A DNA stretch of 64,000 nucleotides from Axinella damicornis (taxonomy: Eukaryota; Porifera; Demospongiae; Axinellida; Axinellidae), in contig OZ007514.1 of NCBI GenBank assembly GCA_963931865.1, positions 12,581,928 to 12,645,927 of the forward strand. Direction: 5' to 3'. A program made the position numbers and the translations under genes. Shown piece after piece: positions 1 through 64,000 of this stretch; the stretch's first letter is position 1; every line of letters starts with the position of its first letter. The notes beneath the pieces were generated by a model. That model was not told the origin of the DNA. It did no database searches and saw only the letters and a list, made by a program, of their open reading frames with translations.

Positions 1-128
1 CTTTGATCAGTTTCAATATGTTTTGTCTTGCAGCATTGTCCGCATAGGATTCATCCCCCTAATCCCACCCCTCTGGTGAAGCTTACAGGAATGATGGACG
101 ATGTACGTAACAAGTTGCATAATCTCAC

Positions 129-212
129 TCCAGTTCCTGAAGAGACGTGTTCAACTTCAGAGCACTTGCAAGCGCACTAGCTCCTACACCTGTCATATTT
201 GTACCAGCTAGC
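129..212 (-). CDS. Gene 1 LRR exon 16, last one in window
   Basis: 84 bp, acceptor TGTGTAG, donor GTGAGA. Reads LAGTNMTGVGASAL...NTSLQEL. It leaves in phase 2 with no stop, so at least one more exon must lie left of the window. Bases 1-128 show no further feature I can support. Confidence 0.78.
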
Positions 213-304
213 CTACACAAGATAAAGGAACATAAAATTACTGCCACTTGCAGTAATGTCTACAAAATAAGTGCACAATTATCCACTTACAGCATGTAAC
301 TCAC

Positions 305-388
305 CTCAGAGTTTCAAGTTTCCACTTCCTCAGCATGTATTGCGATATCATGACAGCTCCCTGATCTGATATAGGATTGCCACCAAGG
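305..388 (-). CDS. Gene 1 LRR exon 15
   Basis: 84 bp, acceptor TTCTCTTCAG, donor GTGAGT. Reads LGGNPISDQGAVMI...WKLETL. Confidence 0.8.
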
Positions 389-450
389 CTGAAGAGAATA
401 GGCTAGGTGCTTTATGGAACTACGTTACAGAAGACAAATGTCTTACTCAC

Positions 451-531
451 TCTAGGGTTGTCAAAGTTGCAAATCGCAAAGCTTCAATCAATTCAGCTAA
501 TCCATCGATGCCAATCTTGGTACTATTGAGA
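451..531 (-). CDS. Gene 1 LRR exon 14 (81 bp type)
   Basis: 81 bp, acceptor CCACTTCAG, donor GTGAGT. Reads LNSTKIGIDGLAEL...ATLTTL. Equivalents in gene 2: 40579, 50063, 58191. Confidence 0.78.
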
Positions 532-1037
532 CTGAAGTGGAATAAAGATATCAGTGATGTCTACCACACAAAATGCAGACATCAATGACGGACGGTAACT
601 ACTTCCAAATTACAGCAACCTACACTAGGACTCGCAGAGATCTGCTCATGGTTAGCATCTCAGCAATGTGACAGGCTTCAACATCAGACATGGCATCGGA
701 ACTCAAGCTGGGACAGTAGTATGGTGGAGTAAAACTACTTCATCACAGTGTGGGGGGTACAAAAGCATGTATACCGTATCATATTTCATAGTAGATATAC
801 AGATATCTGGCTGCATGCAAAGAAATGCATGTGCCAATGTTAATGAGCCATCATTTCGCAGTGCATATGCACTAGTGGGTTAAGCATTAATTTGGTTGTA
901 TCCGGAAGTCCATCTATCTACCAAGGAATGTATATCTGCTAATACAACATTTATGACGAGCAAAGTGGCAAGTTCCACATTGTATATGCATGTACAACGA
1001 TTAGATTTAGTAGGTAAACTCCACCAAAAAATCTTAC

Positions 1038-1124
1038 TTCAAAGTCTGTAATGAATCACTGACTTGCATCGTCTTGGCAACTGCAGATACTACGTATCTA
1101 CCATCACACCTGATATTTTCCATC
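1038..1124 (-). CDS. Gene 1 LRR exon 13 (87 bp type)
   Basis: 87 bp, acceptor TGTTTTAG, donor GTAAGA. Reads MENIRCDGRYVVSA...SDSLQTL. A divergent repeat lacking the LxxN core but with the same phase. Equivalents: 41454, 50963, 60184. Confidence 0.7.
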
Positions 1125-1587
1125 CTAAAACACAAGAGTGTGTTGTATACCAGTGTCAAGTTGCAAACACAAATTTTATAGATTTATTGTGTAGTGTCAC
1201 TCGTGGACCATTTATACGTACGAACACTAGTCTGATAGACAGAGTCCACTTCCTTACTCTCTGCCAGAATCCTGGCAACCCCAATCAGATAGCAGAACAG
1301 CTAATCAAAGATGACACAGATTGGGGATAGTCTAACAATCACTCTTGTCACTTAATTGTAGCACAGTTTACGAGATCAAAATTAATATCAGATTTGACCC
1401 AGCAAGTCTACCATGGCTTTAGGAATGCACACTAAATCTACCATTCTGTCCATGTATGAAGCAGTACATATTCCATTGATGGGAAGTTGCATGAGGCTGT
1501 GTCCCCTGAGCGTCATCAGCAGTTGCTGTCTGCTCAGTATACTATCATATTCAGAATAAGAGCTTGGAGTGAGATTTATTTTCTTAC

Positions 1588-1689
1588 TCAAGTTTTGTTG
1601 GAGTTTCATCACATCGCAACAGATGGCTCATTTGTAACATGACAGGTAGTGCAATATGTCCATCGGTAACATCATGATTGTCACTAACA
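1588..1689 (-). CDS. Gene 1 LRR exon 12 (102 bp type)
   Basis: 102 bp, acceptor TTTTTTCTAG, donor GTAAGA. Reads VSDNHDVTDGHIAL...TPTKL, with six extra residues before the end compared with the 28-residue repeat. Equivalent exons in gene 2 lie at 45475, 53390 and 60854. Confidence 0.72.
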
Positions 1690-2257
1690 CTAGAAAAAAG
1701 GGAAAAGAGAAATTAAACTTCAGTGACATATTTGCACGCATGATGTTTGTCGACTGAGAGTAATCACAAAATCAGAGGAGTTTGGACTTATTTTCTGCGC
1801 ACGTGACTATGCATTGGATATAAATGCATTCCTAGCCTTGTTCTCACATCAACATGGCCTGGGGCCGAAGGTAAATCTGCAGTACCAACGAGAAGTGAAG
1901 CTACAGTTGGGCAGTTTGAAAGGTAGGAGTGCCTTGAAGACGCTTCCGGTTGTGCAGGCTTCCAGTTGGAGTACCAGGAGTGTCTGGTAGCACTGTCTTT
2001 TTCCGCCATCCGATGCAGCTGATCCTTCAAGATGCCGTATATACAGCCAGAGGTTGAAGGCATATTTACTCCACTAGAGCTTTCGAATGATGTCAAGTTT
2101 GTTGAGATACTCGTAAAGACTACCGAGAACACTTTTCAGTACAGTAAACCTCCATATGAATTCACCTACGCACATAGGTCACATGACCGTGTCCAATCTC
2201 TGTGACAATACCCAGTCACTTTTTACAAAGAACAGATTCATGAGGTATCAATCTTAC

Positions 2258-2341
2258 TCCAGAATCTGTAGGGATGTATTTGTTTCCAGCATCTCAGCAA
2301 ACATGTATGCTCCATCTTCAGTTATAAGGTTGTGCCTGAGA
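2258..2341 (-). CDS. Gene 1 LRR exon 11
   Basis: 84 bp, donor GTAAGAT. Reads LRHNLITEDGAYMF...NTSLQIL. It begins the ordered set 84-102-87-81 that is repeated three times in gene 2 (compare 45695, 53610, 61073). Confidence 0.8.
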
Positions 2342-2494
2342 CTGGAATATAATAGTGCAGCAAAGCACATTGGATGTCAGGTCAGCACATGTTGGGAATA
2401 CGCTGGTAGTCACACTCCACATAACATGCACTGCACAGTCCATTCATACTCATATACAATGCACACGCTTCCATATGTGGGTTAAGATGTGATT

Positions 2495-2660
2495 GGTTGC
2501 TTGGTGGCCAAGAGGGTAAAGTGCTGTGGACCTAGAGGTACCAGGTTCTAGCCCTACTGCAAGGGCAGCAGGGATCTTCTTTCTCTTCCCCCGTTCTCTA
2601 TGTTGGGGAGTATAAGGATGAGTGCACCCTGCCTTGCATGATGTCCTTCAGCAAATAGGC
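2495..2660 (+). repeat. tRNA-like SINE
   Basis: Head resembles a tRNA promoter: A-box-like TGGCCAAGAGGGTAAAGTGC and B-box-like GGTTCTAGCCC at 2544-2554, about 40 bases apart. The remainder of 2342-3023 shows nothing else I can name. Confidence 0.5.
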
Positions 2661-3023
2661 TTTTTCCTTCTCCAGGCCCTTGCTAGTCACCATTGTGGTA
2701 ACCCCTCATGCAGGGGTGACAAACATCACATCTAATCACAAATATTTGGAAGGGCCATTTCGATTCGAATTGAAGTCTATACTGCTTGCCAGTGTTCAAT
2801 CGGGGCTACAATTAGCTGTATCGATTCACTGCAATAGCCCGAATGTTCATTCTGTCACTGCCGGCAAAAGCCTTCAACTTGCAAATGTCACAACATGCTC
2901 CAACAGAAGAGAGCCAAATCTTGTTATTCAGGAGCTTTATAGCTACAACTGTGCATCTCAATCCTATTTGTGCGTCAAATAAAATATCCTAGCATATGAA
3001 CACATATAATTACAAGGACTCAC

Positions 3024-3107
3024 CTCAAATTCTGCAGTGATTTGTTCACTTTCAAAACATTTGCTAATGCACCAACTCCCTCGTCTGTTATACGGTTGCC
3101 ACCAAGA
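3024..3107 (-). CDS. Gene 1 LRR exon 10
   Basis: 84 bp, acceptor TTAATACAG, donor GTGAGT. Reads LGGNRITDEGVGAL...NKSLQNL. Separated from exon 9 by 2.5 kb filled with repeats. Confidence 0.8.
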
Positions 3108-3147
3108 CTGTATTAAGTAGAAAGTGTATGTACACCCTAGCACAGTA

Positions 3148-3640
3148 TCATAGACTCGGTAGAGTCTATATGTAGGGATAGAGCAGACACGCAAACGGGC
3201 AGCATATAAAAGCCTTTATGACAACTAAGTACTATTCATCTTCGAGTGTTTTCCGGGCCAAGAAGACTCCCAGTGTCGTGAGAAAACCGTCGCGGAAGTA
3301 CCGGAAAGTCACCAAACCGCCAAAATAGGTTTCCTTCTTCTTCTTCTTATTCTTCTTCTTCTTCCTTCAGATAGGCTAGTTCAAATTTGGCTGACTCCCT
3401 CACAACGGTGTTTGCACAAAACAGCAGCATTTTACACTGAACAGTGCGCGACCCCATCGCTCTTTGACAACTTCAAAGTCTCACGAGGTGCTTGAAACCG
3501 CCCACTCAACAACTATGGCTTCATCTGCACCATTATCTTCATTTGTGCGCATGCGTAGAGAGCGACTTTGAACTTTGAACTCAAAATTGTGTACTCTGTG
3601 CGGAGTGAATGCTATCAAGTATGCTGCTACATTAAAGTGT
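3148..3640. repeat. Dispersed repeat R1, copy 1
   Basis: Starts near the short palindrome ACTCGGTAGAGT and includes a CTT-rich microsatellite and a conserved tract around GTTTGCACAAAACAGCAGCA. Other copies: 41703-42225 and, inverted, about 52000-52460; an end fragment is at 61964-62055. Non-coding mobile element of unknown type. Confidence 0.6.
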
Positions 3641-3670
3641 AAAAAAACATTAAAATGTATGGAGATGTTA

Positions 3671-3746
3671 GCCTCATTCCCAGGCCATCGCCCAGCTTTT
3701 CGTCGCTTACAGTACGGAAAAAGCGACGTGGGAGAGGGCCTGGGAT
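3671..3746. repeat. Short palindromic element with CCCAGGCC ends
   Basis: Bounded by ATTCCCAGGCC and GGCCTGGGA, with internal inverted CGTCGC/GCGACG. Its ends match the larger element at 33101-33974, of which this looks like a deletion derivative. Bases 3747-4440 show no supported feature. Confidence 0.45.
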
Positions 3747-4443
3747 AATTTTATGACAGAGAGAACTTGGGTTCACTGACCGCAAATATGCTGCGCAAAG
3801 CTGGCTCATTCAGCGCTCGACCATTAGCTGCCCTCATTATTCCTGGTCAAAGACTCAGGGATTGCACCAGGTTCTGGGTGAGATGCCAAGACGGCCGTTC
3901 CATGGCCTCGCTGACAAGTGGCCGAATTGAATGCCAAAACGACCCTTTTCCAGGTTTGTATGAATCGTTCTCAACACTTAGTGTTCACATAGACTGCCAA
4001 AGCACGGCTACCGTTGATCTCCACGGTGTTGTGTAGTACGGAGCAACGTGATAATGCTGTCAGCCCTACAACAGTCTCAAATAAGGACTACACACTCTGG
4101 TATAAATTATAGGACCGTATACCAGGAAATTTTGGCGACCGGGAGGCAAGTTTAAGACCCAATGTACTACCTGCAGAGAGAGAGAGAGGTCTGCGGAGAA
4201 GTGCCTACTACTTGTCTACTTCACAAGTTCACATACTGTGCACCAAATTAAAAGCGTAGACAGACTACAGACTGCTGAACATGCGGGTCATGGCCAATTG
4301 TGTACCTGTCCTGGGTCGTGCATGCATCACTGCCACAGCGTACTCATCATGGGCATTGCTGACCTCCCGGATAGCTGTTCGCCGATCGTGGGCCTCCAAA
4401 TGCTGCTAAAAACATGATGGCCATGACACTGCTCTACGTCTTC

Positions 4444-4760
4444 GTCTAGCCTTGTAGCCGGGTACGAGGCTAGTCTTCATTGATCTTGTAAAGTCACGTT
4501 GCGCTCGCGGCGCACATAGTTACGTCATACTTTTCTGTCGCGATCACCAAATTTTAAATCCTCTACATTTTATACCGAGCCATTTCAGGCCATTTCGCCA
4601 AATTTACTGGCCGCTAAAATATCTCGGTATATATTCATACACGACTTGCGGTTTTGATCGCCCACACGCAATTAAACGTGACGTTTCTCACGTGACAAAT
4701 ATCCCAGGCACTCCCCCTGTCATTTTTTGTTCGCGCATGGGAGAGCCTGGGAACGAGGCT
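4444..4760. mobile_element. Probable relative of the CCTCGTTCCCAGGC element
   Basis: The right end GCCTGGGAACGAGGC matches the right end of the element at 33101-33974. The left end is weak (GGGTACGAGGCTAG). Called only as a fragment. Confidence 0.3.
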
Positions 4761-4951
4761 ATGGAGATGTAGGGATAGCAGAACAGCAAAAAGTCAGAAA
4801 ACAAGCCGGGATGATGGCATAAAACAGTTCAGTATACAACACCCTACATATTTTTCTTGTGAAAGATAATGTAAGATGGGGTTGTATACTGAACTGTTTT
4901 ATGCCATCATCCCTGCTTCTTTTCGCTGTTCTGCTATCCGGCCATACATCT
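4761..4951. mobile_element. Foldback MITE, copy 1
   Basis: Two arms of about 80 bases are inverted copies around TTGTTGTATACTGAACTG-type sequence, separated by a loop of about 30 bases (TTTTTCTTGTGAAAGATAA). Arms include ATGATGGCATAAAACAGTTC and its complement. The same family occurs at 42850-43092; a relative with different arms lies at 51271-51537. Bases 4952-5621 are otherwise featureless. Confidence 0.7.
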
Positions 4952-5621
4952 TTAATGTTTTTATAGCTACTTGTAATATATTTTAGAACCTGCAACAGAG
5001 ACAATTCTTTAACATTTCAGACAGAGAAATCTAGTAGCCGCACAAATCCAAGTGGCAATCACACTCCTGGTAGCTAGAGTGAAATTCGCTGGTAGAGCAA
5101 ACCCACGTCATGACTCGGGTCTTGGGTACTTGAGCAGAATCTGATTACACCCACCAATTCATACGTACTTGAGAGCTTCAGCTAGGTTTACATGTACGTG
5201 TCAAGTGACATTCATACTGCCAATGAGTTAACAAAAGTCGAGTTGAAGCAAGCAACAGGAAGACAATAGCATTCACAACACTACCACCACAGTGAGCTTC
5301 AGCACACAAGCAGCAGTGCATGATGGTGATCACAACGGTGTAATCAGTCTCCTATAGTAGCCCTTCCAAGACTGATGCTTGCTCTTGCTCGAGTAACCTT
5401 ATATATACAGTGAGTAAAGTAGGGGGGAGGGTGCCGAACAGTGACTGCCTTGCTGAGCTCGACTACTAGGTCAATAATGCATAGTAGGTAGGAGTAGTCA
5501 GAATCTGCCAAAGTTCGTGACCGAAATGCAATAATTTTTTACAAAACATTTCGACCTGGGTAGGTCTTTCTCAAGGTGTACCATATATACAGCATACATA
5601 ATGGAAAATCCTGCAACTGAC

Positions 5622-5705
5622 CTCAAATTCTGCAGGAGTTGGTTCACCTTCAGAGAATCTGCCAGCATGCCAGTTCCACTGTCTGTTATGCCATCACCAT
5701 CAAGA
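5622..5705 (-). CDS. Gene 1 LRR exon 9
   Basis: 84 bp, acceptor CTGTATAG. Reads LDGDGITDSGTGML...NQLLQNL. It is outside the tandem units but close in sequence, so it may be the source or a diverged edge copy. Confidence 0.8.
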
Positions 5706-5819
5706 CTATACAGGAGATGAAAATATGTAGCTACGATTATTGCTAACTATATATGCATTAATGAAGAACGCCCCTTGGTGTGCATTATCTCTGACATGTA
5801 TGAGGAGTCAGCAGCTGAC

Positions 5820-5903
5820 CTCAAATTCTGCAGTGACTGGTTCACCTTCAGAGCATCTGCCAGCATGCCAGCTCCACTGTCTTTTATCGCATTACCATCA
5901 AGA
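5820..5903 (-). CDS. Gene 1 LRR exon 8
   Basis: 84 bp. Reads LDGNAIKDSGAGML...NQSLQNL. The tandem arrangement ends just past this exon. Confidence 0.82.
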
Positions 5904-6009
5904 CTGTAAAGGAGATAAAATCACCACAATTCGACAAGCATCAAATGAAGGACGCTCATGGCATGTGTACAAATGGGACACACCAAGTACATATAGTTCA
6001 ACAACTGAC

Positions 6010-6093
6010 CTCAACTTCTGCAGTGACTGGTTCACCTTTAGAGCATCGGCCAGCATGCCAGCTCCTTTGTCTGTTATGCTATTACCATCAAGA
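6010..6093 (-). CDS. Gene 1 LRR exon 7
   Basis: 84 bp. Reads LDGNSITDKGAGML...NQSLQKL. Belongs to the third complete tandem unit, counting in the direction of transcription. Confidence 0.82.
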
Positions 6094-6965
6094 CTGTAAA
6101 GATAAAATCACCACAAACTCAACAAGCATCAAATGAAGGACGCCCGTGCACGAATGGGACACACCAAGTACATACATATATTATAGTGCTCCCAGCAAAG
6201 AGAGTAGATATTCAGAATTTTGATTTTGGAGGTTACAACCAGTTTTTCGCACTCAAATCAGCATAAAACCACCTGAGAAACCCTTTGGACTGATTTCAAA
6301 GATCCCATTTAAAATCAATAGAAAAGCCAGGGGTCAAAGGTCAGCAACATCAAAATGTTTAATAAAAACAGTCCAGAAGCTTGCTGTTCAAGTTTGTTCC
6401 AAGCAGTGGGACATGATGCTGATGTATCAAGTTACTGGACGGAAAGACAAAAAACAGCTCCATCTCCAGATCTATATGACATAATTATTATGAGCACAGG
6501 ACTTGTACCACTGTACTGCTGAGAAGCTGCACATTCCAGTGATTTCTGCATCATGGACATCCATACTAAAAACACGGTGAAATTCACAAAGAGGGTGAGA
6601 CGTGGTCAACATTCCAATGACACCCCTCAGTGCCTGAAGCAGCTATAACACCAAAAATCAGGTGCGCAGCAGGATCTTGGGGCTTTACCAGGCTGCAGAA
6701 ATCACTCCCATTTCACTGGCATGAAACCGGAATACTTGTATCTAAATCCCATACAAGCAGAGGGTGGTTATGAGCCATAACTCCCTCCCTCAGGGTACTT
6801 GTAGGAAAATTATGGGTCATAACTCCCTTGTGATAACTACGAACCAATTAATGAAGCCCATATACGACTTGTTACTACAGCACCCTGACTGGGGTGAAAA
6901 GCGCTGATGGCCTGGCATGAAAGGTATACACCAATTAAGCGATACTGAAGTTTGCAGCAACTGAC

Positions 6966-7049
6966 CTCAAATTCTGCAGTGAATGGTTCACCTTCAGAGC
7001 ATCTGCCAGCATGCCAGCTCCACTGTCTGTTATCGCATTACCATCAAGA
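6966..7049 (-). CDS. Gene 1 LRR exon 6
   Basis: 84 bp. Reads LDGNAITDSGAGML...NHSLQNL. Compared with the copies at 8131 and 5820 it has Thr for Lys and His for Gln, so the units are diverging in coding positions. Confidence 0.82.
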
Positions 7050-7161
7050 CTGTAAACGAGGTAAAATCACCACAATTCAACAAGCATCAAGGACGCTCAT
7101 GGCATGTGTACAAATGGCACACACCAAGTACATATACCCGGTAGCTAGTTCAACAACTGAC

Positions 7162-7245
7162 CTCAACTTCTGCAGTGACTGGTTCACCTTTAGAGCATCG
7201 GCCAGCATGCCAGCTCCTTTGTCTGTTATGCCATTACCATCAAGA
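7162..7245 (-). CDS. Gene 1 LRR exon 5
   Basis: 84 bp. Reads LDGNGITDKGAGML...NQSLQKL. It differs from its tandem counterparts at 8321 and 6010 by Gly for Ser in the GNxI position, a variable solvent-side residue of the repeat. Confidence 0.82.
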
Positions 7246-8130
7246 CTGTAAAGGAGATAAAATCACCACAAACTATACAATTCAACAAGCATCAAATGAA
7301 GGACGCCCGTGCACGAATGGGACACACCAAGTACATACATATATTATAGTGCTCCCAGCAAAGAGAGTAGATATTCAGAAATTTTGATTTTGGAGGTTAC
7401 AACCAGTTTTTCACACTCAAATCAGCATAAAACCACCTGAGAAACCCTTTGGACTGATTTCAAAGATCCCTCAATAGAAAAGCCAGGGGTCAAAGGTCAA
7501 CAACATCAAAATGTTTAATAAACTCAATAGAATCAGTCCAGAAGTTTGCTGTTCAAGTTTGTTCCAGGCAGTGGGACATGATGCTGATGTATCAAGTTAC
7601 TGGACGGAAAGACAAAAAACAGCTCCATCTCCAGATCTATATGACATAATTATTATGAGCACAGGACTTGTACCACTGTACTGCTGAGAAGCTGCACATT
7701 CCAGTGATTTCTGCATCATGGACATCCATACTAAAAACACGGTGAAATTCACAAAGAGGGTGAGACGTGGTCAACATTCCAATGACACCCCTCAGTGTCT
7801 GAAGCAGCTATAACACCAAAAATCAGGTGCGCAGCAGGATCTTGGGGCTTTACCAGGCTGCAGAAATCACTCCCATTTCACTGGCATGAAACCGGAATAC
7901 TTGTATCTAAATCCCATACAAGCAGAGGGTGGTTATGAGCCATAACTCCCTCCCTCAGGGTACTTGTAGGAAAATTATGGGTCATAACTCCCTTGTGATA
8001 ACTACGAACCAATTAATGAAGCCCATATACGACTTGTTACTACAGCACCCTGACTGGGGTGAAAAGCGCTGATGGCCTGGCATGAAAGGTATACACCAAT
8101 TAAGCGATACTGAAGTTTGCAGCAACTGAC

Positions 8131-8214
8131 CTCAAATTCTGCAGTGACTGGTTCACCTTCAGAGCATCTGCCAGCATGCCAGCTCCACTGTCTTTTATCG
8201 CATTACCATCAAGA
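8131..8214 (-). CDS. Gene 1 LRR exon 4
   Basis: 84 bp. Reads LDGNAIKDSGAGML...NQSLQNL, the same peptide as exon 5820-5903. It is paired with the exon at 8321 across an intron of about 106 bp. Confidence 0.82.
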
Positions 8215-8320
8215 CTGTAAAGGAGATAAAATCACCACAATTCGACAAGCATCAAATGAAGGACGCTCATGGCATGTGTACAAATGGGACACACCAAGTA
8301 CATATAGTTCAACAACTGAC

Positions 8321-8404
8321 CTCAACTTCTGCAGTGACTGGTTCACCTTTAGAGCATCGGCCAGCATGCCAGCTCCTTTGTCTGTTATGCTATTACCATC
8401 AAGA
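8321..8404 (-). CDS. Gene 1 LRR exon 3
   Basis: 84 bp, phase 2-2, GTCAGT donor. Reads LDGNSITDKGAGML...NQSLQKL. Its sequence is identical to the exon at 6010-6093, which shows how recent the unit duplication is. Confidence 0.82.
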
Positions 8405-9284
8405 CTGTAAAGATAAAATCACCACAAACTCAACAAGCATCAAATGAAGGACGCCCGTGCACGAATGGGACACACCAAGTACATACATATATTATAGTGC
8501 TCCCAGCAAAGAGAGTAGATATTCAGAAATTTGATTTTGGAGGTTACAACCAGTTTTTCACACTCAAATCAGCATAAAACCACCTGAGAAACCCTTTGGA
8601 CTGATTTCAAAGATCCCATTTAAATCAATAGAAAGGCCAGGGGTCAAAGGTCAGCAACATCAAAATGTTTAATAAACTCAATAGAATCAGTCCAGAAGTT
8701 TGCTGTTCAAGTTTGTTCCAGGCAGTGGGACATGATGCTGATGTATCAAGTTACTGGACGGAAAGACAAAAAACAGCTCCATCTCCAGATCTATATGACA
8801 TAATTATTATGAGCACAGGACTTGTACCACTGTGCTGCTGAGAAGCTGCACATTCCAGTGATTTCTGCATCATGGACATCCATACTAAAAACACGGTGAA
8901 ATTCACAAAGAGGGTGAGACGTGGTCAACATTCCAATGACACCCCTCAGTGCCTGAAGCAGCTATAACACCAAAAATCAGGCGCGCAGCAGGATCTTGGG
9001 GCTTTACCAGGCTGCAGAAATCACTCCCATTTCACTGGCATGAAACCGGAATACTTGTATCTAAATCCCATACAAGCAGAGGGTGGTTATGAGCCATAAC
9101 TCCCTCCCTCAGGGTACTTGTAGGGAAATTATGGGTCATAACTCCCTTGTGATAACTACGAACCAATTAATGAAGCCCATATACGACTTGTTACTACAGC
9201 ACCCTGACTGGGGTGAAAAGCGCTGATGGCCTGGCATGAAAGGTATACACCAATTAAGCGATACTGAAGTTTGCAGCAACTGAC

Positions 9285-9368
9285 CTCAAATTCTGCAGTG
9301 ACTGGTTCACCTTCAGAGCATCTGCCAGCATGCCAGCTCCAGTGTCTGTTATGCTATTACCATCAAGA
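9285..9368 (-). CDS. Gene 1 LRR exon 2
   Basis: 84 bp, acceptor TTGTATAG, donor GTCAGT. Reads LDGNSITDTGAGML...NQSLQNL, the ribonuclease-inhibitor-type LRR consensus of this locus. It is the partial fourth copy of the 1.15 kb tandem unit. Confidence 0.82.
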
Positions 9369-9671
9369 CTATACAAGAGATGAAAAGCATTATCAAACTA
9401 GAGGTGCTCAGCAGAGCACGTAGCTACCCTGCGCGCTACTTTTTATTGTGGCCAATGAACTGCCGATTTTAACACAGCATGCAGCCAACCGCGCATGCAT
9501 GCAGAATGAGATACCGTAAGTTGTAGCAGTAATGTTAGATGTGTGGTCAAGTTGTATAAATTAGAACAAGACTTTCACGCAGCTTTTCTCAGCCTCTCGA
9601 GTGGATCTCTGGTCTGTGAGTTATGTAGAGACCACCCCAACAAATCAGTGAAATTGAGCAATATTACTTAC

Positions 9672-9755
9672 TGGAGGCTTTTCAGTGAGTGAGAAACTCT
9701 GAGAGATATGGCAAGTGCATGAGTTCCTTCCTCAGATATCTTGGTGCTTGTCAAC
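9672..9755 (-). CDS. Gene 1 LRR exon 1
   Basis: 84 bp, acceptor TTTAATATAG, donor GTAAGT, phase 2-2. Reads LTSTKISEEGTHAL...SHSLKSL. It is the first and most diverged repeat, directly after NACHT, as is common for capping repeats. Confidence 0.75.
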
Positions 9756-9880
9756 CTATATTAAACACAACAGCAGTACTGATACAGCTTAAACTTTTAT
9801 AATAAACATGCAAAGGGAACTTCTGTGGTTTGAGAACAAGGGTACATTGGCAGTCAAAAGACACATAGATAGACGCATAC

Positions 9881-11387
9881 CTCAGTTCAATAAGTCTGCT
9901 GCCATCAGTCACAAGACAGGCTGCCAGGTGTCTAGAAATCAACTTCAGTGCTGAAGTTCCCAGAACACAGTTAGATAGAGACACAGTTAGATAGGAGACT
10001 GGAGTCAATGTACTGTGAGGATCCTGCGTGAACTTCAAACAGTGGAGGATGCTGTGAATGTCACCAGTTGTTACAGCTGTGTCACTGACTGCAGCTGTCA
10101 TGGAGGATAGCAGTTCCACCTCTTCTGGGGAGGCTTCCCCTGCTTCATAGAGACAGTTTGATAGTCTCAAGATACTATCTTCATAGTGTATCTTTAAATG
10201 TTTTTTCACAAGTTTCGGAAGCTTATCCGAGCCACGTCCAGTCAAAAACTGATAGAAATAATTAGAGATGTTTTGCTTTGCACTATAAAGCTTAGTTGTA
10301 GCAGTGCATGCCAGGAGTGCACGAAGAAAGAACCTCATGAGTGGCATCGGAAAGTGGTGGTCTTTCTGGTCATCAAATGGAATGTGCTGGGCAGATTCAA
10401 CTACGAAAGGTCTAACAACAGCAAGGAAGTCATCCTCTGCAACAGCTACTCTGACAGTTCCCAACAGAGTATCCTGCAGTGGCAGTGATTGAGATGAAAT
10501 GCTGAGCTGGTTAGCCACAAACACTGATAGCAGTTCAGTCCATGTGGTGGGAAACTGTGGAATTGGATGGTTCAAAAACACATCCAAGATCACACTCAAA
10601 TAAATGGGGAACGAAGACAGAGTTTCAATCTTCGGATTATCAGCAAGGTAGAATAGGAACTCGCTGGCATCCTCTGAGGTTAAGTGTTGTGTAATCTGCC
10701 TTGCAATCTGTGAACTGTTAAGTCCAAGGATCTCATAATGAGTACAGTTTCTACTGCAATCCAGTGGGTGTGTGTACTGTGAGCTGCTGGTGGTAATAAC
10801 TACAGATGACCTTTTTAGCACAGAGCCTGTCAACAACCCATAGAAAAATCCTCCTTCCTCAATGACAGTCTGACGGTTAAACCCATCCAGAATAAAGAGT
10901 ACTTTGTTACCTTCGTCCTCTTCAATCCAATCACAAAGTTCATTGATTGATGACAAGTGTACAAAACATTGCCTAACCAAATCATATAAACTTTTGCATT
11001 TAGGATATTCCCAGATGTTTATATTTAGCAACAGAGCAAAGCTGCGGAGTGCGTACTGCTTGGCCCAGTAGACGCTCACTTTATTCATTAGGTGTGTCTT
11101 TCCAGAGGCTGGGGGACCTTTGATGAGAAAATATCTGTTCTTTCTTTCCGATATGCTATTCATGAACGACTTTAGGGTAACTGCCTTCATGTTCGAGGGA
11201 TATTGCTCTGCCATTTCATAATGAGAAGTGTAGTCCAGGTTTTGGAGAAGCTCGGTATCCTGTATGACTCCAAGGTTATGCGTGAACTCCATAACATTAC
11301 AATGAGGAGTGCCATTGTCTCCATTGTCCGTCTGCTCCCTTTGTATGCATCTTTCTCTCAGTGAACTTTGTACCAAGAGCATCACAC
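9881..11387 (-). CDS. Gene 1 exon 6: NACHT NTPase domain
   Basis: 1507 bp, acceptor ATAATTGCAG, donor GTATGC, phase 1 in and 2 out. A typical NACHT P-loop, LIKGPPASGKTHL, lies at about 11090-11127. The Walker B region reads VLFILDGFNR, with Asn-Arg where NACHT proteins usually keep acidic residues after the DG. The sensor-1 segment reads VVITTSSS, lacking the usual Arg. Downstream are the FPIYLSVILDVFL winged-helix-like segment and a long helical linker to the LRRs. The last codons (RLIELR) are already an LRR end and join in phase 2. NACHT hydrolyses ATP or GTP during oligomerisation; the altered acidic and Arg positions suggest weak or absent hydrolysis (inference). Confidence 0.88.
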
Positions 11388-11482
11388 CTGCAATTATAAT
11401 AGCCATTCTGACATTAATAGTACACAATGAGTAATTTAACTGAGCAAAAATGGCAACGTTAGGCTTGCATGGTTTTACCTAC

Positions 11483-13405
11483 CTGGTAGAGACTGAATAC
11501 TCAACAGTAGTTCTTTGGCATCATCAACGTGTCCGTGTGTCAGCAAGCACTCAACAAGCCTCTCATAGGTAGCAGTTTTCTCATCAAACTTCTTCCAGCA
11601 CTGAAGAGCCAGATATTTCTGTTCACATTCATCTCCGGGATATATTTCCTCCAGATCTTCCAGATCCCATTCACTGATTCCAAGGTATGGAGCCAAGTCT
11701 TTCCAGCTTCCCATCTTCTTGGCAAATTCCTTCAAGGACTGATCGGAACATGTTTCTCGGAGCTTGCCTACGACAGTGCCTTTAATGAGGTCAGTCAAGT
11801 GACTGAACTCCTCTTTACTCATTCGCTCCATATTACTTCCAGGAATAAAGTGCTCCAGTCCAAAGTTCTTGGTCCGAGCCCTGTCTTCTTCACTAGCAGG
11901 TACGACAGTCTGTGGAAGTTCATTGACCAGCTCCTGAATATCATCTGCAACCATTTCATAGTCAAGCTCTAAACTTCGGACACCGACACCGATGGTCAGG
12001 TCTTCCTCACAGAGCTCATTGAAGATCCCACTGATACTCACTGGAATTAGAAATGTAAACTGATGTGTGTTGAACCCTCCTTCCCAGTAGGCATAGGTGA
12101 TGAAGTCCTGGTCAATGCCTGTAGCCTTCTCCACTGCCTCTTTCACCTGCTGTATGTCACCCAATGTCCATTCATTTCCACCACCATCAACAGTTACTCG
12201 CAGCTTCTTAACTCCACTCAATTCCAAAACATGTTTTTCGGAAATAGGATCTGGGAGAGTGGACAGTCGAGTGTGAGGGGGGAACCTAGCTGTGTATGCC
12301 TGGACTGCAGGTATTAGCTTGCTGTCAAATGCACCAACAACTTTCTGAAGAATTCCCCAGTTCAGAAAGTTCATGACCTGAGGATTCAAAGCTGTTAACA
12401 CTTCGGAGATTGATTTAGCTCTTTTCAGGAGGCTGGAGTCAACGTAATGAGACTCAGGATATAAGATGTGGTTGAAACTCAGTAGGAATTCCTTCAACTT
12501 ACTAGTTTCCACAGATTGCTCAAGTGAAGTTCCTACTTGTAATGTGAGAGTCTGGAATTCTGAGTTCCAGTTGACTGCCTGAGCAGAATCCTGAGTTATG
12601 GGGACTCGTTTCACTCCAGAAGTGGTGTACGTTGATATATCAGTGTTGGACACCGGCTGGGGCGGTTGTAGGTCGATAACTTGATTGTTCAATTCAATTC
12701 TGAGGATGCCATGATCAGCTAGGTCCCTATGTCCAGCTTCATCTAGATTACTGATGATATTAACCACAGTTTCTGGGATCAGAAAAGTGAATATAACACT
12801 ACCTGGCGTCTGCTTAGCATAGACGATCACTATTCGGTCAATTCCTGTGTTCCTTTCAATGGTTTGTTGAACTCTTTCAACATCCAGCAAAGTGGTGTTG
12901 TCAACATTAGCATCTCCACCATACACAACATTAATCCTTTGGGTTCCAGGGCATGCTTCAATCTCTTTATCTGAAAGTGGTTCACGCATTCGTTTGAGAG
13001 GTTTCTTACGAGGGAAGTTCTCTTCATAACATTGTACAAGAGATTTTGATTGATCATCTCCACATCTGTTCACAATCCTTCTCAGCAGGTGAGTGTGTGT
13101 GAAATTGATGTACTGCGGATAGAGTGCTTCCAGAATTTCTCCAGGAGTGTTGCATTGCTCATAGATTTTGATATCAATGTAGCGCTGGTGTGTTCGAGGG
13201 TGAGAAAGGAATTTCAAAAACCGTTTCAAAGTGCACACATCAGCTGATTCATCGATTAGTTCAATTATTTTGACAAACATGTCAGCAAATTCAGTTGGCG
13301 GATCCCATTCCTCATCGTCACTAATGGACTGTGTGTCCACGGGGGAATTGTCGCGTTCTTCAGCTGGTGAATGTGATGCCATTGCTTGGGGTAATACAGT
13401 TGGAC
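11483..13405 (-). CDS. Gene 1 exon 5: two copies of an unnamed module plus Death domain
   Basis: 1923 bp open exon, acceptor CATAATCTCAG (13406-13407 is the AG), donor GTAGGT, phase 1 in and out. Residues counted from the ATG at 13382. Module copy 1 spans about 32-235 and copy 2 about 280-475. Both carry YPQ/NPQ followed by NF, a GxLxxxV helix, then a segment ending FTFLIP, and an L-E-L-x strand. No published family name comes to mind, although similar modules occur in sponge predicted proteins (recollection). Residues about 548-630 form a Death domain: LKEFAKKMGSWKDLAPYLGI, DLEDLEE, ALQCWKKF, TYERLVECLL. An acidic low-complexity N-terminus precedes. Met at 13382 could also be an alternative start; the acceptor-to-Met stretch (GPTVLPQA) is open. 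Confidence 0.8.
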
Positions 13406-13559
13406 CTGAGATTATGATAGCAATTACTTAACGCGTGCTAAAGGAACTTCAGGAAGTAGCACCTAATTAGCTAGCATGTGCTCAATGATGCACCATTAGC
13501 TTCAGTGATACAACAGAGTGGAGGTCTGCTGATACATACCAAACTCCATTAGATAGTTA

Positions 13560-13645
13560 GCAATGCCAAGAGGGAATCAAATTCACACTAGGATTTAAAC
13601 CTACAGTCAGATGCTCTTACTGCTAAGCCACTGGGCCCACCCACA
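13560..13645 (-). repeat. tRNA-like SINE head
   Basis: On the minus strand an A-box-like TGGCTTAGCAG (13620-13630) is followed by a B-box-like GGTTTAAATCC (13591-13601). It lies beside the outer end of minisatellite 1, and a similar head lies beside the outer end of minisatellite 2. Bases 13406-13559 hold no supported feature. Confidence 0.55.
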
Positions 13646-13720
13646 CAAGCTGTGTGATACATGTCCAGGATTGCCACGGACTATCTCAAGCTGTCCTACA
13701 TATACAAACCCATAGCCCCA

Positions 13721-14470
13721 GGTCCCAGATGTCCCTGGGATATCCTGGGATGTCCTGCCCTGTCCCACCTAGGACATTGCCCAGAGTCCCAGGTCCCAGA
13801 GATATCCTGGGATATCCCGGGATGTCCTATCCTGTCCCACCTAGGACATTGCCCAGAGTCCCAGGTCCCAGATGTCCCTGGGATATCCTGGGATATCCCG
13901 GGATGTCCTATCCTGTCCCACCTAGGACATTGCCCAGAGTCCCAGGTCCCAGATGTCCCTGGGATATCCTGGGATATCCCGGGATGTCCTATCCTGTCCC
14001 ACCTAGGACATTGCCCAGAGTCCCAGGTCCCAGATGTCCCTGGGATATCCTGGGATATCCCGGGATGTCCTATCCTGTCCCACCTAGGACATTGCCCAGA
14101 GTCCCAGGTCCCATGTGTCCCTGGGATATCCTGGGATATCCCGGGATGTCCTGTCCTGTCCCACCTATAGGACATTGCCCAGAGTCCCAGGTCCCAGATG
14201 TCCCTGGGATATCCTGGGATATCCTGGGATGTCCTGTCCTGTCCCACCTAGGACATTGCCCAGAGTCCCAGGTCCCAGATGTCCCTGGGATATCCTGGGA
14301 TATCCCGGGATGTCCTATCCTGTCCCACCTAGGACATTGCCCACAGTCCCAGGTCCCAGATGTCCCTGGGATATCCGGGGATGTCCCGGGATGTCCTATC
14401 CTGTCCCACCTACGTACGTAGGACATTGCCCAGAGTCCCAGGTCCCAGATGTCCCTGGGATATCTTGGGA
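13721..14470. repeat. Minisatellite 1, 81-bp period
   Basis: Nine or so units marked by CACCTAGGACATTGCCCAGA; successive starts near 13839, 13920, 14001 and 14082 are 81 bases apart, the first spacing is 72. Units are rich in GGGATATCC and GGGATGTCC half-palindromes. A period divisible by three keeps several frames open, giving long but spurious reading frames on both strands. Confidence 0.95.
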
Positions 14471-14471
14471 T

Positions 14472-14548
14472 ACCGTATGGCCGGAAAATTTGGCGGTTTG
14501 GCGGATTATGAACGCACCGCCAAATTAAATTCCGCCAATATTTTGTCA
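14472..14548. mobile_element. Fragment of a TACCGTA...GGAAAATTTGGC element
   Basis: ATACCGTATGGCCGGAAAAT followed by TTGGCGG resembles the TIR of the element at 36642-37527. No matching right end was found. Bases 14549-15156 contain nothing else I can support. Confidence 0.4.
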
Positions 14549-15160
14549 TGACGTGCATGTGGGCGGGGTCTCGTAGTGACGCTCGAGCTGGAGCTGAGCG
14601 AGCTCTCGCGCACCCACTATAATACCTCTGTCTCTGATCTGCCAGAAATAGCGAGCAAGCAGCTGAAATGCAAGAATCAGCGAGCAAGCAGCTGATACAT
14701 AAGTAACAATGAGCACTTCACAGTGATCATCTATGACCGACAACATGAGATGTAGCCAGTGACCACAGCATCATCTTGCCTGTATACGACTTGTACAGTG
14801 CTCGGGAATGTATGCTTTGGTAGTTTGCGGCTCTTATGACACAACACTATACAATGCAGATGAGGATGTACTGAAGTGTATGTCCAGCTGGGGCATCTAG
14901 TTCTCATGTGCTACATACAGGGAATGATTGAAGTTTTGGCATAAGTATTGGCTAGATACACGCATAGTTATGTTCAATTACAGCTCTAATGAGATTTACA
15001 GTAGTAATTGCAACTTATAGCTTAGTAAGCATCAAGCGCCCACCACGTATCAAGCGCCCATCCCCCTCTTCACACGAAAGTTACTGCACAGGGTTCAAAA
15101 GCAGTGTAGTAAGGGCCCACCTATCACACAATCTTGAGCAGTATTTCCAACTTACCTTAA

Positions 15161-16135
15161 GGTAGTAAACATGGGTACCGCGATCTCCGAAACCAAGTTG
15201 ATGGATAAATGGGCAGCATCAAAGCGTACACAAGTTTCAGCAATACTTTGCATCAAACTGCTCCCTCTGCTTGAAAATGCCCTAAAACTCAATTTTAAGG
15301 CCCTCTACGAAACTGAAAATTTGGACCCTCTCCAAGGCCCCACCCACACTCTGACCCCATCATCAATACACACACAAAACAGGCCCCAAAACTACGGATG
15401 GATTTACCACCTGCTCTCCTCACTTGCAGGCTACAGCCCAAAACTCACTGCCACCCTCAAAAACAAAGGTTTGGCTACCCTAGGCTTTCAAAAAAAATTC
15501 CACGCACACCAACTAAAACCGACTCAAGCCAAGGCCAGTTTCCAAAAGGTCAACCTACCCCCTGCAAAAATAGGGATGCTTTTCCACGTTCACCTCTCGG
15601 TTACCGAGTTTTGGCCACACATCTACTCCCTCTCACCAGCCCAGTCCAGCTACCAAACCAGCCAAATTCGCCCTAACACGAAAATGGGCGGGGCCTGTAA
15701 TGCCGAAAGGTCAACTCTCTAGAGTACCTTGGCCAGGGAGCTGTCGGAGGCTGTTCACTTTCCAGCCTGTTCTTCGGCCACTTCAGCAGACCCACAAACA
15801 TTCCTGCTCACTCCACCTAGCTATTCACACACAGATAGCCCATCGCCACATTCAATCAGCTAGAATAGCTTCTTACTTAAAAAAAAAAAAAGAAAAAAAA
15901 AAGAGTGTTCAAACAAATCTTCAAAGTACCGCACGGCCACATCAGAGTACCGATTTGAAACTCGAAAGGGCCGCTAGCCGCATCAAAGAAAGAAGCCCCC
16001 CTTGTTTATTCCGGTTGCCGCCATGGGAAAACGTAAACAGATGAATAACTCTAAATAACCGTATGCAAGTGACGTCATCTCATTAATTATTCATAAGCAA
16101 AATTGCGCGATTTCGCCGATGCCGTGCTTCCTACC
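15161..16135. mobile_element. TTAA-bordered non-autonomous element, copy 1
   Basis: 975 bp flanked on both sides by TTAA (15157-15160, 16136-16139). Ends are imperfect inverted repeats: GGTAGTAAACATGGGTACCG versus GGTAGGAAGCACGGCATCGG on the other strand. TTAA target duplication is the signature of the piggyBac group, but the ends lack the usual CCC. An open frame of 183 codons from 15171 encodes a basic peptide (MGTAISETKLMDKWAASK...) with no recognised domain. An A-rich stretch lies near 15879-15902. Confidence 0.75.
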
Positions 16136-16164
16136 TTAACCCAAACCCCTAACTAAAACTCATG

Positions 16165-16830
16165 AATATTCCAGCTTACTAGCCTTCACTTCAACCCAAA
16201 CCACACTACATGGGAACTGAAAGCACATCACTAATGATATTCATGAGAGTCAACACAAGCCAAACTTCCCTCCAAACAGCAAACTAAAGGCAATCTTGCT
16301 CACGATTGCTACACACGGCTACCTGAAAATGGCTCATTACTTATTCATGAAGCTGACAGACAAGCTGAATCTCAGCCAAAGCTGAAGGCTTTAATGAGAT
16401 TCATTGACGTCAATTTGGACAACAATACCACTCATGAGTCCCAATTTAGGGCTAATGATATTCATGATCCCTGGTTGTCAGGGTTAGGAGAGAGTGGAGT
16501 CTCAGGGTGAATTTACGAATAGTGCATCACACAACACACAATGATTTCAACCCCATGCTACACCACCAAAGATCTGACAGGTGGTCACTAATGATATTCA
16601 TGAGCATCAACATAAGCCAACCCTCCCATCGGACAGCTGACTAAAGTCCAACAAGCTCACGAGCACAGCATGGAGCTATCTAATCCCAACTCATTATTAT
16701 TCATGAGCAGACAGAAAGACTGGGTTCTATCCCATGCCCACTGGGTTTTAATGAGATTCATAGGCACACCAGGGTTAGTGGGATCACCCTAACCCGGATC
16801 AGGGTTAATGATATTCATAGGGCTAGGATC
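16165..16830. repeat. Diverged 357-bp tandem pair with spaced ATTCAT boxes
   Basis: TAATGATATTCATGAG-like boxes occur at about 16231, 16335, 16390, 16450 and again at 16588, 16685, 16750, 16805. Context around matching boxes is similar (GTCAACACAAGCCAA versus ATCAACATAAGCCAA), so this is a two-copy repeat of about 357 bp. Single boxes recur at 24076 and 26750. Function unknown. Confidence 0.6.
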
Positions 16831-16906
16831 TACAGAGTTAGGCCAAACTCCAGTGTTAGGATTTGTCATTGCACTAGCCTAATTAAAGCCTTCAGATGGC
16901 CCTTAA

Positions 16907-17893
16907 GGTAGTAAACATGGGTACCGCGATCTCCGAAACCAAGTTGATGGATAAATGGGCAGCATCAAAGCGTACACAAGTTTCAGCAATACTTTGCATC
17001 AAACTGCTCCCTCTGCTTGAAAATGCCCTAAAACTCAATTTTAAGGCCCTCTACGAAACTGAAAATTTGGACCCTCTCCAAGGCCCCACCCACACTCTGA
17101 CCCCATCATCAATACACACACAAAACAGGCCCCAAAACTACGGATGGATTTACCACCTGCTCTCCTCACTTGCAGGCTACAGCCCAAAACTCACTGCCAC
17201 CCTCAAAAACAGAGGTTTGGCTACCCTAGGCTTTCAAAAAAAATTCCACGCACACCAACTAAAACCGACTCCAGCCAAGGCCAGTTTCCAAAAGGTCAAC
17301 CTACCCCCTGCAAAACTAGGGATGCTTTTCCACGTTCACCTCTCGGTTACCGAGTTTTGGCCACACATCTACTCCCTCTCACCAGCCCAGTCCAGCTACC
17401 AAACCAGCCAAATTCGCCCTAACACGAAATTGGGCGGGGCCTGTAATGCCGAAAGGTCAACTCTCTAGAGTACCTTGGCCAGGGAGCTGTCGGAGGCTGT
17501 TCACTTTCCAGCCTGTTCTTCGGCCACTTCAGCAGACCCACAAACATTCCTGCTCACTCCACCTAGCTATTCACACACAGATAGCCCATCGCCACATTCA
17601 ATCAGCTAGAATAGCTTCTTACTTAAAAAAAAAAAAAAGAAGAAAAAAAAAAAAAAAAAAGAGTGTTCAAACAAATCTTCAAAGTACCGCACGGCCACAT
17701 CAGAGTACCGATTTGAAACTCGAAAGGGCCGCTAGCCGCATCAAAGAGAGAAGCCCCCCTTGTTTATTCCGGTTGCCGCCATGGGAAAACGTAAACAGAT
17801 GAATAACTCTAAATAACCGTATGCAAGTGACGTCATCTCATTAATTATTCATGAGCAAAATTGCGCGATTTCGCCGATGCCGTGCTTCCTACC
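16907..17893. mobile_element. TTAA-bordered non-autonomous element, copy 2
   Basis: 987 bp, same orientation and almost the same sequence as copy 1, again flanked by TTAA (16903-16906 and 17894-17897). Main difference is a longer A-rich run (17626-17660). The open frame from 16896 differs from copy 1 at only a few residues (K/R, Q/P, I/L, M/L), which are single-base changes. Confidence 0.78.
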
Positions 17894-18779
17894 TTAATAA
17901 CCTTTGTGTAAGGTTTTGCATCAACTACACTGCCGAGTGTTTCTTCTCAAGCGAAGACGCACAATCAATGTCTTACGCGAGCAATTATTCATAGTCGGTC
18001 ATTGATATTCACAGCTTACCGCCGGTGCTTGTTGCTTATATTATACAGCTGGGCGGACCTAAATAGTCTAAGTACGTATCTAGCCCCCCCTCCCCCCCTA
18101 TTCAGCTGCGTTCTAATGTCCCCAAACCATGGGTGCTTGATACAACTAGAGGTGTTCATAGAACACATACCCCGCGCTGAACGTCAGGCCAGGATGCATG
18201 CAGTGCAGTTACAATCGATGTGACATCTCTGCCTATGCGCAACGGCGAACAGGGCTGCTATCGCATATACTGTGTTTGTGTATGGCCATATCCAAGGTGT
18301 GGGAGTGACCGCTTACCGTACGTATATACTATATTGTGAAGCTGGAGAGGTGGGGCCAATTGTTACGAATAATAGGAAATAGCTGGAAAAAACAGCCGAA
18401 ACAATAGCCATGATGTCTGTGAAGTACATAGATCGTGAGAAAGCACTGTTTCCTAGCGGTCATCTCGAAGCATGAAGTTTCCAAATGCACTGTGTGTCCT
18501 GTTCTTGAAGTCACGAAGAGGTGGAGCCAATGTTATGAATAGTTATAAAAAGTAGGAAATAGCCGAAATACAGCGAAACGGAGCGCCTTGACTTCAGTCA
18601 GGTACACATAGAGCAGTTTTTTGCTATTTGCTATTGTTTGACTCCATTTCGACGGTTTATGAGAGTTTATGAGAGTAGATTTCAATTTTTTTCGCCGGAC
18701 AGACGACAGACACCAAAACCGATTGCTTAACCCCGCTTCGCGCATGCGCGCGCGGGGTAACTATGCTTTCCATACTATC

Positions 18780-19665
18780 CCTGTAGAATTCATATGTTAT
18801 GATGATGGCTGTCACTTGAGTAAGTTTGCTCATTACACTCCTGGTATAGGAAAAATTGTGCCGCGTAATATAATATAATATAATATATATAATGTTTGAG
18901 TACTTAGGCTTGGCTTACAGAAATTCTGCCTACACCGCCGTGATCGCTATCATGCCCTGACCTGAATGTAAAAAGTTGGTGCTGAAACTCACCTTGGTGG
19001 TGGAGATATGAGCTCTTTTGTCTCGCCGTGGTCGCCATTGCTCCAGCGCTCTCTTCGACTTCCGGTGGCAGTACCGTTCATAGGAAAGGCACACGAAGAT
19101 TCTGACCACACGGCCGTGATCGCTGTCGTTCACTGACGCTTACATGCCCAAACTCACCGTGCTGGCTAAGTTGTGAGTGCTGTAGTAATGTCTTGTCTTC
19201 CTTTTGGTCGCCATTGCTCGCGATCGTGGTTGCCACGTGGCATGTGCGTTAATTGGAACGAATTACAATACTTAGCTTGCGCTACGGCGAGTCGCAACCG
19301 GTTGCATCGCGGCTACCAGGAGTGCGGGTTGCCCCTCGAAACAGTACAAGGAAAGATGCAACTCCAACTGCACAGAAATTGGCCAAAATTGAGATTGTAA
19401 TCGATAAACTACATATGGAAGGAAACACTGACAAGTGGTGCATTGCCAATTGCAACCCGCATCTCTTCAAGGCACTGGACAAAGTAAGTGCCTGTCACAT
19501 AAGACTATCAAAATGCAGAGTACCATATGTTACCATGCATCTGTTATGTAAACATTCCTCCCTGCAGGTTGACACTGAGGCTTGTGAGCAGTGTTTCTCT
19601 TGGCTTTCTCGCTATGCCAGAATAACACGGCAGATGCAAAGGAGCACTTTTTTTGTTCTTTGTAC
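18780..19665 (+). pseudogene. KDZ-like transposase remnant, interrupted
   Basis: Left piece reads EFICYDDGCHLSKFAHY (18786-18836). The right piece from about 19340 reads KIEIVIDKLHMEGNTDKWC, IANCNPHLFKALDK, then an 84-bp intron (19484 GTAAGT to CAG 19567), then VDTEACEQCFSWLSRYARIT. The Y-D-D-x-C and D-K-x-H-x-x-G and E-x-x-E/F patterns resemble Kyakuja-Dileera-Zisupton transposases (from memory). The two pieces are separated by repeat TE-A. No intact catalytic core is present. Confidence 0.5.
18837..19325 (-). mobile_element. Repeat TE-A, copy 1 (inside the KDZ remnant)
   Basis: Bounded by CACTCCTGGTATAGG and its complement GCTACCAGGAGTGCGG. On the minus strand it carries two short ATGGCGACC exon-like segments, each ending at GTGAGTTT. 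Relatives: 24597-25300, 26040-26320, 62247-62740 and 62742-63680. Bases 17900-18780 between this and the TTAA element show no supported feature. Confidence 0.55.
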
Positions 19666-19859
19666 TGTACATGTGTGACATGCACAATCTAAGGGAAGAG
19701 GGCAAATTACAGAGAACCCATTATTAGGAAATAATACGGTGTTAACTTAAATAGTTGGTACGTAACATTTGCTACATCACTGCTTTGTTTTTGTTTTGAA
19801 TCACATGAAAGGATCTTTGAGTCAGGGATGGTCTACTTCCGTGGCTGGACTTTCTAGTT

Positions 19860-21850
19860 GGATATCATGGACACATCTGGGACCTGGCTACCACTCCGGG
19901 ACCTTACACTGCCTCCATGACTGGGATGTCCCTGTATATCCTAGACCTGGGACGCTGGGACCTAGCTTACATTACCTCCATGGCTGGGACATCCCAGTAA
20001 ATCCCAGTAAATCCCAGGACCTGGGACTAGCTTACACTACCTCCACGGCTAGGACATCCCAGGATGTCCCGGTGTATCCCAGGACATCTTGGACCTGGGA
20101 CCCTGGGACCTATCTTACACTGCCTCCATGGCTAGGACATCCCAGGATGTCCCGGTATGTCCCAGGACATCTTGGACCTGGGACCCTGGGACCTATCTTA
20201 CACTGCCTCCATGGCTAGGACATCCCAGGATGTCCCGGTATGTCCCAGGACATCTTGGACCTGGGACCCTGGGACCTATCTTACACTGCCTCCATGGCTA
20301 GGACATCCCAGAATGTCCCGGTATATCCCAGGACATCTTGGACCTGGGACCTTGGGACCTAGCTTACACTGCCTCCATGGCTAGGACATCCCAGGATGTC
20401 CCGGTATATCCTAGGACATCTTGGACCTGGGACCTTGGGACTTAGCTTATACTACCCCATTGGCTGGGACATCTTGGACCTGGGACCCTGGGACCCTACA
20501 CTGCCTCCATGGCTAGGACATCCCAGGATGTCCCGGTGTATCCCAGGACATCTTGGACCTGGGACCCTGGGACCTATCTTACACTGCCTTCATGGCTAGG
20601 ACATCCCAGGATGTCCCGGTGTATCCCAGGACATCTTGGACCTGGGACCCTGGGACCTAGCTTACACTGCCTCCATGGCTAGGACATCCCAGGATGTCCC
20701 GGTATGTCCCAGGACATCTTGGACCTGGGACCCTGGGACCTATCTTACACTGCCTCCATGGCTAGGACATCCCAGGATGTCCCGGTGTATCCCAGGACAT
20801 CTTGGACCTGGGACCCTGGGACCTAGCTTACACTGCCTCCATGGCTAGGACATCCCAGGATGTCCCGGTATGTCCCAGGACATCTTGGACCTGGGACCCT
20901 GGGACCTATCTTACACTGCCTCCATGGCTAGGACATCCCAGGATGTCCCGGTGTATCCCAGGACATCTTGGACCTGGGACCCTGGGACCTAGCTTACACT
21001 GCCTCCATGGCTAGGACATCCCAGGATGTCCCGGTATGTCCCAGGACATCTTGGACCTGGGACCCTGGGACCTATCTTACACTGCCTCCATGGCTAGGAC
21101 ATCCCAGGATGTCCCGGTGTATCCCAGGACATCTTGGACCTGGGACCCTGGGACCTAGCTTACACTGCCTCCATGGCTAGGACATCCCAGGATGTCCCGG
21201 TATGTCCCAGGACATCTTGGACCTGGGACCCTGGGACCTATCTTACACTGCCTCCATGGCTAGGACATCCCAGGATGTCCCGGTGTATCCCAGGACATCT
21301 TGGACCTGGGACCCTGGGACCTAGCTTACACTGCCTCCATGGCTAGGACATCCAGGATGTCCCGGTATATTCCAGGACATCTTGGACCTGGGACCCTGGG
21401 ACCTAGCTTACACTGCCTTCATGGCTAGGACAACCCAGGATGTCCCGGTATATCCCAGGACATCTTGGACCTGGGACCCTGGGACCCTACACTGCCTCCA
21501 TGGGTGGGACATCCCAGGATGTTCCTGTATATCCTAGGACATCTTGGACCTGGGACCCTGGGACCTAGCTTACACTCACCCCATGGCTAGGACATCCCAG
21601 GATGTCCCTGTATATCCTAGGACATCTTGGACCTGGGACCTTGGGACTTAGCTTATACTGCCCCATTGGCTGGGACATCCCAGGATGTCCCAGGATGTCC
21701 CGGTATATCCCAGGACATCTTGGACCTGGGACCCTGGGACCCTACATTGCCTCCATGGGTGGGACATCCCAGGATGTCCCAGGTATCCTGGGAAAGCTGG
21801 GATGTCAGACCGGGTATACCTCCATTGTTGGGATAACCCAGGGTATCCCG
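19860..21850. repeat. Minisatellite 2, 83-bp period with 166-bp higher-order repeat
   Basis: Unit landmark CCATGGCTAGGACATCCCAG recurs every 83 bases (20126, 20209, 20292). From about 20636 to 21346 two alternating unit variants (CCTATCTTAC/CCTAGCTTAC and GGTATGTCCC/GGTGTATCCC) form a 166-bp dimer repeated at least four times. Read on the opposite strand the unit matches minisatellite 1 (GGACATCTTGGACCTGGGAC), so the arrays are inverted relative to each other. Confidence 0.94.
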
Positions 21851-22040
21851 GGAGATCCCAGCCATGACTTTCATATACCGAGACAGTCCGTGGCAGTCCT
21901 GGACCACCCTGAGCTGTGTACAGCAGCATTGTGTGGAGGCCACTGTGGCACAGCCAAGTTCCAACCGTCAGTTGGAATTGAGCTGAGGTCTGCATACAGT
22001 GCTGCTGTACGCAGCTTGTTTGCTGCTCCTCTGCTGTGGG

Positions 22041-22110
22041 TCTAGTGGAAGTAAGAGCATCTGGCTAGTATTCAGAAGGTCTTGGGTCAGAATCCCAGCT
22101 GGTACCACAT
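22041..22110 (+). repeat. tRNA-like SINE head
   Basis: TCTAGTGGAAGTAAGAGC followed by the B-box-like GGGTCAGAATCCC at 22084-22096. It sits just outside minisatellite 2 and shares AAGAGCATCTG with the SINE head at 13560-13645, in opposite orientation. Confidence 0.45.
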
Positions 22111-22184
22111 TTCTGTGAATTCTCAATTTGTCTCCTACAGAAAGTAACAGCCAACTTCACGACTCTCAGTGTTCACTGACTAAC

Positions 22185-22484
22185 CTATTTGGCCTGGAAA
22201 CTCTTCTTCCAACTTGTTGGCCACAACAGATCCTCCAATAATTTCATCGTCACTTCTCAGAGCTTGACAGAGGGTTTTGAGCGTAGGTGAAGGGTGTTCC
22301 CTACTGAGCCACCTGTTAAGCAAGTCCCTCATGAAGGCTGCGGGACAAGTGTTGTCAGGTGTACACCGAATAACAGCCACTTGTGAGGTCATTCCCAGTT
22401 GATCCGCAATTGGAATCCAATAGGGAGAAACAGGCTGAAGCAACCGCTTTAAGCTCCCAAGATCATCGAGTCTAAGTTGTGTTT
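22185..22484 (-). CDS. Gene 1 exon 4: Death-like domain
   Basis: 300 bp, acceptor TTATTAACAG, donor GTTAGT, phase 1 in and out, about 100 residues. The order of motifs fits the Death fold: LDDLGSLKRLLQPV (helix 1), YWIPIADQLGM (the usual W-x-x-hA-x-xLG), LLNRWLSREHPSPTLKTLCQ (the W and PT turn), then IIGGSVVANKLEEEF. Death domains pair homotypically in signalling complexes. The exon begins with AA, which completes GAA with the G left by the 2A exon, so the mature product after skipping would start near this domain. It lies about 8.8 kb of intron upstream of the long module exon. Confidence 0.6.
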
Positions 22485-23594
22485 CTGTTAATAAGATTGT
22501 AAACATAATGACTCAACTCTACCAGATGTCATGCATGTCCACATACAACCTATCATATGTTTATCAGGCCCCATCCGGAGCTCAACTTCATGTTGTTGAG
22601 ATCCATTATTTTGCCTAACACATCCTTTGAGAAACAGCTGGTCCACCCAAAGGACCCTGTAAAGGCTCGTGGTTTATATTGGCCAAACCGTCAAATAGAC
22701 TCTGAGTCAACAATGTTTGTGTACAATGTTTGGTTTTCTTAAGTGACACATACAAACTTGTGATCGACAATGTGGGCAGGCACTCTGATATAAACTGCTG
22801 GAGGTCTGTTGTAGTTGTACGTAGTTGTACTACCATAATGGTCAAGTGCTACTCTCTCTAAGGGCTACTTTGCAGTTATAGAATAGCTTGGAAATGCATA
22901 CAGATACATTATTCCCTGTAGATACTCCACATCATTATACAACAGAAAGATATCTAGATGAATGCAGGACATTGTGGGGTGAGAGCGATCAAGCTGCATC
23001 GGCATTTTAGCCACAGAGGAGAGAATGAAGTTGCTGAGTGTCAGGGGGGTCACACTACATGTAGTTGTAGGTGGACATTGCAGTCTAGCTGGGTCTGGCA
23101 CAACTGTTCACTTCCTGAAACCATTTGTGTGTCTTGGTAGCCATTCAATGCAGATTACCGTGTCCCTATTTTAACAATCCTGCTGACCCTGGAGTACTGA
23201 AGTTGGAACAAAACGATTCTGGTGAGTGACTCTTCCTCTGGATTGTAAAATCATATTACCCTGCATGAACTGTGTGACTTTGACACTAGTTCAGCTAGTA
23301 ACTTGGCCTCACCTTTCCAATGAGACAATAGTTTTTCAGATTAAGAAACCAGTCTTGGCAGTTGAGCACAATGTTAACAAAATTTCATGCTTGTTAGAAC
23401 TTTTAGGTATACCCTTCTATCAAGGCGGACTTCAGTCCCGCGTGTCTATGGTCTTCACTTCATTCAACATGGACCGTACAATGCTATTCATTTATGCGGG
23501 TATTAAATTATGTAGTTTAGGACATTTTTTTAATTTTTACAAACCACACTACTGGTAGCCGGTGCATCTCGCAGGTAACGTCGTACATGTCACG

Positions 23595-23838
23595 TGATGA
23601 GTGGCATTGGAAAGTGGTGGTCTTTCTGGTCTTCAATTAGGATTCAAATACGAATGGTCTAACAACAGCAAGGAAGTCATCCTTTGCAACAGCTGCTCTG
23701 ACAGTTTCCAACAGAGTATCCTGCAGTGGCTGTGATTGAGATGAAATGCTGATCGAGATGGCTTGCCACAAACATTGATACGTAGCAGTTCAGTACATGT
23801 GGTGGGAGGCTGTCGGTTCGGATGGTTCAAAAACACAT
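23595..23838 (-). pseudogene. NACHT exon fragment in the leader intron of gene 1
   Basis: About 240 bases match gene 1 exon 6 around 10331-10580: shared landmarks include GGAAAGTGGTGGTCTTTCTG, GGTCTAACAACAGCAAGGAA and GGATGGTTCAAAAACACAT. It has a deletion near its start and indels that break the frame, and lacks both the P-loop and splice context. It is a relic of a duplicated NLR, not a functional exon. Bases 22507-23594 show nothing I can support. Confidence 0.85.
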
Positions 23839-23914
23839 ACACTGTTAAACAGTTGTCCTAAACACATGGACTCAACGTGGGTGGGGCAATATGCTCGCAC
23901 TTGAATTATGCGAC

Positions 23915-24485
23915 TCATTTAACCCTTTAACTACGGAATTATTCCCCCCAAGACAACACATTTTCATGCATTCAGCTCACACCACCTTCGTAGGTGCTCC
24001 CTCCCACACCATTCGCTCCTCAGCGGCCAGACTTGATGGGGTTCACACACATGGAGAGCCCCCTCTGGCAATACCATTAATGATATTCATGACCCCACAA
24101 GCTCAGTAATTGGAGGTCAAAGGTGGATGTCAGCTGGATTCTCGCCCAGGATCTCACTCAACTTGGGCCAGATCTGACTGATGGCACATCATACACCATC
24201 AATCTGCATGTTTTCTTGAGGACCCATCTGAGGCCCTCGGTTGGGGTCTATGAATCTCATTAAAATAAAATAAAATAAAAAAGCTTGAGGGGGTGCTGCC
24301 TCCTTCACCCCTGAAAACTGAGCAAATTTCAGAGTTTTTCCCACACAGTTGTCTCTGAGCCCTCTCAGGCCCTTGAAGACACTTTTCGGACTGATGACAA
24401 GCCCTACAAGTGCATAGGGTCAAAATGACGTCTATAGGCATCAATGGAGCTTAAAGACAGCACTCCGCTATCACTGAACCTAGCT
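23915..24485. repeat. Dispersed repeat R2, copy 1
   Basis: Starts AACCCTTTAACTACGGAATT and includes ACATTTTCATGCATTCAGC and GGAGAGCCCCCTCTGGCAAT. The second copy is at 26595-27060. No terminal inverted repeats found. Confidence 0.6.
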
Positions 24486-24596
24486 GTTAATTAGACAGGT
24501 GGCAAATGATTTTCTCTGGAGGAGTTGCTTGTTGTTCAAGCAGGAATGAAACATGGACTCCTGTTGAGCCAAGTCCTGTGGCTTCAAGACTGATTA

Positions 24597-25300
24597 CACT
24601 CCTGGTAGGGGAAAAATCGTGCCGCGTAAATAACATTTGACTACTTAGGAGAATGGCCTGCAATGATTCTGACTACATTGTCATGATCGCCAGGGCCGGC
24701 GCCAGCTATTTTGGAGTGGTACGGCCACTGCCGAAGGCAGTGTATAGAGGCGCGTAGTGCCGATCAATCCGCGCGAAGCGAGGAAAAAATTTTTCACCTT
24801 CATTTTTCAGTTAGCAGAATGAGCTCTCCGTATAGCACCTTCGTGCTTTGCACTGCACTGCCACTACTTTCCGTGACTGTCCCACTCTCGACGTGGAAAG
24901 GAAATGTAAGTTGGCTGGAAAGGTAGTAGCTACATCACGAGCATCTCGTTGTTTGAAGGTTGCCGTCACGGCGCGTTAGTCCTGTCTCCATTCCGTGTGT
25001 GTTGGTCTCGTCCCTAGACCATGAAAATCGACGCGATTCGAAACCAAGACTCGTGATAACATGGAGCAGTCTGTCCTGGCCTTATGGTCGCGGCTTTGGC
25101 CGGCAGAAGCCTCAAGGAGGAAACTTTGGATGCAGCTAGCTACGCGCTCGTAAGTCAGAATCCCAGCAACGCCATTTTTCCTCCTCAAAAACCGGTGGCG
25201 CCGGCCCTGATGATCGCTACTATCCACTGTCCTCACCATACAATTTTGGTACTGAAACTCACCTTGGTGGTGGAGATACAAGCGCTTTTGTAGTGCCGTC
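24597..25300. mobile_element. Repeat TE-A, copy 2, split by the MITE
   Basis: Left end CACTCCTGGTAGGGGAAAAA; after the MITE the sequence continues with CTCACCTTGGTGGTGGAGAT and, on the minus strand, an ATGGCGGCC exon-like start near 25310. Bases 25460-26035 carry only a weak internal duplication around GCACAAAGTTCGCACAAAA (25755 and 25940). Confidence 0.5.
24691..25209. mobile_element. hAT-like MITE inserted in a TE-A copy
   Basis: TIRs CAGGGCCGGCGCCA and TGGCGCCGGCCCTG, flanked on both sides by the 8-base duplication ATGATCGC (24683-24690, 25210-25217). An 8-bp target duplication and CAG...CTG ends fit the hAT superfamily. Internal tract with CTTCGTGCTTTGCACTGC recurs at 55370 and, inverted, near 59800. 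Confidence 0.75.
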
Positions 25301-26039
25301 GGCCGCCATTGCTCGATCGCTCTGTTTGAAGTTTGTTGCCAGTATAGCTCTTATCATGGATAATATAGTACGCGAGGTGGATAGGCAACGCACGTGATGT
25401 ACGGAACTTTCCTGCTTGCAATCCGCGTTGCAGTTTACTTTGTGCTGGCAAATATCAACAGCTAAACACAACCAGGCGTTCTTACTATGTACAGGCTAGA
25501 CTACTATCATGGCCCTACTGGGAGAACGAAGACAGAAAGCAGCAGCGTGTCTGTCTGAGGCACGGGATGCTTGAATACCATACTTGGTGCTTGGCAAGGG
25601 CCCGGAAAGGCCAATTTGGAAACTTTCGACGCCTATTGAACAGCACTGGTAATACCAAGCTGGTTCTTACATAGCACACCCAGTACACCCGGTACTATGC
25701 TACAAGAATCATGCAGCTTTTAATGATAGCTCTTTCTGTTGCTGAGATTACACAGCACAAAGTTCGCACAAAACAGCGTTATTAGGGCAAAATTGCATTA
25801 TTCAGAAATTTCTGAGTTTATTGAGCGGCTCTACTAATACCTAGCAGGCTGCTACGTAGTGCACCCAGTATACCCGGTACTACTCTCTACGAATCCTGCA
25901 GCTTTTCATCAGAGCTGTTTCTGTTGCTGAGATTACCCAGCACAAAGTTCGCACAAAAGAGCCGTTACAAGGACTGACAAATAATTATCCGTGGACTATT
26001 CTGTATACTACCAACGTTTCCTATCCACCTCGCGTACTA

Positions 26040-26320
26040 TATTATCCATGCTCTTATGAAGGCCCCACAAAGATTCTGACCACACAGGTGTGATCGCTGT
26101 CGTTCACTGACACTCACATGTCGAAACTCACCGTGCTTGTGAAGTTGTGAGTGCTGTAAGTTACAAGTTCTTGTCCTCCCTTTGGACGCCATTGCCGACT
26201 CGATCGACCGACTGTGGTCCTCATGTGACAGTGCGTTAATTGTAATGAGCTGCAGCGTGTATCTTGCGTGACCAGCGAGTTGCAACCGGTTGCAACGCAG
26301 CTACCAGGAGTGTGGTTGCC
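26040..26320 (-). mobile_element. Repeat TE-A, copy 3 (partial)
   Basis: Shares GATCGCTGTCGTTCACTGAC, AAACTCACCGTGCT and the GCAACCGGTTGCAACGC tract with copy 1. The minus strand again shows ATGGCGTCC followed by a short frame ending at a GTGAGTTT donor. Confidence 0.55.
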
Positions 26321-26594
26321 CCTCGTAATAATCTTGATGCTCATCATGTCAAAGCAGTCATCAATGCTGTATCGAGGGAAGGAACAACTTGCTGCAGCAA
26401 TTTTTACACCTCTTCAAAAGGAGCTAGCTCCAGTGACGTCGATAGTATTGAAGCCAAAAATGCAAGCTAAACCATGAAGGACCAAATATTGTGCTATACT
26501 GGTTCAGTATGTCATCCTCTCAACTAGCATCCATGTATACCGGCCCATAGTAGGATTTGTAAATCGACCCACATTTGTGATGCATATGCATCTT

Positions 26595-27060
26595 ATAACC
26601 CTTTAACTATGGAATTCTTTCCACAAAGAGAGCACATTTTCATGCATTCAGCACAGACTACCTTCGTAGGTTCTCCTCTCACACATCATATGCTCCTCAG
26701 TGGCTACACTGGGGCTAGCACACATGGAGAGCCCCCTCTGGCAATACCATTAATGATAATCATGACGAACCACAAGCCCAGCAATTGGAAGTCAAAGGTG
26801 GATGTCAGCCTGATTTTGCCCAGGAACTCCCTAAACTTGGACCGGATCGGACTGCTGGCACATCGTACACCATCAACCTGCTAAGGGCTGCACCCCCTCC
26901 CCCTTGCCGACCTTGGAGGGAGGGGCGTGCCCCCCCCCCCCCCCCCCCCCCCCTTCGGGGATCCCCCCATGGTTACATTTAGTGGGGGGGGGGGGGGGGT
27001 GCACGCCGAAAACTGCCCAATTTCCTACAAACTTGCCCCTAAGCTCTCTGAAGCCTTTTA
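26595..27060. repeat. Dispersed repeat R2, copy 2, with homopolymer tracts
   Basis: Matches 23915-24485 and contains a poly-C run (about 26930-26953) and a poly-G run (about 26983-26998). A (GTAT)n microsatellite follows at 27163-27188. Bases 27190-27611 show nothing supported. Confidence 0.6.
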
Positions 27061-27611
27061 AGGTGCATACGTATATTGCGACAAATAGATCCCCCATTCA
27101 GAGCCTCGCGCTAATGCGCTCGGAAATTAGCCCAACACTCACCCATTGCTTCCTCTCATATTATGTACGTATGTATGTATGTATGTACCGGTAAATGTCA
27201 CGCTCAGGGATGTTGATAACGTTTAGGAATGTTGTGGGTTTCCTGCCGGCCAATTTGGCTTGATTTGCCACGAGGACTCGACAGTGCGAGATTTACAACC
27301 TTGAGACTCCACTACGAGCACGGAGTCAAACAATGAGCGTAGTCGACATCTCTTTATATCGCAACTTCACAATAGTTTCACGTAGCCAGAGGCTATGGTA
27401 CAAGTGAGCGGGGCTTGTAGAACTAGAGCAGCTACATGTGGGGAGCGTAATCAACCTCTTTATCTCAGCTCCATACCCTCAAACTCACACTAGATAGATT
27501 GTAGATATGATCTCGTAACCACGTGGTCAATGTCACATGTACGCATGTGGCGCACGCAAAGCATGCGGATACATATTCTTAGTAGTAGCTATGCATGATA
27601 CAAACACTCAC

Positions 27612-27768
27612 CAGGCCCTGGGTTGGGTTGAATATCACCAGATATCATCAGAAGCATTTCATTCACCAAGGTGACGTACTCCATCAGTATTATAGTGAAA
27701 ACCACTGCCCTCAAGGTCAGTTGGCAGCGGTAGAGTTTATCAGTGCAGTAATACCAAACAGTTCTCGC
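27612..27768 (-). CDS. Gene 1 exon 3: hydrophobic segment ending in a 2A-like motif
   Basis: 157 bp, acceptor TGCTGCCATCAG, donor GTGAGTG, phase 0 in and phase 1 out. The peptide runs ARTVWYYCTDKLYRC, then a hydrophobic stretch AVVFTIILMEYVTL, and ends EMLLMISGDIQPNPGP. The last nine residues match the 2A ribosome-skipping family, whose consensus is D-V/I-E-x-N-P-G-P; here the Glu is Gln. Only one base (G) follows the final Pro codon before the splice site, so the motif sits at the exon boundary. 2A-like leaders are reported on sea urchin NLR-type genes and on non-LTR retrotransposon proteins (established). Whether the Gln variant still skips is unknown. Confidence 0.6.
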
Positions 27769-27871
27769 CTGATGGCAGCAACAGAGTAACACATTACAGC
27801 ATAGCTCATACGCAACACACGACTTGAATGTACCACTCATCTTGTACTACATGTAATTGCAACTACTTGCG

Positions 27872-27904
<33 letters not shown>
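27872..27904. repeat. Poly-C tract, 33 bases
   Basis: Uninterrupted C run followed by (ACC)n. Lies in the intron between gene 1 exons 2 and 3, where it could act as a very long pyrimidine-poor or G-quadruplex-forming tract on the transcribed strand. Confidence 0.9.
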
Positions 27905-28027
27905 ACCACCACCACCACCACGACCAATAAACAAGAACGATGCATGGCCGAGTCACTTGAACAACCAAAGCGCTATAAGCAGGACGTACATTCTATTGAG
28001 GCATAGAGCAAAAAATGACTAACTCAC

Positions 28028-28193
28028 CTTTCTTATTCCATAAGTAACTATGATCCCGATGAATATTTGGGGGAGCTTCCGAAGAGGCACTCTGTCATGC
28101 CTTCTTTTGATTCGTTTTCGTTGTCCACGAATATGAGCACGATTCACAGTATGACCTGTTGCTGCCAGCCACTCATCAATGCCAGAAGGTATC
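28028..28193 (-). CDS. Gene 1 exon 2: basic linker, retroelement-like
   Basis: 166 bp bounded by acceptor CTCTCTAG and donor GTGAGT. It enters in phase 2 and leaves in phase 0. Sequence includes IDEWLAATGHTVNRAHIRGQ, then an Arg/Lys-rich tract (RKRIKRRHDR) and KLPQIFIGIIVTYGIRK. A basic tract followed by a hydrophobic patch and then a 2A-like motif resembles the N-terminal region of some non-LTR retrotransposon proteins (recollection, not searched). That suggests exaptation of a retroelement N-terminus or a shared ancestry. No known domain is seen. Confidence 0.45.
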
Positions 28194-28352
28194 CTAGAGA
28201 GACGAATGCAGATTATAGGCACAGAATACGTACGTAAATTTGCACGGGATTGATGGCTATATTTTATAAGGAATTGCATAAGTGGGGTAACCTTGTCATG
28301 CAGTTGTGAAGATGGGAGAATGGTATACAACTCAACTTGATTCTGTACATAC

Positions 28353-28615
28353 CTGGCTGTCAATAGATAGGGGTAGAAAATGCTGCTCAGACTCCTGGGT
28401 GAGTATCTTCCCTCCTCCTGTCCTGCGTCCCTCACGCCATACTGGATCACGGCCATCAGAATAGCCAGGGCTTGGAGTAGGACCAACCTCTTCCTCATCT
28501 TCAGGTCCCACACACTGACAGGCTGCATGAATACCAGCCAGATTGACAGCATTGTTAACAATACAATTCGAAGTGAAGAGACTCCTACACTATAGCTGAC
28601 TGACAGCAGGTCCAT
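28353..28615 (-). CDS. Gene 1 exon 1: hydrophobic leader, putative start
   Basis: Open from an ATG at 28615; translation starts MDLLSVSYSVGVSS. Two hydrophobic stretches, IVLLTMLSIWLVFM and LVLLQALAILMAVI, separated by a short basic stretch (KMRKR), resemble a signal-anchor or double membrane segment. The exon ends LLTA plus AG at a GTATGT donor (phase 2), and the next exon supplies G to give Arg. Upstream of the ATG is a 17-18 base poly-G run (poly-C on the coding strand) followed by CACAG, so an acceptor and a more upstream exon cannot be excluded. No family recognised. The role as leader to the 2A segment is inference from phase matching. Confidence 0.45.
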
Positions 28616-30139
28616 AGCCAGCCAGTCTGTGGGGGGGGGGGGGGGGGTCTACGGCCTAATATTGGATCTAGGGGTTCTGAATGACTGAAAATGAGATAGC
28701 CACTCCCACTTTATATTATAGAACCCAGAATCTCGGGGATGCTTTATGGCTGTTGACAGCCACATTCCCATGCAGACCTAGAAATGGCCTGGGAATGAAG
28801 CACTTGCACACATACATAGTGTACTGTAGCTACGCACATTAGTTACAAGCCGTACCAGTAACATACTCTTTCACCTTATATGGTAACCAGGTGCAATTCC
28901 TCTGACCAGGCTAGACATACTGCTTATCACTACCTTAGCTGGTACTGCATTCCAAGATCACTGTACAGTTGACAACAGCAGCTGCTACAAGGATCTGTCA
29001 AGGAAGAGAGAGAGCTATGTTACGCAGTGACCTGGAAGTCTTAAGCAACAATAAATTGACAAACTGATTTTATCATGCATGACAACTCCTGGAGCCTCAG
29101 AATGAGGAAACGTTAGTAGGGTTTCACTGTTTGCTGTGTGTGTCAAGCTTGAAAGTGGACCACAGTGCTACCTGTATATGCTAATACTTACATTGCTTCT
29201 CACTTTTTTTAAAAGGCCAAACCAATTTGCTTCAAGTTTCAGCCTTTGTTATGACAAAAGCTGCAGACTGGAATGAGGGTAAGTTATTTGGCTCTCACAG
29301 CTGGCTTTACTTTCAACTGCACCATTTGTCTTTCAAAGAGAGTACATTCTTGAAACGCTACAACGACCCCCCCTCTTGACATGCCAACTCTCCCCTACCC
29401 ATATTAAGTTGTCTCCATGTAGGTAGCTACATGTACACACGTATGTGCTTGACGAAGTTCAGCAGAAACTACACCAGCAAGATATTTACCCCAGTGGGTT
29501 TGCAGAATTCATTGCCACTAGCATCACAACTAGCTATGAGCCTGTACTCTTGGATAAATATACGCTGCTAGCTATATAATTATCCTGTTGTTACTATGAG
29601 AAACTGGTGAGTGACACACTCACTGCCGTGCAGATAGTTATGATGAACACACCACAGTGACACCCCATGTGCAATTCATAACCCGTAGTAGTATATTCAA
29701 TATGCCAAAAATATGTCCTGACTGTGTATAGGTTTTGTGTACACATTATCTCTGGAAGCCAATTGAAGTTATCCCCTGGGCTAGCTGGGCAAGTAGCTAT
29801 CACATCTTGTTCTATCAATCAGGACACTCACCTCAGACTCCACACTGTAGCAGCAACCCTGCATGCCCTGGCAGCATATTAAAGCAGGAAACACTATACA
29901 CTCCACAGGTATTCAATAATTATTAACCCGGCACTGCAGCAGTAGGGTTGCCCTGGCAACCGTTGCTACTCCATACACAGAGTCAGGATGCTCGCCTCAG
30001 ACTCAACACTGCAGCAGTATGTGTGGTTTACCTACTCCATACACAGAAGCAGGAAGTATAGCTATTCAATAACAATAACTAACCTTGGATTGTTAGTAGC
30101 TATGTGTTAGTATCAGTGTAGGCGTTCAAACAGAGGAAT

Positions 30140-30184
<45 letters not shown>
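30140..30184. repeat. Poly-G tract, 45 bases
   Basis: Uninterrupted run of G just upstream of the Eph-like exon. Runs this long are rare and also error-prone in assembly. Confidence 0.9.
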
Positions 30185-30187
<3 letters not shown>

Positions 30188-30273
30188 GGGCTACCTTGTG
30201 AGTTATGTGTCAGCAGTGGATAACTTCTTTCTTGTTTCTCCCGTTCCCTACATTTCCCTCTCTCCATCTCCAG

Positions 30274-30575
30274 TCCCAAACCAATTAAAGCCTCATCAGA
30301 AGAGGAATGTCACTGCGGCAATGACCAACGTACAGGCAAGAAACCCTCTGGACTTCCAGTCAGTGGACGACTGGCTCAGGGCTATCAAGATGGAACACTA
30401 GTACATCCTGATTTTCCAGAGGAATGGGATCAACAGCACCCACCTGTGCATGCAGCTGACGAAGGCTGATCTGGAGGAGATGGGGATCTCGCTAGCGGGA
30501 CACCTCCACAAATTGACACAGAGCATTGAGAACGCACATGCAGAGTTGGGCAGACAGCCATCCATCAGGATTTAA
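30274..30575 (+). pseudogene. Eph receptor C-terminal SAM exon with in-frame stop
   Basis: Follows a pyrimidine-rich acceptor (CTCTCTCCATCTCCAG). The frame reads NPLDFQSVDDWLRAIKMEH, then a TAG stop at 30399-30401, then YILIFQRNGINST, MQLTKADLEEMGISLAGHLH, KLTQSIENAHAE and a TAA at 30573-30575. The V-x-x-WLxAIKM and DL-x-x-xGI-x-LAGH signatures are those of Eph receptor SAM domains, which sit at the receptor C-terminus. No kinase exon is seen upstream, where 28620-30270 holds only repeats. I call a broken relic; a real truncated terminus or a sequencing error at the TAG is possible. Confidence 0.75.
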
Positions 30576-31914
30576 TCACTGCCAGCATTTTAATGTCTTG
30601 TGCAACTCTTCTCTGTGTCTGTTGCTGTATGCACAACTCCACTTAGAACAGTTGCTCTTCCTCTCGGACTCTGAGACTGCATGCAGTGAATTCCTCTATT
30701 CATACAGTGTCATGCTACTAGCTACATGTACACACAGCTGCACTTTATTTTCACGGTACTGTAAATACGTATCTTGCACACCATGCACTGCTACTCTGAA
30801 TGTGGCCTCATAGTACAATAATTATCTGTTATTTAGTGCTCCTGTGACTCTCACTGTAGATCACGATTGTATAATAACGTCATCACAAACTATACAGCAA
30901 TAATAATAGCTAGCCTGAAGGACAAGTGTTGATTCATCTGTTGCCATATTATATGTACTAACTCCACTTAGAACTCTCGCTCGCAGACTCGATATGAATG
31001 CGACTGCACGTGCATGTAAATTCAGTAGCCGTTCAGGTTACGTAATAATATATTAAACTTAAGGTGTCAATATATTATTATGGAAGCAGGTGAGTGTAGA
31101 CAAAATTGATATGACTCGCGTGAGAACACTGTCAAGGATTGGTTGAAAGACCAGTTCTGATAGGGAGAGGATCGGACTGGGATAGAAACTGTAACGACAA
31201 TATCATAAGGGACGTGAACTCCAGTCCCGGCCGGGGCAACAATCCAAAGGAAATGGACTGCATGTGATTTCCTTTATTGTCAGAACTAGCTGTGAATGTT
31301 CCCTGGTCCCAATGCAGTCCCATTAGAATTTGCACAGTAGACATTCTCCTTGGATTCTTGGACTCTTATGATATTGCAGAGAACTGTCTATTGATTCTGT
31401 TCCTTTCATCAGCGTATGTGGAGTAGAACCATGAAAGCAACTGTATGATCTTCCCTACAACATAATATACTGTAAGCCACTGAAGGCGGTACAAGTCTGG
31501 AGGCCTCGTGTCTCACCCATGCAGTTGTTGATCGCTAAACATACTGCAAGCAATCAAAAACTGGGAAGGCCCAGGCATGAGGATAGCACTCTGGTCTGTT
31601 GTTGCCGTAGTAATGACCCTCTTCCATCCAACACTGAGAAGGTCTCCTCTTTCACAAAGTCTTGGATCCTTTGGACTGGCTGAGTAAAACAGAGCTTACA
31701 GGAGCTTAGCTCAACCTTTGGTTATGGCCATGTGTCTGCTTCTGTAAGTATGCCTGTGCTAGTTCATGTGCAATTCACCTTGTGCAAAGTGCATCACTTC
31801 GTATATTGCACAGCAATCAAGCTGTCACATACATACATTATAATATCAGTAACTGTTGGGAATACACAACTACAGATACAACACTCGTGAATTATTAATA
31901 GTGCAGTTCTAGAG

Positions 31915-31999
31915 TTACAATTCAATGTCAATACCACAATGTCTTGCAACACCAGCCAACATGTCCTTTGCTTTTGCTGAGAGAGGATTGTTGCTGAGG
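31915..31999 (-). CDS. Gene 2 terminal LRR exon with stop codon
   Basis: 85 bp, acceptor TTCTTATACAG. Reads LSNNPLSAKAKDMLAGVARH then CGIDIEL and TAA (31915-31917). A half repeat followed by a short tail is typical of the C-terminal cap of NLR LRR arrays. Bases 30576-31914 hold nothing else I can support. Confidence 0.8.
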
Positions 32000-32601
32000 C
32001 TGTATAAGAAAATTTACACAATGATCATAATGTACTTAGCAGAATGGTAACTAGTCATGTACTGAAATTTCATTGTGAAAGATTACTTCAACCGATCATC
32101 TGATTTCTAAGGCAAAATGCATTGTACGTAGCATGAAATAACTGTTAGAATGGTTGTTTCACAGCTATAGACTTATTTGACCATGCTGGAAATGCATCAG
32201 CACCTCTGGTTTCAGATCTTGAGTGGAACTTGAAAAGTCACTTTGGCCAATTAATTTTGTATACGTCCAAGACTTACCCATCTTTAATTTATCTTCGGAG
32301 CCTTCGACTTCCGGAAGTACTAGATTCCTGACCAGTAAAATCATCCCATCTCAGGAACGTCAATCTCTGCTACAAAACTATCAGATGGCTTTCCTACTGT
32401 CTTCCAGTAGCGTATAGTTCTCATACTGATTCTCGCATAACTTCTATCTGTACTGATATATTTTCCACATGACTAGTACTACTAGCTACAGATAATGTCA
32501 CGTTAAATAAGAAAATTACGGGATTTTATCAACTGCATATACCTACAATACACATGACAACACTGCCTCCCGTCCATTTGCGTATGGATTACTGAACTTA
32601 C

Positions 32602-32688
32602 TCAACAAATTCGATTGAAATGTGGGATTCCAGCTTCTCTGCTAATAGTGTAAGTCCTCGACCACCATGTATTTTGTTGCCCTTCAAA
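32602..32688 (-). CDS. Gene 2 LRR exon
   Basis: 87 bp, acceptor TGTTCAG, donor GTAAGT. Reads LKGNKIHGGRGLTL...ISIEFV. Confidence 0.75.
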   Translation of the reverse strand, partial: FEGQQNTWWSRTYTISREAGIPHFNRIC

Positions 32689-32749
32689 CTGAACACAGTG
32701 AAAAATACATTAAAATGGAACTGGGCCCAGACTTATGACCAGAACGTAC

Positions 32750-32839
32750 TTGAGATACTTCAATGAAGAGTTATTTTCAATCATTTTAGCCAGTGCTGCA
32801 GCTGCCGTAGTATACATCTGGATGGAATTGTAACTGAGA
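32750..32839 (-). CDS. Gene 2 LRR exon
   Basis: 90 bp, acceptor ACCACACAG, donor GTACGT. Reads LSYNSIQMYTTAAA...NSSLKYL. Confidence 0.78.
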
Positions 32840-32947
32840 CTGTGTGGTAGAAAATATGCATGCCATTGATGTACGCACAACTACCACGCTATAGCCATAC
32901 CATCACTGCATAAAAAATACAAGCTTCTTCAGGTGAGACAGTCTTAC

Positions 32948-33022
32948 TTCAGAAATATGATCTTGCTTGGAACTTCAGCAAGTGCAACCACTCCAAGATC
33001 TGTGATTGTGCCTCCACTTAGG
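32948..33022 (-). CDS. Gene 2 LRR exon (short)
   Basis: 75 bp, acceptor CACTTTCAG, donor GTAAGA. Reads LSGGTITDLGVVAL...SKIIFL, three residues shorter than the standard repeat. Confidence 0.72.
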
Positions 33023-33100
33023 CTGAAAGTGTATGATTTATGAATACTTCGACATTGTACATAGTGATTATAGAACACATAACATGCTGCTATTAGGTAT

Positions 33101-33974
33101 CCTCGTTCCCAGGCCCTGCCCAGCTTTACGTCGTTGCAGTATGGAAAATTGCGGGGCCGGGGAGAGCCTGAAATGTTTCCTCATGTGAGCATTATGTAAT
33201 CGACAAATGGCCAAAATTTCTGAACGAAAAAGCGAAGTTTTGCGTATTGTTCAACCAACTACCATAGATCCGGAAATTTTTGCGTTAAATATATTTCGCC
33301 TTTTAATTTTTCGTGTTGTCATCGCTCGAGCACATGCGCACACTGACGAAAATTAAACCACACGAAACGCATACGCGTACACGTGCGCATTCACGGGACC
33401 GGATACCATGTCACGCCATTGGAGAGGAGCTGGAGCGTCAGATCAGCGCAAGCGGGGGAATGCAACAGACACCCATGCCGTATCACTGCTAGAGAGGGAA
33501 CTGCCATCGGCTACTTACCTCAAAAGATTTCACCCGTCTGTCTCGGTCTGCAGTTCCAACTGCCTTCAGAAGTTCGCTTCCGCGATCACGCGCTTGGGCT
33601 GGTATAGAAGAGCTCAGTGATCTTCCAGGATCGGGAACACCATCGACAGGTTTCTGGTAGCGCAGCAGAGTCATACTTGTACTTTTCGTCGTAATGCAGT
33701 ATCAACGAAAATTAATTAGGGCGAAAATTTCCTGATCTACGGTACACGTTCAACAGTTGGTGTGTATGACAGTCGCCCTCCGCTAGCTAGATACATGCGG
33801 TAAGTTACCTCGTACCTTAGCTCTTCTTGCTGTTCTGAGCCCCAATTCGCCCACTTCAATTAAGTCCAATCTATACCTTTCTACCCTCGACGTCACACAC
33901 GTGAGGAAACATCATACCAGGCCGTCAGCGTTCTTTCGTGCAACCGAAAGCGGCGTGTGGGCCTGGGAACGAGG
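33101..33974. mobile_element. DNA transposon with CCTCGTTCCCAGGCC ends
   Basis: TIRs CCTCGTTCCCAGGCC and GGCCTGGGAACGAGG; flanks CTATTAGGTAT and CTATTAGGCAT suggest a target duplication of about 10 bases with one mismatch. Open frames inside (33383-33690) show no transposase motif. Inserted in an intron of gene 2. Confidence 0.65.
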
Positions 33975-34066
33975 CTAGCTATTAGGCATTGGTATACTTG
34001 ACTCCTAAAGAATGAGGGCAGCCAAATTTGATGCTGGACAGTCAATGAATATAGAGTATGTAGAAC

Positions 34067-34412
34067 CAGGAGCGCATGAGCCGCCAAAGGCGGCGAAGGA
34101 GCGTCCAACTCCACATGCCCCGCCTAGGACAAGTAGTAGCCCTTCACACCTCCAAAATTTCACCTTATACCGCAAGAGGCCATTACGTACGCAGTTGTAA
34201 GGATTGTGTGAAACCGAACTAAGTAGGTGTGAAATACAAATTGGCCTTTGTGCAGCCATAGTTGTACTAGAGCTAGCTGACTTACGCGGTACCGCAAAGG
34301 TCTTCCATATAGGGTATAAAGTTGTTATAAACCAAAAGGTGTGAGGGGCTACTACATGTCTTTACTAGTTGAACGCTCCTTTGCCGCCTTCGGCGGCTCA
34401 TGCGCTCCTGGT
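34067..34412. mobile_element. MITE with 40-bp TIRs
   Basis: Ends AGGAGCGCATGAGCCGCC...GGCGGCTCATGCGCTCCT and flanking GTAGAAC on both sides. A related mini-palindrome (CCAAGAGCGCAT...ATGCGCTCTTGG) lies at 34547-34605. Bases 34610-34927 show nothing else. Confidence 0.75.
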
Positions 34413-34927
34413 AGAACACAGTAAGGGACTCACTCCAGTGACCTCAGCTGTGAAGAACTGCACCTCAATAATATCTCAGGTAACACCCGAACATCATCAT
34501 TTTTTGAACCATTGAACCTGAGTAATAAAAGCATCATTTTGTCAGCCAAGAGCGCATGATGACATCATTGTTTTTTCCGCCGTGAAAAAATGCGCTCTTG
34601 GTCAGCATAAGAGTTGGTTGCAGCTTATACATTTACAGGCATGCATTAGGTAAGGGTGCAGGGAGGCCCACACCTACTGGAGACAATCTTGAAACCCCAC
34701 CATCAAGACTGAACGCCAACAAGACTGTCTAAATATCTGCATGCAATTTATGTGCATTTATATGAAGGAAGTTCTATAATTATTACACAAAATTGGCCTG
34801 ATTCTATTTCCATTATGCTCCAGCTTGGGCCCAAGGTACAGTTACAGTAATTGTATGCTAGTGATTGATCACAAAGTAAATAAGGTTGTCATCGTTCAGC
34901 ATGTACTTGATTATTAGCTATCCTAAT

Positions 34928-35447
34928 TACCGTATTTCCACGATCAAACGCCGCACTTGATTAGTGGCCGCCCTCGAATAATAGCCGCACCCCCGGAAGG
35001 TCTGAACAAAATAAACGCCGCCCTTGTTTAGTAGCCGCGGCTAGTATTCGAACGGTCGGTGATCGATTGAAGCGCTTTGTCTAGCCCTTGAGGACCGTGA
35101 CAGTTTCGCTGTGAGCGTGAAGAGAGGAGAACTGATTATTGTTCATATTCCCTGAGAGCTGTCTAAGCATTTGGCATTTTCTGAGGTCGAGGCACGGGGG
35201 GCAAGCGACGTGTAACCAGCGAAATCTTTCGTGACAGTAATGGCTTTTGCGTTTTCTGTTTTGTCGGGATGGTTATGACAGTACTGCACTGCCTACACGG
35301 TGCTCCAAAGCCTCCAATCCGTTTTCTCGTTTCCTTGAGTTTAATAAATGCCACCTTTGATTAGTGGCCGCCCTCGAATAGTAGCCGCAGTAAATCGCGT
35401 GATGAAATAAATTGTAGCCGCGGCGTTTTGATCGCGGAAATACGGTA
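34928..35447. mobile_element. MITE with TACCGTATTTCC TIRs
   Basis: Ends TACCGTATTTCCACGATCAA and TTGATCGCGGAAATACGGTA are inverted copies; internal GTGGCCGCCCTCGAATA occurs near both ends. TA target duplication fits the Tc1/mariner superfamily. Confidence 0.75.
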
Positions 35448-35551
35448 TGCCCAGAACTACATTAGGTAAAGTTATGGGAGTTCTTTTATTCTGGTCTGAT
35501 TTTATTGTTCAGGCTGGTAACATCATATAAAAAGAGTTGTGCACAACTCAC

Positions 35552-35632
35552 TGTAAAGTCGTCAATGAGCTGCTTAGTTGCATCATCTTGGTGACAGCAG
35601 ACAGAACAAACTGTGATTTTCCACCTGTCAAT
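35552..35632 (-). CDS. Gene 2 LRR exon
   Basis: 81 bp, acceptor TGTTTCAG, donor GTGAGT. Reads LTGGKSQFVLSAVT...SSLTTL, related to the 87-bp MDNIR type. Confidence 0.72.
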
Positions 35633-35782
35633 CTGAAACACAGACAATTATAGCATATTGAGGCAAAGACAGTAAACCTGTCACCAAATAGTTGATCTTT
35701 ACGTGAGCTGTTATAGCATGGCAGGCAGTTCAACATCTCATCTTTTACACTAACCATAGCATTCAATCTTTCACAGACTCAC

Positions 35783-35857
35783 CTCAAGCTCCTCAATGAT
35801 GTGCTTACTTCTATAAACACGAATTCTCCTTCACCATATATTGAACTATCGCTGACA
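35783..35857 (-). CDS. Gene 2 LRR exon (short)
   Basis: 75 bp, acceptor TTTCCCAG, donor GTGAGT. Reads VSDSSIYGEGEFVF...TSLRSL. Confidence 0.7.
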
Positions 35858-35955
35858 CTGGGAAAGATTATTAAATGGACTGGGACTGATTACTGCGATT
35901 ACTAAACTCTGGGACACTGTTCACGGAACAGAAGTCAGATGGACTACAAACTCAC

Positions 35956-36039
35956 TCCAATTTCTCCAAAGAATGATTGTGCTGTAAAGCCTCCACTAAT
36001 ACACATGCTCCAGCGTTGGACATTCTAGTGCTGTGCAGT
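35956..36039 (-). CDS. Gene 2 LRR exon
   Basis: 84 bp, acceptor CACTACAG, donor GTGAGT. Reads LHSTRMSNAGACVL...NHSLEKL. A short LRR scrap (ALAEALQK-like) without splice sites lies near 36147. Confidence 0.75.
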
Positions 36040-36417
36040 CTGTAGTGAAGGAACAGCACAGTTAGTAACTTAGAGAACTGCATGTGCAGACAGAATCAGG
36101 AAACATAAATGGGAAAACTTAAAGCCCTACAGAAACGGTTACTTTTGTAAAGCCTCTGCTAGAGCACGTTCCTGCACAAGATATAATTATTGATATTGCT
36201 TACATTTCAAACAAGTAGTACCAAAGATTCAGTAATAGCAAAGTATGAGATTCCATAGAGAGATCTGTTTGGTGCGTTGTTGTTTATTGTGAGTAAAAAG
36301 TTAAATTGTGTCCCTTTACTGTAACTGAGACTGTAAAGGAGATTACATCATACCACTATTAAACTGCAGTGGCATGCACGGCATACACCATGAGCACAAT
36401 GGAATGCAGTGGCTGAC

Positions 36418-36501
36418 CTCAAATTCTGCAGTGACTGGTTCACCTTCAGAGCATCTGCCAGCATGCCAACTCCTTTGTCGGTTATTCCATTACCATCAAG
36501 A
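36418..36501 (-). CDS. Gene 2 LRR exon
   Basis: 84 bp, GTCAGC donor. Reads LDGNGITDKGVGML...NQSLQNL. Confidence 0.8.
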
Positions 36502-36576
36502 CTGTAAAGCAGATGAAAATAATTATACCACTAATGACAGAGGCATGTACCGTTGGCATGCATGACATATATAGAC

Positions 36577-36641
36577 TTCAAATTCTTCAGTGACCGACTG
36601 GCTTTCAGAGCATTAGCCAGCATGCCAGCTCCATTGTCAGT
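36577..36641 (-). pseudogene. LRR exon truncated by a TIR element
   Basis: Sixty-five bases of a standard LRR exon (TTCAAATTCTTCAGTGACCG... to CCATTGTCAGTTA) stop where the element at 36642 begins. The missing acceptor-side 19 bases are not found on the far side, where intron-like TAAAGGAGATGAAAA follows. The exon therefore has no acceptor. Confidence 0.78.
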
Positions 36642-37527
36642 TACTGTATAGCGGGGAAATTTGGCTGGAATTAAATTTGGCGATTTCAGCCAAAACGCCG
36701 TATTTTTTCATATGGCAAATTTGACGATCCTCGACATGAATGACGTAGCGGCAATGACGTAAGCCTCAGTGTGAGGCGCTAGGCGCTAGGCGAACTGAAC
36801 ATGTATCGATTGAGTGCGACCAGTTAGTTACCAGCTAGCCATGGAGACCTTCGAAGTAGAGAGATGTGTCAGAGGCTATCACGTTTTCCATACAGTTTGG
36901 AGCCCCACCGGTGATGCGCTCGAGCGCAATCGTTGGCCACGTCCCTCACACACTCGTTAACGGTTTGTACCTTCCCGGAGAGAGAGGAATCCCCGATGTC
37001 GCATTCTCTTGGGAGTATACAGTTGTCTTTTCTGAAATACTGGTACAGTGCCATAATCGTATTGTGATAGACTAGGCCTGAGCTTGCGCGGTAGACCACG
37101 GTGATTGAGCAATGAGGAGAGAATACCACTGAGGACTGACAACTGACAACTGACAACAATACACAGCTCACAGGTGCTTTAAATACTCCTACAAAACCAC
37201 AAATGATCCTCAACAGAACCACACAGGAAAACCACAGGGAAAATATTACTCATTCAACTCAAAGATAGAAAAGAGGTGTTAAAGAAAACATTCCTGTCAG
37301 CATAAAAAACCACTACATCCTGTGAGTACAAATAAGAACATGCAAATAACCAGTCCATTACACGTACGTACGTATGTGTATTACTAATGTGCGCGTGCAT
37401 ACCCAAGTGGCCGGCTGGGGTGGGGGTTTAATATTGGCGGAATTTAATTGCACTGCCAAATCGCCCAATTAAACCGACCCCGACCCCCCCCCCCCCCCCC
37501 CCCGCCAAATTTTCCCGCTACACGGTA
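36642..37527. mobile_element. TIR element inserted in an LRR exon
   Basis: Ends TACTGTATAGCGGGGAAATT and AATTTTCCCGCTACACGGTA are inverted copies. Internal poly-C run near 37487. A second related tract, ATATTGGCGGAATTTAATTG, precedes the right end. TA at both borders fits Tc1/mariner-type insertion. Confidence 0.8.
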
Positions 37528-37565
37528 TTCTATAAAGGAGATGAAAAATATACCACCACTGGCAT

Positions 37566-37636
37566 GTGACTGGTTCACCTTTAGAGCCTTTGCCAGCATG
37601 CCAGCTCCTTTGTCAGTTATTTGATTGTGATCAAGA
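37566..37636 (-). pseudogene. LRR exon lacking its donor side
   Basis: Acceptor side is intact (LDHNQITDKGAGMLAKALKV) but the 3' part after NQSx is replaced by unrelated sequence with no donor. An even shorter copy of the same exon lies at about 54836-54870, at the start of the third duplicon. Confidence 0.75.
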
Positions 37637-39223
37637 CTGTGTAACATATGAAATTGTACTATGGCTAGACTAAACATCGCCAGTTGAGTATACACGTAAA
37701 CCACTCTGTACCCGAAGTATAAACACACACAGGGAGGTGTACAGACTCATCAGTGGCATACCACCAGGAGCAGCCACGGACAAACCCGGACAGGACCGAC
37801 CGGAAGTAGTAATTAATGTTTTCACGTGTATAGAAATCAGCATAGTAAATTGTGAAGTAGACGCTGCCATGTGCAGGGAACCGGAGAACAGTGTAGTTGC
37901 TCAGTACTTTGGAACCATAGGAGCGCTAGTGAGGTAGCTGTGGCTACCGTTGCGGGTCCAAGTCTGCCAACACCAATGACCCCAAATTCGAGGATGACTC
38001 GGATGCAACCAGGCAGTTGCTGACATTTCATGGTGCTAGGGAAGTCAGAGAGTTGAGCTAAGCGAGTGTGAGTACTCTCTACTACGTACAATGAGATTCG
38101 AGGACTAGCTATTCTACTGTCTGTCAGACTCGCCCCATGCTCTGCTTGAAATAAACGCTAAGTACAAATGCAGTCGCACAAGACTCCACCAACAGCGCAG
38201 CTGCCTCTAAGTGCGAAGTTTGTGCAAAACATCCGAGTGCATCCAAGTCTAGTCTTTCAGCTACGTCGCTACAATTACTAACTAGAAGAATGCATGACAT
38301 TGTGGGGCGAGCCTGAGCGATTGTATATGCAGAACATGGAGCATTTGCATGTGTCATCGGAATGCAACTGAGAATAGCGCGTCATCAGGCCGTTACACAA
38401 ACTGACAGACATTTGCACAATATGCACTCATGCACAACACAGGAACTGTGAGTCTGGTTAGCTGAAGCAGTAGTATGTCACCCACAGCTTAAGCCAACAA
38501 TGGCAACATGCAGGATGCTTGAAGACTCCATCACAAATTACAGATCATACACAAATTGCACTATTATGATGATCCTAAGAACTAGTCTTGTTCCCAGACC
38601 CTCCAGCAGTCACGTTACGGACACCTCAATAGAACAGACTATTACACAGCACGGTTGACAAAAGCCTGAGATGGCCACGAAATCTATTGCGACAGTTGAA
38701 AACAGGCTACAAGACAAGGTTTCACTATGTACGAGACTATTACCATAGGCCGTCTGCTTGATTGCCTACGTCATTGGCATTCTGCCATCAGATCTCAAAT
38801 CCGAGAGCGACCCCGTGCACCCTTCGTGACAAGAAATGTAGCTCAGAACACCAGACCCTCTTTCCTCGCACATGCGGGAGGGTTTGGGCACAAGACTACT
38901 TAAGAATGTGGCATGCGTGTGAGATGTGCAGGGAAAGTGGATTGCAAAATAAGATACACGGCATGACGTACAATACGTTATAATCATATAATTATGTGAG
39001 GCTCGCTCAGGCTCGCCTCAATTAACATATTTTGCTATTTTACTTCCGATCCGGTTCAGTCCGGTCTGGGTTTTCTCCGCGGCCACTGGGAACAGGATCA
39101 ATCCAGTCATAGTGTGGCGGACAATACTTCATTGTGTCAACTGAGTCATAAACTAGGCACCATACACTGTGAATTGTAATCATGTCACAATCTGCAGTGT
39201 CGCTATATACAGCCGTCGCTGTA

Positions 39224-40089
39224 GCGTAAGTCATCGATTGTCGACCACTACCAATTGTCGACCACGCATTTTCACCAATTGTCGACCGGATGTAACACCA
39301 AAGGTGCGCGGATATTGTGTAGTATACGGTAGCGCGCCACGTTCCCGCCTCATAGTGCTAGCTAAGCAAATTTTGTGTGTAGCTCTAGCTAGCTAGTAGA
39401 GAAGTCGCGATGCCAAAGCTGGCCATGGGAAAGAGATCACGGTCCGCAAAGTCTTGCTGGAAGGCTCGCAAGCGAAGTAAGCTGGACAATGAAAACGCCC
39501 CACCACCTAGCTGCTGTCGAACGAGGAAGCTAAAACAGTGGAGCGATGAATCGATGATAACCGCCATGGATGCCGTCAAAAGGGGGTAAACCGAGCAGCA
39601 GAGCAGTTCAATGTACATTTGTAATGTTTGCAGTTCAGTTTTCTGTTGATGTGGTGTGTGAGCCTATGTATTGGTTGTGCATTATTGTACATAACTCTGC
39701 TATTAGTCTTTGAATTTGTACCATTTCTTTTGTTGAGTGTGTGCTGACCCATGGGTTTGACTCTGATTCACTTTGTTATACTTGCTGGTATGCATGGTAG
39801 TCCAAGTCCAGTTGTTTTGTAACTCTATTTCAGTAGTGGTCGACAATAGGTATATGTAAATAAGGCTAAGGTCGACAACAGGTACGGGTGGTCGACAATA
39901 CGGTAATCATACGCGTTCCGAATCAGCGATGTGAAGTAGGCGGTGTTGAAATACAGGAAATGACACTTACCTTAATGTAGACTCCAATTGACGCTCTACC
40001 GATTGATCTTTGTCCCGAGTTCGTCAGTGTGACGGTTCGAATTTTACGTGACCCGAAAGCTTAAGTGGTCGACTATAGGTGAGTTACGC
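39224..40089. mobile_element. pogo/Tigger-like non-autonomous element
   Basis: Absent from the matching site in duplicon B (49244), so boundaries are exact. TIRs GCGTAAGTCATCGATTGTCG and, from the other end, GCGTAACTCACCTATAGTCG; flanked by TA. GTCGACCA motifs are repeated near both ends. It carries the start of a transposase gene (see 39410). Confidence 0.85.
39410..39589 (+). pseudogene. N-terminus of a pogo-like transposase (psq-type HTH)
   Basis: Sixty codons: MPKLAMGKRSRSAKSCWKAR then RKLKQWSDESMITAMDAVKR and a stop. KLKQWS-x-ESM-x-x-AMDAV is the start of a CENP-B/psq-type helix-turn-helix. The frame is lost at a GGGGG run; one base later it would continue VNRAAEQFNV, the expected next helix, so a frameshift is likely. 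No DDE catalytic part remains. Confidence 0.65.
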
Positions 40090-40259
40090 TACCTCTGAAT
40101 TTCTTGATCATATTAAAATGCTGCAATAGTACAAACCAATTAGTGTATGCAATTGAGCTTATACACAAGATTGTTTTGATAGACCAGGAGCGCACACATA
40201 CTATTAACTACATACCGCCGGCATGCATGACATAGACCAAGTATAATACAGTGACTGAC

Positions 40260-40343
40260 CTCAAATTTACCAGTGACTGGTTCACCTTCAGAGCATCTGC
40301 CAGCATGCCAGCTCCTTTGTCTCTTATGCTTTTACCATCAAGA
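40260..40343 (-). CDS. Gene 2 LRR exon, duplicon A
   Basis: 84 bp, GTCAGT donor. Reads LDGKSIRDKGAGML...NQSLVNL. Confidence 0.82.
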
Positions 40344-40409
40344 CTGCAACAATTGAAGAACATACCGATAACTACAATGGCACATACAGAGTGCAATGCA
40401 GTGACTGAC

Positions 40410-40493
40410 CTCAAACTCTCCAGTGACTTGTTCACCTTTAGAGCCTTTGCCAGTATGCCAAATCCTTTGTCAGTTATTCCATTGCCATCAAGA
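40410..40493 (-). CDS. Gene 2 LRR exon, duplicon A
   Basis: 84 bp. Reads LDGNGITDKGFGIL...NKSLESL; the LESL ending marks a second subtype that alternates with the QNL subtype. Confidence 0.82.
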
Positions 40494-40578
40494 CTGTAAC
40501 ATGAAAATATACCATACCTACTGCTGACACCAACTACAGCTGACATCAAAGTCTGCAGTGACTTAAACTTATGCTTAC

Positions 40579-40659
40579 CACAGGGTTGTCAAAGTTGCAT
40601 TCTGTAACGCTTCAGCCACAGCAGTCATTCCATCAACACCAATCACGTTATTACGCAGG
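40579..40659 (-). CDS. Gene 2 LRR exon (81 bp), duplicon A
   Basis: Acceptor CATTCATCCAG, donor GTAAGC. Reads LRNNVIGVDGMTAV...ATLTTL. Counterpart of gene 1 exon 451-531. Confidence 0.8.
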
Positions 40660-41453
40660 CTGGATGAATGAGTGATAGAGCATTCTACCCCCATTCTACT
40701 TATGATTCTACTCCCATTCTAACCAGGAACCTATCTCTAGCTATAAAGCACCACTTCCAACGCGAACTGCGCTCCACACAGACGGATTACAATAACACTC
40801 TGCGCGAATGTACAGAGGGTTATTGTAATCCATCAACGGTCCACCTCAACAACAGTTACATTCCAGGGAAGGATGGTTATTATAAAGGGTTATGTTTTAC
40901 AGTTTTTGAGAGATTTTTCGTATATTGCGTGTCCATGTTATCTCGTCAACTGACTCTATGATGGTGGCCAATCATCATGGGCAAATTATTGTAGTATTAT
41001 GGTCCTTTTATGGATATCTATCTGGCTGTGAACCTGATAGAAGTCAAGGTTGTTTCATATCATTGGCCCACTGCTAGCTACCAAGGAATACGTGTGTTGA
41101 TGTAAAAATTAACTTAGTAATAAGCCATCATTATTAACCTGAAAGGGGTGGAGCGAGGAAATAGATAATAGGAAGTAGCTGAAATAATGGCGAAAAGAAC
41201 TGCCTTGACTTGTATCAGGTACAGAAACGTCCATATGATATGTTCATGGTTTTGCACGCCTTAGCTAACCTGCTTGGAGACATTTTCTGCGGACAGACAG
41301 ACACATTGAAGGCAATGCTTTATTCCTGCTGCGTATGTACACACGGGGTAATGACATTGAAACATGGCTGCGATACTCTAAACCTACGTGCTATATTACA
41401 CTACGACTGTTGTTTCACAACAGAAAGGTTATATTGTTAAAAAAAGATCTTAC

Positions 41454-41540
41454 CTCAAAGTCGTCAATGAATTCCTGACTTGCATCACCTTGGTAACTGC
41501 AGATACTATGTACCCACAATCACACCTGATATTATCCATC
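41454..41540 (-). CDS. Gene 2 LRR exon (87 bp), duplicon A
   Basis: Donor GTAAGA. Reads MDNIRCDCGYIVSA...RNSLTTL. Confidence 0.75.
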
Positions 41541-41702
41541 CTGAAAATGAGTGTTGCACACCATTGTAAACACAAATCTGATACCTTAGTCACTAAGAAT
41601 ATGCCCCTTGTGTCCCCACAGGAAGAAATTATGTGCCTACTGATAATGAGGCGTAGAAGTCTACTTACTTTTGAACAAATAACAACTGCACTTCAATAAG
41701 AA

Positions 41703-42225
41703 TCATAGAGTCGGTAGACTCTATATGTAGGGATACAACGGACACGCAATTGAAGCTAATACAAAAAAATCTTCCCAAATGTCTCCAAATCTCAAAAACG
41801 AGTGGCAAATAAGCCTTTATGACAACTTACTATTCGTCTTCGAGTGTTTTCCAGGCCCAGAAGACTCCCAGTGTCGTGAATAACCGTCGCGAAAGTACTG
41901 CGCCAAACAGCCAAAATCGGTTTTCTTCTTCTTCTTCTACGTTCTTCTTCTTTCTTCAGACGGGCTAGTTCAAATTTGGCTGACTCCCTCACGACGGTGT
42001 TTGCACAAAACAGCAGCATTTTACAATGAGCAGTGCACGACCCCATCGCTTTTTGGCTACTTCGAAGTCTCACGAGGCGCTTAAAACCGCCCACTCGATA
42101 ACTATGGCTTCATGTGCGACGCCATTTTCTTCATATGTGCGCATGCGTAGAGCAACTTTGAACTTTGAACTCAAAATTGTGTACTGTGTGCGGAGTGAAT
42201 TCTATCAAGTATGCTGCTATAAAAA
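41703..42225. repeat. Dispersed repeat R1, copy 2
   Basis: Starts ATAGAGTCGGTAGACTCTAT and includes the CTT microsatellite and GTTTGCACAAAACAGCAGCA tract of copy 1. Bases 42230-42850 show nothing else I can support. Confidence 0.6.
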
Positions 42226-42849
42226 ATGAGGCAAACAAGTGTAAACAAGTGAGTCTTTAAAAGACTTGATGTGTCTCGGCACGACTTGCAATTGGTATCA
42301 GCTAGAATCATGCAGAGGACATGGCAGCTGCTTAACCCTTTATTATGACTGCTAGCTATGACAGCTTAAGTGAGCGTCAATATCCTTGGAGGTTCTGTGT
42401 GAGCAAGGGGTGGGTCAGGAATGTTCACCCAAAGGGTGAAAGCAGTATGGTCGTGTCTGGGCTTGATGTTTAGTCAACACCTTGGTCAATTCTTTCAGCA
42501 CTTATCTATAGGCCTATAGCTAGCTAGCTAGAGCTGAGTGAGCTTTAGTATGCACTTGGGATGGCTGAGTGCAGCACACTGGATGGGTGAGTATTCATTG
42601 TCCTGAATTAAGTATTAGAGCTACCTAGCAGCAGTCTTGGTAAGAGGATTCATGAGCAGCCATGCAAACCCATAATCATTTTTGAAGATCTACTTGCAGG
42701 TTATAAATACGTTTGACACCCTGTTAAGGGTGTAGAGCATGCATGCATGCAGCACTTGCGCGGGCGCATTGCGAAAAGTGACGTACGTACCACGTACGTA
42801 CCATGTACCTACGCATCCAGCACTGTGTCTCGGCACTTCGGTGCCGAGA

Positions 42850-43092
42850 CAAAAACATTAAAAATGCATGGAGGGATAACAGAACAGCAAAAAGTATGAA
42901 AACAAGCAGGGATGATGGCATAAAACAGTTCAGTATACAACACCCTACATACTTTTCTCACTATACAATTATGTGGAAAGATATGTAAGATGGTGTTGTA
43001 TACTGAACTGTTTTATGCCATCATCCTTGCTTGTTTTCATACTTTTTGCTGTTCTATTATCCCTACATCTCCATACATTTTTAATGTTTTTT
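42850..43092. mobile_element. Foldback MITE, copy 2
   Basis: Long inverted arms sharing ATGATGGCATAAAACAGTTC with copy 1 at 4761, loop near 42960-42985. Outer ends ACATTAAAAATGCATGGAGG and CTCCATACATTTTTAATGTT. Confidence 0.75.
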
Positions 43093-43271
43093 ACACTTGT
43101 TATAAATTAGCTATAGCTTTCGAATCCACTCCTGAAAATGGCAGAGTTTCTGGAAGAAGACTTCAGCACTTGATATCAAGTAGCTTGGGACAAGAGCCAA
43201 GCCTGCGCCTAATGAGAATGTGCTACTACGGTATGGAAGTAAATGATATCTGGTCTCATTCCCAGACCATA

Positions 43272-43981
43272 TACCGTAGTCTCTCGAAAATACGCCCATG
43301 GGCGATGAATTTAGAATCTGCTCAAAGAGGGGGATGGGCGTATTTTCGAGGACCCCTCTCCCGAAAATAGGCCCACCCTTGACTCGAAAGTAGGCCCACC
43401 CAATTCGAAAGTAGGCCCACCCAAGTACATGCGTATACGAGTGCAATACTGCAACAAACATTCTAGCAAGGCTTAACTACTATTAGTCCCGGAGTTTCTT
43501 GGTGAGCAGGAACAATCTCTCCGCGTGTGAGTAGCTACAGGAATAGCAAACAAGACACAGCAGGAGTGCTTGAATGACGTAGAGTGCGCAGACTATCTTC
43601 GGGACTTGCCGATTGCTGCTGCTTCCGAGAAATCCGTAGTGCGCTGCTAGTGCTAAGCTAGCTACATGTAGGCGATTGCACACGCAAAGACACAAACATG
43701 CAATGCACAGCGCGTGCATGGTCTCATGTCATGCACTCAGTACACAGCTGATTATGCAATGGCATGCAACATAATAAAATTCATTGCAAATAGCACTGCG
43801 ATAGCCAGCCTTCATTTCTTAGTCCAACCTCTTTGACAGTGCTTCTTCCGAAGCTATTCAAGTGCGAGTTAATAGGGTGGGCGTACTTTCAAGTAATAAA
43901 TGACCCTTTGCAACAACTTGTCGCGAAAAAGGGGGGTGGGCGTATTTTCGAGGGTGGGCGTATTTTCGAGAGACTACGGTA
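43272..43981. mobile_element. MITE with TACCGTAGTCTCTCGAAAAT ends, private to duplicon A
   Basis: Perfect inverted ends of about 25 bases; TA at both borders; the equivalent site in duplicons B and C is empty (CAGACCATCTATAT). Internal repeats of TCGAAAGTAGGCCCACC. Confidence 0.85.
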
Positions 43982-44736
43982 TATCATCCAGCAAGTTATT
44001 GCTTCCAGCATACATACATAGTGCCATGGGAAAACTAGTCTGGGAGACCAAGTCTGCATTCCGTATTTTCTGCCAGAATCCTGGTAACCCATGCAATCAG
44101 ATAGCAGAACAGCTAATCAAAAGTCTGCTAATAATAATGACTTAAGTATAAGGGTCTGTAGTGAGATTATTTATCTAATGTTATAGCTATATTACTCCAT
44201 ACTAAAGTCCTATACAAAACTGTGGTATTATTCTATACTTCAATGAAATACTGTGATATGATTGGCCAATTGAAGAGACTTAAATCACTTATTACCCCTG
44301 TAATATCACTTATACACCTGTAAATTTCATGTAGCCTAGTGTTATACATTTAGCGTCATAGATACTTCTATTGATACAATGTACAGTTCACGATTCGGTC
44401 TTGCGCGCGAGCGTCTTGCGAGCGAGCACTGTAGCCAGACGAGTACAGGTGTGGAGCTGAACTTCGAACTCAGTCGTAACGCCTCCATAAGTGTCATGGG
44501 GCGGGGCGTATTTGGTGCGATCCCAGAGTCTGGTTCCGCTTCGGAGTCACAGTCCCAAACACGAGGCACGAGTAAGCCGAGTTGTCGGTTAGTGGATAGC
44601 GAGAGCTGCAGCTATAAAATTGAACTCACCCATCTCTGTGCAAAGTCTTTCTGACTGAACGGTTGCTAACTGTTTCAGTTGCTAATACAGATGGCGATTT
44701 GATTCGCTGCCAGCTGTATAGTACAAATACCTTAAA

Positions 44737-44866
44737 CGATGAAACCCTCGGGGCCTACGCGATTTAGATCCCCTTGGAAACCTACAGACACCCTTGCGCT
44801 TCGCGCGCGGGTGTCTATATAGTTTCCACGGGGCTCTAAATCCCGTAGACCCCTCGGTTTCATCAC
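44737..44866. mobile_element. Short foldback element
   Basis: Arms CGATGAAACCCTCGGGGCCT and GTAGACCCCTCGGTTTCATC in a hairpin of about 130 bases; absent from duplicon B at the equivalent position. The surrounding 44330-44735 is also private to A and shows no recognisable gene. Confidence 0.65.
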
Positions 44867-45474
44867 TTAACAGGCTACATATACCACAGTTGTGAGCCAA
44901 TAAGATTAGACTAACTTACAGGACTGTGAAATCGGCAGCTGATTGGCTGTTCAAGCAGGTGGGTGTGGCCATTCAGTGTCGTAACTAAGCAACATTATTG
45001 CATTTGAGAGCGCTCGAGTGAGCAAAGCATCGCAGCATGGCAGCGCTAGCTTTGGCATTGTCTTTATAAACTGACGACAATGACCCGCTGTTAGAAGAAC
45101 CGCTGACGGCAATGACTCGCCGTGCCTCCTCCTTCAACCGCTCCTGTAGCTAGCTACCTGGACCCACTCTTCGTTCATTCAACAACAGCACACTGCAACT
45201 CTGCAAGACATTGAGCGTCTACCAGTATGAAACCGAAGAACCGCACACTAAACCTACCGGAACATGGCGAAACAATGAACTACGCCAAGATTATTGTTGT
45301 ACTGAAAGCTATGAAGATTGATCTGTGATAGCATGGTTTGCTGTGGTATTTGGGATTAATAGCACTCATAATGCAGTAAATTCAACTTGGCTTCGCCTCG
45401 TGCAATTCCCTCCTGCATTACTCGTGCTACTAATACCAAATACCACAGCAAACCATGCTGTTACATATACTTAC

Positions 45475-45576
45475 TCAAGTTTTGTTGGAGTTCTGCCACT
45501 TTTCAACAGGCGGTTCATTTGCAACATGACAGGAATTGCAACACGTCCATCAGTAATGCCAGGATTCTGCCTAAGA
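45475..45576 (-). CDS. Gene 2 LRR exon (102 bp), duplicon A
   Basis: Acceptor TCGTTTCTAG, donor GTAAGT. Reads LRQNPGITDGRVAI...TPTKL. Confidence 0.78.
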
Positions 45577-45694
45577 CTAGAAACGACATTAAAATCCAAT
45601 GAGAGACTTGCATGCATGCATACGGAATACACATAATCTAGTCACTTTAATGCCTAAATGCTTGCTTCGATTTCTGAGGTATCAATAGACTTAC

Positions 45695-45778
45695 TCCAGA
45701 GTCTGCAGGGATGTATTTGTTTCCAACATCTCAGCAATCCTGTATGCTCCACCTTCAGTTATAAGGTTTTGCCTGAGA
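45695..45778 (-). CDS. Gene 2 LRR exon, duplicon A
   Basis: 84 bp, donor GTAAGT. Reads LRQNLITEGGAYRI...NTSLQTL. Confidence 0.8.
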
Positions 45779-45959
45779 CTGGAAAGCAATGACAAAGTTC
45801 ACCGAGCTTAGCAAAGGCAGGAAATGCATCAGACATTTGTTCAACACAATCATGTGGGGATTATGATGATATTCACACTACACCCACAGCTACAAAAACT
45901 GAATGAAGTACATTGCATTCATGACAGTTGGCAAGGATGGATAGTATTATATGGAAATT

Positions 45960-46698
45960 ACTCAAGTGCAATAAGGATGACTCGATATTGACGTAACGCG
46001 GAAAGATTACGGTATTTCGTTATTGATCCGCAGAAGCTTCCTCGCGGTTGCGATGTGAGGTAGCTAAGTAGGACTCCGGTTCTAGTCATCTGAAATATCG
46101 ATCTGCTCCTGTGATAGTAGCTTGTTGTTACCTATGGTGGATGGCCTTTGAGTGTTGGAGATAGTCTTTGTCTGCTTTTCGAGTCGTGTGCTAAGACCCT
46201 GAAAACCGCGATGGGAGTACTGCGGTTCATAAAAATGAGGAAACATCTCGGAGCAGTTCCACACTGAATAGCCGACTGAATAGGATCACGATTGGGACAG
46301 CAAAGGACGAAAGTTTGAAAGAACTGTGATCTGATTCGTTCGTCAAAATTGCTCTTTTTAGGGATCGGTGTAAGACAAACTCTCTTATCACCCGTACGGT
46401 TAGTAATTTCTGGGACCTCAATTGAGTTTTAGTTAGTACTCAGACTGGGCTTTACTGCAACAACAGTATAAACCCTAGCTCTATGGAGAACTGCTCCGAC
46501 TTTTCCAATATTTGCGATGGCATATCTCTCTTCAACGGCAGTGTCGGATGTGGGCGTGGCCATAAAATGACATAATAAAACCGTCATGACTAATTAATGC
46601 TAAATGTTTTTGAAGTATAAGGTTCATGGTGTACAGCTAACATGATATATGTCACCTCAAAGTTTAAGTACAGTGGTCATGCCTTAATCCACCTGAGT
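45960..46698. mobile_element. Tc1/mariner-like MITE, private to duplicon A
   Basis: Ends TACTCAAGTGCAATAAGG and CCTTAATCCACCTGAGTA form inverted repeats with TA borders. Duplicon B lacks it (53870-53882). Internal minus-strand frames show no transposase motif. Confidence 0.65.
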
Positions 46699-46705
46699 AA
46701 GTGTA

Positions 46706-47372
46706 TACTCAAGCGAACTAAGGCCGACACTGGCATAATTTGAGTTCTAGACATACAGGTACACACACTTTCATCAATATTTTGTAAACTACAAGGAATC
46801 AGATGGAGTATGATGATACCTATATAATAGAAATCCCAAGCTATATGCACGTTACCATGGAAACCCCATATGTGGGCGTGGCTAGTAATTGCGGCCCACA
46901 TCAATCGTCAAATGAATCGGCAGTCACCAACAACATTCCTGCTGGACGCCGAAAGTATCAACATCGAGTAGCGTTACGACGAGTATCAACGGTGAACTCA
47001 CTTCCATGTAGCAAGTTTTGCTATTGCCGATTCATACTCAACCCCCCAAGCCATATCCGACAACTTTGTGTAGCACTCTTCACCTCCGCCTTTCCTCCAA
47101 CACTTTCAATGTACACAGTCAGCAGCACACAGTGTAAAGTTCAAGCATATACTGCCGTTCAAAATCCACACAGGAACGTAGTCACACAAGCAACTACCAA
47201 AGGTATAGGCTACAACTATCATCCAGAGAGACACACTAGTAGACTATACTCTGCTCGTTTCTTCGCGCCGCCATTATCTTTCTCCGTACACTAAATGAAT
47301 ATTTCCGCAGACTATAATTTATTCTCCGCGTGACGTGAAATAGATTTCCCATGCCTTAGTACGCCCGAGTAT
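46706..47372. mobile_element. Second, adjacent Tc1/mariner-like MITE
   Basis: Ends TACTCAAGCGAACTAAGG and CCTTAGTACGCCCGAGTA, same family as the neighbour eight bases away. The 163-codon plus-strand frame inside (46803-47294) has no recognisable domain and is unlikely to be a gene. Confidence 0.62.
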
Positions 47373-48243
47373 ATGATTGAGCAACATGATTGATGAATTA
47401 CATAACATTACCACTTCTTAGAATTTCTTCTTTGCCATCATGCAGGGTAAGGGGGGAAGGGAATTGCACTACAGTGACCTCAACAATGACAGCTGTGGAA
47501 TGACTAACACTTTCATGTCAGCAAGTTGCACTGTCCATAGCCTAACTCGTTTACTGGCTAACTCCTGGTCTACCACTCTTGCCTTATGGTAGGCTTGTGT
47601 GGAGATCCTTTCAACTATTTTTTCACATTAATGGACTTACTGTTAGTTGTTCCTTAGCTGGATAATATAATTATAATATACATCACTGCACGAGTGGGAG
47701 GGCAGTACAGGAGAGTAGTCTATTTGGTACAAGGCTGGAAATATTGGTATGACTGTAGGGTGGGCCAATATGGAAATTTAGACCAAATATTCTCCCGTAC
47801 TGCCCAACCTAAGGAGTGCGATAATGTGACTCACTCTCATGCAACACTAGCTTCTTTGATTGACAGGCACGGCAAGTCATTCCGAGGAGCCAGGCTACAG
47901 TTGGATGGGACAACATACTCACTCTTGCAGGTCTGCCTTCAGCCGTATCCACTGGCTTCAGAGAGAAAAGAGCTACAGCAACATTCATGCAGTGCGGTCA
48001 TTGGTAATTATGAAATTTATGATGCCAACCAATCAGCAATGGCCATTCCACTCAGGCAATGAACTGAATGGATATGGCAAAATGTTTGATTCAACTGCCA
48101 CTTCAGCTGCGACATGAAAGTGTAGATTACAGTATTCAGGATTTTTTTCAATGCTCATATAGCTAATGAGACAAGGAAGCAAAAGGATTTCTCCAATAAA
48201 CTAAAAGGATTTAGCGACGGCCTATAGATCATATCCCACCTCT

Positions 48244-48345
48244 TGAAAAAACAAAGAAACAAGGGGTTACACATCCTCAGTCCCATCGCATTCAAGAATT
48301 TAGGGATGGGATGGGACCGAGGATGTGTAACCCTTTGTTTTTTTG
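48244..48345. repeat. Hairpin repeat (GGGTTACACATCCTC arms), copy 1
   Basis: Arms AACAAGGGGTTACACATCCTC and its complement around GGGATGGGATGGGA. The same hairpin recurs at 54685-54790 at the end of duplicon B, so it predates the duplication. Confidence 0.7.
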
Positions 48346-49412
48346 ACTATGAGAAAGAAGATGATGAAATCAGACTTTTCAGCGACTGAGAATAGCACAT
48401 CATCAGGCCGTTACACAAACTGACACACATTTGCACATTATACACTCATGCACAACACAGGAACTGTGAGTCTGGTTAGCTGAAGCAGTAGCACGTCACC
48501 CACAGCTTAAGCCAACAATGGCAACATGTGGGATGCTTGAAGACTCCATCACAAATTACAGATCATACACAAATTGCACTATTATGATGATCTTAAGAAC
48601 TAACTAGTCTTGTTCCCAGACCCTCCAGCAGTCTTTTTCTGACTCCTCAATAGAATAGACTATTCCACAGCACGGTTGACAAAAGCCTGAGATGCCACGA
48701 AATCTATTGCGACAGTTGAAAACAGGCTACAAGACAAGGTTTCACTATGTACGAGACTATTACCATAGGCCGTCTGCTTGATTGCCTACGTCATTGGCAT
48801 TCTGCCATCAGTATCTCAAATCCGAGAGCGACCCCGTGCACCCTTCGTGACAAGAAATGTAGCTCAGAACACCAGACCCTCTTTCCTCGCACATGCGGGA
48901 GGGTTTGGGCACAAGACTACTTAAGAATGTGGCATGCGTGTGAGATGTGCAGGGAAAGTGGATTGCAAAATAAGATACACGGCATGACGTACAATACGTT
49001 ATAATCATATAATTATGTGAGGCTCGCTCAGGCTCGCCTCAATTAACATATTTTGCTATTTCACTTCCGATCCGGTTCAGTCCGGTCTGGGTTTTCTCCG
49101 CGGCCACTGGGAACAGGATCAATCCAGTCATAGTGTGGCGGACAATACTTCATTGTGTCAACTGAGTCATAAACTAGGCACCATACACTGTGAATTGTAA
49201 TCATGTCACAATCTACAGTGTCACTATATACAGCCGTCGCTGTACCTCTGAATTTCTTGATCATATTAAAATGCTGCAATAGTACAAACCAATTAGTGTG
49301 TGCAATTGAGCTTATACACAAGATTGTTTTGATAGACCAGGAGCGCACACATACTATTAACTACATACCGCCGGCATGCATGACATAGACCAAGTATAAT
49401 ACAGTGACTGAC

Positions 49413-49496
49413 CTCAAATTTACCAGTGACTGGTTCACCTTCAGAGCATCTGCCAGCATGCCAGCTCCTTTGTCTCCTATGCTATTACCATCAAGA
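49413..49496 (-). CDS. Gene 2 LRR exon, duplicon B
   Basis: 84 bp. Reads LDGNSIGDKGAGML...NQSLVNL. Confidence 0.82.
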
Positions 49497-49561
49497 CTGC
49501 AACAATTGAAAACATACTGATAACTACAATGGCACATACAGAGTGCAATGCAGTGACTGAC

Positions 49562-49645
49562 CTCAAACTCTCCAGTGACTTGTTCAACTTTAGAGCCTTT
49601 GCCAGCATGCCAAATCCTTTGTCAGTTATTCCATTGCCATCAAGA
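49562..49645 (-). CDS. Gene 2 LRR exon, duplicon B
   Basis: 84 bp. Reads LDGNGITDKGFGML...NKSLESL. Confidence 0.82.
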
Positions 49646-49730
49646 CTGTAACATGAAAACATACTGCTAACTACAATGGCACGTAGTGCTGCCATGCATG
49701 ACATAGACCAAGTATAATACAGTGACTGAC

Positions 49731-49814
49731 CTCAAATTCTGCAGTGACTGGTTCACCTTCAGAGCATCTGCCAGCATGCCAGCTCCTTTGTCTCTTATGC
49801 TATTACCATAAAGA
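49731..49814 (-). CDS. Gene 2 LRR exon, duplicon B
   Basis: 84 bp. Reads LYGNSIRDKGAGML...NQSLQNL, with Tyr for Asp at the second position. Confidence 0.82.
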
Positions 49815-49893
49815 CTGCAACAATTGACGATAACTACAATGGCACATACCGCTGGCATGTAAGACATACACCAAGTATAATGCAGTGACTGAC

Positions 49894-49977
49894 CTCAAAC
49901 TCTCCAGTGACTTGTTCACCTTTAGAGCATCTGCCAGTATGCCAGCTCCTTTGTCAGTTATTCCATTGTCATCAAGA
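49894..49977 (-). CDS. Gene 2 LRR exon, duplicon B
   Basis: 84 bp. Reads LDDNGITDKGAGIL...NKSLESL. Confidence 0.82.
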
Positions 49978-50062
49978 CTGTAACATGAAAATATACCATA
50001 CCTACTGCTGACACCAACTACAGCTGACATCAAAGTCTGCAGTGACTTAGACTTATGCTTAC

Positions 50063-50143
50063 CACAGGGTTGTCAAAGTTGCATTCTGTAACGCTTCAGC
50101 CACAGCAGTCATTCCATCAACACCAATCACGTTATTACGCAGG
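50063..50143 (-). CDS. Gene 2 LRR exon (81 bp), duplicon B
   Basis: Identical peptide to 40579-40659 (LRNNVIGVDGMTAV...ATLTTL). Confidence 0.8.
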
Positions 50144-50962
50144 CTGGATGAATGAGTGATAGAGCATTCTACCCCCATTCTACTTATGATTCTACTCCCA
50201 TTCTAACCAGGAACCTATCTCTAGCTATATAGCACCACTTCCAACGCGAACTGCGCTCCACACAGACGGATTACAATAACACTCTGCGCGAATGTACAGA
50301 GGGTTATTGTAATCCATCAACGGTCCACCTCAACAACAGTTACATTCCAGGGTAGGATGGTTATTATAAAGGGTTATGTTTTACAGTTTTTGAGAGATTT
50401 ATATTGCGTGTCCATGTTATCTCGTCAACTGACTCTGTGATGGTGGCCAATCATCATGGGCAAATTATTGTATTATGGTCCTTTTATGGATATCTATCTG
50501 GCTGTGAACTCAAGGTTGTTTTCATAGCTATTCATATCTTTGGCCCACTGCTAGCTACCAACATCAACGTGTGTTGATGTGAAAATTAATAACAAGACAT
50601 CATTATTAACCTGTGGCAAGCATGCGATTCTGAAAGGGGTGGAGCGAGGAAACAGATAATAGGAAGTAGCTGAAATAATGGCGAAAAGAACCGCCTTGAC
50701 TTGTATCAGGTACAAAAACGTCCATATGATATGTTCATGGTTTTGCGGTGAGTATGACGTCTGTAAACGCCTTAGCTAATATGCTTGGAGACATTTTCTG
50801 CCGACAGACAGACACATTGAAGGCAATGCTTTATTCCTGCTGCGTATGTGCACACGGGGTAATGACATTCAAACATGGCTGTGATACTCTAAACCTAAAC
50901 TAATGTGCTATATTACACTACGACTGTTGTTTCACAACTTATATTGTTAAAAAAGATCTTAC

Positions 50963-51049
50963 CTCAAAGTTGTCAATGAATTCTTGACTTGCATCACCTT
51001 GGTAACTGCAGATACTATGTACCCACAATCACACCTGATATTATCCATC
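50963..51049 (-). CDS. Gene 2 LRR exon (87 bp), duplicon B
   Basis: Reads MDNIRCDCGYIVSA...KNSLTTL; Lys for Arg compared with A. Confidence 0.75.
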
Positions 51050-51270
51050 CTGAAACACATGAGTGTTGCACACCATTGTAAATACAAATCTGATACCTTA
51101 GTCGCACATTACTAAGAATATGCCCCTTGTATCCCCACAGGAAGAAATTATGTGCCTACTGATAATGAGGCGTAGAAGTCTACGTAGCTACGGTATGGAA
51201 GTAAATGATATCTGGACTCATTCCCAGACCATCTATATTATCCAGCAAGTTATTGCTTCCAATATACATA

Positions 51271-51537
51271 CACAAGTAATAAAAAACATTAAATATGTAT
51301 CAGGATGTAGGGATACCAGAACGGCAAAAAGTAAGGAAACAAGAGGGATGATCGAACATAACAGTGAAGTATACAATCACCCCTACAGAGATCTTATTCC
51401 ATATATACATGTACAATGAAAATAGATACATAGGGGTGATTGTATACTTCACTGTTATGTTCGATCATCCCTCGTTTCCTTACTTTTTGCCGTTCTGGTA
51501 TCCCTACATCCTGATACATATTAAATGTTTTTTATTA
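51271..51537. mobile_element. Foldback MITE, variant family
   Basis: Arms AAACATTAAATATGTATCAG ... CTGATACATATTAAATGTTT, with GATGATCGAACATAACAGTG inside and a loop near 51400. Same outer design as copies at 4761 and 42850 but different inner sequence. Confidence 0.75.
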
Positions 51538-51999
51538 CTTGTTTATGTAATTTTTGGGGGGCAGCAGGCACATGTTTGAGCTGAAGTTTGCTGCAGACGT
51601 CAGTGACCTCACAGGCACCTGGGCAGTAGGTGTCCTTGCCTTGGTATGTGGACAATATTACTCAGGTATTACACTTCCAGCATTGGCTGAAGAATCAGGC
51701 CCGGGCATCTCAAGTCAACTGTTCCCTAGATGGATGACAAAGCTACTGAGTTCTCCCTGTCTGAAGACCATGGCATAGGCAGTTTATAGTAGGGACATTC
51801 ATATGGGTGTTGAGAGTTGAGATAGGCATTCACCCTGCTCACAGAATACACTTACAGTATAGGTAGCAATATAAGCTTAGCTAAATCATGCGTACAGAGA
51901 CTAACCTGCCTCGTTTGACAACACATCGGTCAATGTATCTTCCCCACTGTTTCTAATTCAGCGATCTTGAGTAATAATTACGTATCGTTGCTAAGTGAT

Positions 52000-52460
52000 C
52001 GTTTAAGTGCGCATGCGCACAAACGTGAAAATGGCGTGCAAACGAAGCCATAGTTATTGAGTGGGCAGCTGCAGCCGCCTGGTGAAGACTTGGAGGTAGC
52101 GAAAAAGCGATGGGACGTTGCACTGCTCGGTTGAAAATGCTGCTGTTTCGTGCGAAAACCATCGTGACAGATTGAGGCAATGTTGAGCTAAGTTGTCTGA
52201 AGAAAGAAGAAGAAGAAGAAAGAAAGAAAGAAAAGCAATTTGCCCGTTTTGCGAGTACCTGGTGAGGTACTTTCGCGACGGTTTTTCGCGATGCGAGGAG
52301 TCTTCTTGGTCATGAAAACACTCGAAGATGAACGGTATGTGGTTATAAAGGCTTATAAGTGTAACGTTTCTGAGATTTGGAGAGATTTTTTGGTCATGAT
52401 TGGCATGTATTGTGTGTACGTCGTATCCCTACATACAGAGTCTACCGACTCTGTGATAGT
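52000..52460. repeat. Dispersed repeat R1, copy 3, inverted
   Basis: Carries GAAGAAGAAG microsatellite and ends with GAGTCTACCGACTCTGTGAT, the complement of the start of copies 1 and 2. Open frames here are not convincing genes. Confidence 0.6.
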
Positions 52461-53389
52461 GCCATGGGAAAACTAGTCTGGGAGACCAAGTCTGCATTCC
52501 TCATTCTCTGCCAGAATCCTGGTAACCCCAATCAGATAGCAGAACAGCTAATCAAATGTGTAAGCTATGCACTTACAACAAGTCTGTTAATAATAATGTA
52601 TAATTTACTTTAGTATAAGAGTCTGGAGTGAGATTATGTAACTAATCTTATAGCTATATTATACACTCCATATATTATACAAAACTGTGTCTGTAATACC
52701 ACAGTTGTGAGCCAATGAGATTAGACTAACTTACAGGACTGTGAAATCGGCAGCTGATTGGCTGTTCAAGCAGGTGGGTGTGGCCATTCGGTGTCGTAAC
52801 TAAGCAACATTATTGCGTCTGAGAGCACTCGAGCGAGCACAGCATGGCAGCGCTAGCCTTGGCATTGTCTTTATAAACTGACGACAATGACCCGCTGTTA
52901 GAAGAACCGCTGACGGCAATGACTCGCCGTGCCTCCTCCTTCAACCGCTCCTGTAGCTAGCTACCTGGACCCACTCTTCGTTCATTCAACAACAGCACAC
53001 TACAGTTCTGCAAGACATTGAGCGTCTACCAGTATGAAACCGAAGAACCGCACACTAAACCTACCGGAACATGGCGAAACAATGAACTACGTAGCTACTA
53101 CTCTCTTGGACTGTGAATAGCTGGCTAGTATTATTTTGCACATGCATTTCCATCTGCTGTTCATGTACGTAGCTAGCTAGCTAACCTGCATGCATTATAC
53201 CGAGATTATTGTTGAACTGAAAGCTATGAAGATTAATCTGTGATAGCATGGTTTGCTGTGGTATTTGGGATTAATAGCACTCATAATGCAGTAAATTCAA
53301 CTTGGCTTCGCCTCGTGCAATTCCCTCCTGCATTACTCGTGCTACTAATACCAAATACCACAGCAAACCATGCTGTTACATATACTTAC

Positions 53390-53491
53390 TCAAGTTTTGT
53401 TGGAGTTCTGCCACTTTTCAACAGGCGGTTCATTTGCAACATGACAGGAATTGCAACACGTCCATCAGTAATGCCAGGATTCTCCCTAAGA
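53390..53491 (-). CDS. Gene 2 LRR exon (102 bp), duplicon B
   Basis: Reads LRENPGITDGRVAI...TPTKL; Glu for Gln compared with A. Confidence 0.78.
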
Positions 53492-53609
53492 CTAGAAACG
53501 ACATTAAAATCCAATGAGAGACTTGCATGCATGCATACGGAATACACATAATCTAGTCACTTTAATGCCTAAATGCTTGCTTCGATTTCTGAGGTATCAA
53601 TAGACTTAC

Positions 53610-53693
53610 TCCAGAGTCTGTAGGGATGTATTTGTTTCCAGCATCTCAGCAAACATGTATGCTCCTTCTTCAGTTATAAGGTTTTGTCTGAGA
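53610..53693 (-). CDS. Gene 2 LRR exon, duplicon B
   Basis: 84 bp. Reads LRQNLITEEGAYMF...NTSLQTL; here B is closer to gene 1 exon 11 (AYMF) than to A or C (AYRI). Confidence 0.8.
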
Positions 53694-54684
53694 CTGGAAA
53701 GCAATGACAAAGTTCACCGAGCTTAGCAAAGGCAGGAAATGCATCAGACATTTGTTCAACACAATCATGTGGGGATTACGGTGATATTCACACTACACCC
53801 ACAGCTACAAAAACTGAATGAAGTACATTGCATTCATGACACTTTGCAAGGATGGATAGTATTATATGGCAATTAAGTGTATATATGGTTGAGCAACATG
53901 ATTGATGAATTACATAACATTACCACTTCTTAGAATTTCTTCTTTGCCATCATGCAGGGTAAGGGGGGAAGGGAATTGCACTACAGTGACCTCAACAATG
54001 ACAGCTGTGGAATGACTAACACTTTCATGTCAGCAAGTTGCACTGTCCATAGCCTAACTCGTTTACTGGCTAACTCCTGGTCTACCACTCTTGCCTTATG
54101 GTAGGCTTGTGTGGAGATCCTTTCAACTATTTTTCACATTAATGGACTTAATGTTAGTGGTTCCTTAGCTGGGTAATATAAATATCACTGCACGAGTGGG
54201 AGGGCAGTACTGGAGCGTAGTCTATTTGGTACAAGGCTGGAAATATGACTGTAGGGTGGGCCAATATGGAAACTATAGACCAAATATTCTCCCGTACTGC
54301 CCAACCTAAGGAGTGCGATAATGTGACTCACTCTCATGCAACACTAGCTTCTTTGATTGACAGGCCCGGCAAGTCATTCCGAGGAGCCAGGCTACAGTTG
54401 GATGGGATAACATACTCGCTCTTGCAGGTCTACCTTTAGCCGTATCCATCGGCTTCAGAGAGAAAATAGCAATAGCAACATTCATGCAGTGCGGTCATTG
54501 GTAATTATGATGCCAACCAATCAGCAATGGCCATTCCACTGCCACTTCAGCTGCGACATGAAAGTGTAGATTACAGTATTCAGGATTTTTTCCAATGCTC
54601 ATATAGCTAATGAGACAAGGAAGCAAAAGGATTTCTCCAATAAACTAAAAGGATTTAGCGACGGCCTATAGATCATATCCCACC

Positions 54685-54790
54685 TCTTGAAAAAACAAAG
54701 AAACAAGGGGTTACACATCCTCAGTCCCATCGCATTCAAGAATTTAGGGATGGGATGGGACCGAGGATGTGTAACCCGTTGTTTTTTAAC
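54685..54790. repeat. Hairpin repeat (GGGTTACACATCCTC arms), copy 2
   Basis: Same as 48244-48345 with a one-base change in the far arm (CCCGTTG for CCTTTG). Confidence 0.7.
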
Positions 54791-56047
54791 TATGAGAAAG
54801 AAGATGAAATCAGACTTTTCAGCGATTTGTGTGCCTTTGTCAGTTAATTAATTGCGATCAAGACTGTAACATGAAATTGTACTATGACTAGACTAAACAT
54901 CGCCAGTCGAGTATACATGTAAACCACTCTGTACCCGAAGTATAAACACACACAGGGAGGTGTACAGACTCATCAGTGGCATACCACCAGGAGCAGCCAC
55001 GGACAAACCCGGACAGGACCGGACCGACCGGAAGTTGTTTCCACGTGTATAGAAATCAGCATAGTATATTGTGAAGTAGACGTTGCCATGTGCAGGGAAC
55101 CGGAGAACAGTGTAGTTGCTCAGTACTTTGGAACCATAGGAGCGCTAGTGAGGTAGCTGTGGCTACCGTTGCGGGTCCAAGTCTGCCAACACCAATGACC
55201 TCGAATTCGAGGATGACTCGGATGCAACCAGGCAGTTGCTGACATTTCATGGTGCTAGGGAAGTCAGAGAGTTGAGCTAAGCGAGTGTGCAGTCTTTTTC
55301 TGACACCTCAATAGAATAGACAGCACGGTTGACAAAAGCCTGAGATGGCCACGCCTTCATTTTTCAGCTGTCAGGATGGGCTCTCGTGGCACTTTCGTGC
55401 TTTTGCACTGCAAGTTCCAGATGTACGAGTAGCAACACGAGTTCAAGGATCGTTTCTGTAGAGAGACTCTGCGCGAAGTGCGGAAAATTTTTTCACCGTC
55501 ATTTTCAGCCATCTAGATGGGCTCTCGTAGCGCCTTCGAGCTTTTGCACTGCACTCGCTGCTTTCTGGTTCCCGTGTCATCCGTGAACGTCTTATCCTAG
55601 ATCCTTGACGTGAAAAGGTAAATGTGACTAGTCATGAATCACCAACTAATGTCAAGTCCGACGAAGATTCGCCGTGCACGTTGTCTGAACTGAGAACCGT
55701 TTTCGTCCCCAGCACGAGTTGACTTTGTATCCGAATTATTCTGACTGTCACAAGCTGTTTCCATTGGAAAAAGTCCAGCACTGAGCTTCATTTCAACTTC
55801 TTTGTTGCTGATTCCACTGTAAGTCGGGTAATCGTGTAAATAAGGGGTGTGGTCGGAACTGGAAAGGGGGGGCTACAGCCCCCTGTAGCCCCCCCCTTGG
55901 ATCCGCCCCTGAGTGTGGCGGACAATACTTCATTGTGTCAACTGAGTCATAAACTTGGCACCATACACTGTGAATTGTAATCACGTCACAATCTGCAGTG
56001 TCACTATACACAGCCGTCGCTGTACCTCTGAATTTCTTGATCATATT

Positions 56048-56605
56048 TGCCGAGCGCCTTAGCGCAAGGCAACTAATCGTGCAGCGTAGTCACATCGCGT
56101 CTGTATATATATATATATCCGTCATACTTTAATTGCGCGGGGCAGGGGGCAGTTGCATCGCTGCGGTTTCTGTGGTCCCGATAGCCACGTGCATGTACTG
56201 CGCGTGCGAAATGCAGAGTTGAGAAAGAAGCGATCTATACAGGGAAAAGGGACACTGCCTCAGAAGAGAGTAAGGCAAAGGAGAGAGAGTCTGACACATT
56301 GACAAAGAAGCGATGTATACGAGGAGAGTTTAGTGGAGACAAGTAAGACAAACACTTAGTCTAGGCCATGGTACGTACATATAGAGTGTTGAGTGTCGAA
56401 GGGTGTAGAATCTCGCTAACGTCTTCGTATTCTTCCTGGCAACGCTTAGCCATCTTCAACCTCAGCAACTTCGCACAACTTCGAACAACTAAACTTCGCA
56501 TGCTGAACTGACCTTCGCACCTTCGTTTTTCTTCCACAGGAAACCACGCCTACTATTACAGATTGTGAGCATGCGCGAGGCACAGACACTGCGCATGCGT
56601 ATTCC
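56048..56605. mobile_element. Insertion private to duplicon C
   Basis: Splits CTTGATCATATT from AAAATGCTGCAATAG, contiguous at 49257 in B. It contains (TA)n near 56102 and no recognised coding region. Ends not resolved. Confidence 0.6.
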
Positions 56606-56756
56606 TAGTAAAATGCTGCAATAGTACAAACCAATTAGTGCATGCAATTGAGCTTAGACAAAAGATTGTTTTGATAGACCAGGAGCACACACATACTATT
56701 AAATATACATACCGCTGGCATGCATGGCATAGACCAAGTATAATACAGTGACTGAC

Positions 56757-56840
56757 CTCAAATTTTCCAGTGACTGGTTCACCTTCAGAGCATCTGCCAG
56801 CATGCCAGCTCCTTTGTCTCTTATGCTATTACCATCAAGA
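56757..56840 (-). CDS. Gene 2 LRR exon, duplicon C
   Basis: 84 bp. Reads LDGNSIRDKGAGML...NQSLENL. Confidence 0.82.
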
Positions 56841-56906
56841 CTGCAACAATTGAAGAACATACCGATAACTACAATGGCACATACAGCTGGCATGTAAGAT
56901 ATAGAA

Positions 56907-57665
56907 CAAGTGCATAGTTGCCAAGTGTCCCAGAACGTCCGGGACAGTCCCGGAATTCTTTGCCATGTCCCTTGTCCCGTACGGAAGGTGCTTTGTCCCA
57001 GAAAAAATAGCAATAGGCCTGTTCTCATTCCCAGGCTTGTTGCATGCAGTCTGGGAACGGAGATTAGTGAAAGACCACATGCTGCAATGCTGACAAATAT
57101 AAATGCCCGAGTTGAGGACTGTGCCCGTATTACACCAGCAGCAAAGAAGCCAAGGAGGGAATGCCTTTCGTGGAGGGAGGAGTTTCCAGGTATTCAATAA
57201 AGTGTAGTGCAGCTGTGCAGTGCATGCTTTGATCTTCTGCATTTCTCACGGTGTCTGACATGACTTTGGAACGCATGTCAATGGAAAGTGGCACCATGGC
57301 CAGGAGGTGGTAAACTGTGATTATTATAATACAACTGAAATGCCCTCCGTTATATTCAGTTTCTCTCATAAGACTGCATGGCAAGAAAGTAGTAATTTCT
57401 ACTTCGAAACGCGACCTGGAGTACAGGTGAGCTGATAGTTTCCGTCCAGCTGCAATTGAGCTCCACGTTATTTTGCCATGCGGTTTTGTGACGTCATAGC
57501 GTGTCAATGCAGCCGCTCTATATGTGTATATCCATGTATGGTGTGGTTATAATGTTCTTTGACCAGAGCAGTGTGTATATCTTCTGTGACTGTACCCGGC
57601 CTAGGGGTGGGGGCGTTCAACCAAGTGTCCCTGAAGTTGCTTTTGAAAACTTGACAACTATGCAA
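56907..57665. mobile_element. hAT-like insertion between LRR exons, private to C
   Basis: Ends TAGTTGCCAAGT and ACTTGACAACTA are inverted; CAAGTGCA lies outside both ends, fitting an 8-base duplication. No transposase motif found. Confidence 0.65.
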
Positions 57666-57684
57666 GTGCAATGCAGTGACTGAC

Positions 57685-57768
57685 CTCAAACTCTCCAGTG
57701 ACTTGATCACCTTTAGAGCCTTTGCCAGTATGCCAAATCCTTTGTCAGTTATTCCATTGCCATCAAGA
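57685..57768 (-). CDS. Gene 2 LRR exon, duplicon C
   Basis: 84 bp. Reads LDGNGITDKGFGIL...IKSLESL; Ile replaces the Asn conserved in all sister exons. Confidence 0.8.
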
Positions 57769-57853
57769 CTGTAACATGAAAACATACTGCTAACTACAAT
57801 GGCAAGTAGTGCTGGCATGCATGACATAGACCAAGTATAATACAGTGACTGAC

Positions 57854-57937
57854 CTCAAATTCTGCAGCGACTGGTTCACCTTTAGAGCATCTGCCAGCAT
57901 GCCAGCTCCTTTGTCTCTTATGCTATTACCATCAAGA
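57854..57937 (-). CDS. Gene 2 LRR exon, duplicon C
   Basis: 84 bp. Reads LDGNSIRDKGAGML...NQSLQNL. Confidence 0.82.
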
Positions 57938-58012
57938 CTGCAACAATATAATTGACGATAACTACAATGGCACATACAGCTGGCATGTAAGACATATAAT
58001 GCAGTGACTGAC

Positions 58013-58096
58013 CTCAAACTCTCCAGTGACTTGTTCACCTTTAGAGCCTTTGTCAGTATGCCAAATCCTTTGTCAGTTATTCCATTACCATCAAAA
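58013..58096 (-). CDS. Gene 2 LRR exon, duplicon C
   Basis: 84 bp. Reads FDGNGITDKGFGIL...NKSLESL; the first Leu is Phe, and Ala is Thr at the LTKAL position. Confidence 0.8.
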
Positions 58097-58190
58097 CTGT
58101 AACATGAAATATACCATACCTACTGCACCCGTGATATGACACCAAGTACAGCTGACATCAAAGTCTGCAGTGACTTAGACTTATGCTTAC

Positions 58191-58271
58191 CACAGGGTTG
58201 TCAAAGTTGCATTCTGTAAAGCTTCAGCCACAGCAGTCATTCCATCAACACCAATCACGTTATTACGCAGG
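58191..58271 (-). CDS. Gene 2 LRR exon (81 bp), duplicon C
   Basis: Same peptide as the A and B counterparts (LRNNVIGVDGMTAV...ATLTTL) with only silent change. Confidence 0.8.
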
Positions 58272-59010
58272 CTGGATGAATGAATGATAGAGCATTCTAC
58301 CCCCATTCTACTTATGATTCTACTCCCATTCTAACCAGGAACCTATCCTAGCTAAATAGCACCACTTCCAACGCGAACTGCGCTCCACACAGACGGAGTA
58401 CAATAAGTTATCCCTCCACGTGGATGCGCAGAGGGTTATTGTAATCCATCAACGGTCCACCTCAACAACAGTTACATTCCAGGGTAGGATGGATATTATA
58501 AAGCATTATATGTTTTACAGAGATTTTTTTGTATTGTCATATTTGTGTGTCCATGTTATCTCGTCAACTGACCCTATGATGGTGGGGTAAAAATACCCTT
58601 CATCGTGGGCAAAGTATTATGTTGCATTCTGTAAAGCTTCAGCTTTACAGAATGGATATATATACAGCCAGATATATATGGATATATATGTGAACCTGAT
58701 AGAAGTCAAGGCTGTTTTCATAGCTATTCATATCATTGACCCACTGCTAGCTACCAAGGAATACGTGAGTTGATGAAAATTAACTTAGTAATAAGCCATC
58801 ATTATTAACCTGTGGCAAGCATGCGATTCTGAAAGGGGTGGAGCGAGGAAATAGATAATAGGAAGTAGCTGAAATAATGGCGAAAAGAACTGCCTTGACT
58901 TGTATCAGGTACAGAAACGTCCACATGATATGTTCATTGTTTTGCGTTGAGTATGACGTCTGTAAACGCCTTAGCTAACCTGCTTGGAGACATTTTCTGC
59001 CGACAGACTC

Positions 59011-60023
59011 CATGGCCGGCGCACACGGTAGGGCAGGTAGGGCAATGGCCCTACCACTTTTTCCAGGATCCTTATATCACTACTTCACACCCTCTGCCCT
59101 ACAGGGGCGGATCTAGGGGGGGGGCACCGGGGGCTGGTGCCCCCCCCCCCCCCCCCCCCCCCCTTTTGCTTCTTCACTTTCCTCCTTACTAACTTGCTGC
59201 CGCTACGTTGCAACTCCTGGCCTGGCCTCCTCAGCTCGTAATAGAGCGTTTTCATTGACGTCACATGACGTCATCGTCCCGTTAAAGTTGTTGCTATGGC
59301 AACCAAAATTTATTCGACAAAAGTTGGAAGGTTGTAGAATGCAACTTTAAAATATGAGAATAATTGGAAACATCACTAAAAAGTTATGAGCCTTGGTATT
59401 TTAGTGCTCTCCATAGAAAATGTATGGGAAATTTGCGTGGTGTAGTTTTGGTACACCAGCACTTTTCACCATACATTTTCTATGGAGAGTACCAAACTTC
59501 TGAGGCTTGTAACTTTTTAATAGCAGCACCATTTCCTTTCATACTTGAGGATTGACTTCTACAAAACCTTAGCTACTTGCAAAATAATTTTGGTTGCCAT
59601 AGCAACAAAATCAAAATTTGATGACGTCACATGAAAACGCTCTATACCGTGCGTTGCCTGAAACCGAACGGCTTGGGAACGAGACCATGATCTAGTATAC
59701 CCCTCCGTGTACGTACGTATTACGTTCGTGAGCAAAATTTGAGCAAGGAAGAAGCTCATGGCGGCCCTGGGACCTGCAATCCTCGTACATCTGGAACTTG
59801 CAGTGCAAAGCGCGAAGGTGCCACGAGAGCCCATCCTGGGAAGTGAAATATGAAGGCGAAAAAAAATTTCCACGCTTCGCGCGGACTGATCAGCGCTACG
59901 CACCTCTATGCACTGCCTCCGGCAGCGTTTAATAGTGCCCCCCCCCCCCCCCCCCCCCCCCCCTTTCATCAATCCTGTATCCGCCCCTGCCCTACCACCT
60001 CTAAAGGGAGTGCTCCGGCCCTG
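59011..60023. mobile_element. Three-level transposon nest, private to duplicon C
   Basis: Outer ends CATGGCCGGCGCAC and GTGCTCCGGCCCTG. Inside, about 59103-59988, is an element with CAGGGGCGGAT...ATCCGCCCCTG ends and long poly-C runs; inside that, 59240-59643, a MITE with TAGAGCGTTTTCAT...ATGAAAACGCTCTA ends. The CAGACAGACACATTGAAGG tract continues on the far side as in duplicon B. Confidence 0.75.
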
Positions 60024-60183
60024 CAGACAGACACATTGAAGGCAATGCTTTATTCCTGCTGCGTATGCGCACACGGGGTAATGACATTCAAACATGGCTA
60101 CGATACTCTAAACCTAAACTAATGTACTATATTACACTACGACTGTTGTTTCACAACAGAAAGGTTATAATAAAAGATCTTAC

Positions 60184-60270
60184 CTCAAAGTCGTCAATGA
60201 ATTCTTGACTTGCATCACCTTGGTAACTGCAGATACTATGTACCCACAATCACACCTGATATTATCCATC
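60184..60270 (-). CDS. Gene 2 LRR exon (87 bp), duplicon C
   Basis: Reads MDNIRCDCGYIVSA...KNSLTTL. Confidence 0.75.
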
Positions 60271-60853
60271 CTGAAACACATGAGTGTTGCACACCATTGT
60301 AAATACAAATCTGATACCATAGTCGCACATAATATGCCCCTTGTGTCCCCACAGGAAGAAATTATGTGCCTACTGATAATGAGGCGTAGAAGTCTACGTA
60401 GCTACTTTTGAACAAATAGCAACTGCACTTCAATAAGAATTATAAATTTGCTATAGCTTTCGAGTCCACTCCATAGGATCTGAAAATGGCAGAGTTTCTG
60501 GAAGAAGACTTCAGCGCTTGATAACAAGTAGCTTGGGACAAGAGCCAAGCCTGCACCTAATGAGAATGTGCTACTACGGTATGGAAGTAAATGATATCTG
60601 GTCTCATTCCCAGACCATCTATATCATCCAGCAAGTTATTGCTTCCAGCATACATACATAGTGCCATGGGAAAACTAGTCTGGGAGACCAAGTCTGCATT
60701 CCGTATTTTTTCTGCCAGAATCCTGGTAACCCCAATCAGATAGCAGAACAGCTAATCAAATGTGTAAGCGACGTACTTACAACAACTCTGTTAATAATAA
60801 TGTATAATTGACTTTAGTATATGAGTCTGGAGTGAGATCATTATTTATCTTAC

Positions 60854-60955
60854 TCAAGTTTGGTTGGAGTTCTGCCACTTTTCAACAGGCGGTTCATTTG
60901 CAACATGACAGGAATTGCAACATGTCCATCAGTAATGCCGGGATTCTCCCTAAGA
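60854..60955 (-). CDS. Gene 2 LRR exon (102 bp), duplicon C
   Basis: Reads LRENPGITDGHVAI...TPTKL; His for Arg compared with A and B. Confidence 0.78.
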
Positions 60956-61072
60956 CTAGAAACGACATTAAAATCCAATCAGAGACTTGAATGTATGCAT
61001 ACGGAATACACATAATCTAGTCACTTTAATGCCTAAATGCTTGCTTCGATTTCTGAGGTATCAATAACTTAC

Positions 61073-61156
61073 TCCAGAGTCTGTAGGGATGTATTTGTTT
61101 CCAGCATCTCAGCAATCCTGTATGCTCCACCTTCAGTTATAAGGTTTTGTCTGAGA
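61073..61156 (-). CDS. Gene 2 LRR exon, duplicon C, first seen in window
   Basis: 84 bp, donor GTAAGT. Reads LRQNLITEGGAYRI...NTSLQTL. It enters in phase 2, so further exons are expected to the right. Confidence 0.8.
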
Positions 61157-61596
61157 CTGGAAAGCAATGACAAAGTTCACCGAGCTTAGCAAAGGCAGGA
61201 AATGCATCACACATTAATTTTGTTCAACACAATCATGTGGGGATTATGATGATATTCACACTACACCCACAGCTACAAAAACTGTATGAAGTACATTGCA
61301 TTCATGACAGTTTGCAAGGATGGATAGTATTATATGGCAAGAGGGTGTGTGTACCTTCCGGCCATTCTGCTTTCAGCCCTTTTGCCTCACCTAAATGCTG
61401 AATTCTCTACTGCATTTTTAGCTTTCAGGTTATCTACATGGACTGAAACACCTGAAAGATGATTTCTAGTCCAGAATTCAGCTTTCAGCTCTTTTGCATC
61501 CTGAGAACAGAAAAAAGTTAGCACAACTCTGATTCTGCCTTATCCAAACTTCTGGGGATGGAAAACTCTGCAGGATTCCAGACCTCAACTGCTCCA

Positions 61597-61695
61597 GACG
61601 GCTCAAGACCTGCCTTGGGTACTATTTTAAGACCGGCTCATTCCTCCTGTTCAACCGTCATTGTCAATAGTGCCCAAGGCAGGTCTTGAGCCGTC
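61597..61695. repeat. 30-bp inverted repeat
   Basis: GACGGCTCAAGACCTGCCTT and its exact complement AAGGCAGGTCTTGAGCCGTC face each other across about 38 bases. Possibly the end of an unidentified element; 61345-61960 has no gene. Confidence 0.65.
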
Positions 61696-61963
61696 TTTCA
61701 GCATGCATAACTGCAATAATTGGCTTGACTTGGGGGGAGGGGGGGGCAGGCAAATTATACAAATTATTGCGGACTCGGGGGCTGGGGCAGCAAATTATAA
61801 CTCAACGGCTTTGAGCGCTCAAGCGGAGGCTATTGGATTTTGCTAACCGTTTTCTGTTCTCAGGTGTTTGGAGCAGTCTTATAATGGTGGAATAATTTCG
61901 AATGTGACAGGCCATCACTAAATCCTTTTTAATTTTTCGGAGAAAATGTTTTGCCTCTAGTCA

Positions 61964-62055
61964 CAGAGTCGGTAGACTCTGTATGTAGGAATACGTCGTA
62001 CACACAATATATGCTAATACAAAAAAATCTCTCCAAAAATTAAATCTCAGAAACT
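61964..62055. repeat. Dispersed repeat R1, end fragment
   Basis: CACAGAGTCGGTAGACTCTG and the following 80 bases match the start of R1, then stop at a GGCGGATCTAGGGG element end. Confidence 0.55.
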
Positions 62056-62246
62056 CCAGTGGCGGATCTAGGGGTGCGAGCGAACCCCCTTTTTGACCCT
62101 TGTTAACATAAACTACTTGTATTATTGTAGCTGTGGTTGGTAATACCTTGACCGTTTGCGGACTGAAAGCCTGAAGGCTAGTCTTGAGCTAGCTAGACGC
62201 TGCTACACAATTTTAATTTTACATAATTACTTTTGTTTCTGTACGA

Positions 62247-62740
62247 GGGGCAACCGCACTCCTGGTAGCCGCGTTGCAACCGGTTGCAACTTGACCGTAG
62301 CGCAAGCTAGGTATTGCAACGCATTCCAATTAACGCACATGCCACGTGAGGACCATGCTGGTCGACGTCGATCGATTGAGCTGAGTCAGCAATGGCGGCC
62401 CAAGGAGAAGACAAGAAACTTATACAGCGCTCACAACTTCGCCAGCACGGTGAGTTTTGGCATGTAAGCGTCAGTGAACGGCAGCGATCACGACCGTGTA
62501 GTCAGAATCTTCGTGTGCCTTTCCTAAGAACGGTACTGCCACCGGAAGTCGGAGAGAGCGCTCGAGCAATGGCGTCCTCGGCAAGACAAAAGCGCTCATA
62601 TCTCCACCACCAAGGTGAGTTCCAGCACCAAAATTGTACGGTTGGGACAGTGCATGATAGCGATCACGACGGTGTAGTCAGAATCTTTGTGCGCCATTCC
62701 TGTCACTGGAACGAGTTATTTACATTAATTATATTATATT
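62247..62740 (+). mobile_element. Repeat TE-A, copy 4
   Basis: Starts GGGGCAACCGCACTCCTGG. Two short exon-like segments begin ATGGCGGCCCAAGG and ATGGCGTCCTCGGC, each ending at GTGAGTT. A further TE-A copy starts immediately after, at 62742, with the same GGGGCAACCGCACTCCTGG. Confidence 0.55.
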
Positions 62741-62741
62741 A

Positions 62742-63680
62742 CGAGGGGCAACCGCACTCCTGGTAGCCACAGCTAAACTGTAGCACAAGCTAATTGTGAC
62801 AGTTCGTTCCAATAATATAATGAAGATTTAGAGTGCTCTCAAGTACACATTCATAAAGCAGCCGCGTTGCAACCGCAGTTGCGACTTGCCGCGCCGTCGC
62901 GCAATCCAACAGTACCGCAGTACTTATCTAAGATGAATCTGATTGGTCACTTTTTTATGATGTAATCTAGGCATAATATAAACCGAACACAAACACCGCA
63001 AACAGCGCAAACTCCGCAAACAGTGCAAACTCTGCAAACAGTGCAAACAGTGCAAACAGCGCAAACAGTGCAAACTCTGCAAACAGCGCAAACAGTGCAA
63101 ACTCTGCAAACTCTGCAAACAGCGCAAACTCTGCAAACAGCGCAAACTCTGCAAACAGTGCAAACAGCGCAAACTCTGCAAACAGTGCAAACAGTGCAAA
63201 CTCTGCAAACAGCGCAAACAGTGCAAACTCTGCAAACTTTGCTGCACTGGCTTTAATATATATATTACTGAGTTTGCACTGTTTGCACTGTTTGCAGAGT
63301 TTGCACTGTTTGCACTGTTTGCAGAGTTTGCACTGTTTGCGCTGTTTGCAGAGTTTGCACTGTTTGCAGTTTGCGCTGTTTGCACTGTTTGCGCTGTTTG
63401 CAGACTTTGCACTGTTTGCAGAGTTTGCGCTGTTTGCACTGTTTGCGCTGTTTGCAGAGTTTGCACTGTTTGCAGAGTTTGCGCTGTTTGCACTGTTTGC
63501 AGAGTTGGCGTGGGTTGCAGTGTTGAACGAATTTACAAAATAATTGTCACGTGATCCAACCAATGAAATTAACTTTAGATAAAATATCATGTGCAAGCTA
63601 CTTTGGCCAATCAGATTAAGCTTAGATAACTACTGCGGGATGGATCGCGCAATCGCAATACGTTCCAATTAACGCACATG
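62742..63680 (+). mobile_element. Repeat TE-A, copy 5, split by a satellite foldback element
   Basis: Left part 62742-62906, right part 63645-63680 (CGTTCCAATTAACGCACATG). It then ends at TTCTTCTTCTTC, the tail of the retrotransposon at 63682 onward, so two later insertions have cut it. Confidence 0.6.
62907..63644. mobile_element. Foldback element with palindromic 9-bp satellite arms
   Basis: Flanked by TCGCGCAATC on both sides (62897-62906, 63645-63654). TIR-like ends share TTATCTAAG and AATCTGATTGG. The core is (GCAAACWST)n from about 62990 to 63238, a short A/T loop (CTTTAATATATATATTA), then the complementary (ASWGTTTGC)n to about 63520. Reading frames of QTAQTLQTV and ALFALFAEF type are artefacts of the repeat. 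Confidence 0.88.
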
Positions 63681-63732
63681 CCTTCTTCTTCTTCTTTGTA
63701 TCCTCCTTTCTAGGAGAGTATCCCAAGTTGGG

Positions 63733-64000
63733 CTAAATAGGGTCAGACTGGAGCAGGAGAGAGTTTCGGAACGCACGAAGTTGGTCAAGGAAATCGATGA
63801 TGAAAACTTGTGTTGAGCGGTCCTTGATCCATACACAGCCCAGCATGACGTCAGTAAAACGGTCCGGGTCCCGCACCATGTCTGGGAGTAGTTGCTTAAC
63901 GTGGGCGGGAGCGTCTGAAAGTAATTCGAGGCGACGAGCAGAGAGGGATGGACAACGTAAGATGAAGTGGGCTGAGTCCTCGGGTTCAGTGCGGCATAAT
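63733..64000 (-). CDS. Non-LTR retrotransposon ORF2, C-terminus (partial)
   Basis: Open on the minus strand from the window edge to TAG at 63733-63735. Reads LCRTEPEDSAHFILRCPSLS, then R-x-LELL, and ends FLDQLRAFRNSLLLQSDPI. The C-x(n)-E-D/S-x-x-HF-x-L-x-CP pattern is the zinc-binding motif after the reverse transcriptase of many LINE-type elements. The 3' end is followed by a (GAA)n tail at 63682-63696, inserted in TE-A. The reverse transcriptase itself is off the window. Confidence 0.75.
   Translation of the reverse strand, partial: LCRTEPEDSAHFILRCPSLSARRLELLSDAPAHVKQLLPDMVRDPDRFTDVMLGCVWIKDRSTQVFIIDFLDQLRAFRNSLLLQSDPI

Follow-up and report, generated by a model that had tools for sequence, protein, structure and literature searches.

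Predicted Structure of the Receptor Gene

The window, a stretch of 64,000 nucleotides of the Axinella damicornis genome, carries on its minus strand a predicted receptor gene that opens with a hydrophobic leader of 156-166 residues, encoded by three exons and ending in a 2A-like motif. The features of the locus are as follows, all on the minus strand:

28529-28615 (-): open upstream stretch of 29 residues, hydrophobic, probably 5' UTR
28353-28528 (-): leader exon 1, read from the Met of MQPVS (28528), signal-peptide-like, MRKRLVLLQALAILMAV
28498 (-): second possible leader start, MRKR, at which P0001 and P0002 begin
28028-28193 (-): leader exon 2, with the basic tract RGQRKRIKRRHDR and a weakly hydrophobic segment
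27612-27768 (-): leader exon 3, a hydrophobic segment followed by the 2A-like end, with a phase-1 donor directly after
27613-27639 (-): 2A-like core GDIQPNPGP, with Gln where Glu is usual
22185-22484 (-): first Death exon (Pfam Death, 4.2e-7, 30.4 bits, cut-off 22.6)
11483-13405 (-): exon 5, a helical plus alpha-beta domain twice, then the second Death domain
9751-11387 (-): NACHT exon (Pfam NACHT, 4.5e-11, 43.3 bits, cut-off 26.7); its 3' splice donor is not fixed and the boundary given is the stop of the open frame
5615-9367 (-): eight LRR-like exons of ribonuclease-inhibitor style, recognized by pattern

The borders of the leader and Death exons are GT-AG and the joined reading frame is open, the donor lying one base past the final Pro of GDIQPNPGP and in phase with the Death exon 5.1 kb away, just as the original prediction had proposed. 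From Met 28528 to the NACHT domain the model runs open in frame over 1,452 residues. Past the first Death domain the frame goes on into a middle domain of two parts, then another Death domain (Pfam, 34.1 bits, cut-off 22.6, with its fold as further evidence), NACHT and the LRR-like exons. The model has both the NACHT and the N-terminal Death domain expected of the Death class of NLRs, the latter in two copies. When five of the LRR-like exons were concatenated, LRR_6 reached 35.1 bits (cut-off 23.4) and Myo1_CA scored higher, at 43.9; no single stretch passes in Pfam.

That the leader extends over several exons and has Gln in place of the consensus Glu, as originally described, was borne out. 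The same description had counted three hydrophobic segments; the three exons, their open frame and GDIQPNPGP stood, but the first hydrophobic segment did not hold as coding sequence. The stretch at 28529-28615 is probably untranslated 5' UTR, because in each of the five other copies that can be read a TGA lies in frame four codons ahead of the next Met, at a position where the window has TGG, and in four of the five the DNA alignment ends 5-25 bases upstream of that TGA.

Copies and Relatives of the Leader

Leader exons 2 and 3 were found again, with their splice sites, in six more copies, seven with the window. Exon 1 is present in five of the six, its place in copy G being taken by a run of N; copy G also has a 1-base deletion that shifts the frame of exon 2. 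In all seven loci a separate middle exon and NACHT exon lie downstream on the same strand and in fixed order, and in five of them the 2A exon is 2.4-5.4 kb from the Death exon. The NACHT exon occurs in eight copies, with 75-100% identity. At C10:10955679, where a ninth relative of the middle exon is present in partial form, and at the C53 copy a match to the leader was also sought, and none was found. The Death exon of the window recurs in four of the six further copies; in the remaining two, A and D, a different Death domain follows the leader.

Further relatives point the same way. In P0003, which comes from another source, a different leader and its 2A are joined to the same Death domain without an intron; its counterparts P0008 and P0009 stop three codons past the 2A, which is what an exon left unspliced would give. 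A Death-like domain lies downstream of 24 of the 27 homologues of the 2A exon, one of these 24 opening a Death-ankyrin gene, in L068, with a Glu leader. By this comparison the leader is not peculiar to the gene studied here, and the arrangement belongs to a series of 2A leaders spread through the genome.

Conservation of the 2A-Like Motif

Across the 226 Mb genome the pattern D(V/I)(E/Q)xNPGP has 216 occurrences and its reversed form one, which argues that the motif is not due to chance. Counted by version, there are 209 motifs with Glu, 7 with Gln and 8 with His, the reversed controls giving 1-3. Some of these roughly two hundred copies lie in mobile elements. Among 100 motif matches listed, 60 are followed within 6 kb, on their own strand, by a Death-like exon.

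Within the seven close copies NPGP is unbroken and the core varies at p14 alone (Gln in six, His in one, copy A); the Gln version is also found at another locus of this leader family, C8:358670. When ten pairs of distant copies were compared, dN/dS was 0.03-0.40 for the 19 codons that close the 2A exon and 0.44-1.14 for the remainder of it, indicating purifying selection on those final codons at that distance. Among the six close copies the leader as a whole had a pN/pS of 1.04, and exon 2 one of 1.94; thus, at this depth, most of the leader appears to be without purifying selection. The core of the window departs from the 2A/StopGo consensus (D/G/C/N)(V/I)ExNPGP by the Gln at p14, and the upstream LLMISG matches, by reading, the L-rich context class with (A/S/C)G at its end (Li et al., 2026, PMC12846837). 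Basic residues ahead of the last hydrophobic segment make the orientation of that segment doubtful.

Discussion

The gene structure, conservation and linkage described above can be read from the DNA itself. The original prediction assigned the leader to an NLR-type gene, and the phase, the splice sites, the fixed exon order in seven loci, the joined form P0003 and the lack of any Met before residue 32 of the Death exon after the skip site all support that assignment. The leader might instead be a separate gene or a relic that never joins the window's Death exon by splicing, as the 5.1 kb intron with its repeats and the frameshift in copy G could suggest; against this stand the phase match, the identical order in all seven leader copies, the 2.4-5.4 kb between 2A and Death in five of them, and P0003, and we regard such a separation as very unlikely. 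It is extremely improbable that the leader is a piece of a non-LTR retrotransposon. Elements of the PHD plus endonuclease type with a 2A motif near the N terminus do exist in this genome, at L060 and L065, where 2A, PHD and endonuclease share one unbroken frame and no Death domain follows. An intact element with an endonuclease, the case that had been named as contrary to the prediction, is absent from the present locus, where the leader is interrupted by introns and followed by Death and NACHT. Moreover, a Pfam search of the leader gave no match, no relative was found in the viral contig collection, and the leader is tied to receptor copies, a separate middle exon and NACHT exon following it at each of the seven loci.

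As to what the motif does, Gln is seldom seen at p14 and gives only partial activity in the contexts that have been assayed, E14Q mutants being 56% or 26% active (Li et al., 2026, PMC12846837). Since these published mutants skip at 26-56%, partial skipping is our best reading for GDIQPNPGP. Were the Gln to kill the 2A, a single membrane-tethered NLR would be made, in agreement with the requirement for Glu in the canonical core, with Gln falling below the threshold of the virus survey (PMC12846837) and with the membrane-bound NLRs proposed in sponges from domain calls (PMC12909245). We find this rather unlikely, given that NPGP is intact in every close copy with p14 alone variable in the core, that a natural His version is active elsewhere, that Gln recurs in the leader family at C8:358670 and that the decay of D and NPGP typical of a relic is not seen. 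At the other extreme, near-complete skipping, as in a viral polyprotein, would make the leader a second co-expressed protein and leave the NLR always cytosolic. The conserved distal 2A context, the long body of the leader itself and the natural His-14 variant, more than 95% active in its own context (PMC12846837), are in keeping with that outcome, but the 26-56% of E14Q in other contexts and the inhibition of 2A that can follow when the upstream chain contacts the translocon (PMC2978324) make it unlikely.

We return to partial skipping, and judge it more likely than not, taking the parts jointly, that a receptor gene of the form Death-X-X-Death-NACHT-LRR-like truly begins with the leader, that skipping is partial and that the products have two fates. 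From assays published for other sequences we infer that skipping takes place, that it is partial and that the products go to two destinations. The ribosome would make the leader, whose N-terminal signal-like segment could engage the ER. When GDIQPNPG/P is reached, the last hydrophobic segment would still be in the exit tunnel, serving as 2A context, so that a fraction of ribosomes would skip the Gly-Pro bond. Where they skip, the leader, ending Asn-Pro-Gly, would be freed as a membrane or secretory protein, and a receptor starting with Pro-Glu-Thr-Gln would stay in the cytosol; ribosomes that do not skip would make a leader-fused receptor kept in the membrane or the secretory path. With Gln, or His, this clade would have another ratio than related genes with Glu, and a single message may yield leader protein and receptor in a tunable ratio.

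Skipping by 2A in cellular genes is described as rare (PMC12846837). The closest parallel is SpNLR2A of Strongylocentrotus purpuratus (Roulston et al., 2016, PMC4981915), where a 2A-like motif in a signal-like hydrophobic leader likewise stands ahead of Death-NACHT-LRR receptors with two predicted fates; one sea urchin NLR leader skips at about 80% and switches the product between cytosolic and secretory fate. A 2A-like leader is similarly placed at the N terminus of the Death-NACHT receptor in our gene model. The sea urchin leader, however, is an N-terminal sequence of 26 residues with D(V/I)ExNPGP, whereas the sponge leader is far longer, is split over three exons, has Gln or His, and belongs to a family also found ahead of a Death-ankyrin gene. 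The sea urchin leaders are thus the precedent, of which the present case looks like a modular, multi-exon variant. With the viral 2A/StopGo elements (PMC12846837) it shares the D(V/I)xxNPGP core and an L-rich hexapeptide ending in SG, and differs in the replaced core Glu, the host receptor gene, the leader in its own exons and the phase-1 donor end. The NLRD and putative membrane-bound NLRs of the sponge Dysidea avara share Death, NACHT and LRR-like repeats, near-identical neighbours and, in some gene models, membrane segments; the passages of PMC12909245 that were examined mention no skipping signal, and the hydrophobic part of those receptors may be a skippable leader.

Tentatively, and with more doubt than confidence, we suggest that a small set of 2A-ending leader exons with phase-1 donors forms a shuffled cassette traded among Death-domain receptors (NACHT-LRR, ankyrin and other), each mRNA giving a receptor together with a membrane leader free of it, with the p14 residue (Glu, Gln or His) and translocon contact setting the tethered share and skipping possibly responsive to the state of the ER. 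The Glu, Gln and His versions within one leader family constitute a natural series bearing on whether skipping efficiency is tuned. If the placing of 2A motifs ahead of Death-like exons is real, skipping would be a routine start of innate immune receptor genes in this lineage, and NLRs that domain calls place in the membrane may in fact be divided during translation.

Structure and Copies of the Leader-Bearing Gene

The arrangement described in the original prediction, an NLR-type gene whose spliced leader ends in a 2A-like motif directly ahead of a Death domain, is real, as shown by the open joined frame, the GT-AG borders and the matching phases, and it is part of a larger pattern in the genome.

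Features of the leader-bearing gene in the window
28615-28353, minus strand: leader exon 1, GT-AG border
28193-28028, minus strand: leader exon 2, GT-AG borders
27768-27612, minus strand: leader exon 3, GT-AG borders, ending in GDIQPNPGP and one further base
22484-22185, minus strand: first Death exon (Pfam Death, 4.2e-7)
13405-11483, minus strand: exon 5 (middle exon), open frame with a second Death domain at its end (Pfam, 3.1e-8)
11387-9751, minus strand: NACHT exon (Pfam NACHT, 4.5e-11)
After the NACHT exon, minus strand: eight putative LRR exons, by pattern, with no clear-cut Pfam assignment

The Death exon opens with the two bases completing a Glu codon begun by the last base of leader exon 3, and all three introns between the 2A exon and NACHT are in phase 1. 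Joined from the Met at 28528 through 13405-11483 and 11387-9751, the frame gives 1,452 residues to the first stop; the NACHT exon is drawn here up to that stop, and the final residues may lie past its real donor. Since no Met occurs after the skip site until residue 32, which is already within the Death domain, the Death exon requires an upstream coding exon. The modelled order of leader, Death, middle exon and NACHT is very probably correct as judged from the sequence. Long GTCCCAGG-type tandem repeat arrays occupy 20000-21900, inside the intron preceding exon 5, and 13627-14421, just upstream of exon 5; the same intron holds a duplicated repeat, seen as near-identical 0.9 kb open stretches at 15138-16044 and 16887-17802 (plus strand). 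Homopolymer C or G tracts lie near the leader exons at 26930-26953 (24 bases), 27872-27904 (33) and 30140-30184 (45).

In the 226 Mb genome searched, where the window is C10:12581928-12645927 (C numbers denote contigs), the close leader copies besides the window's own (E) are A-D and F on C10 and G on C8. There are eight near full-length copies of the 650-residue middle exon (76-100% identity) and eight of the NACHT exon (75-100%); each of the seven leaders is followed, on its own strand, by one of each. The eighth pair lies on C53, where no leader match was found in the 6.2 kb between its Death exon and the contig end. At C10:10955679, a partial middle-exon relative (residues 28-219, 77%) is preceded, at a distance of about 6.6 kb, by an 88% identical Death exon, without any leader match. 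Wherever they can be read, the leader exons of the copies share the same splice sites and phases; in copy G, exon 2 lacks one base and an N run masks nearly all of exon 1. A and D lack the usual Death exon but have a different Death domain (33.3 and 28.1 bits; cut-off 22.6) that shares a single open frame with the middle exon after it. Upstream of the leader-bearing gene, 14 LRR-type exons (by pattern) at 36500-58270 on the minus strand are possibly the tail of neighbouring copy F (NACHT at C10:12672326).

Because an in-frame TGA stands four codons ahead of MQPVS in five of five copies (A, B, C, D and F; TGG in the window), and because in A, B, D and F the DNA alignment to the window reaches only 5-25 bases past that codon on its upstream side, with a frame-changing indel at the same place in C, translation would most likely start at Met 28528 or at MRKR at 28498. 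The first hydrophobic segment, which had been read as protein, is thus probably not translated. By simple Kyte-Doolittle hydropathy, the leader has a signal-like segment at residues 15-33 (mean 1.83) followed by a basic tract; a weak segment at 94-112 (1.23) and a strong one at 131-149 (1.90) then precede the 2A motif.

Conservation of the 2A End

Over the whole leader, pN/pS among six close copies was 1.04, with 0.71 for the N-terminal part, 1.94 for exon 2 and 0.61 for the last 16 columns; the Death exon had 0.47 across six copies and 0.43 across four. Exon 3 is 87-97% identical to that of the window, yet the intron that follows it differs by about 50% between A/D and the other copies and cannot be aligned between them. 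In ten pairs of distant copies, drawn from the window, C1, C2, C8 and C3, dN/dS was 0.03-0.40 over the last 19 codons of the 2A exon and 0.44-1.14 over the rest; on this difference, the 2A end with its tunnel context is the most strictly kept part.

One Leader Family, Several Receptor Types

Leader exon 3 has 27 homologues, 22 of them with a Death-like exon within 8 kb among the Death matches listed, or 24 with A and D; none was among those matches for the exons at C1:14568801, C2:13452142 and C8:381142. One C3 locus combines the same leader, here ending in GDIESNPGP, with a weak Death match of only 16.9 bits (cut-off 22.6), a domain without Pfam match and ankyrin repeats (718.6 bits), and a homologue of its weak-Death exon lies downstream of all 13 C3 leaders. 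At a C4 locus, a different leader (LLLLVLSGDVETNPGP) is followed by a Death-like exon that matches nothing in Pfam and by an open frame that matches LRR, and at two further loci (L019, L023) another leader end, GDVESNPGP, lies less than 1.5 kb from Death exons 72-73% identical to the window's. Among the loci retrieved, a phase-1 donor follows the 2A Pro in 18 of 35 distinct flanks, directly in 11 and one codon later in 7. The canonical core is present in the family members on C1, C2 and C3 and in most of those on C8; since the window's core misses the strict form by one residue (Gln at p14, usually Glu), we class this copy, on sequence grounds, in the genome's own leader family and not as a proven 2A element.

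Related proteins support the joining of leader and Death domain. P0003 (256 residues, on a 1,372-base contig from another source) has a different leader, with a signal-like start and two strong hydrophobic segments, then GDVEQNPGP, QETKLKIDDLG and a Death domain with 67% identity to the window's, although Pfam does not call it. P0008 (96% identical) and P0009 (88%) share this leader and break off three codons past the 2A (QGT), as expected of an unspliced exon, and P0004 differs right up to ETKLK; on the simplest reading P0003 would be the product of a spliced RNA. In P0007, a Death domain (24.2 bits) follows GDVEPNPGP about 20 residues on, in the same open frame.

Genome-wide, D(V/I)(E/Q)xNPGP occurs 216 times (reversed control 1). 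By p14 residue there are 209 Glu, 7 Gln and 8 His, with reversed controls of 3 for the pattern including Glu and 1 for that holding Gln and His; the Gln versions are copies B-G and a leader-family exon at C8:358670, and copy A is one of the His versions. Four identical dispersed DIHSNPGP sites (C1:21406561, C3:7944802, C11:4552012, C12:8622518) are probably a mobile element. Among 100 listed sites of the 216, at least 60 are followed within 6 kb by a Death-like exon in the same orientation, against 2 with one upstream and 2 with one on the opposite strand; within 3 kb the counts are at least 55, 0 and 0. The Death exons were located in searches limited to 150 matches each and seeded in part with exons from behind 2A leaders, and tandem copies make up many of the 60; the count is a minimum for linkage, from a sample neither unbiased nor independent. 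The 40 sites without a listed Death neighbour include 11 in a C1 array beside pol-like frames, two retrotransposon frames (L060, L065) that carry a 2A together with a PHD finger and an endonuclease, in a genome that also has the receptor leaders, and L059, where a Death domain (30.6 bits) nevertheless lies 247 bases past the 2A; the remaining 26 fall outside these. The C1 array (C1:5417695-5427213, L037-L047) has eleven motifs, mostly about 690 bases apart, beside protease/pol-like frames, with a stop 7 codons after the motif in the members read, and looks like a tandemly repeated piece of an LTR element. Five further loci (L052, L056, L063, L064, L066) form a dispersed family ending in LSLLLMAGDVERNPGPT, with no listed Death exon after it.

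Predicted Working of the Leader

Previous studies describe cellular use of 2A as rare (PMC12846837). Earlier work reported there gives 56% or 26% retained activity for the Glu-to-Gln mutant at p14 (E14Q), natural His-14 works at >95%, and L-rich contexts ending in (A/S/C)G constitute one class, of which one tested example was active (PMC12846837). In sea urchin, 85 of 241 NLRs have such sequences, and one N-terminal NLR 2A skips at about 80% and switches between cytosol and secretory path (PMC4981915). Upstream sequence can inhibit skipping while the chain undergoes translocation, and a tunnel length of 30-40 residues is quoted (PMC2978324). Since the leader continues for 17 residues past its last hydrophobic segment, that segment should still be inside the ribosome at the skip choice; we hypothesize that it would serve as 2A context at that stage and might become a membrane segment only later. 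For sponge NLRs, membrane-bound candidates were reported, with no mention of skipping in the accessible portion of that article (PMC12909245).

The leader-receptor gene is a real finding and part of a larger genome pattern. Skipping is established for other sequences only; by analogy, some skipping probably occurs in the window's gene, and we lean towards its being partial, which would give two receptor fates.
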